In this document: positions 1 to 64,000 of the stretch, one piece after another
Layout of the letters: every line of letters begins with the position of its first letter
Position numbering within the stretch: position 1 is the first letter of the stretch
Source of the DNA: Clavaria fumosa
Lineage: Eukaryota > Basidiomycota > Agaricomycetes > Agaricales > Clavariaceae
Length of the DNA stretch: 64,000 nucleotides
Direction of reading: 5' to 3'
Assembly: GCA_951802425.1 (NCBI GenBank)
Contig: OX637803.1
Span: forward strand, 3,038,001-3,102,000
The notes under the pieces: model-generated
Databases searched by the model: none
What the model was told of the DNA's origin: nothing
Seen by the model: only the letters and a program-made list of their open reading frames with translations
Made by a program: the position numbers and the translations under genes

Positions 1-365
1 TGGGATTCAAAATGGTCTTCTATGCGAGCTGTACTTCTATAAGGTACCTTCCAACCATCTTCCGAGGGTCTTATACCGGTCCTCCTATCGCAGCACCAAT
101 CGCATTTGTCGTCATCTTCGGCGTTGTTGATGGGAGTGTAGTGACCGGGTCGCTGGATGCCTCAGATCTGCACAACCACATGCCTAACATGCACTCCCAT
201 CGTCTACCTCAGCCTTGCTGCCCTGCTGAACCATGTTGTCATTGCCCCGGCATTGCCCCGGCTCCCCCAGGCCATGTAGGTATTTTTATGTATTGAATCA
301 CTCTTATCAGAAGTTATGGATGTTGTATGGATTGGTCTGATTAGGGGGGAGGAAATTGATATATG
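1..365. other. Unassigned leading segment
   Basis: I see no gene here that I can support. A 94-codon open frame on the plus strand (12-296) has no recognisable motif. The minus strand over 1-150 gives a short hydrophilic, cysteine-containing stretch that could be an exon fragment of something outside the window. It leads directly into the tandem repeat at 366. Confidence 0.4.
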
Positions 366-625
366 GAAACCTCTCATATCATCTACAATATATTGTTAGG
401 TTCTGATATCTGATACATTGAAACTGCTCATATCATCTCCAATATATTGTTAGGTTCTGATATCTGATATATTGAAACCTCTCATATTATCTCCAATATA
501 TTGTTAGGTTCTGATATCTGATATATTGAAACCTCTCATATTATCTCCAATATATTGCTAGGCTCTGATATTTGATATATTGAAACCTCTCATATCATCT
601 CCAATATATTGTTAGGTTGACAATA
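366..625. repeat. 54-bp tandem repeat, about 4.7 copies
   Basis: The unit begins GAAACCTCTCATATCATCTC and recurs at 366, 420, 474, 528 and 582, exactly 54 bp apart, with few substitutions between copies. It is AT-rich and contains no open frame. It ends where the foldback element at 629 starts, so that element may have inserted at the edge of the array. Confidence 0.9.
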
Positions 626-628
626 GCT

Positions 629-1850
629 ATGCAATATATTACAATACATGTCCCTTTTCAGGCCTGCCCTGCACACTCAGCCAGTCAGCCAGAATAGGAA
701 TGCCAGTCAAACAATGGCAAACAAAATATGCTAAAAATAAAAACAAAAACTCGAAATTGAGCAGCCCTGTGCTGGGTCCTTCAGGCACAGGTTACCAATC
801 AGGCATAGCTGCTTTTGGTAAGCTGCTATGACTGTGGAAAACTTTTTTTGCACAGCTTGTAAAATATGACTTTTTATACAGCAAAAAATCAGCAAAAGTC
901 AGGGGATTTGGAATTAGGGTGTTATTGGCCTGGGAGCATGGCTATTTGTTAGATTGCAAATTCGAGCCATCAGACTACACCTTATGACATCTAATACAAT
1001 CATACAAAAGCCCATAATATTTGGTGCAGAACTACAGATTCCCCATGTCTATTTTCCCAAATTTCTCAAAATCTCTCCCCAGACAGTCCCTTTGTCAAAT
1101 CACATATTCCTGTTGTCTGATAGCTGACAAGGTATGCATGAATACATGTTCAAAGTTTGGTGAATTTAGGCCAAGTTCTCAGGAAGATAGCCCAGAATGT
1201 GTCTTTTGGAGGACAGTCTAAAGTAAAGGCAACAACACAGGCAGGGATAAGCAACACCTTGACTGTCTTCAAAATCACACATTCTGAGCTATCTTCCTGA
1301 GAACTTGGCCTAACTTCACCAAACTTTGAACATGTATTCATGCATACCTTGTCAGCTATTAGACAACAGGAATATGTGATTTGACAAAGGGACTGTCTGG
1401 GGAGAGATTTTGAGAAATTTGGGAAAATAGACATGGGAAATCTGTAGTTCTGCACCAAATATTATGGGCTTTTGTATGGTTGTATTAGATGTCATAAGGC
1501 ATAGTCTGATGGCTCGAATTTGCAATCTAACAAATAGCCATGCTCCCAGGCCAATAACACCCTAATTCCAAATCCCCTGACTTTTGCTGATTTTTTGCTG
1601 TATAAAAAGTCATATTTTACAAGCTGTGCAAAAAAGTTTTCCACAGTCATAGCAGCTTACCAAAAGCAGCTATGCCTGATTGGTAACCTGTGCCTGAGGG
1701 ACCCCGCACAGGGCTGCTCAATTTCGAGTTTTTATTTTTTATTTTTAGCATATTTTGTTTGCCATTGTTTGACTGGCATTCCTATTCTGGCTGACTGGCT
1801 GAATGTGCAGGGCAGGCCTGAAAAGGGACATGTATTGTAATGTATTGCAT
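629..1850. repeat. 1.2-kb foldback (palindromic) element
   Basis: Two arms of about 590 bp (629 to about 1219 and about 1260 to 1850) are reverse complements of each other across a centre near 1239. For example, CATGTATTGTAAT at 1829 mirrors ATTACAATACATG at 638. A few substitutions separate the arms. Two short open frames (1021-1221 plus, 1150-1458 minus) share their first ~48 residues only because of this symmetry and are not genes. A clear target duplication was not found. A transcript across it would fold into a long hairpin. Confidence 0.9.
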
Positions 1851-2735
1851 GGCTGAGTGTGCCAATGTATGGAATGATTAGAGCAGTCAATGTATCATGC
1901 AATCAGCCAGTGAATCAGAGGTGCTCATGTATGGGACAATCAGAGCAGTCAATGTATGTCAGACTTAGTCTCACGCTCACACAACTTAACGTAAGGTCAA
2001 TGATGATGATACTAACATAAGGGGAAAAGGGTACAAGTAAGAAAAGGACGAAGTATATATAGCAAACGCTTCGGGAGTTGCTGGCGTTCCCACGCTCGGA
2101 CCCCGTGCGTCACGTGATGCACCCAGGCCCGGGTCACGTGATTTTCCCATTACATAATCTGCCACCCATTCGGGTCACGTGACTCATCCGCGATCTTCCC
2201 GCAACTCTTTTGCAATCCTTTCCTGGCCTTTCCAGCCTGCTTATGTAAGCAATCCTGACAATGTATCATGCAATCAGCCAGTGAATCAGAGGTGTTCATG
2301 TATGGGACAATTAGAGCTGTTAATATATTGACTATTTGACTAGAGTGGTCAATATATCATGCAACTAGAGGTGGCCATGTATTAGCCATTGAATCAGAAG
2401 AGTCAATGCATGGTATGATTAGAAGACTTAATGCATCATACAATGAGTCAACCAGAGATGCCAATGTATGGGACAATTAGAGCAGTCAATATATTGGCTA
2501 TTTGACTAGAGTGGTCAATGTATCATACAATCAGAGGTGGCCATGTATTAGCCATTGAATCAGAGGGATCAATGCATGGCATAATTAGAAGACTTAATGT
2601 ATCATGCAGCCAGCCAGTCAATCAGAGATGCCAATGGATGGGACAATTAGAGCAGTCAATGTACCATACAATCAGCCAGTGAACAGAGGTGCTAATGTAT
2701 GGGACAAGTAGAGCAGCTACCTGATTACAATTGGC
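1851..2735. repeat. Degenerate 166-170 bp direct repeats
   Basis: The motif TATGGGACAATTAGAGC recurs at about 1930, 2301, 2467, 2637 and (diverged) 2698. Between 2301 and 2637 the whole intervening sequence repeats with a spacing of 166 to 170 bp. A solo LTR at 1957-2260 interrupts the array. No coding potential was seen. Confidence 0.75.
1957..2260. mobile_element. Solo LTR, 304 bp
   Basis: The segment starts TGTCAGACTTAG and ends AATCCTGACA, giving the TG...CA ends and short inverted tips (TGTCAG/CTGACA) typical of LTRs. It is flanked by an identical 5-bp duplication, ATGTA (1952-1956 and 2261-2265), inside the surrounding direct repeat, so the insertion site is unambiguous. It has a TATATATA-like box near 2055 and three CACGTG hexamers. 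No internal retrotransposon sequence remains, which fits loss by LTR-LTR recombination. The family is unknown and differs from both LTR types at 3666 and 5531. Confidence 0.85.
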
Positions 2736-2755
2736 CATATATCATTTTAGGTGTT

Positions 2756-3330
2756 CTAAGTCAGAGGAATACATACAACACTGGAAAATGGTAATGAGAA
2801 CCAATTCATACATGCTGCTACCAGGGTCTGGTGGCTCCCCATGACAAAGCCAGTCTCATACACTCCTAGCTGCACAGACGCATGAGACCCTTGAACTGTA
2901 TCCCCTCGCACCGCCACCCCCACGCCCTGTGCTTCGTTCCAGTGGAATGGGAAGAGAACCGCCCCGTCACTGGAAGAGGTCGCAAGATCCTTTCGCGCAG
3001 TAACACTATGAAAAGGCCGTAGCTGCGGAAGCCGCTTGGCGACCGGCGAAAATGCCACTAGGAGTACAAGAAGAGCCTCGAGCTGGTCTGCCGTTAAGGG
3101 CATCAGGGGATTTAAACAATGATTCATGGAAAACACTACGTGAGCATAGCACTGCATCACTGCTCATACTGAACATAATGAATTGTATCAAGAAAGAGCA
3201 CTCAGAGTCCAGTGCATTTCATTGGGAAATTGAAGGCAAGGCATGGGGACTTGAGGATGAGGCCGAATTGTTGAGGCATCACCATCACTGCTTGTCTAGG
3301 AATGTACACAAAGTTGAGCAATTGAAGTAG
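2756..3330. other. Unassigned segment with overlapping short frames
   Basis: A 134-codon minus frame (2756-3160) and a 92-codon plus frame (3052-3330) overlap. Neither shows a domain, a convincing start context or splice structure that I can defend. It lies just beyond the 3' end of the broken NLR gene, so it could hold that gene's degenerate 3' flank. Confidence 0.3.
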
Positions 3331-3429
3331 TACATTATATTACAAACTACAACAGATATGGCTCTTCTATGAAAGTGTTGACTCATGGAGGAGGGATTGT
3401 GGTCAAAATATCTGCTGTGGCCTGAGCAT

Positions 3430-3665
3430 CATCATTCCATCACTGCACATCTAGGCTCCCTGCTTCATCCTACTTGTGCTGATCTTTGAATGTGGCAGCC
3501 AGATTGGCAAGACTTGTCAAGTATCTGTTTGTGCTGGACCAAGTATCCTCTTGTTCACTTCCATCACTTGCACCCCTAGACTCTCTGCTTCATCCAACTT
3601 CCCCTGCTTCCTGTATATGGCTGCCAGATGAGCAATACTTCTCAAAGTATCAGGGTGTTTTGGCC
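3430..3665 (-). pseudogene. NLR gene piece 3: terminal TPR remnant
   Basis: Read on the minus strand, this encodes just under two 42-residue TPR units of the same family as the array at 46-49.7 kb (HPDTLRSIAHLAAIYRKQGK and onward), then decays: a stop follows PAQTDT and the next unit is frameshifted. It joins the copia target duplication TGGCC at 3661-3665. Conceptual removal of the copia element places it in frame with piece 2 at 18,031-18,210. It is therefore the stranded 3' end of the gene that starts at 51,564, and is unlikely to be expressed. Confidence 0.85.
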
Positions 3666-3915
3666 TGTCATTGTTGCTGTGCTAGTGGTAACGCAACTGC
3701 TTACTCAAGCGGACATTTAATTACTCTTTTTAGCTGTATGACTTTCTTTTTCCATGGCTCAGTCTTTACTATGACTGAGCTGTGAGTAACCTGCATTCTA
3801 TTCTGCATTTCACATCTTCTGATGAATTAGAGTAGAATACAGATCACTTTAGGTATTACTACAGACAGTCTTTACTACGACTGAGCTAATACAGATCACT
3901 TTAGTTATTTCTGCA
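3666..3915 (+). repeat. Copia 5' LTR
   Basis: This 250-bp LTR matches the copy at 17,780-18,030 apart from 12 substitutions. Of the eight CpG-type differences, seven carry the mutated (T) state in this copy. It includes an internal near-duplication of a TACAGATCACTTTAG motif. Confidence 0.95.
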
Positions 3916-3919
3916 GATT

Positions 3920-5530
3920 ATGAGACTTGTTATGCACCCCAAATCAACTTCTACAAACTCGATGAGCAACGCTATCACTGTCCCTTGTCTCCACGATGAC
4001 GGAGCGAACTGGCCTGACTACCAGTTGAAGGTCTGGATGGCTATGGGAGCCCGAGGTTTAATTAGACACGTTGACGGAACTGTGCGAAAACCGGTCGCTT
4101 ACCCCCTTGTGGACAGTATCCCGATGAAAGCCCCAGGGACCAGAGTGACCAACGAGGATCTGGAAGAAAAGGAGAAAAAATTTGATGACTACGAGCAAAA
4201 GGATTACAGTGCGCAACATGTAATGCTCACCACGGTATCACCCCGCCTGGCGATGCTCATCAAAAACATGTCCGTTGTCGACATGTGGACTGCAATCCGA
4301 AGGGATGCTACAATCAAAAGTCAGCTTCACAAGGTGGATACCCGCCGCAGGCTCCAAACAATGCACTGCGACGAGGACAGCGATATAAAAGCCCACCTGA
4401 ACATCATGACAAAGGTTCGAGAGGAGCTAGACATGATGGGATCTTCAGTCAACGATGATGATTTTGCGACGATTATACTCACGTCCATCCCTCTGAGTTA
4501 CTGCACTTTGCTACACTCCATCACACACAGCGCCAACCTCTCTGGAAATGTTCTGAACCCGAATGACTTGATGCGGATCATCCTTGAGGAGGCTTGACAA
4601 TGCGAGCTTGTCGACCAGTCGTCGAAGTCTGGCGATGCCGCACTCAATGCGAAAAAGGGCAAAGGCCGACAAGAAAAATCTAACTCATCAGAAAATAAAA
4701 CTCCGTGTGGAAACTGTCAACACATGAACCATAAGACCATGAACTGCTTCCAGAAAGGAGGTGCCAAGGAAGGACAAGCCCCATGGCAGAAGAAAGGTGA
4801 AGCCGCGAACGCGGCAGCTACTGTCAGTGAAAAGAAAGACAATCACGATGAATACCTGGCCTTCACGTCCCTCAAAGGACCATCCAAGGACATTGCCACA
4901 GCAGCAACCCCCCCTAGGTTGTCTGAGATCATACTGGACAGCGGCGCCATGGCGCATTTTTGCCCGGACGGAGCTATGTTCGTTAGTTACTCAGCTATGA
5001 GCAAACGGCCCATAATGGCCGCCAACGGAAGAGAAATGAGTGTGATAGGTTGTGGTGGCATAATCCTACAGGTGCCGAACGGAAATAACATCAGTACATT
5101 TCGGCTGAAGGACATTGCGCACGCACCTACAATGGCCTACACCCTCATCTCCATCGGCAAACTCTCCAAAGCTGGCTATATCACGGAGTTCGCAGATAAC
5201 CTGTGTGTTGTAAAAACTGCACAAGGAAAACTTCTAGCTAAAATCCTGAAGACGAACAGCCTATACCAGTTACCAAGACCGTCGCCTACGTCAGACAAAG
5301 CCCTTGCAGCAGTGAAAACACAAAAACTTACGATGTTAGAGGCGCATCGTGTCCTCGGGCACATCCACTATGCTGCAGTAAAGCATGCAGTTCTGTCAGG
5401 CAAGGTTTTAGGGATTGAAGTAGACAACACGTCAGACGCACCGTTTTGTGACACCTGTGCACGAGCCAAACCTCACCGTCAACCATTCCTGCAGAAGGCT
5501 ACCAACGTCGCCAAGCAATTCGGCAAGCGG
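3920..5530 (+). pseudogene. Copia gag-protease-integrase N-terminus, split by one TGA
   Basis: From the ATG at 3920 the frame encodes a copia-type gag. A TGA at 4595-4597 interrupts it, then the same frame continues to the gypsy insertion at 5530. Visible motifs are a CCHC zinc knuckle (CGNCQHMNHKTMNC, near 4706-4747), the retropepsin site LDSGAMAHFCPD (near 4935), and the integrase zinc-binding HHCC region (EAHRVLGHIHY ... CDTCARAKPHR, 5340-5475). The protein would capsidate and process element RNA and begin the integrase. Because the stop is single and in frame, a gag-pol polyprotein inactivated by point mutation is more likely than two separate genes. The frame continues on the far side of the gypsy element at 15,453. 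Confidence 0.85.
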
Positions 5531-6436
5531 TGTAGTAGGCTGTACAGGTGTTGGCTGCAAATAGATGTTCGCGGCCGGGTTCTTCAGGGGGTCTTATTGC
5601 ACAACGGGTATACTAGACAGAACCTTGGAGGATATGGAGGTTGAGTGCAAAAGGTTCAGAGAGTGAAAATATACGTTGTCCGGAGTATCCGGTATCGGAT
5701 CCGATAGAGTCCGATGTTTGGATCGAAGGTTCGAGGGGCCGGCGACGACGAAGGCCAGCGGATCAATAGGTACGACAAAAGGTGAGCTTGCTAAAAATCA
5801 CAGCACGATGTGGGTGTTAAAAAGCTCGATTTCCGTATAGTCCGAAGTGTGCTTAAGTACAGTTCTGTAAGTACAGCAAATTGGAATGTACGGAAATGTC
5901 CGGAAAACATATGGCACAGCGCCATGTCGCGTGAAGGGTTACATGAGGGAGTTATATCACAAGAGAATTGAGTAGCTCAGAGGAATGAAATGTCTGATGA
6001 GTAGCACATGTCCGGACCGCTCGTAAACTGAAGGAAAGTGGGGCTGGTACAGCAAAGGGGTATTAGGAACAATGGGCAAAGTACTGCAAAGGGTTGGAAA
6101 CGTTCAAATGATTGAATGGTTGAAAGGGATCACAATATGAAATTTACAGCATGTTATATGAAATAAAGGAATGGGAATGGAATAATGAGTATGTCAAGCG
6201 CTGACCATGCTGGAGTGATGAAATAGAAAGGCGTGGGCGGTGTGTGAGACCTGCGGGCTGTGATCTTCACGGGGAGTTGGAGACTGGAGAGTCCGATGTC
6301 GGATAAGTATCGGTCATTATCGGATGGTGTCGGATTGTTATCGGATTGTATCGGACGCGATTGCTTTGGATCCCGAAATATCCGGATGATCGGTATCTGT
6401 CATGTTTCTATGTTCAAACCGCATATTATCCTTACA
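5531..6436 (-). repeat. Gypsy LTR (3' LTR in element sense)
   Basis: This 906-bp LTR has no indels relative to its partner at 14,547-15,452. Six of the twelve differences carry the deaminated state here and six carry it in the other copy. It lies about 160 bp upstream of the plus-strand antisense gene and could supply its promoter. Confidence 0.95.
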
Positions 6437-6595
6437 TTCTCCCGGGGGCTGAAAATGCAACTGCCCTCAGTTGCGACCAAACAAGGCCAAATAATCGTTT
6501 GTTGATCGTGAAGTACGCGTTGTGTGGGTGCACATAGGTCCAAACACGCACTTGTGTCTTCTCCAATAACAGCAACGCATCAACCATCCAAAAAA

Positions 6596-7984
6596 ATGGA
6601 AAACTTCGACGCTATCGTTTTCCGGAACGCGGTCCAGGCGATGACAGAGGCGCGGACCATGGCGCCGGGTGAGGATTTACCAGAGCGGGGGCAGGACAGT
6701 GAATACGTGGAGTGGGTGCAGATATATGGGGGTGATGCGGTGTGTGTTGTTTCTTTCTGTCTTTTTGACTTTGCACTGACAAGTTTTCAGGATGATTTCC
6801 TTGCGGGCTACGTTGCCGCAATCGACGATGATGTGGAGGTGGACAAAGGACTCGTCCTCGTCGCGCGAAGGCTCAAAAAGTGGCGAAGGCTCCGCGGGGA
6901 CAAATGGACCGCCGAGCGGACGAGGAAACAGGAGGAGGCCGAAGCCGAACAGGAACGTGCGGACGAGGAGAGGGCGGCTGCCGAGAGGGCCGCAGCGGAG
7001 GCGGAGGCGGAGGAGAGGCGGACGGAGGCGACGAGAGCTGCCGAGAAGAGGGCGCGCCTTGCCCGGGCGCGCCTCATTGTGATCAGTGACAGCGACGACG
7101 ACAGCGGGGCAGCGGCAGCAACAGCAACAACAACGACGGGGGCGGTGGAGTCCGGCGCAACGGCAGCGGCGACGACGAGGGTATCGCCAGACGCCGCGGA
7201 GCTGCGTGGAGACGAGGTTGCAACTGCGGAGGAGGAGACAGGGAAGGTACGGGTGGCAGCGGCAGAAGATCGGGACGGTCTTCGGACCGTGTGGGGAACC
7301 GATGGGGTGACGCCCATTGGTGTTATCGAGGCGGCGGCAGTGAGTGCGGTGGCCAGGGAAGGCGAGCAGACGGTCGAGGAGCCCCTCACGTTGGAGGCTC
7401 GGGTGGGCGGGCGGATGACGGCAACTCCGGTGTGGGTGGAGATGGCGAGGCGGAGGGCGGCGGAGCGGGGGCGAGGGAGGAGGAGCGGAGCGGGGGCGGA
7501 CATAAAGTCCCGGGCTGCGCGGCAGCCTGGAGATAAGGTAAGTGGTCGATTAAAATGTGTGAAGGTTTAGGGTGTCTGATCTAATGAATAGGAACATGAT
7601 CCGGCTTGCGAGGAGTGCACCCGGAAGCGGTGCGCGTGTTACGGAGTGGAGGGGATAGCGTGCCGGTGGTGCCGGACATACAAGGTGTCATGCAGTCTCT
7701 CAGCTGTACGAGGTAAGTAATATTCTTTTTATTTCTTGATGAATCAATCTAAAAGGTGTGTTTCAGGGGTGAAAGCCGAGAGGGTCGCGGTGTCTGGTGC
7801 CGGAGGTAAGTCAAGAGAGTACCGGATCTGTATCGGCTAACATAGCGGTGTAGGTCCGAAGGCGGCGGAAGCGACCGCAAGCAAAAGGCTGAGGCGAGGT
7901 GCAACATGGGTACCAGTTCGCAAGGAGACGATGCCGGAGGAGGAGGAGGAGGAGGAGGATGAAATTGAAGATGACAGCGTGTAG
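6596..7984 (+). CDS. Antisense intron-containing gene inside the gypsy element
   Basis: The ATG at 6596 follows an A-rich leader. I model introns at 6740-6790, 7538-7591, 7713-7766 and 7806-7853, all with GT...AG ends, which keep one frame to a TAG at 7982-7984. The product has an N-terminal globular segment, a long Ala/Glu/Arg-rich coiled-coil stretch (about residues 90-155), an acidic/Ser patch (VISDSDDD), and a cysteine cluster after intron 2 (CEECTRKRCACYG ... CRWCRTYKVSC, spacing C-x2-C-x4-C-x-C-x8-C-x2-C-x5-C) that suggests a zinc-binding domain. The frame stays open beyond the TAG for about 65 codons to 8188 (basic, then helical), so the stop may be a recent mutation. It lies opposite to gag-pol near the element 3' end. 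No function is known to me; nucleic-acid binding is a guess from the Cys cluster. Confidence 0.65.
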
Positions 7985-8190
7985 CTGGTGGAGGAGCCAT
8001 CAGCGAAGAGGAGGAAGGCGGAGGCGGGCCCTAGCCGGAAGGGAAAGGAGCGGGAGACGGCGGCGGGACCATCGGTCAGAGAGGCGCTGGAGCAGGCGCT
8101 CCAGATGATGGAGAGGGGGGCCAACCAGGTGAAGGCCGGAGCCGAGTTGCTCCGGATGCTTCTCCTTGGTGAGCGCCTTACTGTATAAGT
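7985..8190 (+). pseudogene. Possible read-through C-terminus of the antisense gene
   Basis: In the same frame as the upstream exon and directly after the TAG at 7982-7984, about 65 codons encode a basic, nuclear-localisation-like run (SAKRRKAEAG) and an amphipathic helix (LEQALQMMERGANQVKAGAE). The continuity suggests the original protein extended here. Confidence 0.45.
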
Positions 8191-8428
8191 ATTGTATTTA
8201 TATAAATATTTTTCTTTTTCCCATTTGCTATATTATGTCGTGCTAGAAAAGTGAGTGAGGGATGTGAGAATGTAAGAAAATGGTTAAAGAAACGTCTGGT
8301 ATAAAGTTTGGACTTGTCCGAAATTTCAATTTTATTTATTTATTTTTGGGCAATTTTTTTTTGTGTGGAACTTCAAAGGAAATCAATGTAAATTATAGGG
8401 GACTAAGAGATACGATGGAGGAAAGTGC
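8191..8428. other. Non-coding spacer between the antisense gene and the pol 3' end
   Basis: An AT-rich segment of about 240 bp in which the two convergent transcription units of the gypsy element would terminate. T-rich runs lie near 8325-8360. No coding frame was seen. Confidence 0.5.
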
Positions 8429-11400
8429 TTAATGGCGAGGCCGAAGGTTCCGGGTTGCTCCGGAGCGTTGCGGACGAGTTTCCGGAGCATCGGTATCGGT
8501 GGCCTCGTTGTCGGATTCATCAGATAGATCGGCCGCCTGGCTTTCCTCATCTTCGGTGTTGATAGAGTTATGTGACATCTCGTGTGTTTGATGGTGAGGG
8601 ACGTCCTGGTTTATCTCTGTCGTTTGGTTGGTGATAGCAGTGACCGGAATCGATGTTTGCGACCGCGGATAGTAGGGAATGATGCGGAAAGCTGCGTAGT
8701 GGATTTTGGAGATGGCGCCGTCGAGTTCTGAGAGGATGTATGCGCCGTATTGAGTTCGGCGGACAACGATCATCGGTCCGAAGAATCGCGGTTTTGTCTT
8801 CCGGTTTAATTCCATTTCTACGGCCGAGTTTCGGATCAATACCAGCAATCCGGGTTGGAAGTCGTAATCGATAATAGACTTGCGGTGTGCGTCGATGAAC
8901 TGTTTGACGGATTGTTTGCGGGCAGCGAGCACTTTATCGGCGATTGTTGCAAGATCTTCTCGTTTTTGCAGTTGGCGGGCACGAAGGGCTATCAGTTCCG
9001 GAGTGGTCATCAGGGCATTGGCGGTCGGAATTAGATATGTTGCTTCGGATATGTCGAAAGGGAAAAGCGGTTCGACGCCGTGTGCAATGTAAAACGGAGA
9101 GTGACCAGTGGATCGTTGGATTGTGGTTCGTTCTGCCCAAATGACTGAGGGTAAAACGTCTGGCCATTTCGATTCGTCTCCGTCTGCTGCTTTGATTAAC
9201 GACTCGCGGACCGACCGGTGGGCACGTTCGATGACGCCGTTAGCGCGGGAATTATATCCGGAAATACGGATGTGATGGATTCCATACCGCTTCTTGAGGA
9301 AATCGAGAGCTTTGATAAATGGGGCACCGTTATCCGTAATAATTTCTTCTACAGCTCCCCATCGGCACAGTATATCTTCAAATATGAAGGTTCCGAGAAG
9401 TCGGGCGGTCTCATTTCGTAGCGGTCTTGCTTCCGGGTATGCGGATAACAAGCATCGGGCGTGGACAAGAAGTCGGAAACCGCGGGTTTTGGGTAGGAAC
9501 ATGGTATCTATATGCACTCGACGGAAAAGACCGGCCGGCGTGGCGACCGTCAGTGGAATAAAAATCTTCCGGATTTGCTGAGTCTGGCATTGGTGACAAG
9601 TTCGGACAAACCATTTTACGTCTTGATCCAACACCGGCCACCAGAACCGATTTAGAATACGTGTCCAGATAACGTAAACGCCTTTGTGGCCGAGTGAATC
9701 GTGTGCCTCTGTGATAATTGCAAGCCGTTTGTGGTCCGGAGGCACTACCTGGTGGCATCTGTTAGGTCGGCGACGCCATAGCTTGTCATCTAGAATGAAG
9801 AACTGGGATGCGGAGCGGATTAATCATCGGAACTGGTTTGCATCGATGCCGGAAGGACGGATCGGGTTTCGAAGGAAAGATTCTATTTTCCGGATCTGGT
9901 CTTCTCTTTTCTTTGCTGCGTTGGGTTGCGGTATAAGAATGGTGGAGGATTCATTCGGAGCCGGTGAATCATTGGATGGTACCGTCAAATTGAGTAGCAT
10001 CGATCCTGCGTAAACTTTGAAGCGAGAATGGGCGATGCCGGCGAGTGGCGTCTCGGATGGGTAGGAAGCGTCCGGTGCTCGATTCATGTGTTCCATGGTG
10101 AATACATAGCTCCGATCGATCCAGTCTTCGTGATCTTTGGACTCGGTGTCTTCTTCACCATCTGCGGCACGTCGGCGTGATAGTCCGTCAGCTCCGGTGT
10201 GTTTATCTGCGGGAATATGAACAAGGTCGAAATCGAAGAGTAGTATACCGGCAATCCATCGATTCATGGCAGCGTTTGGTTGAACGTCCGGATTGTTTAG
10301 CATACCCTTAATGAACTTTGCGTCCATTTCAATGGTGAATTTCGGAAGGCCGATAAGGTAAATCCGGTACGACCGAAGTGCGCGGAAGAGTCCGTATAAT
10401 TCGATTTTTGCTTGAGAGTATCGGGCCTCGCGTTCGTTCCAGGTAATCGAGCCGAATCTGGATGGGTATCGGATTCCATCTTGTCCGATTTGAAATAGCG
10501 CGAAGCCGATGGCGATGTTGGACGAGTCGACAGCCATAATTACGGGCCGCCCAGAACGGTAATCGATCGGTCGAATGGCGGATGAGTTGACTATTGCGTG
10601 TTTAAGTCGGTCCATCGAATTTTGCTCTTCTTCTTCGAACCTGAATGGGACGTCCTTACGAGTTAGGCTGACAAGTGGTTGGGCAAGTACGGCATAGTTT
10701 TTGATGAATATCCGGAGCAGTCCGCAGACGCCTAAAAATGATCGTACATCTGTAAGTGTTTTGCACGGAGGCCAGTCTCGAATGCGCTGAACATTGGAAG
10801 CGTCTGGAACTTGCCCTTCATATGTGCACGTGTGTCCGGTAACGATTGTTTCGGGGGTGCAAATTGTCGTTTTCTTGCCATTAAAGGTTCCTCCGACTAT
10901 TTTGACTCGTTGGAGCACCTGGTTGACGTTATTCAAATGCTCCCAAACGAACCGCCATGTTTGCGGATTCTCCGGGATCGTCTCGTAAGTGCCGTCCGGA
11001 AGCTCGTATCGGGTCTCCGGGCCCTTAATCGCTACATCGTCTACGAATGGGATGGTTACATGCGGAATTTCGTCTTGGAGAATATGCGTGACGTCTCCAT
11101 GCATAATCTGTGTCGCGTTGGTGTATCCCATGGGGACACAAGTGAGCCATTTGGCTCCGAGAGGGGTTTGGAACGTGGTAAGGTCTCGACTCCGTTCGTC
11201 AAGGGACCGCTGATCGAAGGAGACGAAAAGGTCGAGTGATCCGTAGCATCCGCGTCCGGCGAATGATTCCGCAAAAACCTCCATTATCGGGGGAACCGCG
11301 GAGTCGCCGATAGTAACTTTGTTCAACGGTTGGAGATTATGGACAAGTCGGAGGGACTTTCCGTCTTTCTTTAACACGCAAAACCACTGGGACTGGTAGG

Positions 11401-12160
11401 AGGAGTTGGATTCTTCGTATACTCCCGCAGCTATCTTTTCTCGGATGACCTTCAGGACTTCGTCGTAGATGCCGGGAGGAATCGGTATATTTTTGAAAAT
11501 CCAGGGAACATGTTCAACTGTCGGGATGATGATCGGATCGAAGTATTTTGCGTCGAATCGTCCTTTTTCGGTCTCCGTCCAAGCGAAGGCATCCTCCTGG
11601 GCTTTAATCAGATAGTGAACAAGTTTTTCTTCGTCCAGCCATAAAAATCCGGTGGGGTTTGCGTTATGCGCATCTTTCCGGTTTTGAGTATATCGGAGAC
11701 CGGGGGTGAAATCGGGTGGGTGTGTTGGAAGTGTCGGTATATTGGCTAGGGGGTCTGGATGCCGGCGTCGGACAATCCGGAATTCTTCAGGTACCGTTGC
11801 TTTGATCGGATTGACACGGTTCGCTACCTTCTTATATTTCTTTCCTAGGTAAACTGGCAAAAGGGTGTCCGTAGACGGGAAATTCATTTTGGAGGTATTG
11901 TTGTACAGAGGGTATGCGATATTCGGATGCGTCAGTTCACATTCGATAGCGACCGGAGAATCAACGGAATCGAGAGAAACGTCCGAGAAACTGATACTGG
12001 GAATGGGATCGGGAGGTGCTAAATTTACAAGGGAAGACGATGAGAAATTTTGAATGGAAGTAGAAAAGATGGCTGGAGTCTCGTATTTGGGTATAGGTTC
12101 TGTGTCCGCATCGACCGGAGGTGAGTCCGTAGATTTGCGGATAATCGAGGCTCCAGCCAT
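8429..12160 (-). pseudogene. Gypsy pol: RT, RNase H, integrase, with one nonsense codon
   Basis: Pol starts at an ATG (12,160-12,158) whose A is the last base of the gag stop (TGATG overlap). The frame runs to 8429 except for a TGA at 9824-9826. That stop directly follows a CGA codon in the same reading frame, as expected from CpG decay of a second CGA. RT is recognised by IPFVDDVAIKG (active-site VDD), RNase H by MAVDSSNIAIGFALFQ and KIELYGLFRALR. The integrase has its HHCC finger (HDSLGHKGVY ... CHQCQ) and a D,D,E core (VHIDTMF, IITDNGAPF, GVIERAHRS), all intact. It makes cDNA of the element and inserts it. A single point mutation separates this copy from an open pol, consistent with recent activity. 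No C-terminal chromodomain was seen. Confidence 0.9.
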
Positions 12161-14157
12161 CAAAAATCCGGATGCGGTTTCTGAAGTTTGAGGTTCTTCC
12201 GGATTGGGATTCGCTCCTTTGTCGGTACGATGATCCTTTCTCCAGTGTTCGGATCGTTCAGGATCAGGTCTTGGGCACCATGAGGATGGTCAATAGTTTG
12301 GGAGCCGGTAAGCATAAAGAACGGGCGTCCGACGAGGACCTCGCAAGGTAGGGTATCGGCAACCTGCATTTGGACATGAAACGTGCATGGACCGATCTGC
12401 AAGGGAAAGTTCTTTATCAGTCCGAGCGTCGGGGCGATGGTACCGTGTGAGGACTCCATATGAATTATGCGCTCGGAGTGCAGCGGATTACCGAGCTTCT
12501 CCCAAACGTCTCTTCGCATTGCCACAATCGAGCTGCCTTGATCGAGCAAGCACTCCGCGGCGATCCGGCTATCCAATATGCCTTCTACGATGCAGAGCGG
12601 AGCGGCATCGACAGCTACGACAAGATCGGAGGTGTCCGGGGTTGTAACGTTTGTGTAGAGCGTATCCTGTACGACAGATGCGGTGACCGGAACTCGGCGG
12701 GCGGTAACCATATCCTTCATCTTTTTGCGGATGTCTCCGGAAATGGCGAGTAATTCACGGGGTGTCACACGGACCAGAATGTCGAGTGCACGATCGAAAA
12801 CTTGTTGAACGGTTACCGGATTTTCTATCGGAGCTTGGTAATGATACTGGACGTCGGATCGTTCGATTCTTTCCGGCTTTGATGGGCGCGTGACCGGAGG
12901 CGAGGTAATGACAACAGCGGGCGGAGGAGGTAACCTAGATGGCTGTGGATCGTTATTCCTGGGTGTGGGCGCTTTCCTTTTGCCCTTATCTACTTTCTTT
13001 GCCACATCGTTTGCAAAGGTGCGGACCATGTTTTCCAACGCGGTCGTCTCGTTATCTTCTTCTTCCAATTCGTCTTCCATGTCCGGGGGGTGAGCGGATG
13101 GTCCGATCGGCTGTGCTTCAAATACCACGGTTGTTGCCGGTTGCATATTCTGGGATTGGTAGGTGGCGTAGTACTTGTCAAAGCGCTCTGATAGGTTATT
13201 TCCCACAATAGTGCCTGGCAAGTATCGTCCGGAGGGAAGGCAAATTCTGCCTTCGGTGTTTCGTATACATTTACCGGACTTGATGTATTCGAGGGCCTTC
13301 GGACAGGCACTAACAAAGTGACCTGGTTCCGAACAGAAATTACACGTCCAGCCTGCAGGGGAATTCGTTGTCCGAGGAGCAGAACATTTTGCCTGTTCGA
13401 GAGACTGGGCTGATAAAATTGATTCGATGCGAGCCATTGTGGAGGCGAATGTTGCCAAGGCTGCGGACATATCAAATTCTTCCTTCTTGATCACTGGTTT
13501 CGTTTCTCTCCCGGGGGCTGCGGATGCGAAGCGGATAGGTCCGGAGAATTGATCGGTTGTTACGGAGTGCGGGGACGTTGAGGAGAGTAGAAATTCGGCT
13601 GCGGCGTGAACCTCATTCATCGGGTATGGGTCCTCCGGATGGTGATTAGGTAGTATAATCGCGAGCCGGCTCTCGATCCGGCGCCTAGTATGATCCCCAA
13701 ATCCAAGGATGTAAAGCCGGTTTCTGTCATTTGTAGACATACGTTGGGAGGTGATCAGGTGCGAAGTGATCCGGAGAAAGTCCCGGTAATATTCTCCGTG
13801 TTCTGCGCGTGTGTAAACCCCTTTTTGGGCCGAGTCTGATATGAAACGGTCCAAGTCGGCGACAGAAAACAAACGACCGCCATCGGAGCCTGGATAAAGG
13901 CGTCGGACAGCCGCTTTGAAGGTTTCCCAGGTCCATACCAGGTCCGGGGCTGGTGTGAGGGTCTCCCAGAGGAGACATGTGTCTGTGTTGAGGTAGTGCT
14001 TTGCATACCGAATTAAATCGGCTTCCGGAACGTCTGGATTAATGCCGGTGAGTACGATGTCGATGTCCTCGAAATACCGGTTGAGATGGGTTGGTACTCT
14101 GTCAAAGGCGGGGGCCCCGTGAGCGCCACGGAGCAGATATCTCGGTTGGTTGGCCAT
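12160..14157 (-). CDS. Gypsy gag-protease polyprotein
   Basis: A 665-codon open frame. The N-terminal ~200 residues form a gag-like helical domain (LNRYFEDIDIVL ... LYILGFGDHTRRRIESRL), followed by a CCHC knuckle (CNFCSEPGHFVSAC, near residue 270), a Pro/Lys-rich linker, and a retropepsin-like protease with LLDQGSSIVAM in place of the usual DSGS (near residue 535). In this element the protease therefore belongs to the gag frame rather than pol. The frame is uninterrupted. Its TGA overlaps the pol ATG by one base, so pol could be made by termination-reinitiation. Confidence 0.9.
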   Translation of the reverse strand: MANQPRYLLRGAHGAPAFDRVPTHLNRYFEDIDIVLTGINPDVPEADLIRYAKHYLNTDTCLLWETLTPAPDLVWTWETFKAAVRRLYPGSDGGRLFSVADLDRFISDSAQKGVYTRAEHGEYYRDFLRITSHLITSQRMSTNDRNRLYILGFGDHTRRRIESRLAIILPNHHPEDPYPMNEVHAAAEFLLSSTSPHSVTTDQFSGPIRFASAAPGRETKPVIKKEEFDMSAALATFASTMARIESILSAQSLEQAKCSAPRTTNSPAGWTCNFCSEPGHFVSACPKALEYIKSGKCIRNTEGRICLPSGRYLPGTIVGNNLSERFDKYYATYQSQNMQPATTVVFEAQPIGPSAHPPDMEDELEEEDNETTALENMVRTFANDVAKKVDKGKRKAPTPRNNDPQPSRLPPPPAVVITSPPVTRPSKPERIERSDVQYHYQAPIENPVTVQQVFDRALDILVRVTPRELLAISGDIRKKMKDMVTARRVPVTASVVQDTLYTNVTTPDTSDLVVAVDAAPLCIVEGILDSRIAAECLLDQGSSIVAMRRDVWEKLGNPLHSERIIHMESSHGTIAPTLGLIKNFPLQIGPCTFHVQMQVADTLPCEVLVGRPFFMLTGSQTIDHPHGAQDLILNDPNTGERIIVPTKERIPIRKNLKLQKPHPDF

Positions 14158-14546
14158 TGGTATTGCTGCGTGAGGAAGTTCTTGTACGGCGTCGAGAGGA
14201 TTCTGTGGTTCGTCAGTTGGAAATTGTAAGGTGTTCAGTTCGAGGGGTAGTGGTGTGAGCGGTGAGTGTGGTTCTTCGAAGATCTGTGGTAATGAGGTAA
14301 CCGGGGTGGCGAAGCTCGTGTGGGAGTAAACAATGGATGAAATACTGGGAATGTCCGATGGAAGAAAGTGGGAAGTTTCAATTACTTCTCTGGGAGGTTC
14401 GGAGTGCGGTGGTTCTGTGATTCGATCCAGGTTTCGACTTCTCAGACGTTCGGAGCGTCGAGGCTGGAAAGCGGAGGAGCCTCTGGGAATCCTTGAAGGC
14501 TGTAGTGAAGACGTTGTTACGACCCCCTCGCGGTGGGCTCCAAAAT
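14158..14546 (-). promoter_or_regulatory. Gypsy 5' leader and primer-binding site
   Basis: This is the 389-bp untranslated leader between the 5' LTR (element sense) and the gag ATG. The plus-strand complement CCCTCGCGGTGGGCTCCA (14,525-14,542) ends in CCA and lies 4 bp from the LTR, as a tRNA-primer site should. No other feature was recognised. Confidence 0.6.
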
Positions 14547-15452
14547 TGTAGTAGGCTGTACAGGTGTTGGCTGCAAATAGATGTTCGCGGCCGGGTTCTT
14601 CAGGGGGTCTTATTGCACAACGGGTATACTAGACAGAACCTTGGAGGATATGGAGGTTGAGTGCAAAAGGTTCAGAGAGTGAAAATATACGTTGTCCGGA
14701 GTATCCGGTATCGGATCCGATAGAGTCCGATGTTTGGATCGAAGGTTCGAGGGGCCGGCGACGACGAAGGCCAGCGGATCAATAGGTACGACAAAAGGTG
14801 AGCTTGCTAAAAATCACAGCACGATGTGGGCGTTAAAAAGCTCGATTTCCGTATAGTCCAAAGTGTGCTTAAGTACAGTTCTGTAAGTACAGCAAATTGG
14901 AATGTACAGAAATGTCCGGAAAACATATGGCACAGCGCCATGTCGTGTGAAGGGTTACATGAGGGAGTTATATCACAAGAGAATTGAGTAGCTCGGAGGA
15001 ATGAAATGTCCGATGAGTAGCACATGTCCGGACCGCTCGTAAACTGAAGGAAAGTGGGGCTGGTACAGCAAAGGGGTATTAGGAACAATGGGCAAAGTAC
15101 TGCAAAGGGTTGGAAACGTTCAAATGATTGAATGGTTGAAAGGGATCACAATATGAAATTTACAGCATGTTATATGAAATAAAGGAATGGGAATGGAATA
15201 ATGAGTATGTCGAGTGCTGACCATGCTGGAGTGATGAAATAGAAAGGCGTGGGCGGTGTGTGAGACCTGCAGGCTGTGATCTTCACGGGGAGTTGGAGAC
15301 CGGAGAGTCCGATGTCGGATAAGTATCGGTCATTATCGGATGGTGTCGGATTGTTATCGGATCGTATCGGACGCAATTGCTTTGGATCCCGAAATATCCG
15401 GATGATCGGTATCTGTCATGTTTCTATGTTCAAACCGCATATTATCCTTACA
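14547..15452 (-). repeat. Gypsy LTR (5' LTR in element sense)
   Basis: Partner of 5531-6436, 906 bp, 12 substitutions and no indels. It abuts the GCGG target duplication at 15,453-15,456, after which the copia integrase reading frame resumes without shift. Confidence 0.95.
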
Positions 15453-16650
15453 GCGGATCCACATGGATCTGTGGGGGCCGGCATCCGTCCAATCCCTAGG
15501 AGGAAATCATTATACCATCGATTTTGTTGACGATGCGACATGATGGACCGAGCTCTATCTGCTATGTGATAAATCTGAGGCCCTCAACACCTATAAAAAG
15601 TTTGAGGCAGCCCTAGAAACCTAAAACGGCATAAAAGTGAAGTACTTACACTCGGACTGCAGTGCTGAGTTCACTTCCAAAAACTTCTCAGACCACCTAG
15701 CCTCCAAAGGGATCAAACGAGAACTCACCGTGCATGACACGCACGAGCAAGTCGGCGTGGTGGAACGATGGAACAGGACGAAGGTTGAGCTCACGAGACC
15801 TATGCTCATCGACTCCAAGCTCCCGAGAAATCTGTGGGGCGATGCCATGAGTCACGCAGCATGGATAAAAAACAGGGCACCCACACATGCACTCGACGGT
15901 CACACTCCTTTCCGAGCCCGCTACGGGAAACACCCTGATCTCTCTAGCGCTGTTGCTTTCGGAACCACAGCCTGGGTTAAAATAGTCAAGGCCAGAAGGC
16001 TTGAGTCTCACGCACGAATGGGCCACTTCGTTGGTTTTGACACAACGAGCACCAGGTACTGCATTTATTTTCCTGATAAAAGGCAGGTCAGGATCGAGCG
16101 TGAGGTTGTATTCAACCGAGACGAGAGTCCAGACACGGTGATCTGGCACGGAGCGACGCAGCATGAAGGGGAGAGAAGAAAACCCACACTGCGTCCCCAC
16201 TCACCCTCTAATGATGACCAGCCTGACCCCCTAGACGCTGACGGTGCAGAAACTGTGCAACCAGCACTCTCTGACCCACCTGCGGATGACGAGGAACGCC
16301 CCCGCCGCACATGCCCGCAGCAGGGATACTACAGGACCCTCGCTGGCTACCCCCCAGAAAGAGCAAACATCAGCGACACAAACATCGCCCTAGATTACAC
16401 TGGCGACGTACCCTTGATCGCCCTATACACAGGCACAATCGGTAGCAAGCCCCGCACACTCACTCAGGCACTAGCCAGCCCCAATGCAAGTCAGTGGAAA
16501 CAGGCCTATCAGGCCGAGCTCGACGTTCTAAAGCGCCTATGCACCTGGGACATTGTCGACCATCCAACAAACAAACCAGTAATCCCCTGCGAATATGTTT
16601 TCAAGGTAAAGCTTGGACCGAACAGCAAGGTCGTCAAGTACAAGGCATGA
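15453..16650 (+). pseudogene. Copia integrase catalytic domain and RT start
   Basis: The frame resumes immediately after the gypsy element with the HMDLWGP motif that opens the copia integrase core. It has stops at 15,541-15,543 (TGA) and 15,622-15,624 (TAA), then reads open from about 15,637 with HSDCSAEFTS and VVERWNRTK (second Asp and Glu of the DDE triad) and the usual LWGDAMSHAAWIKNR region. The RT N-terminus (QWKQAYQAELDVLKR) ends in a TGA at 16,648-16,650. Both early stops fit single C-to-T changes. The integrase is inactive as written. Confidence 0.85.
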
Positions 16651-17779
16651 GTCATTGCCGGCGGACATCATCAAACAAAGGGTGTAAACTATGATGAAAC
16701 AAGCAGGGAGGAGGTGGTACGAGCGCATGGCACGCATGTTCACACAGTTGGGATTCAACATGTCAAAGCTCAACCAATCGGTTTTCATCCAGACAAAAGG
16801 GGATGAAGCTGTCCACATACCAATTTCTACTGATGACATGATCGTGATGGGAAATTCCAGGGCTGTGGTTGACCATGTGAAAAGGGAGCTGAGGGCCTCA
16901 TTTGAAATCACGGACCAAGGGGAGCTCACGTGGTTACTTGGGTTCGAAGTCAAGAGGGACAGGACAGCGAGAACGCTTGCACTGAGCCAAAAAGCATATA
17001 TTGAGGCACTTGCAAAACGTTTTGGCCTTGAGAAAGGACGTGAAGTCCATATAGCGATGGATCCGAACATCCTGCTGTCGAAGGATTAATGCCCGAAGCA
17101 ACCGATAGATGTACCGTATCAGGAGGCCTGCAGAGGGGTCCTTTGGCCCGCCGTTATTACCCGCCCTGACATACAGCTTGCGATTGGGATCCTATCACAG
17201 TTCACTCAAAACCCCACACAGGAGCACTGGGAAGCACTCACGCAGGTGATCAGATACCTCCACACAACCCGCGACCTCTGGCTCACTTTGGGCGGTGCGG
17301 GAATTCGTCCTGAGGTCTTCTCGGATGCAGATTGGGCCTCGCAAGCGGATCGTCACTCGATCTCAGGCTTCGTGATGAGGTTTGGACGAGGCGTGGTGAC
17401 ATGGTCATCGAAAAGACAGATGTTGGTTGCGCAGTCAAGCACCGAAGCAGAGTATGTTGCTGCGGTGCATGCCGTGAGAGAAATTTACTGGGTGCGAACT
17501 TTCCTGACAGAGGTGGGAGCGCATGAAGAAGGCGTGACGAAGCTCTGGGTTGACAACATGTTGACTATCACCATAGCGAAGGACAACAAGTTTCATGTGC
17601 ATATGAAACATATTGATATTCACCATCACCTAGTGCGAGAAGTGGTAGAACATGGGACGATTTCAGTCGAGTATGTCCCGACCAGTGAAAACGTCGCCGA
17701 CGGCCTTACAAAACCCCTCATGCGCCCTGCATTCACCGTTTTTGTGTGCGAACTCGCATTGCTGCCCGCTTGAGGGGGA
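16651..17779 (+). pseudogene. Copia RT remnant and RNase H
   Basis: Immediately after the truncated RT start, VNYDET is fused to AGRRWYERM, so most of the fingers and palm (roughly 130 codons in typical copia RTs) is deleted. The catalytic YVDD box is degenerate (ISTDDMIV, near 16,830). After a TAA at 17,087-17,089 the frame continues through the TRPDI...AIGILSQF connection into an intact-looking RNase H (FSDADWASQ, SSTEAEY, LWVDN) ending TGA at 17,771-17,773. The purine tract and the right LTR follow. Confidence 0.85.
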
Positions 17780-18030
17780 GTGTCATTGTTGCTGTGCTAG
17801 CGGTAATGCAACCGCTAACTCAAGCGGACATTTGATTACTCTTTTTAGCCGTATGACTTTCTTTTTCCATGGCTCAGTCTTGACTACGACTGAGCTGTGA
17901 GTAACCTGCATTCTATTCCGCATTTCACATCTTCTGACGAATTAGAGTAGAATACAGATCACTTTAGGTATTACTACAGACAGTCTTTACTACGACCGAG
18001 CTAATACAGATCACTTTAGTTATTTCTACA
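17780..18030 (+). repeat. Copia 3' LTR
   Basis: Partner of 3666-3915; starts TGTCATTG and ends TTTCTACA against the TGGCC duplication at 18,031-18,035. The purine tract GAGGGGGAG precedes it. Confidence 0.95.
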
Positions 18031-18210
18031 TGGCCCAAGTATCCTCTTCCTCACTTCCATCACTTGTACTTCTAGACTCTCTGCTTCAGTTAACTTCCCC
18101 TGTTTCCTGTATGTGGCTGCCAGATTGGCAATACTTGACAAAGTATCAGGGTGTTCTGGCCCAAGTATCCTCTTCCTCACTTCCATCACTTGTACTTCTA
18201 GACTCTCTGC
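18031..18210 (-). pseudogene. NLR gene piece 2: stranded TPR units
   Basis: On the minus strand this encodes about 1.4 TPR units (ESLEVQVMEVRKRILGPEHP and the following LSSIANLAATYRKQGKL), nearly identical to units at 46-49.7 kb. Its upstream edge (18,204-18,210, TCTCTGC) is one copy of the duplication flanking the giant element; its downstream edge is the copia TSD. Removing both insertions gives one continuous frame with pieces 1 and 3. It has no promoter or start of its own. Confidence 0.9.
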
Positions 18211-18249
18211 CACCCCCTTCAGCACACCCACCCCCTATCCAAAAGGCCT

Positions 18250-19240
18250 AGCCAATTTTGACTGATGCCCTTTTTATAGGCCCAGCCAATCGTCGGCCGA
18301 GATATAGTCATATAGGCTCGGCCGATCAACTCGATATACCAAAGTCATGTTATACATACACAGATCTCATGGTACTAATGATGCCCTTTCAAAAGAGCTA
18401 GCCAATGAACATTTTAGGAACCAGTGAAGAGGGCCTGAAGCACCCTATTCAAAACACTTCTCTCCTTACATGACAAATAATATCAAAGAGGCTGGGGATG
18501 AAGCATATATAGAGTTTATGAAGCAATAGATCAGATATGCTATTTGATAGGAACATAAATTACAAGGTCATCATCATCTGAGACTGCATTAGTGTTAAAT
18601 GAGACTATACACCTTAATACAGCAGGGTGAAATCAAAACCAATATGCCTTATAATAGGCTTCCAATAGGTTGGAGCAAACTCAACCTCCAAACATGCAAT
18701 AGAGCCACTGTGAACTTAGGATGAAATGTGGTCTGTCAACTGAATCAGGAACGTTGCAAGATGATGTTCTTTAGAAAAGGATGGACCTTTTGAATACCAT
18801 GCAGCAAGCACTGTCTAGAACCTGATATGCATTTGAATAGACTAAAAAATGGTTAGTTTAGATGGCAAATTTGGACATAAAATTGAGCCATTATGATCTG
18901 TAATTGAATGTGGCAAGTGATGCAGGCAGTATCATTATTTGTTATTCCACAATTCATCATAAAAGGCCCCAAATATGCCATCCATCAGGGCATACTCCTT
19001 GTGATTATCTGGTATCTCTTAAAAAGGGCTAAACTATTGCACTACATGAGCACAGATTACAAAGAATTATTAGAATCTGGAGAGACTGACATCCTGCACA
19101 ATATGCACATTTAGATATTCCATGCTATGAATATGATCCATACTGAATAAAGATATGCTTCACTGTCTTATTGGGAGATGATTGTCAAACAGCTGTAAAA
19201 TGGAACCTGTTCACATTTTACTGCACTACTGAGATCTATT
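18250..19240. other. Subterminal non-coding region of the left arm
   Basis: About 990 bp between the element tip and the 3' end of the accessory gene. It is AT-rich, with short frames only (such as 18,908-19,114). The same sequence occurs inverted at 45,019-46,009. Confidence 0.5.
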
Positions 19241-19241
19241 T

Positions 19242-21208
19242 TCAACCATTCCTCCTTGGTCGCAGTACCTGTTTCTTTGCATCCATGGAGGCCCTCTGTC
19301 TGGCCCTGGTCCTATATAGTGACTTGGACCTTTCCTCATCCTTTTCACCCCCCACCCATCTCCTTTTCTGTAGGCTGGGTTCTGCCTCATTATGGATCTC
19401 AACTACCACATGAGTGGCAGGATGATCACCACTTTCTACCCCAACCCCCTCAGCACCATCACACTGTTCAATATCCACCTTCTTCCACAGACTGGATTCT
19501 TCTGCATCAGTGGTTGGGGGAACAGAAGCATTGACCCTATCATCATCCCCATCATCACTCTGCCCATCATTATCTGACTCCTGTGAGCCAGATTCCTCAC
19601 TTTATACAATTAAAAAGTGCATTGATGATAATGATGACATGAAAACACTCACTCAGTACTGATATAGACACAATCTTCTTGTGCCTTCCCCTTCTTGAGA
19701 GACAGCCTCTTCACCCTGTTGTCAGATGACAATGAAGGTTCTTCTTCAGATCCTTGGTGATGGCTGACCAGTGGCCTTGATGCCTTCCCTCTTAGATGCT
19801 GTGGAAGGACATGCTGAAACCGGAATATCTTTTGGCCAAGCGTCTGACGATGACAGAGAAAATCACAGAGGTGCCTGACATCCACATAGTGCATTTTTGA
19901 AGGCTCCCGGATCTGCAAGCCATCTGGAAGATATTCCTTTGCAATGAATTTGTGTGGCTGATCAGCTATCAGAAGCCAAGGAACAGCAACCTTCTTGTTT
20001 TTGGTTGTGTTGCCTGTATTTTTAAGGCTTTATTTCAAAAATGGACTAAAATGAGGTGCAAGAGAGACATACGATAAGTGATGGTCAAAAATGACCTCAA
20101 GATTTCTTTCAGTTGGGGCAATGGTAGATTCAGTTCCAAAGGGAGAACAGGCCATCCCTCATCATCAGTGGGCAGATTCCATGGTACGCTGGCATCTGTT
20201 TGCTTTTTTGAAAGCATCTCCTCCTGATCAATGTGATGCCCCCTTCCTCCCTCATCTGAATCCCTGTTAGTAAAATTTGCAACTGTGGCTCAGGATGATT
20301 GCTTACCATTCCATGTCTCAGCCAGATACTTATCCCACTCCTGCCAAACCTCAACTCCAACCTTATTGAATTGATCCTTGAAGCTACCAGTCACAGGCCC
20401 AGGAGTCTGAATCCTAGAGCAGGATTGTATTAATTAAATAGTTGCGTAGGCAGATCTCTGAGACCCACTTTGCCTTCTTGATATTTCCCCTTTCATCTTG
20501 CCAGCCAGCCAACATAAAGACTTCAGCACCCATCTGTTCCTTTGCAAATCGCGCAAAGTTGAGAGCCTGCTGCATGAACTTGCTTGAAGCCAATCTTCCA
20601 GAAGAGGCTGAGCCACTGTGGTTGATAGGGCAACAATTGAGACACTGACTCTCTCTGCACCTTGACTGGAACAGGCTCTGCGTTCCATTTACCCACCAAT
20701 GCCAAGTATTGTTGATGGTCCTGCTGGCTTAGGCTGTTGCAAATCTCAGTCCTAGCACGACGGTATGAGCCAAGGAATTGGGCTGATCCTCTTTCAGCAT
20801 TCGACAGCTCCTCTGCCCTGTTGTTGATTTTCTCCTTCTCGTGATGTTCCACAATGCTTTGGAGGGTCCACCTCTTTCTGTTGCTGAACTGGAGCCCTTG
20901 GTAGTAATCACCTCCTGAATCAGAAGAGCCTTCTTCTCTGGCCACAGATCTACGATTGTTATGTAGCCAGTTGCGAATTTTCTAGGATGACACAAAATCA
21001 AAAATCAAGCAAGGAGATGGGTAAAATGGTTCTATGTTACTGTGGTTAGGTCATCTGGAATGTTCTTGTGATCATTCTGGGCTGCATCCCTGATTTTCGC
21101 TTTGATTTCTTTGACAATACGTGCTCTGCCTTTTGAGTTTGCTTCTTTGTAGCCTGCAAGGCTGTCTGTGAGTATCTTGGTATATTCTTGGGTGGTCCAA
21201 CGTGTCAT
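19242..21208 (-). CDS. KDZ-element accessory protein (left copy)
   Basis: Starting at the ATG at 21,208 (MTRWTTQEYTKIL), coding blocks separated by short introns can be followed to a TGA at 19,242-19,244. They include KIRNWLHNNRR; FLGSYRRARTEICNSL with a downstream tryptophan (LVGKWN); MQQALNFARFAKEQMGAEVF; VPWNLPTDDEGWPVLP; VPWLLIADQPHKFIAKEYLP; and a Ser/Asp/Glu-rich tail. An upstream in-frame ATG at 21,379 exists but lies in the divergent promoter. The Trp/Arg/Lys-rich helical block (around residues 80-160) could be the divergent HMG-like domain reported for KDZ-linked genes; I infer this from position and composition only. It is divergent to the Ulp1 gene. A near-identical inverted copy lies at 43,051-45,017. 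Confidence 0.7.
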
Positions 21209-21402
21209 TTTCCAAGCTGGTGGGGTTGTTTCAGCAGTGAAATAGTGGGGATCAAATGTCGAAAGAGAAGCGGCGTGTGTCACGTGAGGAGGCAAAGCGC
21301 AACTTGCTTCACGTGAGTCTGTGACATTGTAACACCTGGGATCCCAACTGTTACTGTCACATTTGTGACCAATACTCACGTACTGTGACTTGCGCGTCAG
21401 TT
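21209..21402. promoter_or_regulatory. Divergent promoter of accessory gene and Ulp1 gene
   Basis: A 194-bp region between divergent starts. It contains two TCACGTGA palindromes (21,280-21,287 and 21,309-21,316) and the palindrome-centred motif TGGGATCCCAACTGTTAC (21,337-21,354), followed by TGTCACATTTG. The same motif occurs in the same orientation upstream of the JmjC-like gene (41,045-41,062), and inverted in the right arm (42,905-42,922). Confidence 0.5.
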
Positions 21403-23188
21403 ATGTCTTCACCACTCATCCTTCCTTGTTCTGCTGTTCGTGTGGGTCAAAAGGTCAGCCGCCCAGACTCTCTGGTTGCTTCACTTCAAGTCCAGGGGGC
21501 CATGTAAGCTTTCCTGCTCTTGATCTCTATGCAGGGCCACTGCTGCTTCGACTTGTTCAACTAACTGGTTTGTGGAAGGGCCACAATGACTTTGACAGGA
21601 GTTGGATTCCCACAGGTAATGCTGCGCTTGGAAAGGGATGCATATGCATGTAAAGTCAGTCTTCACAAGCCGCTACATTTCAACTGCTGATGATATTAGA
21701 TGAGCCACCCAGATATGAAAGGGCATCACATCGTAATGCTTTTGGATGTGAATCTTGTTCGCCCAATGCAATCGCATGTGTCAAATTTCTTGGGAAAGAC
21801 TGAAGAAGGTATGTACCCTATGCACCTTTTCCTGTCATGATCTAAAAATAATATGTCTAGGACATGCATTCTTTCAGCAACTCCATCTGCTGTTTGATCA
21901 AGACTCCAATTACTGGAGTAGGCAACAGTATGAGGCTTTTGTTCTGTCTGTGAAAGCAAACTTTCCTGGAGACTCATGGGGATTCATGGAGTATGTAGTC
22001 TGCATGATAAGCTAAATTCAAGTGTCAATAATGTCATAAGGGCCGAGGAATCAGCCAACACATGGTCTGAAAACAAAATACCTGGGTACACAACACACTC
22101 CAAGGAGCAATTCAGATTGACAATGTTTCCCCATCACAGTGAAGCAACTCAAAAACCATTGCATACTCCAATTGAAATGGACAGCAATGAGCTCCAGCGG
22201 CTTGAGGATGGACAATGGATAAGTGGAGACATTGTCAACTTTGCTCTTCAGTATGTCTATCAATATTTAAAACGTTCACTTCTCATATTACACAGGGACA
22301 CCTACAGCCATCTGAAACCAGGTGCGACAGGAATATGGCTGGCAAATACATATTTCTTGCCAATACTGAAGTAATTTCTTCTTCTATACTCAAAAAAGTG
22401 TTTCTGAAAGCTGATATACTGTGAGAAGAAGTGATGGTTCTGAGAAGGTTATGTCATGGCTGCCGGAATCTGCTGTCAAATGCAAATACTGGATCATTCC
22501 AGGGTTCAGCCATGAATTGTAAGCGACTGTATCTTTTAATCTGTTTAAATTGCTTACATCTTAAAGGAAACATTGGTTTACATTAATCGTAGCAAATCCA
22601 AGTTATTGTTTCATAACTGATCGTCCAAATGGCAATGGGGAATGGTGAATGTATTTCACCGCCTTTATTTTCTTACCAACACCCTTGCAGTACCATCATC
22701 ATCCTTGACAGCCATTTTGTCAACCGGGTACATTCCAAAGATGAAACAGCAATCCAAGGCCTCTTAAAGGACCTTGGGATAGAACAGGGTTCCAAGCACT
22801 TCAAGAACCCAAAGGTCATTCAGCCAAAAGTTCGTAGCAAATTTTAACTAAGAGGTGGCTACACTTTTTCACTTTTTTGTTTAGGTTCCAAAGCAGAGCA
22901 ATGGGAATGACTGTGGAGTATATGCAATTCATTTCGCATGGCTGTGGTTGCTTGAAGCCGACAGGTTAATGCATGTGGTTCTGGTGATTGAATATTTCTT
23001 TTGTGCTGTCTTGCATTGAATTCGACATCCATCAGAATGCCCCTAGGTCTCAGAAAGACATTGACAGGGTATGGAAGTGCTGGAGGATTCCAGGTCTTCG
23101 GCAAAAGTTGCGTGAAGAGGTCCTCACAAGTGCAGAGAGGGGCTGGTTTAAGCAGCAAAAAGAAACACACATGTCTGGTGCTATCTAG
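21403..23188 (+). CDS. Ulp1/SENP-type SUMO protease of the KDZ element
   Basis: Probable start at the ATG 21,403, with many short introns; the exact 5' exon chain is uncertain between 21,490 and 22,020. The catalytic region is clear: DGQWISGDIVNFALQYV (entry region, near 22,210), HWFTLIVANPSYC (His, near 22,570), IIILDSHF (Asp, near 22,700) and the SNGNDCGVYAIHFAWLW block (Gln-loop/Cys, near 22,890), with a C-terminal exon ending at TAG 23,186-23,188. This is the C48 cysteine-protease pattern, which cleaves SUMO from proteins. SUMO proteases are recurrent companions of large eukaryotic DNA transposons. The left arm ends inside this gene (22,200), so only this copy has the catalytic exons. Confidence 0.8.
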
Positions 23189-23349
23189 CCTTTCCTCGTT
23201 ATTGTAAAATAAGCTGTTTCTGCATCCGCTGCCATTGCCATTCTTCTGCATCTCCATATAATATTATCTTGTGTCAGCATGTAGAAGTCATGCATTGGTA
23301 AGTTGCGATTCATTCAAGCACGTGACACAATGCTTTGTAAACCTCTACC

Positions 23350-26300
23350 ATGGCAAACTCAAAACGAAAGGAACATGCCCAGGAGGTTGAACTTGTTCCA
23401 GTTTACAACAAACGGTTGCGGAAATCATTTATGACGTCACGCAATGTTCAGAAGCACTCTGCTCAATCGCACAATGCTTCGGAGAGCAAAATTCAGTCCA
23501 CAGCATTTTCCAGCGATTGCCTACCCCCCAAACCACTTCACAACAATGCGAAGCAGACTCTGCCTTTTACATTCAACGCAGATGGTGAGCCTGAAGACTT
23601 CCAGAATTTTGATACCCAGCAGCTTCCCAAAAAGAAGAGACGAGGAAAGGTGAGTGAGAACTTTAGGTTTCCACAGCCAATGTTCATGAGTATTCACATG
23701 CTCAGACTCAGAATGAATTCCTTGAGGAATGGCTTCCCTTAAGACCCACCTACATGAGAGAAATCTTGGGATTAGAAGCTCCACCCCCTTCCAATATTTG
23801 CCAGGTTTGCAATCAGGAGAACTTCAGGTTTCGATGTCGTGACTGTTTTTATCGGCCTGTGACCTGCCATGCATGCTGTGCCAAATCCCATGCTGAAACT
23901 CCTTTCCATTCAATTGATGTATGGAATGGGGTATGCTTCCTGCCATCTGATCTCTTGCATGTTGGACTTGCGATCTACTTGGGTCACCAAGGCTCCCCCT
24001 GTCCAGAATACAAAGAGGAAGAGGAAAATGATCAATTGGAGCAAGATACAGATAATAACTCCAACTCGAATACATTGGGTGCACATCTGCTTCTAATTGT
24101 TCACTCTAATGGAGTGTGCCAATGGAGCATACATTACTGCCACTGCTCAAATGCCCCTTCCCACCATATACAGCTGCTTCAACATCGTCTCTTCCCTGCC
24201 AGCTACAAGAAACCTCAGACTGCTTTCACATTTGAAGTCCTCAATCGCTTCCACATTGAAGCTATGGAATGCAAAACCTCAGCAGGCACCTTTTACTCCA
24301 AGCTAAAGAGATTTACCTCTAATGCTTTTCCAGACACTGTGCCAGCAAGTGTACTTTTTTTTGTTTGTCCATTGTACTGACAAGCTGGGCTGACATTAGG
24401 ATCGATACCGCGAATTGTTGAGAGTATCTCGTCAATGGCGAGACTTGACAAATAGAAAGCGATTTGGCTTTGGCCATGACTTGGATAGGGATGCAGGAAA
24501 TGGCGATCTAGCATTATTCTGCCCCGCTTGCCCACAGCCTGGCATTAATCTTCCCAATGACTGGAGAAGTCAACCAGATCAGTAAGTCTCATTTTCGCTG
24601 AGTACATGTAAACACTTATGACCAAATGCCAGATGGTTTTTTCGGAGATCCATAGTTGTTGATGGAAATTTCTCAGCAGAGCACTTGAAGATGCGAACAG
24701 CAGAGAAAGACGTTAGGTTAGCAAATGGAGAGGGATATATTGTGGAGGATGCAAACTATCAAAAGCATCTGTCCGAGGGCTTTGAGGTTCGAGATGTAGG
24801 TGTCTGACAAGAACTGGTCAACACAGATTAACTCCCGTAACAGAAATCAAACTGCTCTAATCACAGAGCCATAAGCCAGTCAAATGCTCACTCAGGTCAT
24901 CTGGAAGCCACTGGGATAGGGGCATGTGCTTGCTCCCGACATGGCTGCTTTGTACCACATTCTGTGGTTGATTTCCAGAAGGGGGAGCGGTAAGTCATAA
25001 ATGTATGCACTTTCGCATTTATTCAAAAACATTTTATGCTTCTTTCCCAGCCACATCAACATTGACTATGCAATTTGCCAGGCTATCAAATACAGGACAG
25101 AAGGGATGACAGAGACTCTAGTCATCTACGACATCTGTTGTCAGTGGATTCGCAATTTCAACAAAAGAGTCCAAGCAAGCCAGTATTTGTCCTTGCCCCC
25201 TTCAACAACAATCATACCTGCAGTGGGCAAGTTCCATCTGGGGGCACATATTCATTCCTGTTTTCCACTCTTCTCCTTAAACTTTGTTCATGGTGCAGGC
25301 CAACAAGATGGAGAGATTTTGGAGACTCTGTGGTCAAACCTGAACAAGGTCTCCAGCAGCATCCGGGCCATGAGCAAGGCACATCGCCACGAAGTATTGG
25401 ATGACTATATGCGAGACTCAAACTGGAAGAAGATGGTGGGGATTGGTGAGCATCTCAGATTTTCTAGCACTGTGTTCTTCTATTTTACTAAATGCTAAAT
25501 TTAGTGAAGGCACTCTCTGCGAAGTTCAAGGCTGCAACAGAAAGTCTTCAACATACCAAAGTTGCATTTGATGATTTGAATAGTGACATCCAACCTGAAA
25601 TAAGAGAAAAATGGATGAATTCAGAACAGATTGCTTTGGAATCTCGTGGGGAATACCTGAAGATATATGACATACAATTGGAAAAGAGTAAGTTTTTATA
25701 CACCTCAGAACTGGAGATAGAAATCTGAAATTGTCAATGTGAAGCACCATCTCTTGCAGACATCCGGTTAACTCTTTCAGCTAGGGAGAAGGCAACTGGA
25801 TTACCTTCTGGCATTATCTCATTCATGACCCAAGGTATGGATCTTGAATGGACTCAGTGAGTGACATGCAGGTTGCAACCAAACCTACAAGCATACTAAT
25901 GAGACCTTTAGACGTTCGGTTAACTCATTCCAGAAGAAGAAACTAACAGTGGCGCAGAAACAAAACATTATTGATCGACAGAATGCACTTCAATCCAAAA
26001 TTGAAGACTTCAACCAACGAGTCTATGCTGTTCTGGGAGAATTTGAGTGGGATAATCAGGAGATTGTTCCAGAAGACAATGATGGAAAGGAAACACAAGA
26101 TGACTATCAAGACAGTGATGAGGATGACCTAGATGCAGATGACTTTGGTGTGGACAACCAGAAATGCATACAGACCAGGCTCTGGATGCCTTCTACTTTT
26201 GGCCATGATTTCTGCCTAAAAAATGGATGGGGCAACATCATGGATCAAGAAATTCAGTTGCGAATAGTGCAGGCAGAGGAGTCACTCGAAGGGCTCAGGC

Positions 26301-26930
26301 TAGCAATTGGACACAAGTCATTACTTTACAAAATACACATTCGAAAATCCAAAACCCAGGCAAGCAAGACCAGGAGCCGCGCAGAGCTCCTCCAAGTGAA
26401 TGACAAAATCAAGGATCATGCTGGGAGGTACCGGTGTGCTAGGTCTGCTCTCCTGAGCCTGGGTGCACCTGCCGATATGCTTGAGAAGTTCCAAGCTCTC
26501 CAGGACACAGACTTGCGAGTTAATACAGATGTGGCAGAGGAAAACCGGATTGGGCAGCGAAATGATTCATTAGCATGGTTCTGGAGGATTGGGATGGGAG
26601 AGAATGCCGAGAATCCTTGGATGAGTGAAAGTGAGTCCTGTAATATGTTTTCACATAAGCCCATGCTGACATATCTAAGTATTGAGAGTGAACTGGCTGA
26701 GAGCAAAGGCTAGATATGACAGGTGGAATGAGGAGCTGTTACTGGTGAGACAAGAAATGACATGGGTGTTGGCATGGTATGCACATCAACAAAGGGAATG
26801 GGAGAGGAGGAGTATTTGGGCAGAAACACAGCACTTGAATGGTCACAGAAGTTATGCTAAGAAGCAGACTGTGATGTGGAGGCAGATGATTGAGGCAGCA
26901 GTTACTGCCTGGGACAATATTCTGAAATGA
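23350..26930 (+). CDS. KDZ transposase (CxC2-type)
   Basis: ATG at 23,350, 26 nt after a CACGTG. The product has a basic N-terminus, then a cysteine-rich CxC2 domain (CQVCNQENFRFRCRDC ... CHACCAKSH ... PFHSIDVW ... LGHQGSPCP; 23,800-24,010), the IHYCHC ... LLQHRLFPASY segment, and an RNase H-fold core. Likely catalytic acids are in FFRRSIVVDGNF (24,650), VIYDICCQWI (25,120) and QQDGEILETLWSNLN (25,310). CSNHRAISQ and GACACSRHGCFVP are the family's zinc-chelating insert. Introns of about 50 nt punctuate the gene; the C-terminal helical exons end at TGA 26,928-26,930. I found no in-frame stop in the modelled exons, so it may be active. It should recognise the CACCCCCTTCAG tips, by inference. 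Confidence 0.9.
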
Positions 26931-28208
26931 CCACAACTCAAATCTTACCCAAACACAATTTATAATGAATGTAGAATAGTTTAATTACAGTTGAGCAGGG
27001 ACAGGTGCCATCAGGTCGCAGGGCAGAGGCGGCATGCGCAGCAGGCAGGTGCAAGGCGATGTTGGCAGGGTTCTGGCAGGTAGGGAGAGAGCAGCGAGCT
27101 GGCAGGAAGGTCAATTTGTCGAGTGGGCTGTAAAAGAGAACAAATGCAACTGCAGTATACAGGGAGGGAGAATAGCGACACAAATAGTACAGACGCAAGG
27201 CTAATAAGAGACAAAATTGAGAGCGAGGAGGGAAAAACGAGAGTGAACGACATAGGTAGGGGACACCGAGGGTGAGAGAGGAGGCGAAGAGGTGAACTCG
27301 ATATCCCTCACATTTATAAAGGGGAAAATGACTCAGATGAAGAGCAGACACTAGGATGAAAGGAGAAAAAGAGCCAGGTGGTATGAAAGCAAGGCTCCAA
27401 CTGTAAACACTGATAAGCAGAGTACAGCAAAGGTAAGTATAGTGTAAGACCCGGTTAGGAGAGAGAGAGGGAGGCAGTATGAGCCTCTGGGACGCACGGA
27501 GCGAGAGACAAGAGGGACAGAGAGGCACTATGAGCCTCTAAGGCGCGCGGGGCATAGAGAACCAGATGTGGGGCATCTGGACGCACGGGGCGTGGTATGT
27601 GAGGGCAAAGAAACGCACGGAGCGTAGAAAGCACGGATGCCGGAGGGGGTAAGAGGCACGGGTGCCGGAGGTACATCTGAGCTCGGGCCACAGATTAAAC
27701 AGGTTTAAGCCCGGTCAAAAACAAAAACTAATCTGGTGACTGAGCAGCTTATTGAGGCGCAAAAAAGCGGGCGGAGTTAGGTGTACACGGAACTGTAGGA
27801 TGGCCGCAACTTTGGTGAGGTGACCCCCACGATGTCGTTGGACGACTTCGTGACGCTTTCGACCAACTTCGGTGTCTGTATTCTGAACATTTTGGTCTTG
27901 CGTGTCGATAGACGGTCCAGCAATGTTAACTGATGCCCCTTGGTTGGATGATTGCCGCTTCGCTTGTGATGTGGATGCCTGTGCTGTATCATCACTCCTT
28001 GACATATTTGAGAATATAATTCGATTGGAGGTACGATGATATAGTGCTAAGACGATACAAGTGTAATACTAGAGACAAGGGTTACAGTGAGAGCGAGTGA
28101 GAAGGTCATAGAGAGACGACATACGCGAGGGACACCGAGAGCGAGAGAGGAGGTAGGGAGGCTTGGTGTCACTCGTGTTAAGAGTGGTAGTGATGTCTCA
28201 AACGAATA
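26931..28208. other. Repeat-rich spacer downstream of the transposase
   Basis: No gene that I can support. Minus-strand frames (26,938-27,528; 27,715-28,005) lack domains and are biased by purine-rich sequence. Short related blocks containing GGACGCACGGAGCG or GGGCATCTGGACGCACGG recur at 27,480-27,640 and again at 29,335-29,410 beyond the hAT insertion. Another block (GGGACACCGAG...GAGAGAGGAGG) recurs at 27,260 and 28,130. Confidence 0.5.
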
Positions 28209-28216
28209 GCAGAAGC

Positions 28217-29182
28217 TAGGGATGCCGAAGTTCGGTTCAGTTCGGTTCTCTGAGACATTTGCCCGAACCGCAAACCAGAACCGAACGTTGAGCACACAAT
28301 AGATAGAACCGCTGTGAAAGAAGAAGGTGGTGACCGCGGCTGGGTTCCTGTACGTTACCTTCTCCCTTGTATGGTACTTATGTGGTTTTAAGGTTCGAAC
28401 CCAGTCCGAACCAGAACCGAACCTGCCGAACCCGGTTCTGTCGGTTCTGGTTCTCCTGCACGGATATTTCCCAGTCATGACGAGGCTCGACAGGAAAACA
28501 AAGATTGACGACGCACATAGGACCAATGATTGTAACGTTTGAATACTCTCAGTGCATCATCCTTGCTCAAATCCAACTCATCTTCTCTGCGCTTCGTATA
28601 ATCCATCAATGCAATCCCTGGACAACTCGTTGACAAGATGCTGAGCGGGAGAATAGGCGTCTTGTAGGCGGGAGACACAGGAGGAGAAGTACGCGGAGCA
28701 GAAACCCTTGCTTCTGCCGTTGCAATTGCCACCAGGACGTTTGTTTCCGAAGACAGCCAGCGGGAACCCATCCTTGCTTGCTCATGTCAAGGTCGACCTC
28801 GCCAGTGCCTACGGGATCTCGTTGGACGACCCGCCAGCCTCGGGCTCTGGTCTTGGAAATAATAACAAAAGTGTCGCCGCTGCAAGAACAACATGAGAAA
28901 ACGTCAGCAGAAGAAGCCCGACAAGAATAATGCACACAACCGCATCGTCGCGTATGGATAGATAGCAACTGCATAAGAAACTTCTGCTACAGAGAGTGCA
29001 ATCTCCCTAGCATCGCCATGTCCATCGGTTCTCGGTTCGAACAGGTTCGAACCAAGTTTGGATAGATGCCTGAGCTACAGAACCATGAACCAAACCTACA
29101 TGCAGAAACCAGAACCAGAACCGGACCGAACCAGAACCTTAGGTTCGGTTCGGCGGTTCGGGACCGAACTTCGGCATCCCTA
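28217..29182. mobile_element. Non-autonomous hAT-like element, 966 bp
   Basis: The termini are TAGGGATGCCGAAGTTCGGT inverted at both ends (28,217 inward and 29,182 inward), flanked by an 8-bp duplication GCAGAAGC (28,209-28,216) / GCAGGAGC (29,183-29,190) with one mismatch. An 8-bp TSD and TAGGG tips fit the hAT superfamily. Subterminal zones are packed with GGTTCGG/CCGAACC motifs, as is common for hAT transposase binding sites. The interior has only unconvincing short minus frames, so it is probably mobilised in trans. Confidence 0.85.
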
Positions 29183-29190
29183 GCAGGAGC

Positions 29191-29602
29191 TAACTATGAA
29201 AAGTAAAGGGGAGCGGAGCGAGCAAGGTAGAGGAGTAAACATGAGTAAGCAAAAGGAAAAGGAAAGAGGGAGCGAGGTAGGTTAAGCAGGGGAGGCGAAG
29301 ACGGGGCCTCTGAGTCGCACAGGGCGAGAGGAGAGATGCGGGGCATCTGGACGCACGGAGCGTGAGGCGAACAGATCGCGATACATCGAGGACATGGGAC
29401 GCAGGGAGCGTGAGGGGCACGGACGAGCGCTTGCCAGGACTTTAATATCATGTGATTGTGAGCCTGGATTTGACGTGTCATGTGATCATGAGCATGTAAA
29501 TGTTGGCCAATTCAGTGTTAGTGTGGGAAATTGCCATGTGATCGTGAGCGTGAGAATGTGCGTTGGTTGAAAAACGCCTCGTGCTCATTTTCGTTCCCCG
29601 TC
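29191..29602. other. Spacer with purine-rich repeats
   Basis: This continues the GGACGCACGGAGCG-type repeats that the hAT element interrupts, then passes into AT-rich DNA with CATGTGATCGTGAG-like repeats (29,450-29,545). No gene seen. Confidence 0.4.
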
Positions 29603-29960
29603 CTGTCTCTCTCTCAACCACCACCACGCCCGCCGCTGACCTTCAGCTAGCCGCTCCGCTTCACCTCGACACCATTTTTCACTCAACCGCTGTCATCCCA
29701 GCCGCCGACTTAACCGCTCTGCTCTGCCTCGATGCGTTTTTCATTCATTTTTCACCGTCCCAGCTGCTGACCTTTTGCTAGCTGTCTCTCTCTCAACCAC
29801 CACCACGCCTGCTGCCGACCTTCAGCTAGCCGCTCCGCTTCGCCTCGACGCCATTTTTCACTCAACCGCCGTCACCCCAGCCACCGACTTAACCGCTCTG
29901 CTCCGCCTCGATGCGTTTTTCATTCATTTTTCACCGTCCCGGCCGCTGACCTTTTGCTAG
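29603..29960. repeat. 179-bp tandem duplication
   Basis: Two adjacent copies (29,603-29,781 and 29,782-29,960) begin CTGTCTCTCTCTCAACCACC and run colinearly with a few substitutions. Short plus frames in the two copies look alike only because of the duplication. Confidence 0.85.
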
Positions 29961-29985
29961 CCACCCCCCCCCCCTGCCTCAGCCC

Positions 29986-30053
29986 CCTTGCCACCGACGA
30001 CAAGGCAGCAACCGGATGCATACGGTTGCTGCCTTGTGGCCGGTGGCATGTTG
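29986..30053. repeat. Strong hairpin, 14-bp perfect stem
   Basis: CAAGGCAGCAACCG (30,001-30,014) pairs perfectly with CGGTTGCTGCCTTG (30,023-30,036) across an 8-nt loop, and imperfect pairing extends outward to about 25 bp. It lies immediately before the 94-bp repeat array. Confidence 0.7.
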
Positions 30054-30075
30054 TCGGTTCCACCGCAACAGGGGG

Positions 30076-30545
30076 CTCCCGACCTGCGGCGGTCAGTCAC
30101 GGCTGACGCGGTGTCCGCTCGTTGTTTGATACTGGGGGCTCACAGCCCGGGCGCTGTGGTGCGTCCGGGCTCCCGACCTTCGGCGGTCGGTTACGACTGA
30201 CATGGTGTCCGCTCGTTGTTGATACTGGGGGCTCATAGCCCGGGCGCTGCGGCGCATCTGGGCTCCCGACCTTCGGCGGTCGGTCACGACTGAAGTGGTT
30301 TCCACTCGTCGTTTGATACTGGGGGGTCACAGCCCGGGTGCTGCGGCGCGTCCGGGCTCCCGACCTTCGGTGGTCGGTCACGACTGAAGTGGTTTCCACT
30401 CGTCGTTTGATACTGGGGGCTCATAGCCCAGGCGCTGCGGCGTGTCCGGGCTCCCGACCTTCGGCGGTCGGTTACAACTGACGCGGTGTCCGCTCGTTGT
30501 TTGATACTGGGGGCCCCCGACCTTCAGCGGTTGGTCGCGGCCAAC
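30076..30545. repeat. 94-bp minisatellite, five copies
   Basis: Units beginning CTCCCGACCTTCGGCGGTCG start at 30,076, 30,170, 30,263, 30,357 and 30,451 (spacing 93-94 bp). They are GC-rich, and each contains the inverted motif CGACCTTCGGCGGTCG. No consistent open frame. Confidence 0.9.
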
Positions 30546-30774
30546 GCGTTTCTCGCTTGCCGTTCAAGACTGCGGCCGATACGGTTCCTGCTAGCTGCTC
30601 AAGACTGGCTCAAGACTGGAGGCTTAGGCAGTAAGTGGATTGCCGTTTCAGATCTTTCCCTACTGACGGACCTCACCTCAGGCCAGCAACCAGCCCCGCT
30701 TCACCTGGCAACCTTTTTTTTACCTTGCCGTCTCGTATTCTGTAGCGATAGCAAATGTATTACATAGGGATCAT

Positions 30775-30823
30775 GCAGCGGGGTGCCCCCAATGAGGGCC
30801 CGCATTGGGGGTTCTCCCGCTGC
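30775..30823. repeat. 49-bp imperfect palindrome
   Basis: The arms GCAGCGGG...CCCCCAATG and CATTGGGGG...CCCGCTGC flank a GGGCCC centre. It could form a stable hairpin upstream of the H3-tail-mimic gene. It may be a transcription end or a relict transposon tip. Confidence 0.6.
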
Positions 30824-31028
30824 GCTTTCCATTAGTTAGTCAGCCTGTCGAGGAAAGCGAAATAAAAAGCAAAAAAATTGACTTGGACAAAAAAAAGTCC
30901 AACTTTTTACCAAATAAGGGGGAACCCTTGCCCGAAAGAGGTGTGATGTCACGTGACTCGCCAGATCTGGCAAGGTGGCGAACTGATCGCCGCTGATCAA
31001 CTTCAACGTCGCGCACGCACAAGAGAAC
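30824..31028 (+). promoter_or_regulatory. Probable promoter of the H3-tail-mimic gene
   Basis: This region contains a TCACGTGA palindrome (30,949-30,956) about 75 bp before the ATG. The same 8-mer occurs twice in the divergent accessory/Ulp1 promoter. No TATA box is obvious. Confidence 0.35.
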
Positions 31029-32706
31029 ATGGCAAGAACTAAGCAGAATCCGAAGAAGACAACCAGCGGTCACTCGATCAGGGCGCGACTAAGGCTCCCA
31101 ACCCGCAGTAAGCTCAGCCCCCAAATTTCAAGGGACAAACCCACGCCGGTAAGCCTAAGCCGTCGTGCACCTACGCCCAGCACTGATTATGCCAACAGAA
31201 GGTAGACACCGCCAGGAACGATAGGGTTTGTAAAGATTTTAAATTATTGCTTAACAATTCATCCTGATCTTTGCTGTGATCCTACTACAGTGGTGTTCTG
31301 GCTGTGGTAACGGCGGCGATTCAATCGACTGCGATTTCTGCGAAAGAACGATCTGTAACGAATGCTTCCAGATTCCCTGCGGGGAAGCTGCTATAGCAAG
31401 ACAAGAAGTCAAGTTCAAATGTCCTGCCTGCCACATCTCATCTGAAAACCGCAAAAACCCCTACGAGGTAGAGCGCGTCTTAGATTCCACCTACTCAGCC
31501 TTTTTTTACAACAACATTTTAAAGCCCCTCTATCTCCGGGGAAAGCCAATGAAGGACTTGATTGGCTGGATCAAGGCCCCCACTCTTCGCGGCAACTACG
31601 CGTGCCAAAACACCAACTCCCTCACGATGGTCAACATTCGCCTTTCCAACATCCCTCGCAGGGGTGATCTGTTCTATTCTGTTGCCAACAACGTCGGGGG
31701 TTGGTTCACCGACACCTCCAACGGACAAGAACTCCTCGAATGCGACATAACACTTGATGTCAATCCCGAGGATGGCAAATCGCTTGAAATGCACCAAGCA
31801 ATCCTACGGGGCTTCGTAGGAAAACTTCGAGGGTAATTTTTTACATTATTGCACATACATAATACTAACAGCCTTTGCAGTTTGGGTGTGCAATGCCTAA
31901 TCGTCTTTTTATACACCCATTCAAATCCTGATAACGGAGATTTGCACTGTGCTCCTGGCGTCGGATTGGAGATTGGTCAGGTACAGCCTTAGTTGGATTT
32001 TATGGCTTTTTTATCTGATGGCTCTTAGTTCTTGGAAGAAATTATCGGTGCAGATGTAAAATTGTTTGCAAAGGAATCGCACTCAACCCTGGTTATGCTG
32101 GTCTGTGGCCAAGTCTGGGAGATTCCTGAGGCAACTCAGGCAATCAAAACATATGCCAAAAGGTGAGTCCGCTGCCATATACTCAGACATTCAATTAAAA
32201 AAAACAGTGAATCCTTCAACTGGATTGTTGGCTTTGGCCAACCGAATTTCTACCCGCACCTGGCCGCGCCGTTTCTGATGAAGCTCACGGTCAAAACTTA
32301 CATCAAATGTTTCTCAATCAGCAGGATCGTCCCCGATTTACTCAAGGAGGAAGAAGGCCTTGGGGCGCACACCTCACTTATAACTCTCAGCCCCAGCTTT
32401 GGGCTCGAATTCTTCTGGTGCCACAAGACCCTCCGCCCTCTCGGCAAGCTCATTCCGCTTCAGTGCCCGAAATGCGCTGTCCTTCGCTCAATGACGTTCA
32501 CTACGGTTGGCCAGAGGGCAGGCATGTACAAGGCTTTCTGCCCTTGTGGATTTACTGTTGAGAAGGATACGAAGATTGCCGATGCTACGCTGCCCCAGGC
32601 AGCTGATGGAAGTGTTATTGGCTGGGGTTCGCGCCTTTGGTTTGGCAGCCCTGCAGCTGCAAGCAAGGCTTGGAATGCTCCCCGCAACGCATACAACGTC
32701 TCGTAA
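31029..32706 (+). CDS. Zinc-finger protein with an N-terminal histone H3-tail mimic
   Basis: The ATG at 31,029 has a good context (AACATGG). Introns 31,149-31,290, 31,833-31,880, 31,981-32,028 and 32,163-32,207 are all GT...AG and leave one open frame to TAA 32,704-32,706 (about 420 residues). The first residues are MARTKQNPKKTTSG; aligned without gaps to H3 they match A1 R2 T3 K4 Q5, K9, T11, G13, R17, L20, K27 and P30. Exon 2 opens with a PHD/RING-like cluster (CSGCGNGGDSIDCDFCERTI ... CNEC ... CPACH), and near the C-terminus is a zinc ribbon (CPKC ... CPCGF). The middle part (FLEEIIGADVKLF ... NWIVGFGQPNFYPHL) is unknown to me. It sits between the KDZ transposase and the dioxygenase cargo. 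It could attract or titrate readers and writers of H3K4/K9/K27 marks; that is inference. Confidence 0.7.
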
Positions 32707-33062
32707 TATTTCGCATGTTTGTCACTGTCGTCTGTCAGGCCAAACGTTGATTTGTTTGCAATGCCAATTTTGATCGTCTCGTTTGCAATGCTGTTTTTTT
32801 AAAATATGCCAAGCAACTAGAGGATGAGCTGCTGTTTTGCTGATTAAAATGGCCCTGGGGAAAAGTACTACAGTCTGCTGGCATCACTTTGCACACCGTT
32901 TGTTGTTTCTTCACGCTGTACTGGAAATGGCACTGAAATCTTTAATTTAGAGCTTACAGAAACATTCTAGAATATGTAGGGATACCAAAGAGCATTTTTC
33001 TGTAATTTTAGGATGCTCACAGACAAGTGTAGCAATAAATTGAGAATTGGAGCCACAGAGGA
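32707..33062. other. Spacer
   Basis: An AT-rich interval with no supported gene; it lies between the H3-mimic gene and the convergent pogo remnant, so it probably contains both 3' ends. Confidence 0.4.
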
Positions 33063-34160
33063 CTACGCCGTACAAACGGTCACTCTGCACAGCCGTGGGA
33101 GCGTTTGCTCGTCATCATCTGAGCTCGCAACCTCTTCATCCTCATGCTCTCCAACAGCGTCTGGGTGCAACATTGAATCTTCTAACACTAGTTTTGGCTT
33201 CAGTGGGCACTTGGGTTGAGGCGGTAAGTCTTTTGCACGGACTTTTGCGACCCGCAATCTCTCACACTCCACCATCCATGCCTCGATATCCTGGTTGTAC
33301 AGGGCCATCATTGCCTTCCACTCAAGCTCGACCACTTGCTTTGCAGCTTTTTTACTCTTTCGCCCTGCGGCTCGCCTTGCCTTTGCAGCAGCTTCGTCCT
33401 CTTTCTTCTGGTTGTGTGCTCTTAGTTGTTCGCCAAACTCGGGGTCTGTTAAATGTCTTCCAAGGCCTCCGGGAAAGAGTGTAGCTCAGTCAGTCTTGGG
33501 TTTGTTCTCTTTATGCTGCGTTTTCGTGCCTCGTCCACCCACTACCGTGATACTCCCTGGTCTGAAGGGGGGTATCCACTCTCGTCCATTCCATACAAAT
33601 CTTCAGGTCTGATTTCTGTTCACAACAAACTTCTCCACCAGCTCCAACCAACATTTCTTGGTTTCAGGATTCAGGGCTCGTGCGCGTTGTGTGTCAAGCA
33701 GCTTGCTCCAGTGGGTTTGGAGCATGTCCCAACGTTGATCCAAGAACCGCCCTGCCCAGCTCCCTCCCATTTGTTCAGATCTAGTCCCAGGGCGGTTATT
33801 TCGGACCAGGTTTGCGTGTTGTTCAATGTCATTGGGAAGCTTCGATCTGCTGATTCCTTGATGCAGCTTACAATAACAGCTTCGCTTCTTCAGCAGGTGT
33901 GAGCTTCTGCTGCTCTTCATGTGCCTCTCGGATGCTCCTTCCCCCGTTACACCTGTTAATTATTGTTCTCCACTGAGACTCTATCCATATTCCTTCGCTT
34001 TTTGCCGCGCACTCCTGCGCATGTGGGACTCCTTTGTCTGCTCATGATGGTAGGCATCAACTGCGTCCTGCAGCTTTGTATCCTTGGCATGGCTCTTAAT
34101 TTGAGCTTTGACACGTTCTGACAGTGCTCGGTAGGGAATAGGAAGGCGAGTTCAGGCCGG
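33063..34160 (-). pseudogene. Decayed pogo/Tigger-type transposase with CENP-B HTH
   Basis: On the minus strand several frames together show the agaric pogo family order: a psq/CENP-B helix-turn-helix stretch (QTKESHMRRSARQKAKEYG, HEEQQKLTPAEEAKLLL), the second HTH (GSWAGRFLDQRWDMLQTHWS ... LDTQRARALNPET), the start of the DDE domain (YGMDESGYP, near 33,570), then an abrupt jump to the Lys/Ala-rich tail (KKEDEAAAKARRAAGRKSKK ... VRAKDLPPQPKCP). The bulk of the DDE catalytic domain is missing, and there are at least one frameshift and several stops. It is a dead transposon inside the giant element, and could instead be annotated as several short hypothetical genes. Confidence 0.7.
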
Positions 34161-34564
34161 AGGGTTCCGATGGAACGGGTTGACATGTGAAGAAGCATGC
34201 GTTTGATGCGCGCCGTCACGTTAAACGTTGATCCTGCTTTAGGACTCTCATTTTGCTTGGATTGCTTCCAGATGAGGGATGAGTTTATACAGGAATAAGT
34301 TCTATTTTGACTCAATCCAATCTTGAAGCCATAAAATGTGATGAAGTGGCAAAAATCTTGAAACAAAAGCGACCCAACTGGCTAATACGCATGTCACTTC
34401 TCATTGATTCATTCAATCCAGCTGAATTTGGCAAGAAGGTAGATATAATAGGTTGCAATCTCTAAAAAGAAATCACAAGGGATCTGGGCAAAAATAGGCG
34501 ATCTTTGCTATTGGTGTGTAAAGTGGTGGTGGTGTGCAAAGTGATGCCGGTAGATTGTATTTGA

Positions 34565-35919
34565 CTATGTTTTTTGGCTATAAATGCCCTGCGTCATCCA
34601 CCCAACGGCATCCTTTCCAAAATGTCTGAGAACTGCCTTCCTCATAAACATGGCGTAACATATGCAATCCCCTTCTCCCTAGCTGTCAACTTCATGTGTG
34701 AGCAAGTTGGCACAAAATGCCACAACTGTGCCGCTTGGATAATGAAGGTCTAGCCCAAGCTCCTTTAAATGCAGTGTGGCGTTTGAATAGCTGCCGACGG
34801 TGGTAAGCACATCATACCAAGCATGGCTTCCGTTTCTGTCAATGTGAGGCTTTGTTAACTGATTTGCCATGACGGAAATTCCAGTAAAGACGGAGGACCA
34901 AAGGGACGCCTTGTGATTCGTGAGCTCATCTTCTCTGAGTCTTGCCAATATCTCCTTTCCAGCCTGGTAAAGTTCTGGATGGGTAAGCTCCAGGACATCA
35001 TTCAAAATAGCCATAACTGCTTGAGAAGAGAGCAACCACAGCTCAGCTTCTTCGCTACTTAAGCTCACAGAGGGCTTCAGGGGCCATTTTTCTGTCTAAA
35101 GACCATGGGTTAATAATGAGGGCTAGGTGTAACAGTAAACCTGACCCAAATACCATGGCCTTGAGCAAACCATCCAGCTGAATAGGTCTCGACACCTGTT
35201 GGAAAGCTTCTGCTTGGATGGGCTTCTGCAAAATTGTTGGGGTCTTTCCTCCAGGAGACCTTGTTGTCTGCATGTGACGCTTTTACTTGCAAAGACATCT
35301 TCTTGGCAATATGGTGCGTTGATCTGAAGAGCTCCGCCTTCATGGATAAGGCTTTAGATATATCAGCCTTATAAAAGATTTAAAGATTTACCTGGCGATG
35401 AGGCAGCAGCAATCCTGGAAGATACCAGAGGATGATACGGCCTTTGCAGTCCACTACAGTGGCAGGCTGATCGGTGTGTCCCAACTTGGGGACTGGAAAT
35501 TTCGATCTTGAGTCATTTGAGGCAGAAGCATACTCTTCAATATCCCAGTCAAGGTAATCTATTCCTGGGCTCAGATGGGATAGGAGATGAATAAATGAGC
35601 TTACAGGCGTTGAGAAATGCAGATGCAATGACTTTCAGCAGCCTCCTTCGATCCTCTTGAGCTGGGGTACGATTTCGAGGACGTTTTTTTTTTCATTTTT
35701 GCTGACCTTTTGGAAATGGCTGCTATCCCTGCTGACGTCGTCAGATTTGAAAATGTAGAGAACAAGGACGTTATACTTGAATGGTGAAGGTAGGGCCTTG
35801 CTTGGGGACTGGTTTTGTAGCCTATACAAAAACTGCTCTTGAATGGAGAAAGCCTCCTCTGTTATTTTCATTCTTTTTTGGCATCTAGGAAGATCCCCAT
35901 CTGAACATATGTGATTCAT
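34565..35919 (-). pseudogene. Decayed TET/JBP-like 2OG-Fe(II) dioxygenase
   Basis: Minus-strand exons run from an ATG at 35,919 through WDIEEYASASND and VDCKGRIILWYLPGLLLPHR to the catalytic exon (about 35,090-34,565). That exon holds the iron ligands H-x-D (TKPHIDRNG) and distal His (LLTHEV), with LKELGLDLHYPSGTVVAFC between, the arrangement of the expanded basidiomycete TET/JBP group, which oxidises methylated pyrimidines. A TAG at 34,679-34,681 stands where Trp is expected two residues past HEV, and TGC (34,664-34,666) encodes Cys where the family has the 2OG-binding Arg (G-D-R-I-C-Y). Both fit single C-to-T type changes. One upstream splice junction also yields a stop. The assignment to TET/JBP rather than another 2OG family rests on motif recall. 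Confidence 0.65.
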
Positions 35920-36933
35920 TTTCTTTCAGGAGGAGGGGAGGGGCGGGAGAAATAGTGGCAGCAGAGATGGACCAGACAGGCTGTGACAAGCGCGGCGTAA
36001 ACCGTTTTGATCGTCGCACTCTTGCTTTTAGCCTTTTAGTCTTTAGTCTTTAAACAATTGCATCCCGTAAATGCGTCACGTGTCAAGTTGAATTGTTTAT
36101 TTATGGATATTTGGATTTAGGCCCAGCACCTAAATTCCCTTTTAAATTTCGGGATTCTCCGGCAGAGTTCAGGTACAACAAATCCAAGAGCCTGCAGTGG
36201 CAACGCTGTCATGCTGAGCAGGGCCCCCCTTGCCCACTCCTTTGTGCTTTGAATCTTATCTTGTCTTGGTAGGGAGGCCTAATACTGAGTATCTACTGAG
36301 TTTGGTCTTCATCCTGTGCCAAGAGAGTGATTTGTCTACTAATAATTCAACGACTACCCTCTCCCCCCCATTGAAAGGAAGGGCAGGACTCATGCCTGCA
36401 TAGGCCCTATGGTTCTGACAGTTTCTCAGATAGTGGAAAATATTCCAGTGCAGCAATCTATTATTAAGAGAGCTCTGGGACATGTGAAGAAGCGCGGTGC
36501 ATTTTAAGCCGGCATGTCGCAGCACATTTAGCTGATGGCAGTGCGGCCTACTAACCACTCTCTGCCGCCTCTCGCCGGCTCAAATTTACTTATAATAAAG
36601 TGACACCGGGACTTTTCTGCACTTATGTCCTAAATCTAAAACTGGGATGGCTAAATTTGCGCTCTGAAGCCCTGGAGCACAACGGAATGGCATAAAGTCT
36701 ACGTCACAGTAAGGCAACAGGTGTTTCTGTGGGTCCGAGGGTCATTTGATGAAGAATAGGTGCCCACCAATGCACCAGCCATGCCCTGCAAGCCTAAGAG
36801 TGAGTAAGCAGGACGCGGCGACGCGATCGCGAGGTCATGCATTGCGATTTTCTTTTCCACGCCTCTTTTTTTTGTGGAAAAAAGCCTGAGAGTCCAGATT
36901 GTCTGTGGAATTGGTGAGAATTTGTGGTCAGTT
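35920..36933. other. Spacer between the TET-like and JmjC-like units
   Basis: This interval contains a CACGTG at 36,077-36,082, upstream of the TET-like gene. The only frame of note is 36,256-36,558 (minus, 100 codons), with no recognisable domain. Nothing else was supported. Confidence 0.4.
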
Positions 36934-39900
36934 TTACTCCAAGAAAGATTTCTCAGAAAATGACATGCTGTCGTTTTGAGAGTGTGGCCTTTTAGGACGC
37001 AGGTCTGGCTCAGATTCGTCATCTCCCGCTCCACTGGCATCTTCGTCTTGCTCCTCTCCAGATGTCTGTGCATAGACTGGGTCGTTCAACAAATCTTGGA
37101 GCTCTGTCCAGACCTGAGACTCATCGCGGGGAAAGATATGGAACTTCGGGCCGTTCCAAATGAACCAGTGGCATTTGCTCGGATCGTCATTGAGAAGTTG
37201 CTCGAAGGAATGTAGAAGATCCTGCCATTCCTTGCGGATGTGGTCAAGAACAGCTGCGGTCACCTGTTTCGTCGTAATTGTAAGCGGCGCCTTCTCTTCC
37301 CATCTCTTCATGTAGAAACAGAGCGCGGCGCCGAATTGAATGAGCGATCTGTTGAAGAGATAACAAGGGTTTACCCCTTGATCTCCAATCTCCAAGACAT
37401 ATTGGCAGTTAAACCAGCTTTGAAAAATACGGTATCGCCACATCGCAGCATTTCGTTCTTCAAGAACCTCTGGATGAGATTTCTTGCCAGAGTGTTTTAG
37501 ACTGAGCGCCGTCGCAAACTCAAGCATATTTCCGACCATTATGACATCCAAGAGACCCTCTTGAGTTGTGACATCAGGAATGTGGGCAACTGTATCACTA
37601 AAGGCTAAAAACAATCTCAGATGGAATACTTTGCAATACAACAGGAAATACCATATTTTGATGCGCCACTGACGTAGTGCTCAACCCAGATGGCCATCAT
37701 CCTACTCAGGTATGTGCCTGTTGACTTGAGGTCCTGATTTGTGATGACCGGGTTAAGCACAAATGTGTGCAGGGTTGAAGCGCAGGTCAGAGCCATAGTC
37801 GATGCGGAGTAGAAATGCCGGCTGTAGACTATCATTGGCTCTGGACCAAGTACAAAGTGAAGTGTTCCAGGTTGCATGAAGCTGTTGGATTCTCAGTAAA
37901 TGAAGCATGTGGGAATTGCTGTGACTTACAAAACATCCCCTGTCTTCAAATGGATTGCCTCTGCCTGCAGAAACCCTTTCCCTGTGCTACAGGCACCCCA
38001 GCTGAGAGGGAAGGCATGCGTCGAAAAGATGTCACCATGGTGATCTTCCTTCTCTACATTTTCATGGCGACGTATCACCGCCCACCATTTCGAGCCTGAC
38101 ATGATAGTCGAAATGACTGCAAGACCAGAATCGTCAATGTGTGGCATGCTCATGGTACCACCAGTTGAAGCAAGTCCCCAAATCAGGTCCTCCTTGTCAG
38201 CTCGATTGCTGATGAAGCCATCCACTTTGCAAGTTTGATGATGAGCCCACTCGTGGGTTGCAAGAGCGCTGATTTGAGTGTATATCAGTCAAAATGTCAT
38301 GTCGATGCAGGGGTGGACATGCCTGAAGCGAGGTGGTGGGGGGAGACTGAGGTGGCCCATCGGGAAATCCAGGCCGTTTAAAATGCGACATTTTCCCTCA
38401 TCCCGCGTTGACTCCAGAAGGTCAGTGAGAGTACCAGTACGGAGGAGGTTTACGTCTGGGTCCTTGCGCATCTCTGCAACTGCAGAAGATGAATTAGAAG
38501 GATCACCTGAAGTACTATGCGTGACTCACCTTGGAAGACACATTTCTGGTGTAATGGGCCCAAAGTCGACAACCCCTCCTCATCAAAGTTCAAAGGTGTC
38601 ATGGGTGTGTTTGTGACCAGGATGTGACGGTGGCGGAAGATCTGTTGGACCTCTGTACTTGCCATCTTCATGAAATCTGCCCAGGATGTGACATATATGG
38701 CTGACCCCTTGGGGTCAAATATGGGGGACCTAGCAGCAGGAAAATGATGCTTGGGGACTCTATTGACATAACCTTCTTCCACCATTTCGATGATGTCACT
38801 CAACACAGGATACTCTTGGAATCCCTGCTCCATTTTGAGAGAGATCTTTGAAGAACAATATGTTTCAAACTCACTGAATCCTCTGTAGCAAAATGTTCAT
38901 ATAATGTTGGTTCATTATTGGGATTGGCATCAAACATCTTGACCTTAATCGCATGGTTCATCATCTTTATTGACATGTGAGATTAAAATGTTGGATGGTA
39001 GTCAAGACTTCACTCACCTTCGGGGGAGGTAGAGAATGTAGCTCCTCAGTCTTCTCACTGTCCTGAATGAAATATAAGATGAAATGATGCAAGGATGATC
39101 ATATTAGACATACCACTGTGAGATCAATAATAATTCGAACTGGCTTCACAGCTGACTTCTTCCCTGGAAACTTTCCCCAGCTCCTACTATTATCCTGTGG
39201 GGTCATTCCTTTCTCCTTTCTTGCTGCGGGCTCCTCATCTGACATCAACTCATCGTCGTCTTCCTTGTCTGAGGCTTGAAGTCGCAGTCTCTTCACCGCC
39301 TTTCGTACTGGATGACCAGATCGACTTTCTTCTTGGGGTTGTGGGGGCTTTTCCAAGACCTCCTCCTCTTCATTTGACTTGAATGCCAGTTCCTGTTCTG
39401 GCTCTTTCACTCCCTCACTTCCCTCAGCTGAAGCGACCCAACCCTTATCCCCATAATCTAGCATGGGAAAGATTGGCGCTTGCTCCATGGGACCAGGGTC
39501 AGGAGCAGTAATTGCGATTATGACTTTCCCTTGATCTCACATTCAGCTTTCTTCAGAGACCAAGAAAACAAAATTGCTTATGGGACTGGGAATACCAATC
39601 AATCTCAATTTCTGGACCTTGAAACTTTGTGTGTAGCTCTTGGAACTCAGCGATGAAGGTACTCAAAGCTGCTGAAGTGTCACCGGTAATGCTTGCCTGC
39701 ATGAGAGCCTTCCAGAGTGCTTTCTCCGTCAGACCCAAAAATGGTGGCTTTTCATTGCCAAGAGAAATTGCAGTCTGCGTTTCCAGCTCTGTGAACACTG
39801 TTTGATTTAAAACTGAAATGTGCTTACTGAAACTAAGTAACTGCGTCGGACTTGAAACCGTTCAAACCCTCTTGCAGACAGAGCAAAAAGAGGGGAGATG

Positions 39901-40989
39901 GCGACACAGTAATGGAAAAGCCCGCGCACATGCTCAAAGAGCATGGGACCCAGATTCTGATCTGTGAGCCTTGAGATAAGGCTTGCGGACATTGTAAGAC
40001 CCTCCCCCTCCAATTGTCTATGTGGAATGAGTTAATCGTGTAATGAGACAAGTACAACTCTGTTCTTACTCATTCAATATATTGACCCAGTCTTGGGTAG
40101 ATTCAGCAAAATCGGCGGCACCATTCTGAAACATTGTTAGTAGTAGTTGTGGTAGTTCACTCATTACTAACCAATCCAAACCAGGTGATGGCAAAGGCCA
40201 TCATCTCAAAGTTGAGCAGGAGGGTTTTGACTTTAATGTCTCGCATTCGCTCGAGCCCGCTGCCAAGGAACTTCACCGTCTTGATGAGGCGCTGCTGGTC
40301 TGTGGTTGGGTTGGCTGGAAGCACACTAAAGTATGTGGCTGGATTTTGAAGAGGATCCATGCTTTGAAAACCATGAGATCCCTGGGCCTTCTGAATCGGC
40401 TTGACCCAATCTTTTATCATCGCAATAAACTAAAAGATATAAGATACTTGGACAAGGGCAGGGAATTTGACACACCTCTCGAACCCTCTTTGGGACTTGT
40501 GGAAACTCAGAGCGAGGGCTCAACTGAACAGGACAAACTTCATTTCCTAAGGCAAACACCAAACGGTCCAATAGCGAATGGCGAAAAATGAAATGGGCAG
40601 CACCCATCAGAGCGGACGTGTCATGCTTGCCCCATTTGCCTTCACTCATTATGTCAGCAAAAGGGGCGCAAAAGTACTCATTGACCGCCTTCTCCTTCTT
40701 GATTGCAGTGCGTCCTGGATGCATGCCAAAATTATCTAAAGATTGGGCAATTAACTGTCAATAAACTTTGATCAGAACATGAGCCCAAGTTTATATATAT
40801 GTATTCAACCTTGCAAAGTGAAACTTGTTCTTCTCCAATGTTTGGATGGTTTCCCAGCCAAGTCGCAACGTTATCTTCGAGGGGTCCAGGTTGGGAGATG
40901 ACATTGGTCATCCAGGGATACCTCTTGAAGACTGTGCTGGCACGGATGGTCTCTGGGTTGAAGATCGTAAGAGATTTTGAAGTGGACAT
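36934..40989 (-). CDS. JmjC-like dioxygenase cargo gene
   Basis: A multi-exon minus gene starting MSTSKSLTIFNPETIRA at 40,989. Early exons encode a helical domain (LMGAAHFIFRHSLLDRLVFA, RDIKVKTLLLNFEMMAFAIT). A charged, Ser/Glu/Lys-rich linker with basic nuclear-localisation-like patches follows (39,490-39,120). The C-terminal half shows a JmjC-like core: MPHIDDSGLAVIS (H-x-D, near 38,140), SGSKWWAVIRR (a Lys/Trp strand as in many JmjC folds), TGDVLYMQPGTLHFVLG (distal His, near 37,860), then an acidic tail ending at 36,934. Such enzymes demethylate lysines or hydroxylate proteins; the substrate here is unknown. I saw no stop inside the long exons, but exon borders are approximate. The promoter shares an 18-nt motif with the KDZ core genes. 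Confidence 0.6.
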
Positions 40990-42058
40990 GGTGAGTTCAA
41001 GTAAAACGATATACTTGATGGTGGTGGCAGTGCCTGGGATCCCAACTGTTACAGGTCACATCACATGTCACATTTGGGAATATGAACTTGTTGTCATCTC
41101 GGTGAGTGGACTTGCCAATTTTTACTTTAGTAGGTTTGACAAGGTCTTCATGTTACAAAGTATTAGCACTAGCAGTTAACCCGTGCTATGCCACAGTTGA
41201 TGCACTTAAAGTTTACGTAAGTCGTCACTCAATCGTAACAGCAACGATGACAAAGCGCGTGCGACATCTACCCTGTGTAAAACTAAGACGTAGACCCACT
41301 CGGTGGTGGCTGTTCCTCCACCCTACTGGTCTTGAGACGCTTCGAATTCGATGAACCAGTCCGAGAAAAATTGAATTTGAGTTTGCTGGGACTCATGTCA
41401 ATGTAACCGAAGCATTCAAACTAACGTCTTCCGTCTCAAAGCCATAGATTCCGCAGTAGAGTCATGGTGTTCCCACATCCAAGACCAGACTGAAATATGC
41501 AGTAGAGCAATAAAGCAAAGCAGAAGGAGTGGCACAAAAAGGAAAGCAGAAAAAGTTTGAGACAATGAAATGAGTGAGTAGAGGGCAAGCAAAGACCCCA
41601 AAAGGAAACAGAGGGATAAATGAAAGGAAAGGCAGAACCAGACAGCTGAGTGAGTAGAGTATATGCATGTCGAGCGCGACGCCATCACGTGTTGGCACCA
41701 CGTGCTTTTGACGTTTGACTTTGACGTTGGTCTCGCACGTGATACCAACCTTCCTTTGTAGTATAGATGTGCTTCTGCTCAGCATCATGCTGTGCATGTG
41801 CTCGGAGTGAGACATTAGTCATTGTCAATGCCCATCCCCCAAATGTGGTGGGCTCATATTGGTTGTATCCCAAAAGGCATCAATATGGCAGGGAACCTGG
41901 TATGCAATGAATGCACATATTCTGTGCATAGACTTGTTTCCTAGTTCAATCCTACAAAGTATGGGAAAAACTTTGGGCCATTGAAAGCTTTGCTAACACC
42001 GTTGTCCTTGTCACTCGTCTTTATCTTCTGCAAGTGTCTCAACGGTTTCCTTGACAGA
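40990..42058. promoter_or_regulatory. Upstream region of the JmjC-like gene
   Basis: This region holds TGGGATCCCAACTGTTAC at 41,045-41,062, about 55 bp before the JmjC-like ATG, and TGTCACATTTG at 41,076-41,086; both are shared with the accessory/Ulp1 promoter. It also has three CACGTG hexamers (41,686, 41,699, 41,736). No supported gene in the rest; minus frames at 41,416-41,873 overlap each other and lack domains. Confidence 0.45.
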
Positions 42059-42856
42059 CCGCCGGAGCTCATTACCATCCATTTCAATTGGAGTAAGCAA
42101 TGGTTTTTGAGTTGCTTCACTGTGATGGGGAAACGTTGTCAATCTGAATTGCTCCTTGGAGTGTGTTGTGTACCCAGGTATTTTGTTTTCAGACCATGTG
42201 TTTGCTGATTCCTCGGCCCTTATGACATTATTGACACTTGAATTTAGCTTATCATGCAGACTACATACTCCATGAATCCCCATGAGTCTCCAGGAAAGTT
42301 TGCTTTCACAGACAGAACAAAAGCCTCATACTGTTGCCTACTCCAGTAATTGGAGTCTTGATCAAACAGCAGATGGAGTTGCTGAAAGAATGCATGTCCT
42401 AGACATATTATTTTTAGATCATGACAGGAAAAGGTGCATAGGGTACATACCTTCTTCAGTCTTTCCCAAGAAATTTGACACATGCGATTGCATTGGGCGA
42501 ACAAGATTCACATCCAAAAGCATTACGATGTGATGCCCTTTCGTATCTGGGTGGCTCATCTAATATGATCAGCAGTTGAAATGTAGCGGCTTGTGAAGAC
42601 TGACTTTACATGCATATGCATCCCTTTCCAAGCGCAGCATTACCTGTGGGAATCCAACTCCTGTCAAAGTCATTGTGGCCCTTCCACAAACCAGTTAGTT
42701 GAACAAGTCGAAGCAGCAGTGGCCCTGCATAGAGATCAAGAGCAGGAAAGCTTACATGGCCCCCTGGACTTGAAGTGAAGCAACCAGAGAGTCTGGGCGG
42801 CTGACCTTTTGACCCACACGAACAGCAAAACAAGGAAGGATGAGTGGTGAAGACAT
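42059..42856 (-). pseudogene. Truncated Ulp1-type gene (right arm)
   Basis: Inverted copy of 21,403-22,200: the 5' exons up to the IEMDGNELRR segment, after which the sequence diverges and a stop occurs at 42,011. All catalytic residues (His, Asp, Gln/Cys) lie beyond the break, so it cannot be an active protease. Confidence 0.85.
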
Positions 42857-43050
42857 AACTGATGCGCAAGTCACAGTACGTGAGTATTGGTCACAAATGT
42901 GACAGTAACAGTTGGGATCCCAGGTGTTACAATGTCACAGACTCACGTGAAGCAAGTTGCGCTTTGCCTCCTCACGTGACACACGCCGCTTCTCTTTCGA
43001 CATTTGATCCCCACTATTTCACTGCTGAAACAACCCCACCAGCTTGGAAA

Positions 43051-45017
43051 ATGACACGTTGGACCACCCAAGAATATACCAAGATACTCACAGACAGCCT
43101 TGCAGGCTACAAAGAAGCAAACTCAAAAGGCAGAGCACGTATTGTCAAAGAAATCAAAGCGAAAATCAGGGATGCAGCCCAGAATGATCACAAGAACATT
43201 CCAGATGACCTAACCACAGTAACATAGAACCATTTTACCCATCTCCTTGCTTGATTTTTGATTTTGTGTCATCCTAGAAAATTCGCAACTGGCTACATAA
43301 CAATCGTAGATCTGTGGCCAGAGAAGAAGGCTCTTCTGATTCAGGAGGTGATTACTACCAAGGGCTCCAGTTCAGCAACAGAAAGAGGTGGACCCTCCAA
43401 AGCATTGTGGAACATCACGAGAAGGAGAAAATCAACAACAGGGCAGAGGAGCTGTCGAATGCTGAAAGAGGATCAGCCCAATTCCTTGGCTCATACCGTC
43501 GTGCTAGGACTGAGATTTGCAACAGCCTAAGCCAGCAGGACCATCAACAATACTTGGCATTGGTGGGTAAATGGAACGCAGAGCCTGTTCCAGTCAAGGT
43601 GCAGAGAGAGTCAGTGTCTCAATTGTTGCCCTATCAACCACAGTGGCTCAGCCTCTTCTGGAAGATTGGCTTCAAGCAAGTTCATGCAGCAGGCTCTCAA
43701 CTTTGTGCGATTTGCAAAGGAACAGATGGGTGCTGAAGTCTTTATGTTGGCTGGCTGGCAAGATGAAAGGGGAAATATCAAGAAGGCAAAGTGGGTCTCA
43801 GAGATCTGCCTACGCAACTATTTAATTAATACAATCCTGCTCTAGGATTCAGACTCCTGGGCCTGTGACTGGTAGCTTCAAGGATCAATTCAATAAGGTT
43901 GGAGTTGAGGTTTGGCAGGAGTGGGATAAGTATCTGGCTGAGACATGGAATGGTAAGCAATCATCCTGAGCCACAGTTGCAAATTTTACTAACAGGGATT
44001 CAGATGAGGGAGGAAGGGGGCATCACATTGATCAGGAGGAGATGCTTTCAAAAAAGCAAACAGATGCCAGCGTACCATGGAATCTGCCCACTGATGATGA
44101 GGGATGGCCTGTTCTCCCTTTGGAACTGAATCTACCATTGCCCCAACTGAAAGAAATCTTGAGGTCATTTTTGACCATCACTTATCGTATGTCTCTCTTG
44201 CACCTCATTTTAGTCCATTTTTGAAATAAAGCCTTAAAAATACAGGCAACACAACCAAAAACAAGAAGGTTGCTGTTCCTTGGCTTCTGATAGCTGATCA
44301 GCCACACAAATTCATTGCAAAGGAATATCTTCCAGATGGCTTGCAGATCCGGGAGCCTTCAAAAATGCACTATGTGGATGTCAGGCACCTCTGTGATTTT
44401 CTCTGTCATCGTCAGACGCTTGGCCAAAAGATATTCCGGTTTCAGCATGTCCTTCCACAGCATCTAAGAGGGAAGGCATCAAGGCCACTGGTCAGCCATC
44501 ACCAAGGATCTGAAGAAGAACCTTCATTGTCATCTGACAACAGGGTGAAGAGGCTGTCTCTCAAGAAGGGGAAGGCACAAGAAGATTGTGTCTATATCAG
44601 TACTGAGTGAGTGTTTTCATGTCATCATTATCATCAATGCACTTTTTAATTGTATAAAGTGAGGAATCTGGCTCACAGGAGTCAGATAATGATGGGCAGA
44701 GTGATGATGGGGATGATGATAGGGTCAATGCTTCTGTTCCCCCAACCACTGATGCAGAAGAATCCAGTCTGTGGAAGAAGGTGGATATTGAACAGTGTGA
44801 TGGTGCTGAGGGGGTTGGGGTAGAAAGTGGTGATCATCCTGCCACTCATGTGGTAGTTGAGATCCATAATGAGGCAGAACCCAGCCTACAGAAAAGGAGA
44901 TGGGTGGGGGGTGAAAAGGATGAGGAAAGGTCCAAGTCACTATATAGGACCAGGGCCAGACAGAGGGCCTCCATGGATGCAAAGAAACAGGTACTGCGAC
45001 CAAGGAGGAATGGTTGA
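43051..45017 (+). CDS. KDZ-element accessory protein (right copy)
   Basis: Inverted copy of 19,242-21,208 with the same start (MTRWTTQEY) and stop (TGA 45,015-45,017) and almost identical coding blocks. One visible difference is a CpG transition in the MQQALNFARFAKEQ region (GCGCGA versus GTGCGA). Retention of two apparently intact copies, when the adjacent protease is truncated in one, suggests either recent duplication or continuing gene conversion. Function unknown; see the left copy for domain comments. Confidence 0.7.
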
Positions 45018-46007
45018 AAATAGATCTCAGTAGTGCAGTAAAATGTGAACAGGTTCCATTTTACAGCTGTTTGACAATCATCTCCCAATAAGACAGTGAA
45101 GCATATCTTTATTCAGTATGGATCATATTCATAGCATGGAATATCTAAATGTGCATATTGTGCAGGATGTCAGTCTCTCCAGATTCTAATAATTCTTTGT
45201 AATCTGTGCTCATGTAGTGCAATAGTTTAGCCCTTTTTAAGAGATACCAGATAATCACAAGGAGTATGCCCTGATGGATGGCATATTTGGGGCCTTTTAT
45301 GATGAATTGTGGAATAACAAATAATGATACTGCCTGCATCACTTGCCACATTCAATTACAGATCATAATGGCTCAATTTTATGTCCAAATTTGCCATCTA
45401 AACTAACCATTTTTTAGTCTATTCAAATGCATATCAGGTTCTAGACAGTGCTTGCTGCATGGTATTCAAAAGGTCCATCCTTTTCTAAAGAACATCATCT
45501 TGCAACGTTCCTGATTCAGTTGACAGACCACATTTCATCCTAAGTTCACAGTGGCTCTATTGCATGTTTGGAGGTTGAGTTTGCTCCAACCTATTGGAAG
45601 CCTATTATAAGGCATATTGGTTTTGATTTCACCCTGCTGTATTAAGGTGTATGGTCTCATTTAACACTAATGCAGTCTCAGATGATGATGACCTTGTAAT
45701 TTATGTTCCTATCAAATAGCATATCTGATCTATTGCTTCATAAACTCTATATATGCTTCATCCCCAGCCTCTTTGATATTATTTGTCATGTAAGGAGAGA
45801 AGTGTTTTGAATAGGGTGCTTCAGGCCCTCTTCACTGGTTCCTAAAATGTTCATTGGCTAGCTCTTTTGAAAGGGCATCATTAGTACCATGAGATCTGTG
45901 TATGTATAACATGACTTTGGTATATCGAGTTGATCGGCCGAGCCTATATGACTATATCTTGGCCGACGATTGGCTGGGCCTATAAAAAGGGCATCAGTCA
46001 AAATTCG
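45018..46007. other. Subterminal non-coding region of the right arm
   Basis: Inverted copy of 18,250-19,240; no supported gene. It differs from the left copy by isolated substitutions, including a C/G change near 46,007. Confidence 0.5.
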
Positions 46008-49000
46008 CTAGGCCTTTTGGATAGGGGGTGGGTGTGCTGAAGGGGGTGTCTCTGTTTCATCCAACTTCCCCTGATTCCAGTATGTGGCTGCCAGATTGGC
46101 AATACTTGACAAAGTATCAGGGTGTTCTGGCCCAAGTATCCTCTTCCTCACTTCCATCACTTGTACTTCTAGACTCTCTGCTTCATCCAACTTCCCCTGA
46201 TTCCTGTATGTGGCTGCCAGATGGGCAATACTTGACAAAGTATCAGGGTGTTCTGGCCCAAGTATCCTCTTCCTCACTTCCATCACTTGTACTTCTAGAC
46301 TCTCTGCTTCATCCAACTTCCCCTGATTCCTGTATGTGGCTGCCAGATGGGCAATACTTGACAAAGTATCAGGGTGTTCTGGCCCAAGTATCCTCTTCCT
46401 CACTTCCATCACTTGTACTTCTAGACTCTCTGCTTCATCCAACTTCCCCTGATTCCTGTATGTGGCTGCCAGATTGGCAATACTTGACAAAGTATCAGGG
46501 TGTTCTGGCCCAAGTATCCTCTTCCTCACTTCCATCACTTGTACTTCCAGACTCTCTGCTTCAGTTAACTTCCCCTGTTTCCTGTATGTGGCTGCCAGAT
46601 TGGAAATACTTCTGAAAGTGTCTGGGTGTTCTGGCCCAAGTATCCTCTTCCTCACTTCCATCACTTGTACTTCTAGACTCTCTGCTTCATCCAACTTCCC
46701 CTGATTCCAGTATGTGGCTGCCAGATTGGCAATACTTGACAAAGTATCAGGGTGTTCTGGCCCAAGTATCCTCTTCCTCACTTCCATCACTTGTACTTCT
46801 AGACTCTCTGCTTCATCCAACTTCCCCTGATTCCAGTATGTGGCTGCCAGATTGGCAATACTTGACAAAGTATCAGGGTGTTCTGGCCCAAGTATCCTCT
46901 TCCTCACTTCCATCACTTGTACTTCTAGACTCTCTGCTTCATCCAACTTCCCCTGATTCCTGTATGTGGCTGCCAGATTGGAAATACTTCTGAAAGTGTC
47001 TGGGTGTTCTGGCCCAAGTATCCTCTTCCTCATTTCCATCACTTGTACTTCTAGACTCTCTGCTTCATCCAACTTCCCCTGATTGTTGTATGTGGCTGCC
47101 AGATTGGCAATACTTGACAAAGTATCAGGGTGTTCTGGCCCAAGTATCCTCTTCCTCACTTCCATCACTTGTACTTCTAGACTCTCTGCTTCATCCAACT
47201 TCCCCTGATTCCAGTATGTGGCTGCCAGATTGGCAATACTTGACAAAGTATCAGGGTGTTCTGGCCCAAGTATCCTCTTCCTCACTTCCATCACTTGTAC
47301 TTCTAGACTCTCTGCTTCATCCAACTTCCCCTGATTCCTGTATGTGGCTGCCAGATGGGCAATACTTGACAAAGTATCAGGGTGTTCTGGCCCAAGTATC
47401 CTCTTCCTCACTTCCATCACTTGTACTTCTAGACTCTCTGCTTCATCCAACTTCCCCTGATTCCTGTATGTGGCTGCCAGATTGGCAATACTTGACAAAG
47501 TATCAGGGTGTTCTGGCCCAAGTATCCTCTTCCTCACTTCCATCACTTGTACTTCCAGACTCTCTGCTTCAGTTAACTTCCCCTGTTTCCTGTATGTGGC
47601 TGCCAGATTGGAAATACTTCTGAAAGTGTCTGGGTGTTCTGGCCCAAGTATCCTCTTCCTCACTTCCATCACTTGTACTTCTAGACTCTCTGCTTCATCC
47701 AACTTCCCCTGATTCCAGTATGTGGCTGCCAGATTGGCAATACTTGACAAAGTATCAGGGTGTTCTGGCCCAAGTATCCTCTTCCTCACTTCCATCACTT
47801 GTACTTCTAGACTCTCTGCTTCATCCAACTTCCCCTGATTCCTGTATGTGGCTGCCAGATGGGCAATACTTGACAAAGTATCAGGGTGTTCTGGCCCATG
47901 TATCCTCTTCCTCACTTCCATCACTTGTACTTCTAGACTCTCTGCTTCATCCAACTTCCCCTGTTTCCTGTATGTGGCTGCCAGATTGGAAATACTTCTG
48001 AAAGTGTCTGGGTGTTCTGGCCCATGTATCCTCTTCCTCACTTCCATCACTTGTACTTCTAGACTCTCTGCTTCATCCAACTTCCCCTGATTCCAGTATG
48101 TGGCTGCCAGATTGGCAATACTTGACAAAGTATCAGGGTGTTCTGGCCCAAGTATCCTCTTCCTCACTTCCATCACTTGTGCTTCTAGACTCTCTGCTTC
48201 ATCCAACTTCCCCTGATTCCTGTATGTGGCTGCCAGATGGGCAATACTTGACAAAGTATCAGGGTGTTCTGGCCCAAGTATCCTCATTCTCACTTCCATC
48301 ACTTGTACTTCTAGACTCTCTGCTTCAGTTAACTTCCCCTGTTTCCTGTATGTGGCTGCCAGATTGGAAATACTTCTGAAAGTGTCTGGGTGTTCTGGCC
48401 CATGTATCCTCTTCCTCACTTCCATCACTTGTACTTCTAGACTCTCTGCTTCATCCAACTTCCCCTGATTCCAGTATGTGGCTGCCAGATTGGCAATACT
48501 TGACAAAGTATCAGGGTGTTCTGGCCCAAGTATCCTCTTGCTCACTTCCATCACTTGTACTTCTAGACTCTCTGCTTCATCCAACTTCCCCTGATTCCTG
48601 TATATGGCTGCCAGATGGGCAATACTTGACAAAGTATCAGGGTGTTCTGGCCCATGTATCCTCTTCCTCACTTCCATCACTTGTACTTCTAGACTCTCTG
48701 CTTCATCCAACTTCCCCTGATTCCTGTATGTGGCTGCCAGATTGGAAATACTTCTGAAAGTGTCTGGGTGTTCTGGCCCAAGTATCCTCTTCCTCATTTC
48801 CATCACTTGTACTTCTAGACTCTCTGCTTCATCCAACTTCCCCTGATTCCTGTATGTGGCTGCCAGATTGGCAATACTTGACAAAGTATCAGGGTGTTCT
48901 GGCCCAAGTATCCTCTTCCTCACTTCCATCACTTGTACTTCTAGACTCTCTGCTTCAGTTAACTTCCCCTGTTTCCTGTATGTGGCTGCCAGATTGGAAA

Positions 49001-51564
49001 TACTTCTGAAAGTGTCTGGGTGTTCTGGCCCATGTATCCTCTTCCTCACTTCCATCACTTGTACTTCTAGACTCTCTGCTTCATCCAACTTCCCCTGATT
49101 CCAGTATGTGGCTGCCAGATTGGCAATACTTGACAAAGTATCAGGGTGTTCTGGCCCAAGTATCCTCTTCCTCACTTCCATCACTTGTACTTCTAGACTC
49201 TCTGCTTCATCCAACTTCCCCTGATTCCTGTATGTGGCTGCCAGATGGGCAATACTTGACAAAGTATCAGGGTGTTCTGGCCCATGTATCCTCTTCCTCA
49301 CTTCCATCACTTGTACTTCTAGACTCTCTGCTTCATCCAACTTCCCCTGATTCCAGTATGTGGCTGCCAGATTGGCAATACTTGACAAAGTATCAGGGTG
49401 TTCTGGCCCAAGTATCCTCTTCCTCACTTCCATCACTTGTACTTCTAGACTCTCTGCTTCATCCAACTTCCCCTGATTCCTGTATGTGGCTGCCAGATGG
49501 GCAATACTTGACAAAGTATCAGGGTGTTCTGGCCCATGTATCCTCTTCCTCACTTCCATCACTTGTACTTCTAGACTCTCTGCTTCATCCAACTTCCCCT
49601 GATTCCTGTATGTGGCTGCCAGATGGGCAATACTTCTCAAAGTGTCTGGGTGTTCTGGCCCAAATGCCTTCTGCCTCTCCTTCCTCACCTGAACTTGTAA
49701 TTGCTCTGCTTCTTGAAAATGACCCAGTTCCACATATGCTAATGCAAGTCCCCACATTGTTTCCAATGTTCTTGGATGCTTTGCCCCAAAGATCTTATTG
49801 CACATATGCCTTGCATCCATATAATGTCTTGCTGCTTCCTTGTAATAACTATTCACAAAGTACACCAGTCCCAAACTATTTTCTTCCAGAATAGCCTCTT
49901 CTTTGTCAATCATTTGTTTGGTAATTTCCACAGCTCTGTGATGTCTCTCATTTTTGAAAATGTGTGGAATGAGTGACTTGCAAAATATGTAGTCTTCAGA
50001 AGTTCTTGGCCGTCTGATTGAATGGCATAGCATTCTCCTTGTTGTAAGACAGCTTATCTGCTGGTCAACTCTTGACAATCTATCCCAGCTCCACAAATGC
50101 ACCAATGGGTGTATAGAATAGATCTTGCCTTCCAGACTCTTGATAAGGGAAAATGACAGCAAGATGGCAATCCCTTCTCTCAACCAAGCTCCATCCCATT
50201 TGCCTTCCTTGTCCATTTGCAGCAACATAGCATGGAAATTTGAGAATGCTTCTGATACATGTCTCCTTTGCTTTCTGCCACTGGATATAGAGGAGAGCAC
50301 CTTCTGGAACAGCTTGATTTGTTTGGCACTTCTATCAGTGGGAAAATTGGCTGCTGCTCTTTGGAATATCTCTTCTGATACACTTTCATGATGAAGTGAA
50401 GAAAATATTTGTAGCAAGAGGATGGCACTTTTGGCAGCCTGGACATTCTTGGTGTTTTCCTGTCCTGCAGCTCTTGCTGCTATGGCTTGGAATGACAGGT
50501 CCCATGTCCCATACACTGCCTGACCATAGTTTGATGCTCCCTTGAATGATGGATGTGCTAGTAGATCATGGTGATGTTGCTGATATTTCCCCAGGTATTC
50601 ACCAAGTTCACAGAGACCGGAAGCAATGTATGCTCCAGCTTGGTCAACTGCCAAAGGCAAACAACACAATTCAGCCACAACAGGCTGAGAGGTGTTCCTT
50701 AATGATTCAGCAGATTCATCAAGGCATGCAGCCTTCAAAAGTAAAGATATTGCTTCCTGCTCCTCCATCTTCTCAACCTCCTCCCATGCCTTAGGATGCA
50801 CAGTGCGGCGCATGTCTGGATTTCTGCTTGTGATCAACAAGTTTCCATGACTGCCTCTGGGAGTGAACTTGGAGAGCATGTCTGGATCGCTTGCATTGTC
50901 AAATATAAGCAGCCAGTTCTCCTTGACAGTGTAAGACAGCCACAGGAGCACGGACTTCACAGAGCTTTGGACTCCGGATTGCCGAGCAGCAGGAATCTCT
51001 GCAACGTCTTTGACACTTTGCTCAGCAGTCTCGTTATTAGTCGCATCAATCCAAAACACTTCCCAGAACCTGGTAGGACTGGTGAGATTGACAGAATCAG
51101 ACCAGACCAGACTCACAAGTCCTTGTTCTGTTCGACAAATTTCAGACATATCTGAGTCTTCCCCGCACCACCCATTCCATATAGCAGAAATTGTTTCTGG
51201 CACTCGACCGGCATGCTGAAGTGGTGTCGGAGTCTGTCTAGATAACCTTCACGCCCGGTGAAGAGAGGACTGGACGGAGGCATCAAGCGGTATGGAGTAC
51301 TTGGCTCCAATTGTTTGGGCACATTGGCGGCAGCCTGATCTATGTTGCAGGTGAGACACGGACTTATATGATCTCATGTATCTACTCACTGTAGATGGTG
51401 TAAGTATTGATTGTTCTGTTATCGACGATGCTGAGGTTATGGCTACCGACATCGCCACCGCGACCAGTTGCACTGGATGTATCTAAAGAGAAGATTCAAT
51501 ACAATGCAGAACGAGACCACGCAAGCTACTCACTGATTGTTGCGAAACTGAAGTCTTGACTCAT
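46008..51564 (-). CDS. NLR-type NB-ARC/TPR receptor (piece 1, still open)
   Basis: Exons 51,564-51,534, 51,482-51,390, 51,339-51,117 and 51,069-46,008 (introns 51, 50 and 47 nt) give a 1,802-residue frame. The N-terminus is short, followed by an NB-ARC: P-loop GMGGAGKTQ, Walker B WLLIFDNAS, LLITSRN, LPLAVDQAGAYI and an MHD-like SIHPLVHLWSW. A diverged TPR (HPRTLETMWGLALAYVE) and 29 near-identical 42-residue TPRs follow (PEHPDTLSSIANLAATYRNQ pattern). In fungi such proteins act as intracellular sensors, often in non-self recognition, with ATP-driven oligomerisation; that is family knowledge. The last ~14 residues and the stop (46,008-46,010) are encoded by the transposon tip, so the insertion truncated the array but left an open frame. 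The original C-terminus is stranded at 18,031-18,210 and 3430-3665. Confidence 0.85.
46056..49690 (-). repeat. 126-bp TPR-coding tandem array with a 1008-bp higher-order repeat
   Basis: 29 units of 126 bp, nearly identical at DNA level. Units fall into a few subtypes: LSSIANL/LSSIAHL/FRSISNL, Y-R/W/N-NQ or Y-RKQ, GKLDEA/GKLTEA, RILG/RIHG. Segments starting at 46,462 and 47,470 encode identical 80-residue stretches in the opposite frame, 1008 bp (8 units) apart, showing duplication of blocks. The many plus-strand open frames here are shadows of the repeat. Confidence 0.95.
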
Positions 51565-51965
51565 GATATGGCTAACAGTGACGAGGAGGGTGCCAATCAG
51601 TGCTCATCTGCTGCGCAGTTGCCCTTGCTGTACAGGCCATCAAGCATGTGACTATGCGACCAGGCACGTGCCCTCACTCACAAGCACGTGACTTACCCAT
51701 ATCTTTTTAGGGGTTCGACGCTTTTGTGCATGGACCGCATAACGCCAATGTCTCACCAAGCTCCGCAACGAAATAGGAGCGTCTACGCTTCTCGTCGCGG
51801 CAGAACCTTGTACCCAGGAGACCGACCCAATCGCTCTCTCCAATACCCCTACCCGCCATCGCCATCACTCTCGCCACCACTCACGCTTTTACCATCACTC
51901 GCATCCGATACCACACGAAGACGAACGCCGCCACGCCTGCCAGGTTGACTCCTCTCTGGTTTGCA
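51565..51965. promoter_or_regulatory. Divergent promoter of the NLR and monooxygenase genes
   Basis: A 401-bp intergenic region with two CACGTG hexamers (51,665-51,670 and 51,685-51,690). No other signal was recognised. Its frames (such as 51,688-51,948 plus) lack domains. Confidence 0.4.
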
Positions 51966-53918
51966 ATGAATGTGGTACCTATCGTAGTCCCTTCTCTTAC
52001 AACTACACCAAGCCTGGCTGACGCTACGTTTCTCTAGCCGCCCATCACAGCACGGCCTAAACAGACTGCTTTCCCAATAGACTTCCTGATCATTGGAGGC
52101 GGTATCTCTGGCTTGGCTTGTGCCATCGGGCTCAGAAGAGTGGGTCACAGAGTTCTCGTTCTGGAAAAAGACACAGAGGATGAACAGGTTCGGAGTGCAT
52201 CATGCCCCACAAATGTCCCCCTCATACGATTGGCATTCATAGTTCTCTGGTGGTTGCCGCGTACCGCCAAATCTTACGAAGATTCTATGTCATTGGGGCC
52301 TTGAGGACGAACTTCAACGTATATCGGAGACCTCGGAGGGGATCAAGTTTTTTGTTTGTGAGTGGAGTACCCGGATGCCTTTGTCTTCGTTTTTGCTGAC
52401 ATCTCGTGATCGTAGATGAGACGGGCGAATTTCTGGGAACGCACATTTGGAGTCGAGAACTGTTGGAAGAGACAAGGGGTACTTGTCAGTGTACTCATGT
52501 GCGCCTCTTTAGCTCAGGTACATTGGACGCCACCACTGATAAACCGTTTGGGGGGCAGCATGCGGACCTTCGAATGATGCTATACAACGCCGCCATCTCA
52601 CATGGAGCAAAGATAAGACGGGGTGCTTGCGTGACCGATATCGACGCCGAAAAGCGCCTAGTGACGTTAGCCGATGGGGAGGTATTGCACCCCGACGTCA
52701 TAGTTGGTGCAGATGGCTACAACGGCGTTTCTCGTGCTCTTCTTCTGAAGGAGGAATTAGCAGAAGACGAGGAAGACGACGAAGAAGATAAGCAGAACAA
52801 TGTCGAAATCCCAACAGGCTTGATGATGTTCAAGTGAATCGTCTTTGCCCTACATCGATAGCATGGCGTACTGACAGTTGTCATAGCACTGCCGTACCGA
52901 AGAATCTCATGATGGATGATCCCGAATTACGATATTTTTACGAACAAGATCAGGTTTCTATGTTTGTGTGGTTTGGAAGCGGGAGAAGTGTCATTGGTTT
53001 CCCCATGGTACATTTCGCATGTCCGCCCACAGAGGCGTAATCTCATGTCCGCTTTCAGGGGAAAGAGGCTGAATTTGCGATGAATATCTATGGCCCAGAC
53101 GAACGACCAAATACGACCTGGAATGATAAATTGACAGTATCCAAGCTTTGTTCATCAATTGGACATCCTGAAGTTGATTCACGGTGAGTGGGGCGCTTGG
53201 CGAAACGAGATACCGAGCTCACGTCTCCTCAGTCTCATGAAGCTGGCCGAGTTGGCCATACCTCCCGCATGCCTTTCCGTCATGAATGCCTCTCCGCTCA
53301 GAAGCTGGGTCCATGATAGCGGCAGGATGGTTCTCATAGGTGCAGCGGCTAATTACGTCTTGGTGAGATCCGCTGTGTTTGGTATTGACGTCTGGCTTAC
53401 GGCTTCGCCAGCCGGGAGCCTTCCACGCGTGTGCGATCGGGGTGGAGGACGCTGCGGTTCTGGCAAAGATTTTCTCGCACCTGCTGCGAGAAGATCAGAT
53501 CCCGACGTTCCTCTATGCCTTCCAGGACCTGCGCCAGAAACGCTTAGCGATGTTCAAGCGCAACGACATGAATAATATTATGTATATGAATCTACCAAAG
53601 TGCGAGCTGCAGTCGCAGCGCGATCACGACATGCGCACGAACGAGCTCAAGGGCAAGAACGTGCTTGAGATGGGCCAGTCCATGGAATTCTGGGAGGAAC
53701 TCAAGGATATCTTTACTTACGACTGCGAAGATGAGGCAGACAACTGGTGTGTTTCTCCTGTCGTTTTGTATCTTTGTCCAATGAACTCATGTCCCCTGAT
53801 CAGGTGGGTGAGTTGGGGTTTGCTGAAAGAACGTGCGGACGGTCATGGTATTTCCGACGCCACACAAAGCTTGCACTTCAGCGTTCTTAGCATACAAACG
53901 CCGCAATGGCCTACGTGA
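51966..53918 (+). CDS. FAD-dependent monooxygenase (salicylate-hydroxylase-like)
   Basis: The ATG at 51,966 is followed after three codons by an intron (51,975-52,037); further short introns follow. The Rossmann motif is IIGGGISGLACAIGLRRVGH, then CRVPPNLTKILCHWGLEDEL and VLHPDVIVGADGYNGVSRALL (the DG motif). The second FAD motif, normally G-D-A-A-H-P, reads G-A-A-A-N-Y before PGAFHACAIGVEDAAVLAKIF. The tail ends SIQTPQWPT. Flavoprotein hydroxylases of this type insert one oxygen into aromatic or related substrates using NAD(P)H. The lost Asp and His of the GD motif may weaken FAD binding, so this may be a divergent or failing copy. A weak donor (GTTCGG at ~52,187) is needed to join exons 2 and 3. 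It is divergent from the NLR and convergent with the MINDY gene. A link to the PKS 5 kb away is possible but unsupported. Confidence 0.75.
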
Positions 53919-54305
53919 TGTAGCATACATAGCACCACAAATATATCGGACAGGTTCATTTCCTTGGAAATTGCAGCCTGAGGGCCGCATAGCTGAGGGC
54001 CGCAAAACTGATTATTCCCCCTTGTTTTCAAGGGTTCTGGCACCCCGAAATTGCCTTTATTTTCATGGTCTGAAGAATTGCCTGCAGAAGCCTTTGTGCA
54101 CATCATCTAAAACAATTTGATATTTGGCCATCCTTTCTATTTTCGGGCCATGGAGGATGCAAAATCCAACGCGTGCAACATTTAGGACCGGCAACCAAGT
54201 CTGACTATCGCTGATTGACAGCCTTCGAATCTCGCAGCCCAAGGGCTCTCTCCCTCTCTCGCTCTATAATGTTGACGGACGCGAATTTAGGTTGATACGG
54301 TCACA
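53919..54305. other. Convergent intergenic region
   Basis: About 390 bp between the 3' ends of the monooxygenase and MINDY genes. It holds frames on both strands without recognisable domains and probably contains both 3' UTRs. Confidence 0.4.
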
Positions 54306-55749
54306 TCACGATGCACGAGACCTTCCGCTTCGGCTTCCTGTTTGACTTGCCATCAAGATCCGCCGCGGCAGCGTTCTTCGGCTGCCCGATGGCGCGCCTC
54401 TCCTGCTGTCGCTGGAGATACTGTAATTCTCTAGCCTGTTCCGCTTGCAATCGAATTGCCAAATCTCGACTAGAGCATCGCACATGACCAGACCGCACTC
54501 AAGCAACAAAAAATGCACGTACTCGGCAGGGTCCACCACCGCAGCAGCCTGAGCATTTTGAGCCTCAAGGGCAGCTAAGGCACTCTCGCCCGTATATCCT
54601 GCGACATCACCACCCGCGGGCGTGGATTTTATGAAATCAGAGTCGACAAACGTGGAACTACTGCCGTCGACATCCTCTAGTCTCTCCCAGACGACGGAGG
54701 GTTCGTGCAAGAAAACATAGTCCGTCACGAGGGTATACAAAGACGAGTCTTCTCCTCTGGTTCGATACAGCACAGACAGATGCGAATTTCTGAAGAGAGC
54801 AACGAGTGTCTCTGGCTCAACGACCGATGGGAGATGGAAAAGTCCGTGGTAAGTCAGCTGGGATTGCGTGTTGTCAAGAAATTGCTGGACAACGATGGCT
54901 ACAAATGATTTGACCTCAACAGGTGGTTCGAGAAGTATTAGGCGCATGAGTGCGTACCATCTTCAATTCTCTGTTGATCCTCGGGCGTAAGATTTCGAGG
55001 CGGACTGCTCTGACCCGCATGGGAAGATGAGGCCGCGGCATTACCCGAGTCAGAAACGAGCTGCCCCATGGATGTGTAATCGGCCAGAGCAATCAGATTG
55101 ACGCAGCTGTCGTAATCAGGAGTTTTGGCAAGAACTGCGGCTTCCACGCTGTCTGGATCAACGAGCCAGCCATGAACAAGCTTAATCCCGGCCTGCTCGA
55201 AGAGCTTCAGCTCGCCGCCTTCGCCGGCGGGGCGAAACGAAGTCGTGTTTGAGAAGAGAGGGTTGAGATCCATTCCCTCTGAGCGATTGCGAGTTCCTCA
55301 GAATCTTGAGCATAGAGGGGGCTGGGAACAACACGTACTTTGCGTGAGCGGCATGATTGACAGGGCGGCGGAGACATCAACGTCAGGGCAGCTGACGAGG
55401 AGGTAGTTTGCGACTAACTGAGACATAAAGTCATATGAGACGGTAGTACGCTCCTCAGGGAGGATCTCAATGTCACCCCGCAAAATGAGGATGTTGCCTA
55501 TGATATCGTTATAACCATGAGAGTAACGAGGCAACCGCAACGCCTACGCACAAATCGCGATGAAGGAACATGGTCTGCGACGGACAAATGTTGGCGCTCA
55601 AATGGACAGGAGCGAGAGAAAGGTGCGCTGGCTTACCCGTTAAATGCTTGAGTGATAATTTTTGTCTTCTGGCCCCTAAAACCAATATCCTTCAGGTACC
55701 AGACGTCTGCCCTCGAAGATTGGATGGCAGCGGATGTTTCGCTCGACAT
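54306..55749 (-). CDS. MINDY-family K48-specific deubiquitinase
   Basis: ATG at 55,749; a first exon ending FNG splices to a tiny exon, giving NGPCSFIAICNILILRGDIEI, the MINDY catalytic-Cys motif. Downstream blocks are LSIMPLTQ; FEQAGIKLVHGWLVDPDS; FRNSHLSVLYR (catalytic His region) and LVTDYVFLHEPSVVWERLEDVDGSSSTFVDSDF. The C-terminal exon has a Gln/Glu/Arg-rich helix that could bind ubiquitin (LAIRLQAEQARELQYLQRQQ) and a basic tail ending in CIVM, a CaaX-type prenylation motif. Such enzymes trim K48-linked polyubiquitin chains; a prenylated tail would place it at membranes. The order and spacing match the family; intron borders are approximate. It is a likely housekeeping gene. Confidence 0.8.
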
Positions 55750-56665
55750 GGTTTAGTGTGGGTGTGTCGCTGATTGTCGGGACGCAATGCAATTCGACAG
55801 AAAGCTGCACTGCTCAGCGCTCACAACATTGCGCTCAACCGTACTGTACTGCCTTTCCGGGATTCGCGAAATCAGTCGTTGCTTATGCCTGGGCACCACA
55901 TAAAAAGTGCAGATAGGTTATCATTTAGCGCGAACAGTCAGAGATAGTGTTGATGATAGTAAAATCAGTCAGGTTACAGTACACTTAATATTTCTTAATT
56001 CTAAGCCTGCTCGAAAGCAAAGTCTTGAGAGGCGCTATCGCTTTCGCGTTGTGAACACTGTTGACTGGGCTTTTGCTCGTCACTGGTTCCAATTCGGCGA
56101 TCTCTGGCATCGCCTTGGGGACGTTCCCCAGTTGCAGAGGAGGGCGTTTGAGAGATGCGCTGGACGACAGCTTCGGCGTAAGACGAGGAGACAACCTCGC
56201 GGGCATGGAAGGCGTCTTCCACCTGCGGATCTCACGTCGTATTTGACCCCCAGCTCACGAGGTGCAATTGGGATACAGGGATACACAAGGATCGGAGCAG
56301 AATGTCACTCTTTTCGGATGGTCTCTCAGCCAAGCGGCGGAGAGTTTAACGGGAGGTAGTATTGCGCGGGTTGCGGCTGCGGGGCGTGGAACAAATCTGG
56401 CAAGCCGGAGAAGGTAAGGAGAACCATATCTGTCCGCGGTTATAATACGGTTGGAGTAGGTAATTGAGAGGCTGAATGGGATGGCCGAGTACCGCAAGGA
56501 GCTCTACCGTCATGACGCCGATGCCCAAACCTTTGTTGGCGCGACATGTAGATACATTGGCACCGGTGAGGTCTGGACTGTAAAGGCCACCCTCATTACC
56601 ATGACGGGCACGATTGGAAGGCGCCTGGGGTAGATATAGATAATTATGATGATTGGCTGATGAAC
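55750..56665 (-). other. Intergenic region with a possible decayed frame
   Basis: On the minus strand one frame from about 56,650 to 56,001 reads ~215 codons with stops at about 56,346 (TAA) and 56,237 (TGA). Its tail (VEDAFHAREVVSSSYAEAVV ... FAFEQA) is gene-like in composition. I recognise no domain. A 51-codon plus frame at 56,481-56,633 is an alternative. Neither is firm. Confidence 0.25.
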
Positions 56666-56743
56666 TCGGATATGGTGTAACGGTTAACATTATCGCCTCT
56701 CATTTGCTCGCGATAGCTCGGGGTTCGATTCCCCGTATCCGAA
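56666..56743 (+). tRNA. tRNA-Glu (anticodon CUC) with a 6-nt intron
   Basis: The acceptor stem TCGGATA (56,666-56,672) pairs with TATCCGA (56,736-56,742); 56,743 is the discriminator. The D-arm GTGT/ACAT encloses AACGGTTA. The anticodon stem ATCGC/GCGAT closes a loop with CTC at 56,699-56,701, provided TTTGCT (56,703-56,708) is removed as an intron directly 3' of position 37, the canonical site. The T-arm is CGGGG-TTCGATT-CCCCG. A TTTTT run (56,747-56,751) is the Pol III terminator. All stems are perfect apart from one G-T pair in the D-arm. Confidence 0.95.
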
Positions 56744-56746
56744 TTA

Positions 56747-56751
56747 TTTTT
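56747..56751 (+). terminator. Pol III terminator of tRNA-Glu
   Basis: A five-T run four bases after the discriminator, followed by a second T run at 56,756-56,760 as back-up. Confidence 0.7.
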
Positions 56752-56780
56752 CTTGTTTTTCAGTGTACTAAATAAATACA

Positions 56781-58191
56781 TTACATTTTCGACTTGGTGA
56801 GACGACCATCCCTCAATATTTCTTTGTTAGAGCATTTGTAGCCCTGCTCCTCCTGCTTCTTGGCCCAGACACCTATCGCGTTGACCAGACGTTCTATCTC
56901 CTCCTTCGTGTTGGCAGCGTGCAGACAGACTCTTACACGGTCCTTACCCTTTGGCACGGTCGGCCACGATATGGGACGCGCATTCATGCCCTGCGCGTAC
57001 AAGTAACTTGAGAGCGAGCGGGGTTGGCTAGTCATAATCGGTACAATGGGTGCTGGATCGCCAGTGGCGACGAGGTGCGAAGGCAGTTTGAGAAGGTCGT
57101 CGGATACGTGAGACAGCTTGCGTAGAAGGATGGAAATAAATTGTTTTGTCAAACCACGCAATTTAGCCGCCAGCTATGTCAGAGACCTTAGCTACAAGAC
57201 GATGTGGTGGAATGGAGAGAACACTCACCAGCCCAGCAGTACCATCTTCAAGCAAGTCGATGGAGCAGTCCGTGAGCACAACCGCGGCAAAACTGGGAGA
57301 AGTCGTATATATGAGGGGACGGGCATAGTTCAGCAGGTAGTCCCGTATGAGTTCGCTCGTCAACACAACGGCTAGGGATCACCTATCTCAGAACGAAGTT
57401 GAAGGTCATCTATTCGCCAACACACCTCCCGTGGAGGCGAGAGCCTTCCCAAACGTATGCAGCCTTACCAATACCTTGCTTTCTAGTCTCAACGCAGCGA
57501 CAAGACCCTTACCTTGCGGTCCGTACACTCCCGTTGCGTGCGCCTCATCGACGATCAGATACCCGTTACCGCACGGGAAGGCCTTCTCCATGATGTCCAC
57601 GATTGCATTGAGCGGAGCTATCGTTCCATCCATGCTATACACGCTTTCTACAGCCACGAACACACTGCACACACCGTCTTTAGCTCCGACCCTCTCCGTA
57701 CACACGCGTTGTAGTACCGCGTCCAGCGTGCCCATGCAGTTGTGCGCAAAGGTATAGTGCGCATCGCGCACGCGCGAGGCACGGATCCCGTCATGCACAG
57801 ACGCATGAATGTGTTCGTCGCAGACGACCACATCGCCCGATTGCGGAACACACGAAAATAGCGCCACGTTCGCGTCAAATCCTGAGTTAAACAGCAATGC
57901 GGCTGGCGCGTCGAAGAACCGTACGAGGCGTGCCTCCAATGCGCTGTGTGCTTCACCATTGACAAGTAACCGCGAGCCGCCTGAACCGAGGATGTCTGGA
58001 GCGGCCGATAGTTGAGATAGGAAACGATCGCGTAGCACTGGTGAGCGCGCTAGTGACAGGTAGTCATTGGAGTTGAAGTCAACGAGCTTAGCATCATCGG
58101 TGAACGACGTAGGTGAGGGCAACCTTCTACGTATTTGTTTGTGCTCTCGAGATTCGAGGGCTGTGGTTATCTTTGCCGACAACAAGGGCAT
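56781..58191 (-). CDS. 8-amino-7-oxononanoate synthase (BioF-type)
   Basis: Exons 58,191-57,426, 57,371-57,229 and 57,173-56,781 (introns 54 and 55 nt) give 433 residues with all phases consistent. The family signature is complete: SNDYLSLARS, GSGGSRLLVNG, the YLIVDEAHATGVYG block (PLP Asp) and HTFGKALASTGG (Schiff-base Lys). The enzyme condenses a pimeloyl thioester with alanine in biotin synthesis, using PLP. Related alpha-oxoamine synthases (5-aminolevulinate or sphingoid-base enzymes) share these motifs, but the short N-terminus and overall length favour BioF. The start MPLLSAKITTALESRE fits fungal homologues. It is divergent to the PKS with a 200-bp shared upstream region. Confidence 0.8.
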
Positions 58192-58391
58192 TGTAGTGGG
58201 GAGATGACTACAGCATTATGTATCACACCAGATCAGCTCATCCATGATCCATCACCCTCCTGAAAGGTCTCATGCACACATTACGTAATTACTGACAAAT
58301 CAGGGCGCTGACTTCGTCATAAAGGGCGGCATGCACGTGACACCCGATTCGCTGTCATGTCATTGAACATTGATGAACATTGAACAGTAAT
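58192..58391. promoter_or_regulatory. Divergent promoter of BioF-type and PKS genes
   Basis: A 200-bp region between the two ATGs. It contains GCACGTGACACC near 58,334, including a CACGTG. No other motif was recognised. Confidence 0.4.
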
Positions 58392-61300
58392 ATGGACAGT
58401 ACTATGGCGCGCACAGATTTTACCCGCACTTTCACGGATTCATCAGCATCTCCGTACTCCATTCCCATTTTTGCAGGTCAGGGCACTTTCGCCGCTCTAT
58501 CAGACAAGGTACGACTTCAAGCCACACGCGATGCGTCAGGTCTAGAAGGATCTCTTCTTTTGTCTGCTTGTTACGAAGCGTTCCTCTGCGAACTACGTTC
58601 TTTGACTCAGGTGCAGCGAGATTGTGTGTCCCTCCAAGAAGCCCAGCTTCCCACGAGAGACTCTCTTCTTTCATCAGAGCCGACACCGCTGTTGCTCCAT
58701 AATGCCGTTATATCTGGCTTGCATCTGTTCTTGGTTCAAGTCCTCCGTTACCTCCCATCACACCCCAACATCCCTCACATGTTTGCTGCCTTTTCTTCTG
58801 GTCTCCTCCCCGCTTGCGTATCGTCTGCCTCTTATGGTATCCTCTCATATATCTCAAACGCCGTTGAAGCTTTTCGTCTGGCATTCTGGATTGGGTTTCG
58901 TGCGGAGGAATGGAAACGATCGATCTGGGATGAGCAAGGCAGCTGGACTATCGTTTTGGTAGGAATGACCAGAGAAGCAATTGATGAGGGACTTTCTGAG
59001 TTCTCCTCAGAGGTCAGACCCTAGTCTAGCCCCGTACGTCCGTCATTGACGTAATCTTCCTCCTCCTCCCAGAGAATCGGATATCCGAGCTTGCATGTAA
59101 CCTCCATTCTCAACACAACCTCTTTCGCAGTCTCCGGTCGACCCGACGTCCTTTCTTCATTCCTTTGCACATTGCCTTCTGGTGTGGTGGCGCATAAGAC
59201 AACGATGAATGCTCTATACCATTGCGGTGTACTTGGTAATCTTAAGGTACAAGTGGCAGAAGATGTAAGAAGAAGAGCCATCAATTTCCCTTCCTTCAAG
59301 GATTTGCGCGTGCCAATTACTGGCCTGGAAATGCAAGATGGGACTGCGCTTTTGGATAAAGTATTGGATATGATTCTCATGCGACCGGTGGATTGGCTGG
59401 AGATTGTTGAACGTGTCAGCGTCTCCTTCAACTCTCACAAAAACGTCATCGTAGACAACTACGGGCCTGGCTCAGGGCTTGCTGAAGGGATCGTCAAAGC
59501 GCTCGCGGCACAAGGTGTCCGTGTAAGATTGTCCGATGCCTACTCCCTTGGAAATGAAGGGGTCCGTACGAGTGCGGGTACTCCGGCTGGTTTCCAACTT
59601 AAGCAGGAGCCGATCGCGATCGTGGGCATGGCCCTCTGCATGCCTTGGGCTCCCGACGCTGATGCTTTGTGGAGAATACTAGAACAGGGTATAAATGCTG
59701 TATCCGAGGTACTTTGCAAGCTACGCCTCTTCGCTCACAGGACAGCTGACGGGGGATCCTTTAGATACCAGAGACTCGATTTTCTGTCACATCTTATACT
59801 ACCGACCAATCCCATCCAGGACGTCGTATGGAGGCTCACATGGGTAACTTTATATCTGAGTATGCCGCGTTCGATGCTTCCTTCTTCGGTATTTCTCCCC
59901 GCGAAGCAAATTCCATGGATCCCCAGCAGCGCGTGCTGCTGCACGTCGCGTATCATGCACTTGAGAGCGCCGGGCACGTGCCAGATCCTGAAACTGAGCA
60001 CAGTAAAGAAGGTACAGGGGTGTGGGTTGGCGCTTCTACGTCGGATTACGTCCAGAACCTAAGAGAAAATATAGATATCTATTATACCACGGGTGCGTAT
60101 GCGGACCTCTTTCTTCTCTGCAACCACTCACTGTTCGCATATAGGCACAAATGGCGCCTTTCTCAGCGGCCGAATCTCGCATACTTTGAAACTGGGCGGA
60201 CCGTCTATTGTGGTGAACACCGCGTGTTCATCCTCCCTAGTGGCTATCTACCAAGCCTGTCGAGCGCTCATGAATAGGGATTGCAAGACTGCGCTAGCTG
60301 GTGGGGTCAACATCATCACCAGCCCGGATGTGAGTCGCCTTCAGCGCTTGCGTTGTCGCATTGTTGAAGAGTTGTAGACCTTCCTTGGACTTGATCGTGC
60401 TCACTTCCTGAGTCCCACGGGCCAATGCAAGCCGTTCGATGTGTCCGCGGACGGCTACTGTCGCGGCGAGGGTTGTGGTTTATTCGTTCTAAAACGCCTT
60501 GCCGACGCGGTCTTGGACCACGACAACATTCTCGGCGTAGTTCGCGGCGTGGAGGTCAACCAGAGCGCCGCGCATTCAATTACCCACCCCCACGGCCCGT
60601 CACAGGCGATCCTCCTGCGAGAGTTGACCTTGAATGCCGGTCTCACAGACGTCCGGCGGGTTTCCGTCGTCGAGGCTCATGGATCGGGCACCCAGGCGGG
60701 CGATCCAAGCGAGATCAATGCAATCCGGAAGGTGCTGGGAGTCGGTCGTACCGACGCGAACCCCCTATACATTACCTCTATCAAAGCAAATATCGGTCAT
60801 TTGGAGGCAGCGTCTGGAGCTGCAGGCCTTGCAAAGTTGGTGCTCATGCTGCGCCATTCGTTGATAACCCCACAAATATTATTCCGAGAGCTGAACCCAG
60901 GGATTGCGCGCCTGGAGGATGACCATACCATCATTGCCAAGAGGGCTATGCCATGGGCCCGGATGAGCGCGGACGAACCGCGACTAGCCGTTCTGAACAA
61001 CTTTGGTGCAGCCGGGTCTAATGCAGCCCTGCTGCTTGAAGAATGGATACCAACGAGGGCTGCCACACCGACCAATATGACGATGTCATACGTCTTCGGA
61101 CTTTCTGCCAAGTCACCGGAGGCTTTGGAGGCTTTGAGAAGCGAATATCTGGCTTGGCTGCGCAGCTCACGCAGCGAATCGATTCATATGGGAGATCTAG
61201 CGTACACCATGACTACTAGGAGACTGGTCTACGCTCATCGATTGGCTTTCGCTGCAACTTGTAGGGAAGAGTTGATTTCGAGGCTTGCCGCTGTCAAACC

Positions 61301-64000
61301 GTCAATGATTCAACGTCTTGAGAGCAATGACGTTAGATCAACGGCGGATCAGGTTGTGTTTTTATTTTCTGGACAAGGCGGGCAACACTTTGGCATGGGT
61401 GCCTCTCTTTACCGTTCTTTGCCTCTTTTTAGGGAGAAAATCGACGAATGCCATAGGATCCTCATCTCAAACGGGTTTGTCGGTGTCAAGGCCATGGTCG
61501 TCGCTGCATCCGAGAATAACTTGGATTTGGGGGATGAAATTCTGGCTTCGCAAACTGCGGTTTTTGCAGTCGAATATGCTTTGGCGATGCTATGGATATC
61601 GTGGGGAGTCAGACCAGCAGCCATTGTTGGACACAGGTGGGTCTAATCTTTCAGAGTGAGCAAGGCATTGATTGATTTTGATTAGTCTGGGTGAGTATGC
61701 AGCTCTCGTAGTTGCGAAGGTCGTCACGCTTCAGGACGCCCTCCTGACCGTGGCTCATCGTGCCAAATGTATGGCCAGTTGTGCATCAGCTTCAACAGGC
61801 ATGTTGGCTGTCAAACTACAGATTTCTACGGTCGAGGCCGTGTTAATCTCGTCAAATCCGTTCACCGAACTTTCTATCGCTTGCTACAATGGTCCTTGTG
61901 ATTGCGTAGTTTCTGGTCCCCTCAACCGGCTCACGGCACTGAAAGAACATCTAGAGTGCAAGTTTGCGTGCAAGAGTCTATTTCTGCATGTGCCTTACGG
62001 CTTTCATAGTCCCGCTATGCATCCAATGATCAACGCCTTTGAACGCGTGGCTCGTTGCATAGAGTTCCGGCCGCCCTGTGTACCTGTCTGTTCAAATGTG
62101 ACAGGAAAACTTGTCATGCCTGGCGACGATTCTGTCTTTACTAGGGACTACTTTCTTCGGCATTGCTTACAGCCTGCCTTGTTTCATCACTGTGTCGAAT
62201 CCTTGCTTTCTCAACCACTGTTATCAAAGGTCAAGGCTTGGATTGAAATTGGCCCTCATCCAGCGTCGCTGGCGACATTACGGAAATACTCTCCTCTGGC
62301 GGACACCCTGCTTCTAGCGTCGCTACGCAAACATCAGGAAGCGTGGGTCACTCTTACGGATACTCTTGCTCACCTCTATTGCTCCGATGTGCGCATGGCC
62401 TGGGGTGCTGTCTTCTCTCATCTGCCGTCAGTCCGCTGTGTAGAAACGCCTGCTTATCCTTTGGCGATGACAGAATTTTGGGTTTCTCATCGGGATAATT
62501 TAAGTCTACCAGCTGACTCAAGCACATTTCATCTCCGAGTCCCTTCTCCAGATTACTCTATGTTGCGTTTCTGCACCCAGATGGCATCGAGCGCAAACGG
62601 TAATCTAGCTGTGTTCGAAACCCCAATTCACGAGATAGGAACTGCTATTCTGGGACACAAGGTCGCTGGTCTGCCGCTTTGTCCAAGCTCCCTCTATCTC
62701 GAACAAGTTCTTTCTGGTATTCAGATTGCTCGGCGATGTGTGGACGTTTCTCTAACGATAAGCTACGCTACCCTCAAAGAAGTCGAATTCATCCGGGCTC
62801 TTGTGTATGAGGCAAGCGTCGACCAATACATGAAAACTTCTATCAAGTTCCGAGAAGACCTATCTGGCGACTTTAGTGTCAGCTCTCTAGTACGAGGTTC
62901 AGAAGAGCTTGTACATGTCCATGGCCGATTTGTGCTTCAGGCGGCTTCGCAAGTCAAGAAAGATCTCGCAGTGGCACTCCCAGTTCTCAAACGCCGGATG
63001 ACGGAAACTCTCCAGTCGACTGAGGGCGAATTATCCGAAACTTTCTCATCTCGAACAGTCTATGATGTCATTTTTCCTCGCGTGGTGACATATAGCGGAC
63101 GCTATCGCACAGTGGTATCCCTGACGGTCGATTCAACTGGCATGGGTGCCGTCGCGTTTGTACGGCTACCAAGCGAAAATGCGGGGATGCAGCTTGAGCG
63201 CTCTCTATTCCTAGATTCATTACTTCACGTGGCTGGTTTCATCGCCAATCTGCAAGCCGATTACATGGATGCTTATATTTGTTGCGAGCTCGGTTCCATG
63301 AAGGTCGTCCAAGAGCTAGTCTGTAGCGGTCACACGTATGCGGTGTATTGCCGCAATCAGCGGATGTCTGGTGGTATTTCACTTGCGGCTGAAGTCTACG
63401 TCTTGCAAAAGGAGGCACCTCATACAATCGTCGGCCATATTGAGAATATCGTGTTCCGTCGCACTCAACTCGATGACCTCAAGCAAATCCTGGAGAAAGC
63501 ACGAATCAGCCTCAAACTCAGGGCAAGCTCTACAATTCACAATGAGCGACGGTACCAGGATTCTGCGGACCACGTGGAGGGTGAGGTTATCCAGCTAATC
63601 GCTGGCGCTTGCAACATTCATCCCATGTCGTTCAACTCTCGCGCGAACTTGCGAGACCTAGGGGTCGATTCTTTGATGTCCATTGAAATCATCCACAAGC
63701 TACAGGTGGTGTTCCCAAAGGTTTCATTCAAATCTCTCCAGCCATTGCCGTTTTCTGTGGTCTCGGACATCGTGCATTTCATCATAAGCAGCGGCTGTCG
63801 TGACACCTCTTCTCATTGCAACTTCACCTCCACCGTCACGGAAATGTTCCCCAACAACTTCAGTCTTGTTTCAAAAGGTGTTGACGACAGGACTGGTTCC
63901 GCGGCAGGTATCAATCGGACGCAGTTTAGCTTCGATCAGCTAGGCAGGGCTACCAGATCGGACTGCGGCTCACCTCTCTTTCTTTTCCATGATGGCAGCG
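58392..64000 (+). CDS. Non-reducing polyketide synthase, SAT-KS-AT-PT-ACP-TE (3' end outside window)
   Basis: Starts at ATG 58,392. Domains in order: SAT ([42 protein letters not shown]); KS ([29 protein letters not shown], active-site [12 protein letters not shown] near 60,225, [27 protein letters not shown]); malonyl-AT ([21 protein letters not shown] across an intron at ~61,637-61,684); product template ([20 protein letters not shown] with the His, [11 protein letters not shown] with the Asp); ACP ([14 protein letters not shown], Ser near 63,677); and the first residues of a thioesterase ([10 protein letters not shown]). At least six short introns. No reducing domains. Such enzymes build aromatic polyketides such as orsellinic acid from acetyl/malonyl units; the product is inferred from domain order. 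I saw no stop in the modelled exons. Confidence 0.88.

What the first reader, a model, noticed from the sequence alone, without database searches (positions are those of the whole stretch)
31029..31148. A transposon-borne zinc-finger gene begins with a histone H3 tail mimic
Exon 1 (40 codons) opens MARTKQNPKKTTSG. Aligned without gaps to H3 after Met removal, residues 1-5 (ARTKQ) are identical, as are K9, T11, G13, R17, L20, K27 and P30; K8 and T10 are conservative for R8 and S10. That is 12 of 30 positions, including the three main regulatory lysines K4, K9 and K27. A PHD/RING-like zinc cluster follows directly after the first intron, so the protein may bind chromatin and present a decoy tail at once. 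All four introns have GT-AG ends and the frame is fully open. The gene lies inside an element that also carries TET-like and JmjC-like genes. A mobile element presenting a substrate for H3 methyltransferases or demethylases would be a new kind of silencing interference. I know of no description of this family.
Basis: partly seen in the sequence, partly recalled or inferred. Interest (0 to 1): 0.93.

Follow-up and report, generated by a model that had tools for sequence, protein, structure and literature searches.

The report
Histone-tail mimic carried by mushroom transposons
A gene carried by jumping DNA in a mushroom-like fungus makes a protein whose first residues copy the tail of histone H3 and are joined to a finger of the kind that reads histone tails; selection has kept the copy in diverged relatives in the same genome, which suggests that these elements imitate chromatin to deal with being silenced.

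Summary
Confirmed, and wider than reported. Exon 1 (31029-31148) encodes MARTKQNPKKTTSG..., identical to H3 at 12 of 30 positions. The gene has five exons and 464 codons and lies in a 27.8-kb KDZ element that also carries a TET/JBP gene. In the same genome eight diverged families (A-H) start with an H3-like tail (23 distinct tails from 40 loci); consensus of nine: ARTKQTAKRSTG....R..L against [20 protein letters not shown]. A profile of these nine finds H3 in register (E 6.6e-6). Purifying selection acts on the tail: A versus C has pN 0.13 and pS 0.86 in codons 2-14 but pN 0.71 in codons 15-40. The next part resembles H3-reading PHD/ADD fingers (CHD4, ATRX, AIRE). Of 55 loci, 46 lie within 10 kb of a KDZ or TET match (random mean 3.8). 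R2, Q5 and R17 are kept better than the lysines (K9 changed in 11 of 23 tails, K4 in 7), so a ligand for an H3 reader, perhaps the protein's own finger, fits better than a methylation decoy. Most A copies are decayed; relative J showed no such tail; the JmjC-like gene is unsupported; other species could not be tested.

The parts
18211..46048 (.). KDZ element, 27,838 bp, termini CACCCCC...GGGGGTG
   Evidence: flanks TCTCTGC / TCTCTGT (18204-18210, 46049-46055), a possible 7-bp target-site duplication with 6 of 7 matching; inserted in a 126-bp tandem array
18211..22200 (+). left terminal inverted repeat
   Evidence: 15 mismatches in 3990 nt against the right arm
42059..46048 (-). right terminal inverted repeat
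23667..24377 (+). transposase exon with CxC2 cysteine cluster
   Evidence: PF18803 E 1.8e-28
25001..25495 (+). KDZ transposase exon
   Evidence: PF18758 E 1.6e-30
31029..31148 (+). exon 1; codons 2-21 are the H3-like tail ARTKQNPKKTTSGHSIRARL
31149..31290 (+). intron 1 (GT-AG, phase 0)
   Evidence: an intron at the same place in models of families B, C, D, E2, F
31291..31832 (+). exon 2; 31291-31434 is the PHD/ADD-like zinc finger (C42 C45 C54 C57 C62 C65 C84 C87 H88), then a domain with no relative found
31881..31980 (+). exon 3, with invariant H234 (31918-31920) and G240 D241
32029..32162 (+). exon 4, with invariant C280 G281 (C280 at 32104-32106)
32208..32706 (+). exon 5, conserved C-terminal domain with CxxC...CxC near its end; stop codon 32704-32706
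34640..35095 (-). TET/JBP dioxygenase gene fragment; one in-frame TAG in this copy
   Evidence: PF12851 E 5.5e-19 for 34682-35095; genome match C10:3072640-3073086

Best explanation
The gene is cargo of KDZ-type DNA transposons and makes a chromatin protein with four parts: an N-terminal H3-tail mimic exposed as Ala1 or Pro1 after Met removal, a variable linker of about 20 residues, a PHD/ADD-like finger of the kind that reads the H3 N-terminus, and a conserved C-terminal module of unknown fold with an invariant His...Gly-Asp...Cys-Gly and a zinc-ribbon-like end. Most likely mechanism: the tail is the built-in ligand of an H3-N-terminus reader, first of all the protein's own finger. It caps the finger in cis, or links molecules head to tail, and is displaced by nucleosomal H3 tails (or displaces them from host readers), so that the C-terminal module acts at the element's own chromatin next to its TET/JBP enzyme and counters silencing. 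Shown: tail, finger similarity, association with KDZ/TET and selection on the tail, all within one genome. Inferred: Met removal, tail-finger binding, cis or trans action and anti-silencing function.
For: An H3-like tail occurs in families A-H (23 distinct tails from 40 loci). A, F, G and H were found without any tail pattern (by DNA or finger similarity). By pattern a tail lies upstream, on the same strand, of 74 of 97 finger matches (55, 19; matches), and 74 of the 85 tail-pattern hits used lie before a finger. A profile of 9 tails finds H3 in register 1-17 at E 6.6e-6. Codons 2-14 are constrained (A-C pN 0.13, pS 0.86) while codons 15-40 are not (pN 0.71, pS 0.83). For the deepest family C the tail is 65% identical to the others against 14-38% in the other segments. 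The whole-protein profile finds CHD4 (3.4e-7), ATRX ADD (1.9e-6), AIRE PHD1, PHF21A, TRIM24 and, at residues 1-41, H3 itself (from 7.6e-4). Chain 3a1b_A is named as a DNMT3A-H3.1 chain with the H3 tail at its N-terminus. KDZ or TET within 10 kb: 46 of 55 loci, random mean 3.8, maximum 11 in 1000 draws. R2, Q5 and, mostly, A1/P1 and T3 lie at the end of H3 that PHD fingers read (recalled); the lysines vary.
Against: No structure supports tail-finger docking: both AlphaFold runs were poor (pLDDT 39 and 54) and held no tail. Pfam PHD is below threshold (4 of 6 members, best E 0.019), and the best Pfam row was an unrelated name (CK_II_beta, E 0.013), also below its cut-off. R17 and the pattern hydrophobic-R-hydrophobic-x-L at 16-20 lie outside the usual PHD footprint (recalled), so part of the constraint has another cause. 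R2, T3 and Q5 were required by the patterns that first found B-E. J has no tail in the stretch read. Seven of nine A copies read are broken or truncated. No expression data.
Confidence: 0.48

Rival explanations
1. Decoy in trans: the tail is presented to host proteins that bind the H3 N-terminus (COMPASS-type or Suv39-type writers, demethylases, K4me0 readers, WDR5-type pockets) and titrates or recruits them.
For: The tail sits at the very N-terminus after A or P in 22 of 23 distinct tails, as in H3, and matches H3 in register. It travels with TET/JBP in mobile elements. PAF15 is a precedent: its VRTK N-terminus is bound by the UHRF1 PHD finger as H3's ARTK is (PMC12704277, passages seen).
Against: K9 is R or T in 11 of 23 tails, K4 is not K in 7 of 23, and K27 is not shared, so methyltransferase baiting is unlikely to be the common function. 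In the family loci the tail is joined to an H3-reader-like finger, which a pure decoy would not need.
Confidence: 0.3
2. Pseudosubstrate or prodomain: the C-terminal module is a caspase/CHAT-like cysteine peptidase (His...Cys), and the H3-like tail is its built-in substrate mimic; active protein would clip H3 tails.
For: H234, G240, D241, C280 and G281 are invariant in six families down to 26% identity, His and Cys 46 positions apart, and again in the seven-row alignment of that part. The resemblance to clan CD spacing is recalled.
Against: No Pfam or PDB sequence support for that part; the fold search gave nothing below E 0.18, on a poor model that lacks the His strand.
Confidence: 0.1
3. The tail is just a basic nuclear-localisation or DNA-binding segment that resembles H3 by chance.
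For: It is rich in K and R, and many basic N-termini look alike.
Against: In-register match that starts at residue 1 and a tail-only profile with H3 on top. R2, T3 and Q5 are kept while lysines change (patterns fixed these three for B-E only), the opposite of what a charge-only segment would show. Shuffle tests.
Confidence: 0.08
4. Exon 1 is a relic captured from the host H3 gene and no longer used.
For: In the two host H3 genes read the first intron lies at about codon 13-14, close to where the strongest similarity ends. Seven of nine A copies are broken or truncated.
Against: Purifying selection on codons 2-14 across high synonymous divergence between families.
Confidence: 0.04

Closest known systems
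TET+ Kyakuja/KDZ DNA transposons of Agaricomycetes (PMC12730594)
   Same: KDZ transposase, TET/JBP cargo, CA..TG ends and 7-bp target-site duplication (here 6 of 7); an anti-silencing role is proposed there for the TET cargo
   Different: The parts seen (abstract, outline, passages, sections 18 and 26) describe no histone-mimic gene, and the term search found no 'PHD' or 'zinc finger' in the main text. It says that two Laccaria Kyakuja families have no TIRs; this element has 4-kb TIRs
Histone mimics: PAF15 VRTK (PMC12704277, passages); G9a, SNAG-domain proteins, influenza NS1, EZHIP (recalled)
   Same: A peptide that copies part of H3 and binds H3 readers or enzymes
   Different: None of those recalled is transposon cargo or is fused to an H3-reading finger; here the similarity runs through residue 13 plus R17 and L20
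ADD/PHD fingers that read the H3 N-terminus (ATRX, CHD4, AIRE, PHF21A, TRIM24; their specificity is recalled)
   Same: Ligand spacing C-x2-C-x8-C-x2-C-x4-C-x2-C-...-C-x2-C(H) and the GG..CD.C core; profile hits
   Different: The fifth ligand is Cys as in the ATRX ADD finger, not the His of the classic PHD; preceded by its own H3-like tail; binding not shown
H3 tail-DNMT3A ADD fusion chain (PDB 3a1b, a row)
   Same: H3 tail joined N-terminal to an ADD domain
   Different: A laboratory construct (recalled); here it is natural and recurrent

Membership tests
KDZ (Kyakuja) DNA transposon | KDZ transposase with CxC cluster | tested here: met
   PF18758 E 1.6e-30, PF18803 E 1.8e-28 inside the element
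KDZ (Kyakuja) DNA transposon | CA..TG termini | tested here: met
   CACCCCC...GGGGGTG
KDZ (Kyakuja) DNA transposon | 7-bp target-site duplication | tested here: inconclusive
   TCTCTGC/TCTCTGT, 6 of 7; no empty site compared
KDZ (Kyakuja) DNA transposon | no TIRs (as stated for Kyakuja-1/2_LB in PMC12730594) | tested here: not met
   TIRs of about 4 kb; so it is filed as KDZ, not as Kyakuja
Histone H3 mimic | N-terminal sequence matching H3 in register beyond chance | tested here: met
Histone H3 mimic | conserved by selection | tested here: met
   within one genome
Histone H3 mimic | binds an H3 reader, writer or eraser | not testable with these tools
   needs peptide binding
PHD/ADD finger | eight zinc ligands with PHD/ADD spacing | tested here: met
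   invariant in the 6 aligned families
PHD/ADD finger | profile match to the family | tested here: inconclusive
   PDB profile hits ATRX 1.9e-6 and CHD4 3.4e-7; Pfam PHD only E 0.019
Caspase/CHAT-like peptidase | profile or fold match | tested here: not met
   (fold search on a poor model)
Caspase/CHAT-like peptidase | invariant His and Cys | tested here: met
   a weak feature alone
Histone H3 | histone fold | tested here: not met
   no histone family in Pfam; the H3 rows among the 60 shown of 202 align at 1-44 of the histone only

The most novel reading that the evidence does not exclude
KDZ transposons carry, as a standard second anti-silencing tool beside TET, a dedicated protein family that fuses an H3-tail mimic to an H3-tail reader: a self-recognising mimic-reader switch or scaffold by which mobile DNA impersonates a nucleosome tail to block or recruit host chromatin readers at its own copies.
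Probability: 0.4. Interest if true: 0.92.

Novelty: new variant of a known kind. Interest (0 to 1): 0.8.

Why it matters
Transposons that encode anti-silencing proteins and proteins that mimic histone tails are both known, but a mobile-element family that carries a conserved H3-tail mimic joined to an H3-reader-type finger did not appear in the searches made. The case has internal replication (eight families, tens of copies in one genome), so R2, Q5 and R17 can be tested directly, and it offers a fungal system for how mobile DNA and chromatin readers contend.

Tried and rejected
Lysine-decoy reading: rejected as the shared function because K4, K9 and K27 vary. JmjC gene in the element: no Pfam or PDB support for 38453-38896. 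Caspase/CHAT reading of the C-terminal part: no profile or fold support, kept only as a rival. Structure of window exons 2-5 (pLDDT 39) and of P0002 (pLDDT 54): too poor to use; the fold search on the second gave nothing below E 0.18. Relatives in viral contigs and genome contigs: none confirmed. Protein searches: 1, 26 and 2 relatives; those whose sequences I read (P0002-P0020, P0029, P0030) are fragments without exon 1, so the tail could not be checked in other species. Papers: seven answered searches on this question listed no description of this family; the listings were capped (for example 30 of 185 papers, 20 of 70, 15 of 24). The paper that named KDZ and its TET genes (Iyer and colleagues, recalled) is not held.

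Rows dropped, limits and results against: the patterns require R2, T3 and Q5 (one search also K or R at 9), and the motif list was made from tails already seen, so the counts at those positions are biased for B-E; A, F, G and H came by other routes, and R17 was in no pattern. Of 64 tail-pattern hits, 9 have no finger: two H3 genes, L024 (MASTKQ), L050, four MARTVQ/MARTIQ/MARTLQ places and one decayed F copy; of 21, 2 have none. The KDZ distances use the 150 of 185 matches that one search lists. In one search the length of contig C8 was my estimate, contigs C14-C17 were left out of the random draws, the draws ignore that transposons cluster, and most F positions are exon-5 places. P0029 and P0030 were dropped from the structure alignment because they aligned in the wrong place; P0013, P0015 and P0017 were left out, and P0020-P0028 were never used for a fold. 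Of the 23 finger matches without a tail pattern, by match pattern 7 are family J, 4 C-like and 1 E-like; the other 11 were not read. Of the 23, only L093 (C-like, decayed tail), L016 (E-like, VRTHQ tail) and L091 (J) were read.

Full report
What is there. The window is C10:3038001-3102000 of a 48.76-Mb, 17-contig genome that looks like an agaricomycete fungus from its introns and transposons (inference). The gene model has exons 31029-31148, 31291-31832, 31881-31980, 32029-32162 and 32208-32706, with GT-AG introns and 464 codons. It lies in an element at 18211-46048 with inverted repeats of about 4 kb (15 mismatches in 3990 nt), termini CACCCCC...GGGGGTG and flanks that match at 6 of 7 bases. 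The element holds CxC2 and KDZ transposase exons and a TET/JBP gene. The TET copy here has one in-frame TAG that the five higher-scoring copies lack. The JmjC-like gene of the finding gains no support. Of nine A copies read with the model, two are open throughout.

More than chance. The tail matches H3 at 12 of 30 positions. None of 20,000 shuffles reached its 30-residue score, and residues 6-30 alone give p = 0.0005. A degenerate pattern for MARTKQ has 31 hits in the genome against 0 for the reversed control. A wider pattern, overlapping it, has 39 against 0, MPRTKQ 20 against 0, MARNKQ 18 against 0 and MPRIKQ 3 against 0. The last three were made after such tails had been read. Not every hit is of this gene: of the 85 hits held against the finger list, 11 have no finger, two of them true H3 genes.

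Eight families with one architecture. Reading these loci gave families A (window; MARTKQNPKKTTSG), B (MARTKQSAKRSSGA), C (MARTKQTPKKSTGG), D (MARTKQTAKTSTGS), E (MARTRQSAKRSSGA), F (MPRTKQSASRSTGA), G (MPRIKQTASRPTGT) and H (MARNKQTAQRSTGG). Spliced alignments of B, C, D, E2 and F place a tail exon, a phase-0 intron and the downstream exons as in A, with one further intron predicted after the finger in B, D, E2 and F and in one of two C models. For one E copy (L054) the aligner did not join the tail exon. G and H were read only from tail to finger. Identity to A is 26-53%. Of 97 finger matches, 74 have a tail pattern upstream on the same strand (55, 19). The exceptions are set out in Tried and rejected. 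Family J, 7 finger matches mostly beside B, shows no H3-like start in the 468 nt read in one copy.

Selection. Over 23 distinct tails from 40 loci, Q5 is kept in 23, R2 and R17 in 22, T3 in 21, A or P at position 1 in 22, K4 in 16 and K9 in 12. R2, T3 and Q5 were search conditions for B-E, so their counts are biased there; A, F, G and H were found without them, and R17 never was a condition. In codons 2-14 synonymous change between families is high while replacement change is low (A-C pS 0.86, pN 0.13; E1-E2 pS 0.87, pN 0.07). In codons 15-40 replacement sites change freely (A-C pN 0.71). The weakest contrast is A-A5 (tail pN 0.17, rest 0.16), where A5 is a copy with a stop; A-B (0.27) is the highest tail value between families. 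Mean pairwise identity is 0.62 for the tail, 0.22 for the rest of exon 1 and 0.35-0.48 elsewhere. Over all pairs the tail window ranks 10 of 367, for D 17 of 371 and for C 2 of 368. The tail is thus among the most conserved stretches, and the most conserved one in the deepest comparison, where only the window one residue earlier, starting with the Met, ranks higher.

What the rest is. A profile of six families against PDB sequences finds CHD4 (3.4e-7), ATRX ADD (1.9e-6), PHF12, AIRE, RCO1, PHF21A and TRIM24 for the finger and, in the same search, the H3 N-terminus in register (from 7.6e-4; 60 of 202 rows seen). Pfam PHD is sub-threshold, as is the best-scoring name, CK_II_beta. The tail-only profile has H3 on top at 6.6e-6 (60 of 133 rows seen). 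The C-terminal half has no relative in Pfam or PDB; its invariant His...Gly-Asp and Cys-Gly suggest an enzyme, but the models are poor and nothing matched. Metagenome relatives exist (26, 17-91% identity where given), so the family is not limited to this genome; their exon 1 could not be seen.

Context. Tet_JBP has 64 matches and KDZ 185 in this genome. Of 55 family loci (A-F), 40 lie within 5 kb and 46 within 10 kb of one of them, against random means of 2.0 and 3.8 (limits in Tried and rejected). The gene is recurrent KDZ cargo. A recent survey of TET+ fungal transposons (PMC12730594; abstract, outline, passages and sections 18 and 26 seen) does not mention it in those parts.

How it most likely works. 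The tail is a ligand for a reader of the H3 N-terminus, most simply the finger it is joined to, with host readers next. The lysines are not the conserved feature, so a methylation decoy is unlikely as the common function. Binding, cis versus trans action and anti-silencing are inferences.

Noticed in passing
window 46049-49750 (and 17952-18251): The element is inserted in an array of about 30 copies of a 126-bp repeat inside a 1746-codon open frame on the minus strand (46008-51248).
   Followed up: partly
window 18211-22200 and 42059-46048: Inverted repeats of about 4 kb with 15 differences, unlike the two Laccaria Kyakuja families described without TIRs.
   Followed up: partly
window 30060-30560: Imperfect tandem repeats of about 95 nt just upstream of the gene; matching repeats lie upstream of several A copies.
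   Followed up: no
window 36937-38896, minus strand: Open frames of 248, 120 and 148 aa in the element (the finding's JmjC-like region) without a Pfam family; two of them also without a PDB relative.
   Followed up: partly
C1:3257018, C2:1116801, C2:2607187, C5:1122349, C7:1278469, C10:2470923, C6:471312 (family J; L091): A related finger gene, mostly near family B loci, whose upstream 468 nt (one copy read) holds no H3-like start; it may be a tail-less form of the gene.
   Followed up: partly
L033, L044: Both host H3 genes read have their first intron at about codon 13-14, close to where the mimic's strongest similarity ends.
   Followed up: partly
L050 (C10:2242540): A further MARTKQ start, followed by a non-H3 reading and no finger match nearby.
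   Followed up: no
window 56666-56743, plus strand: tRNA gene (Rfam RF00005).
   Followed up: no
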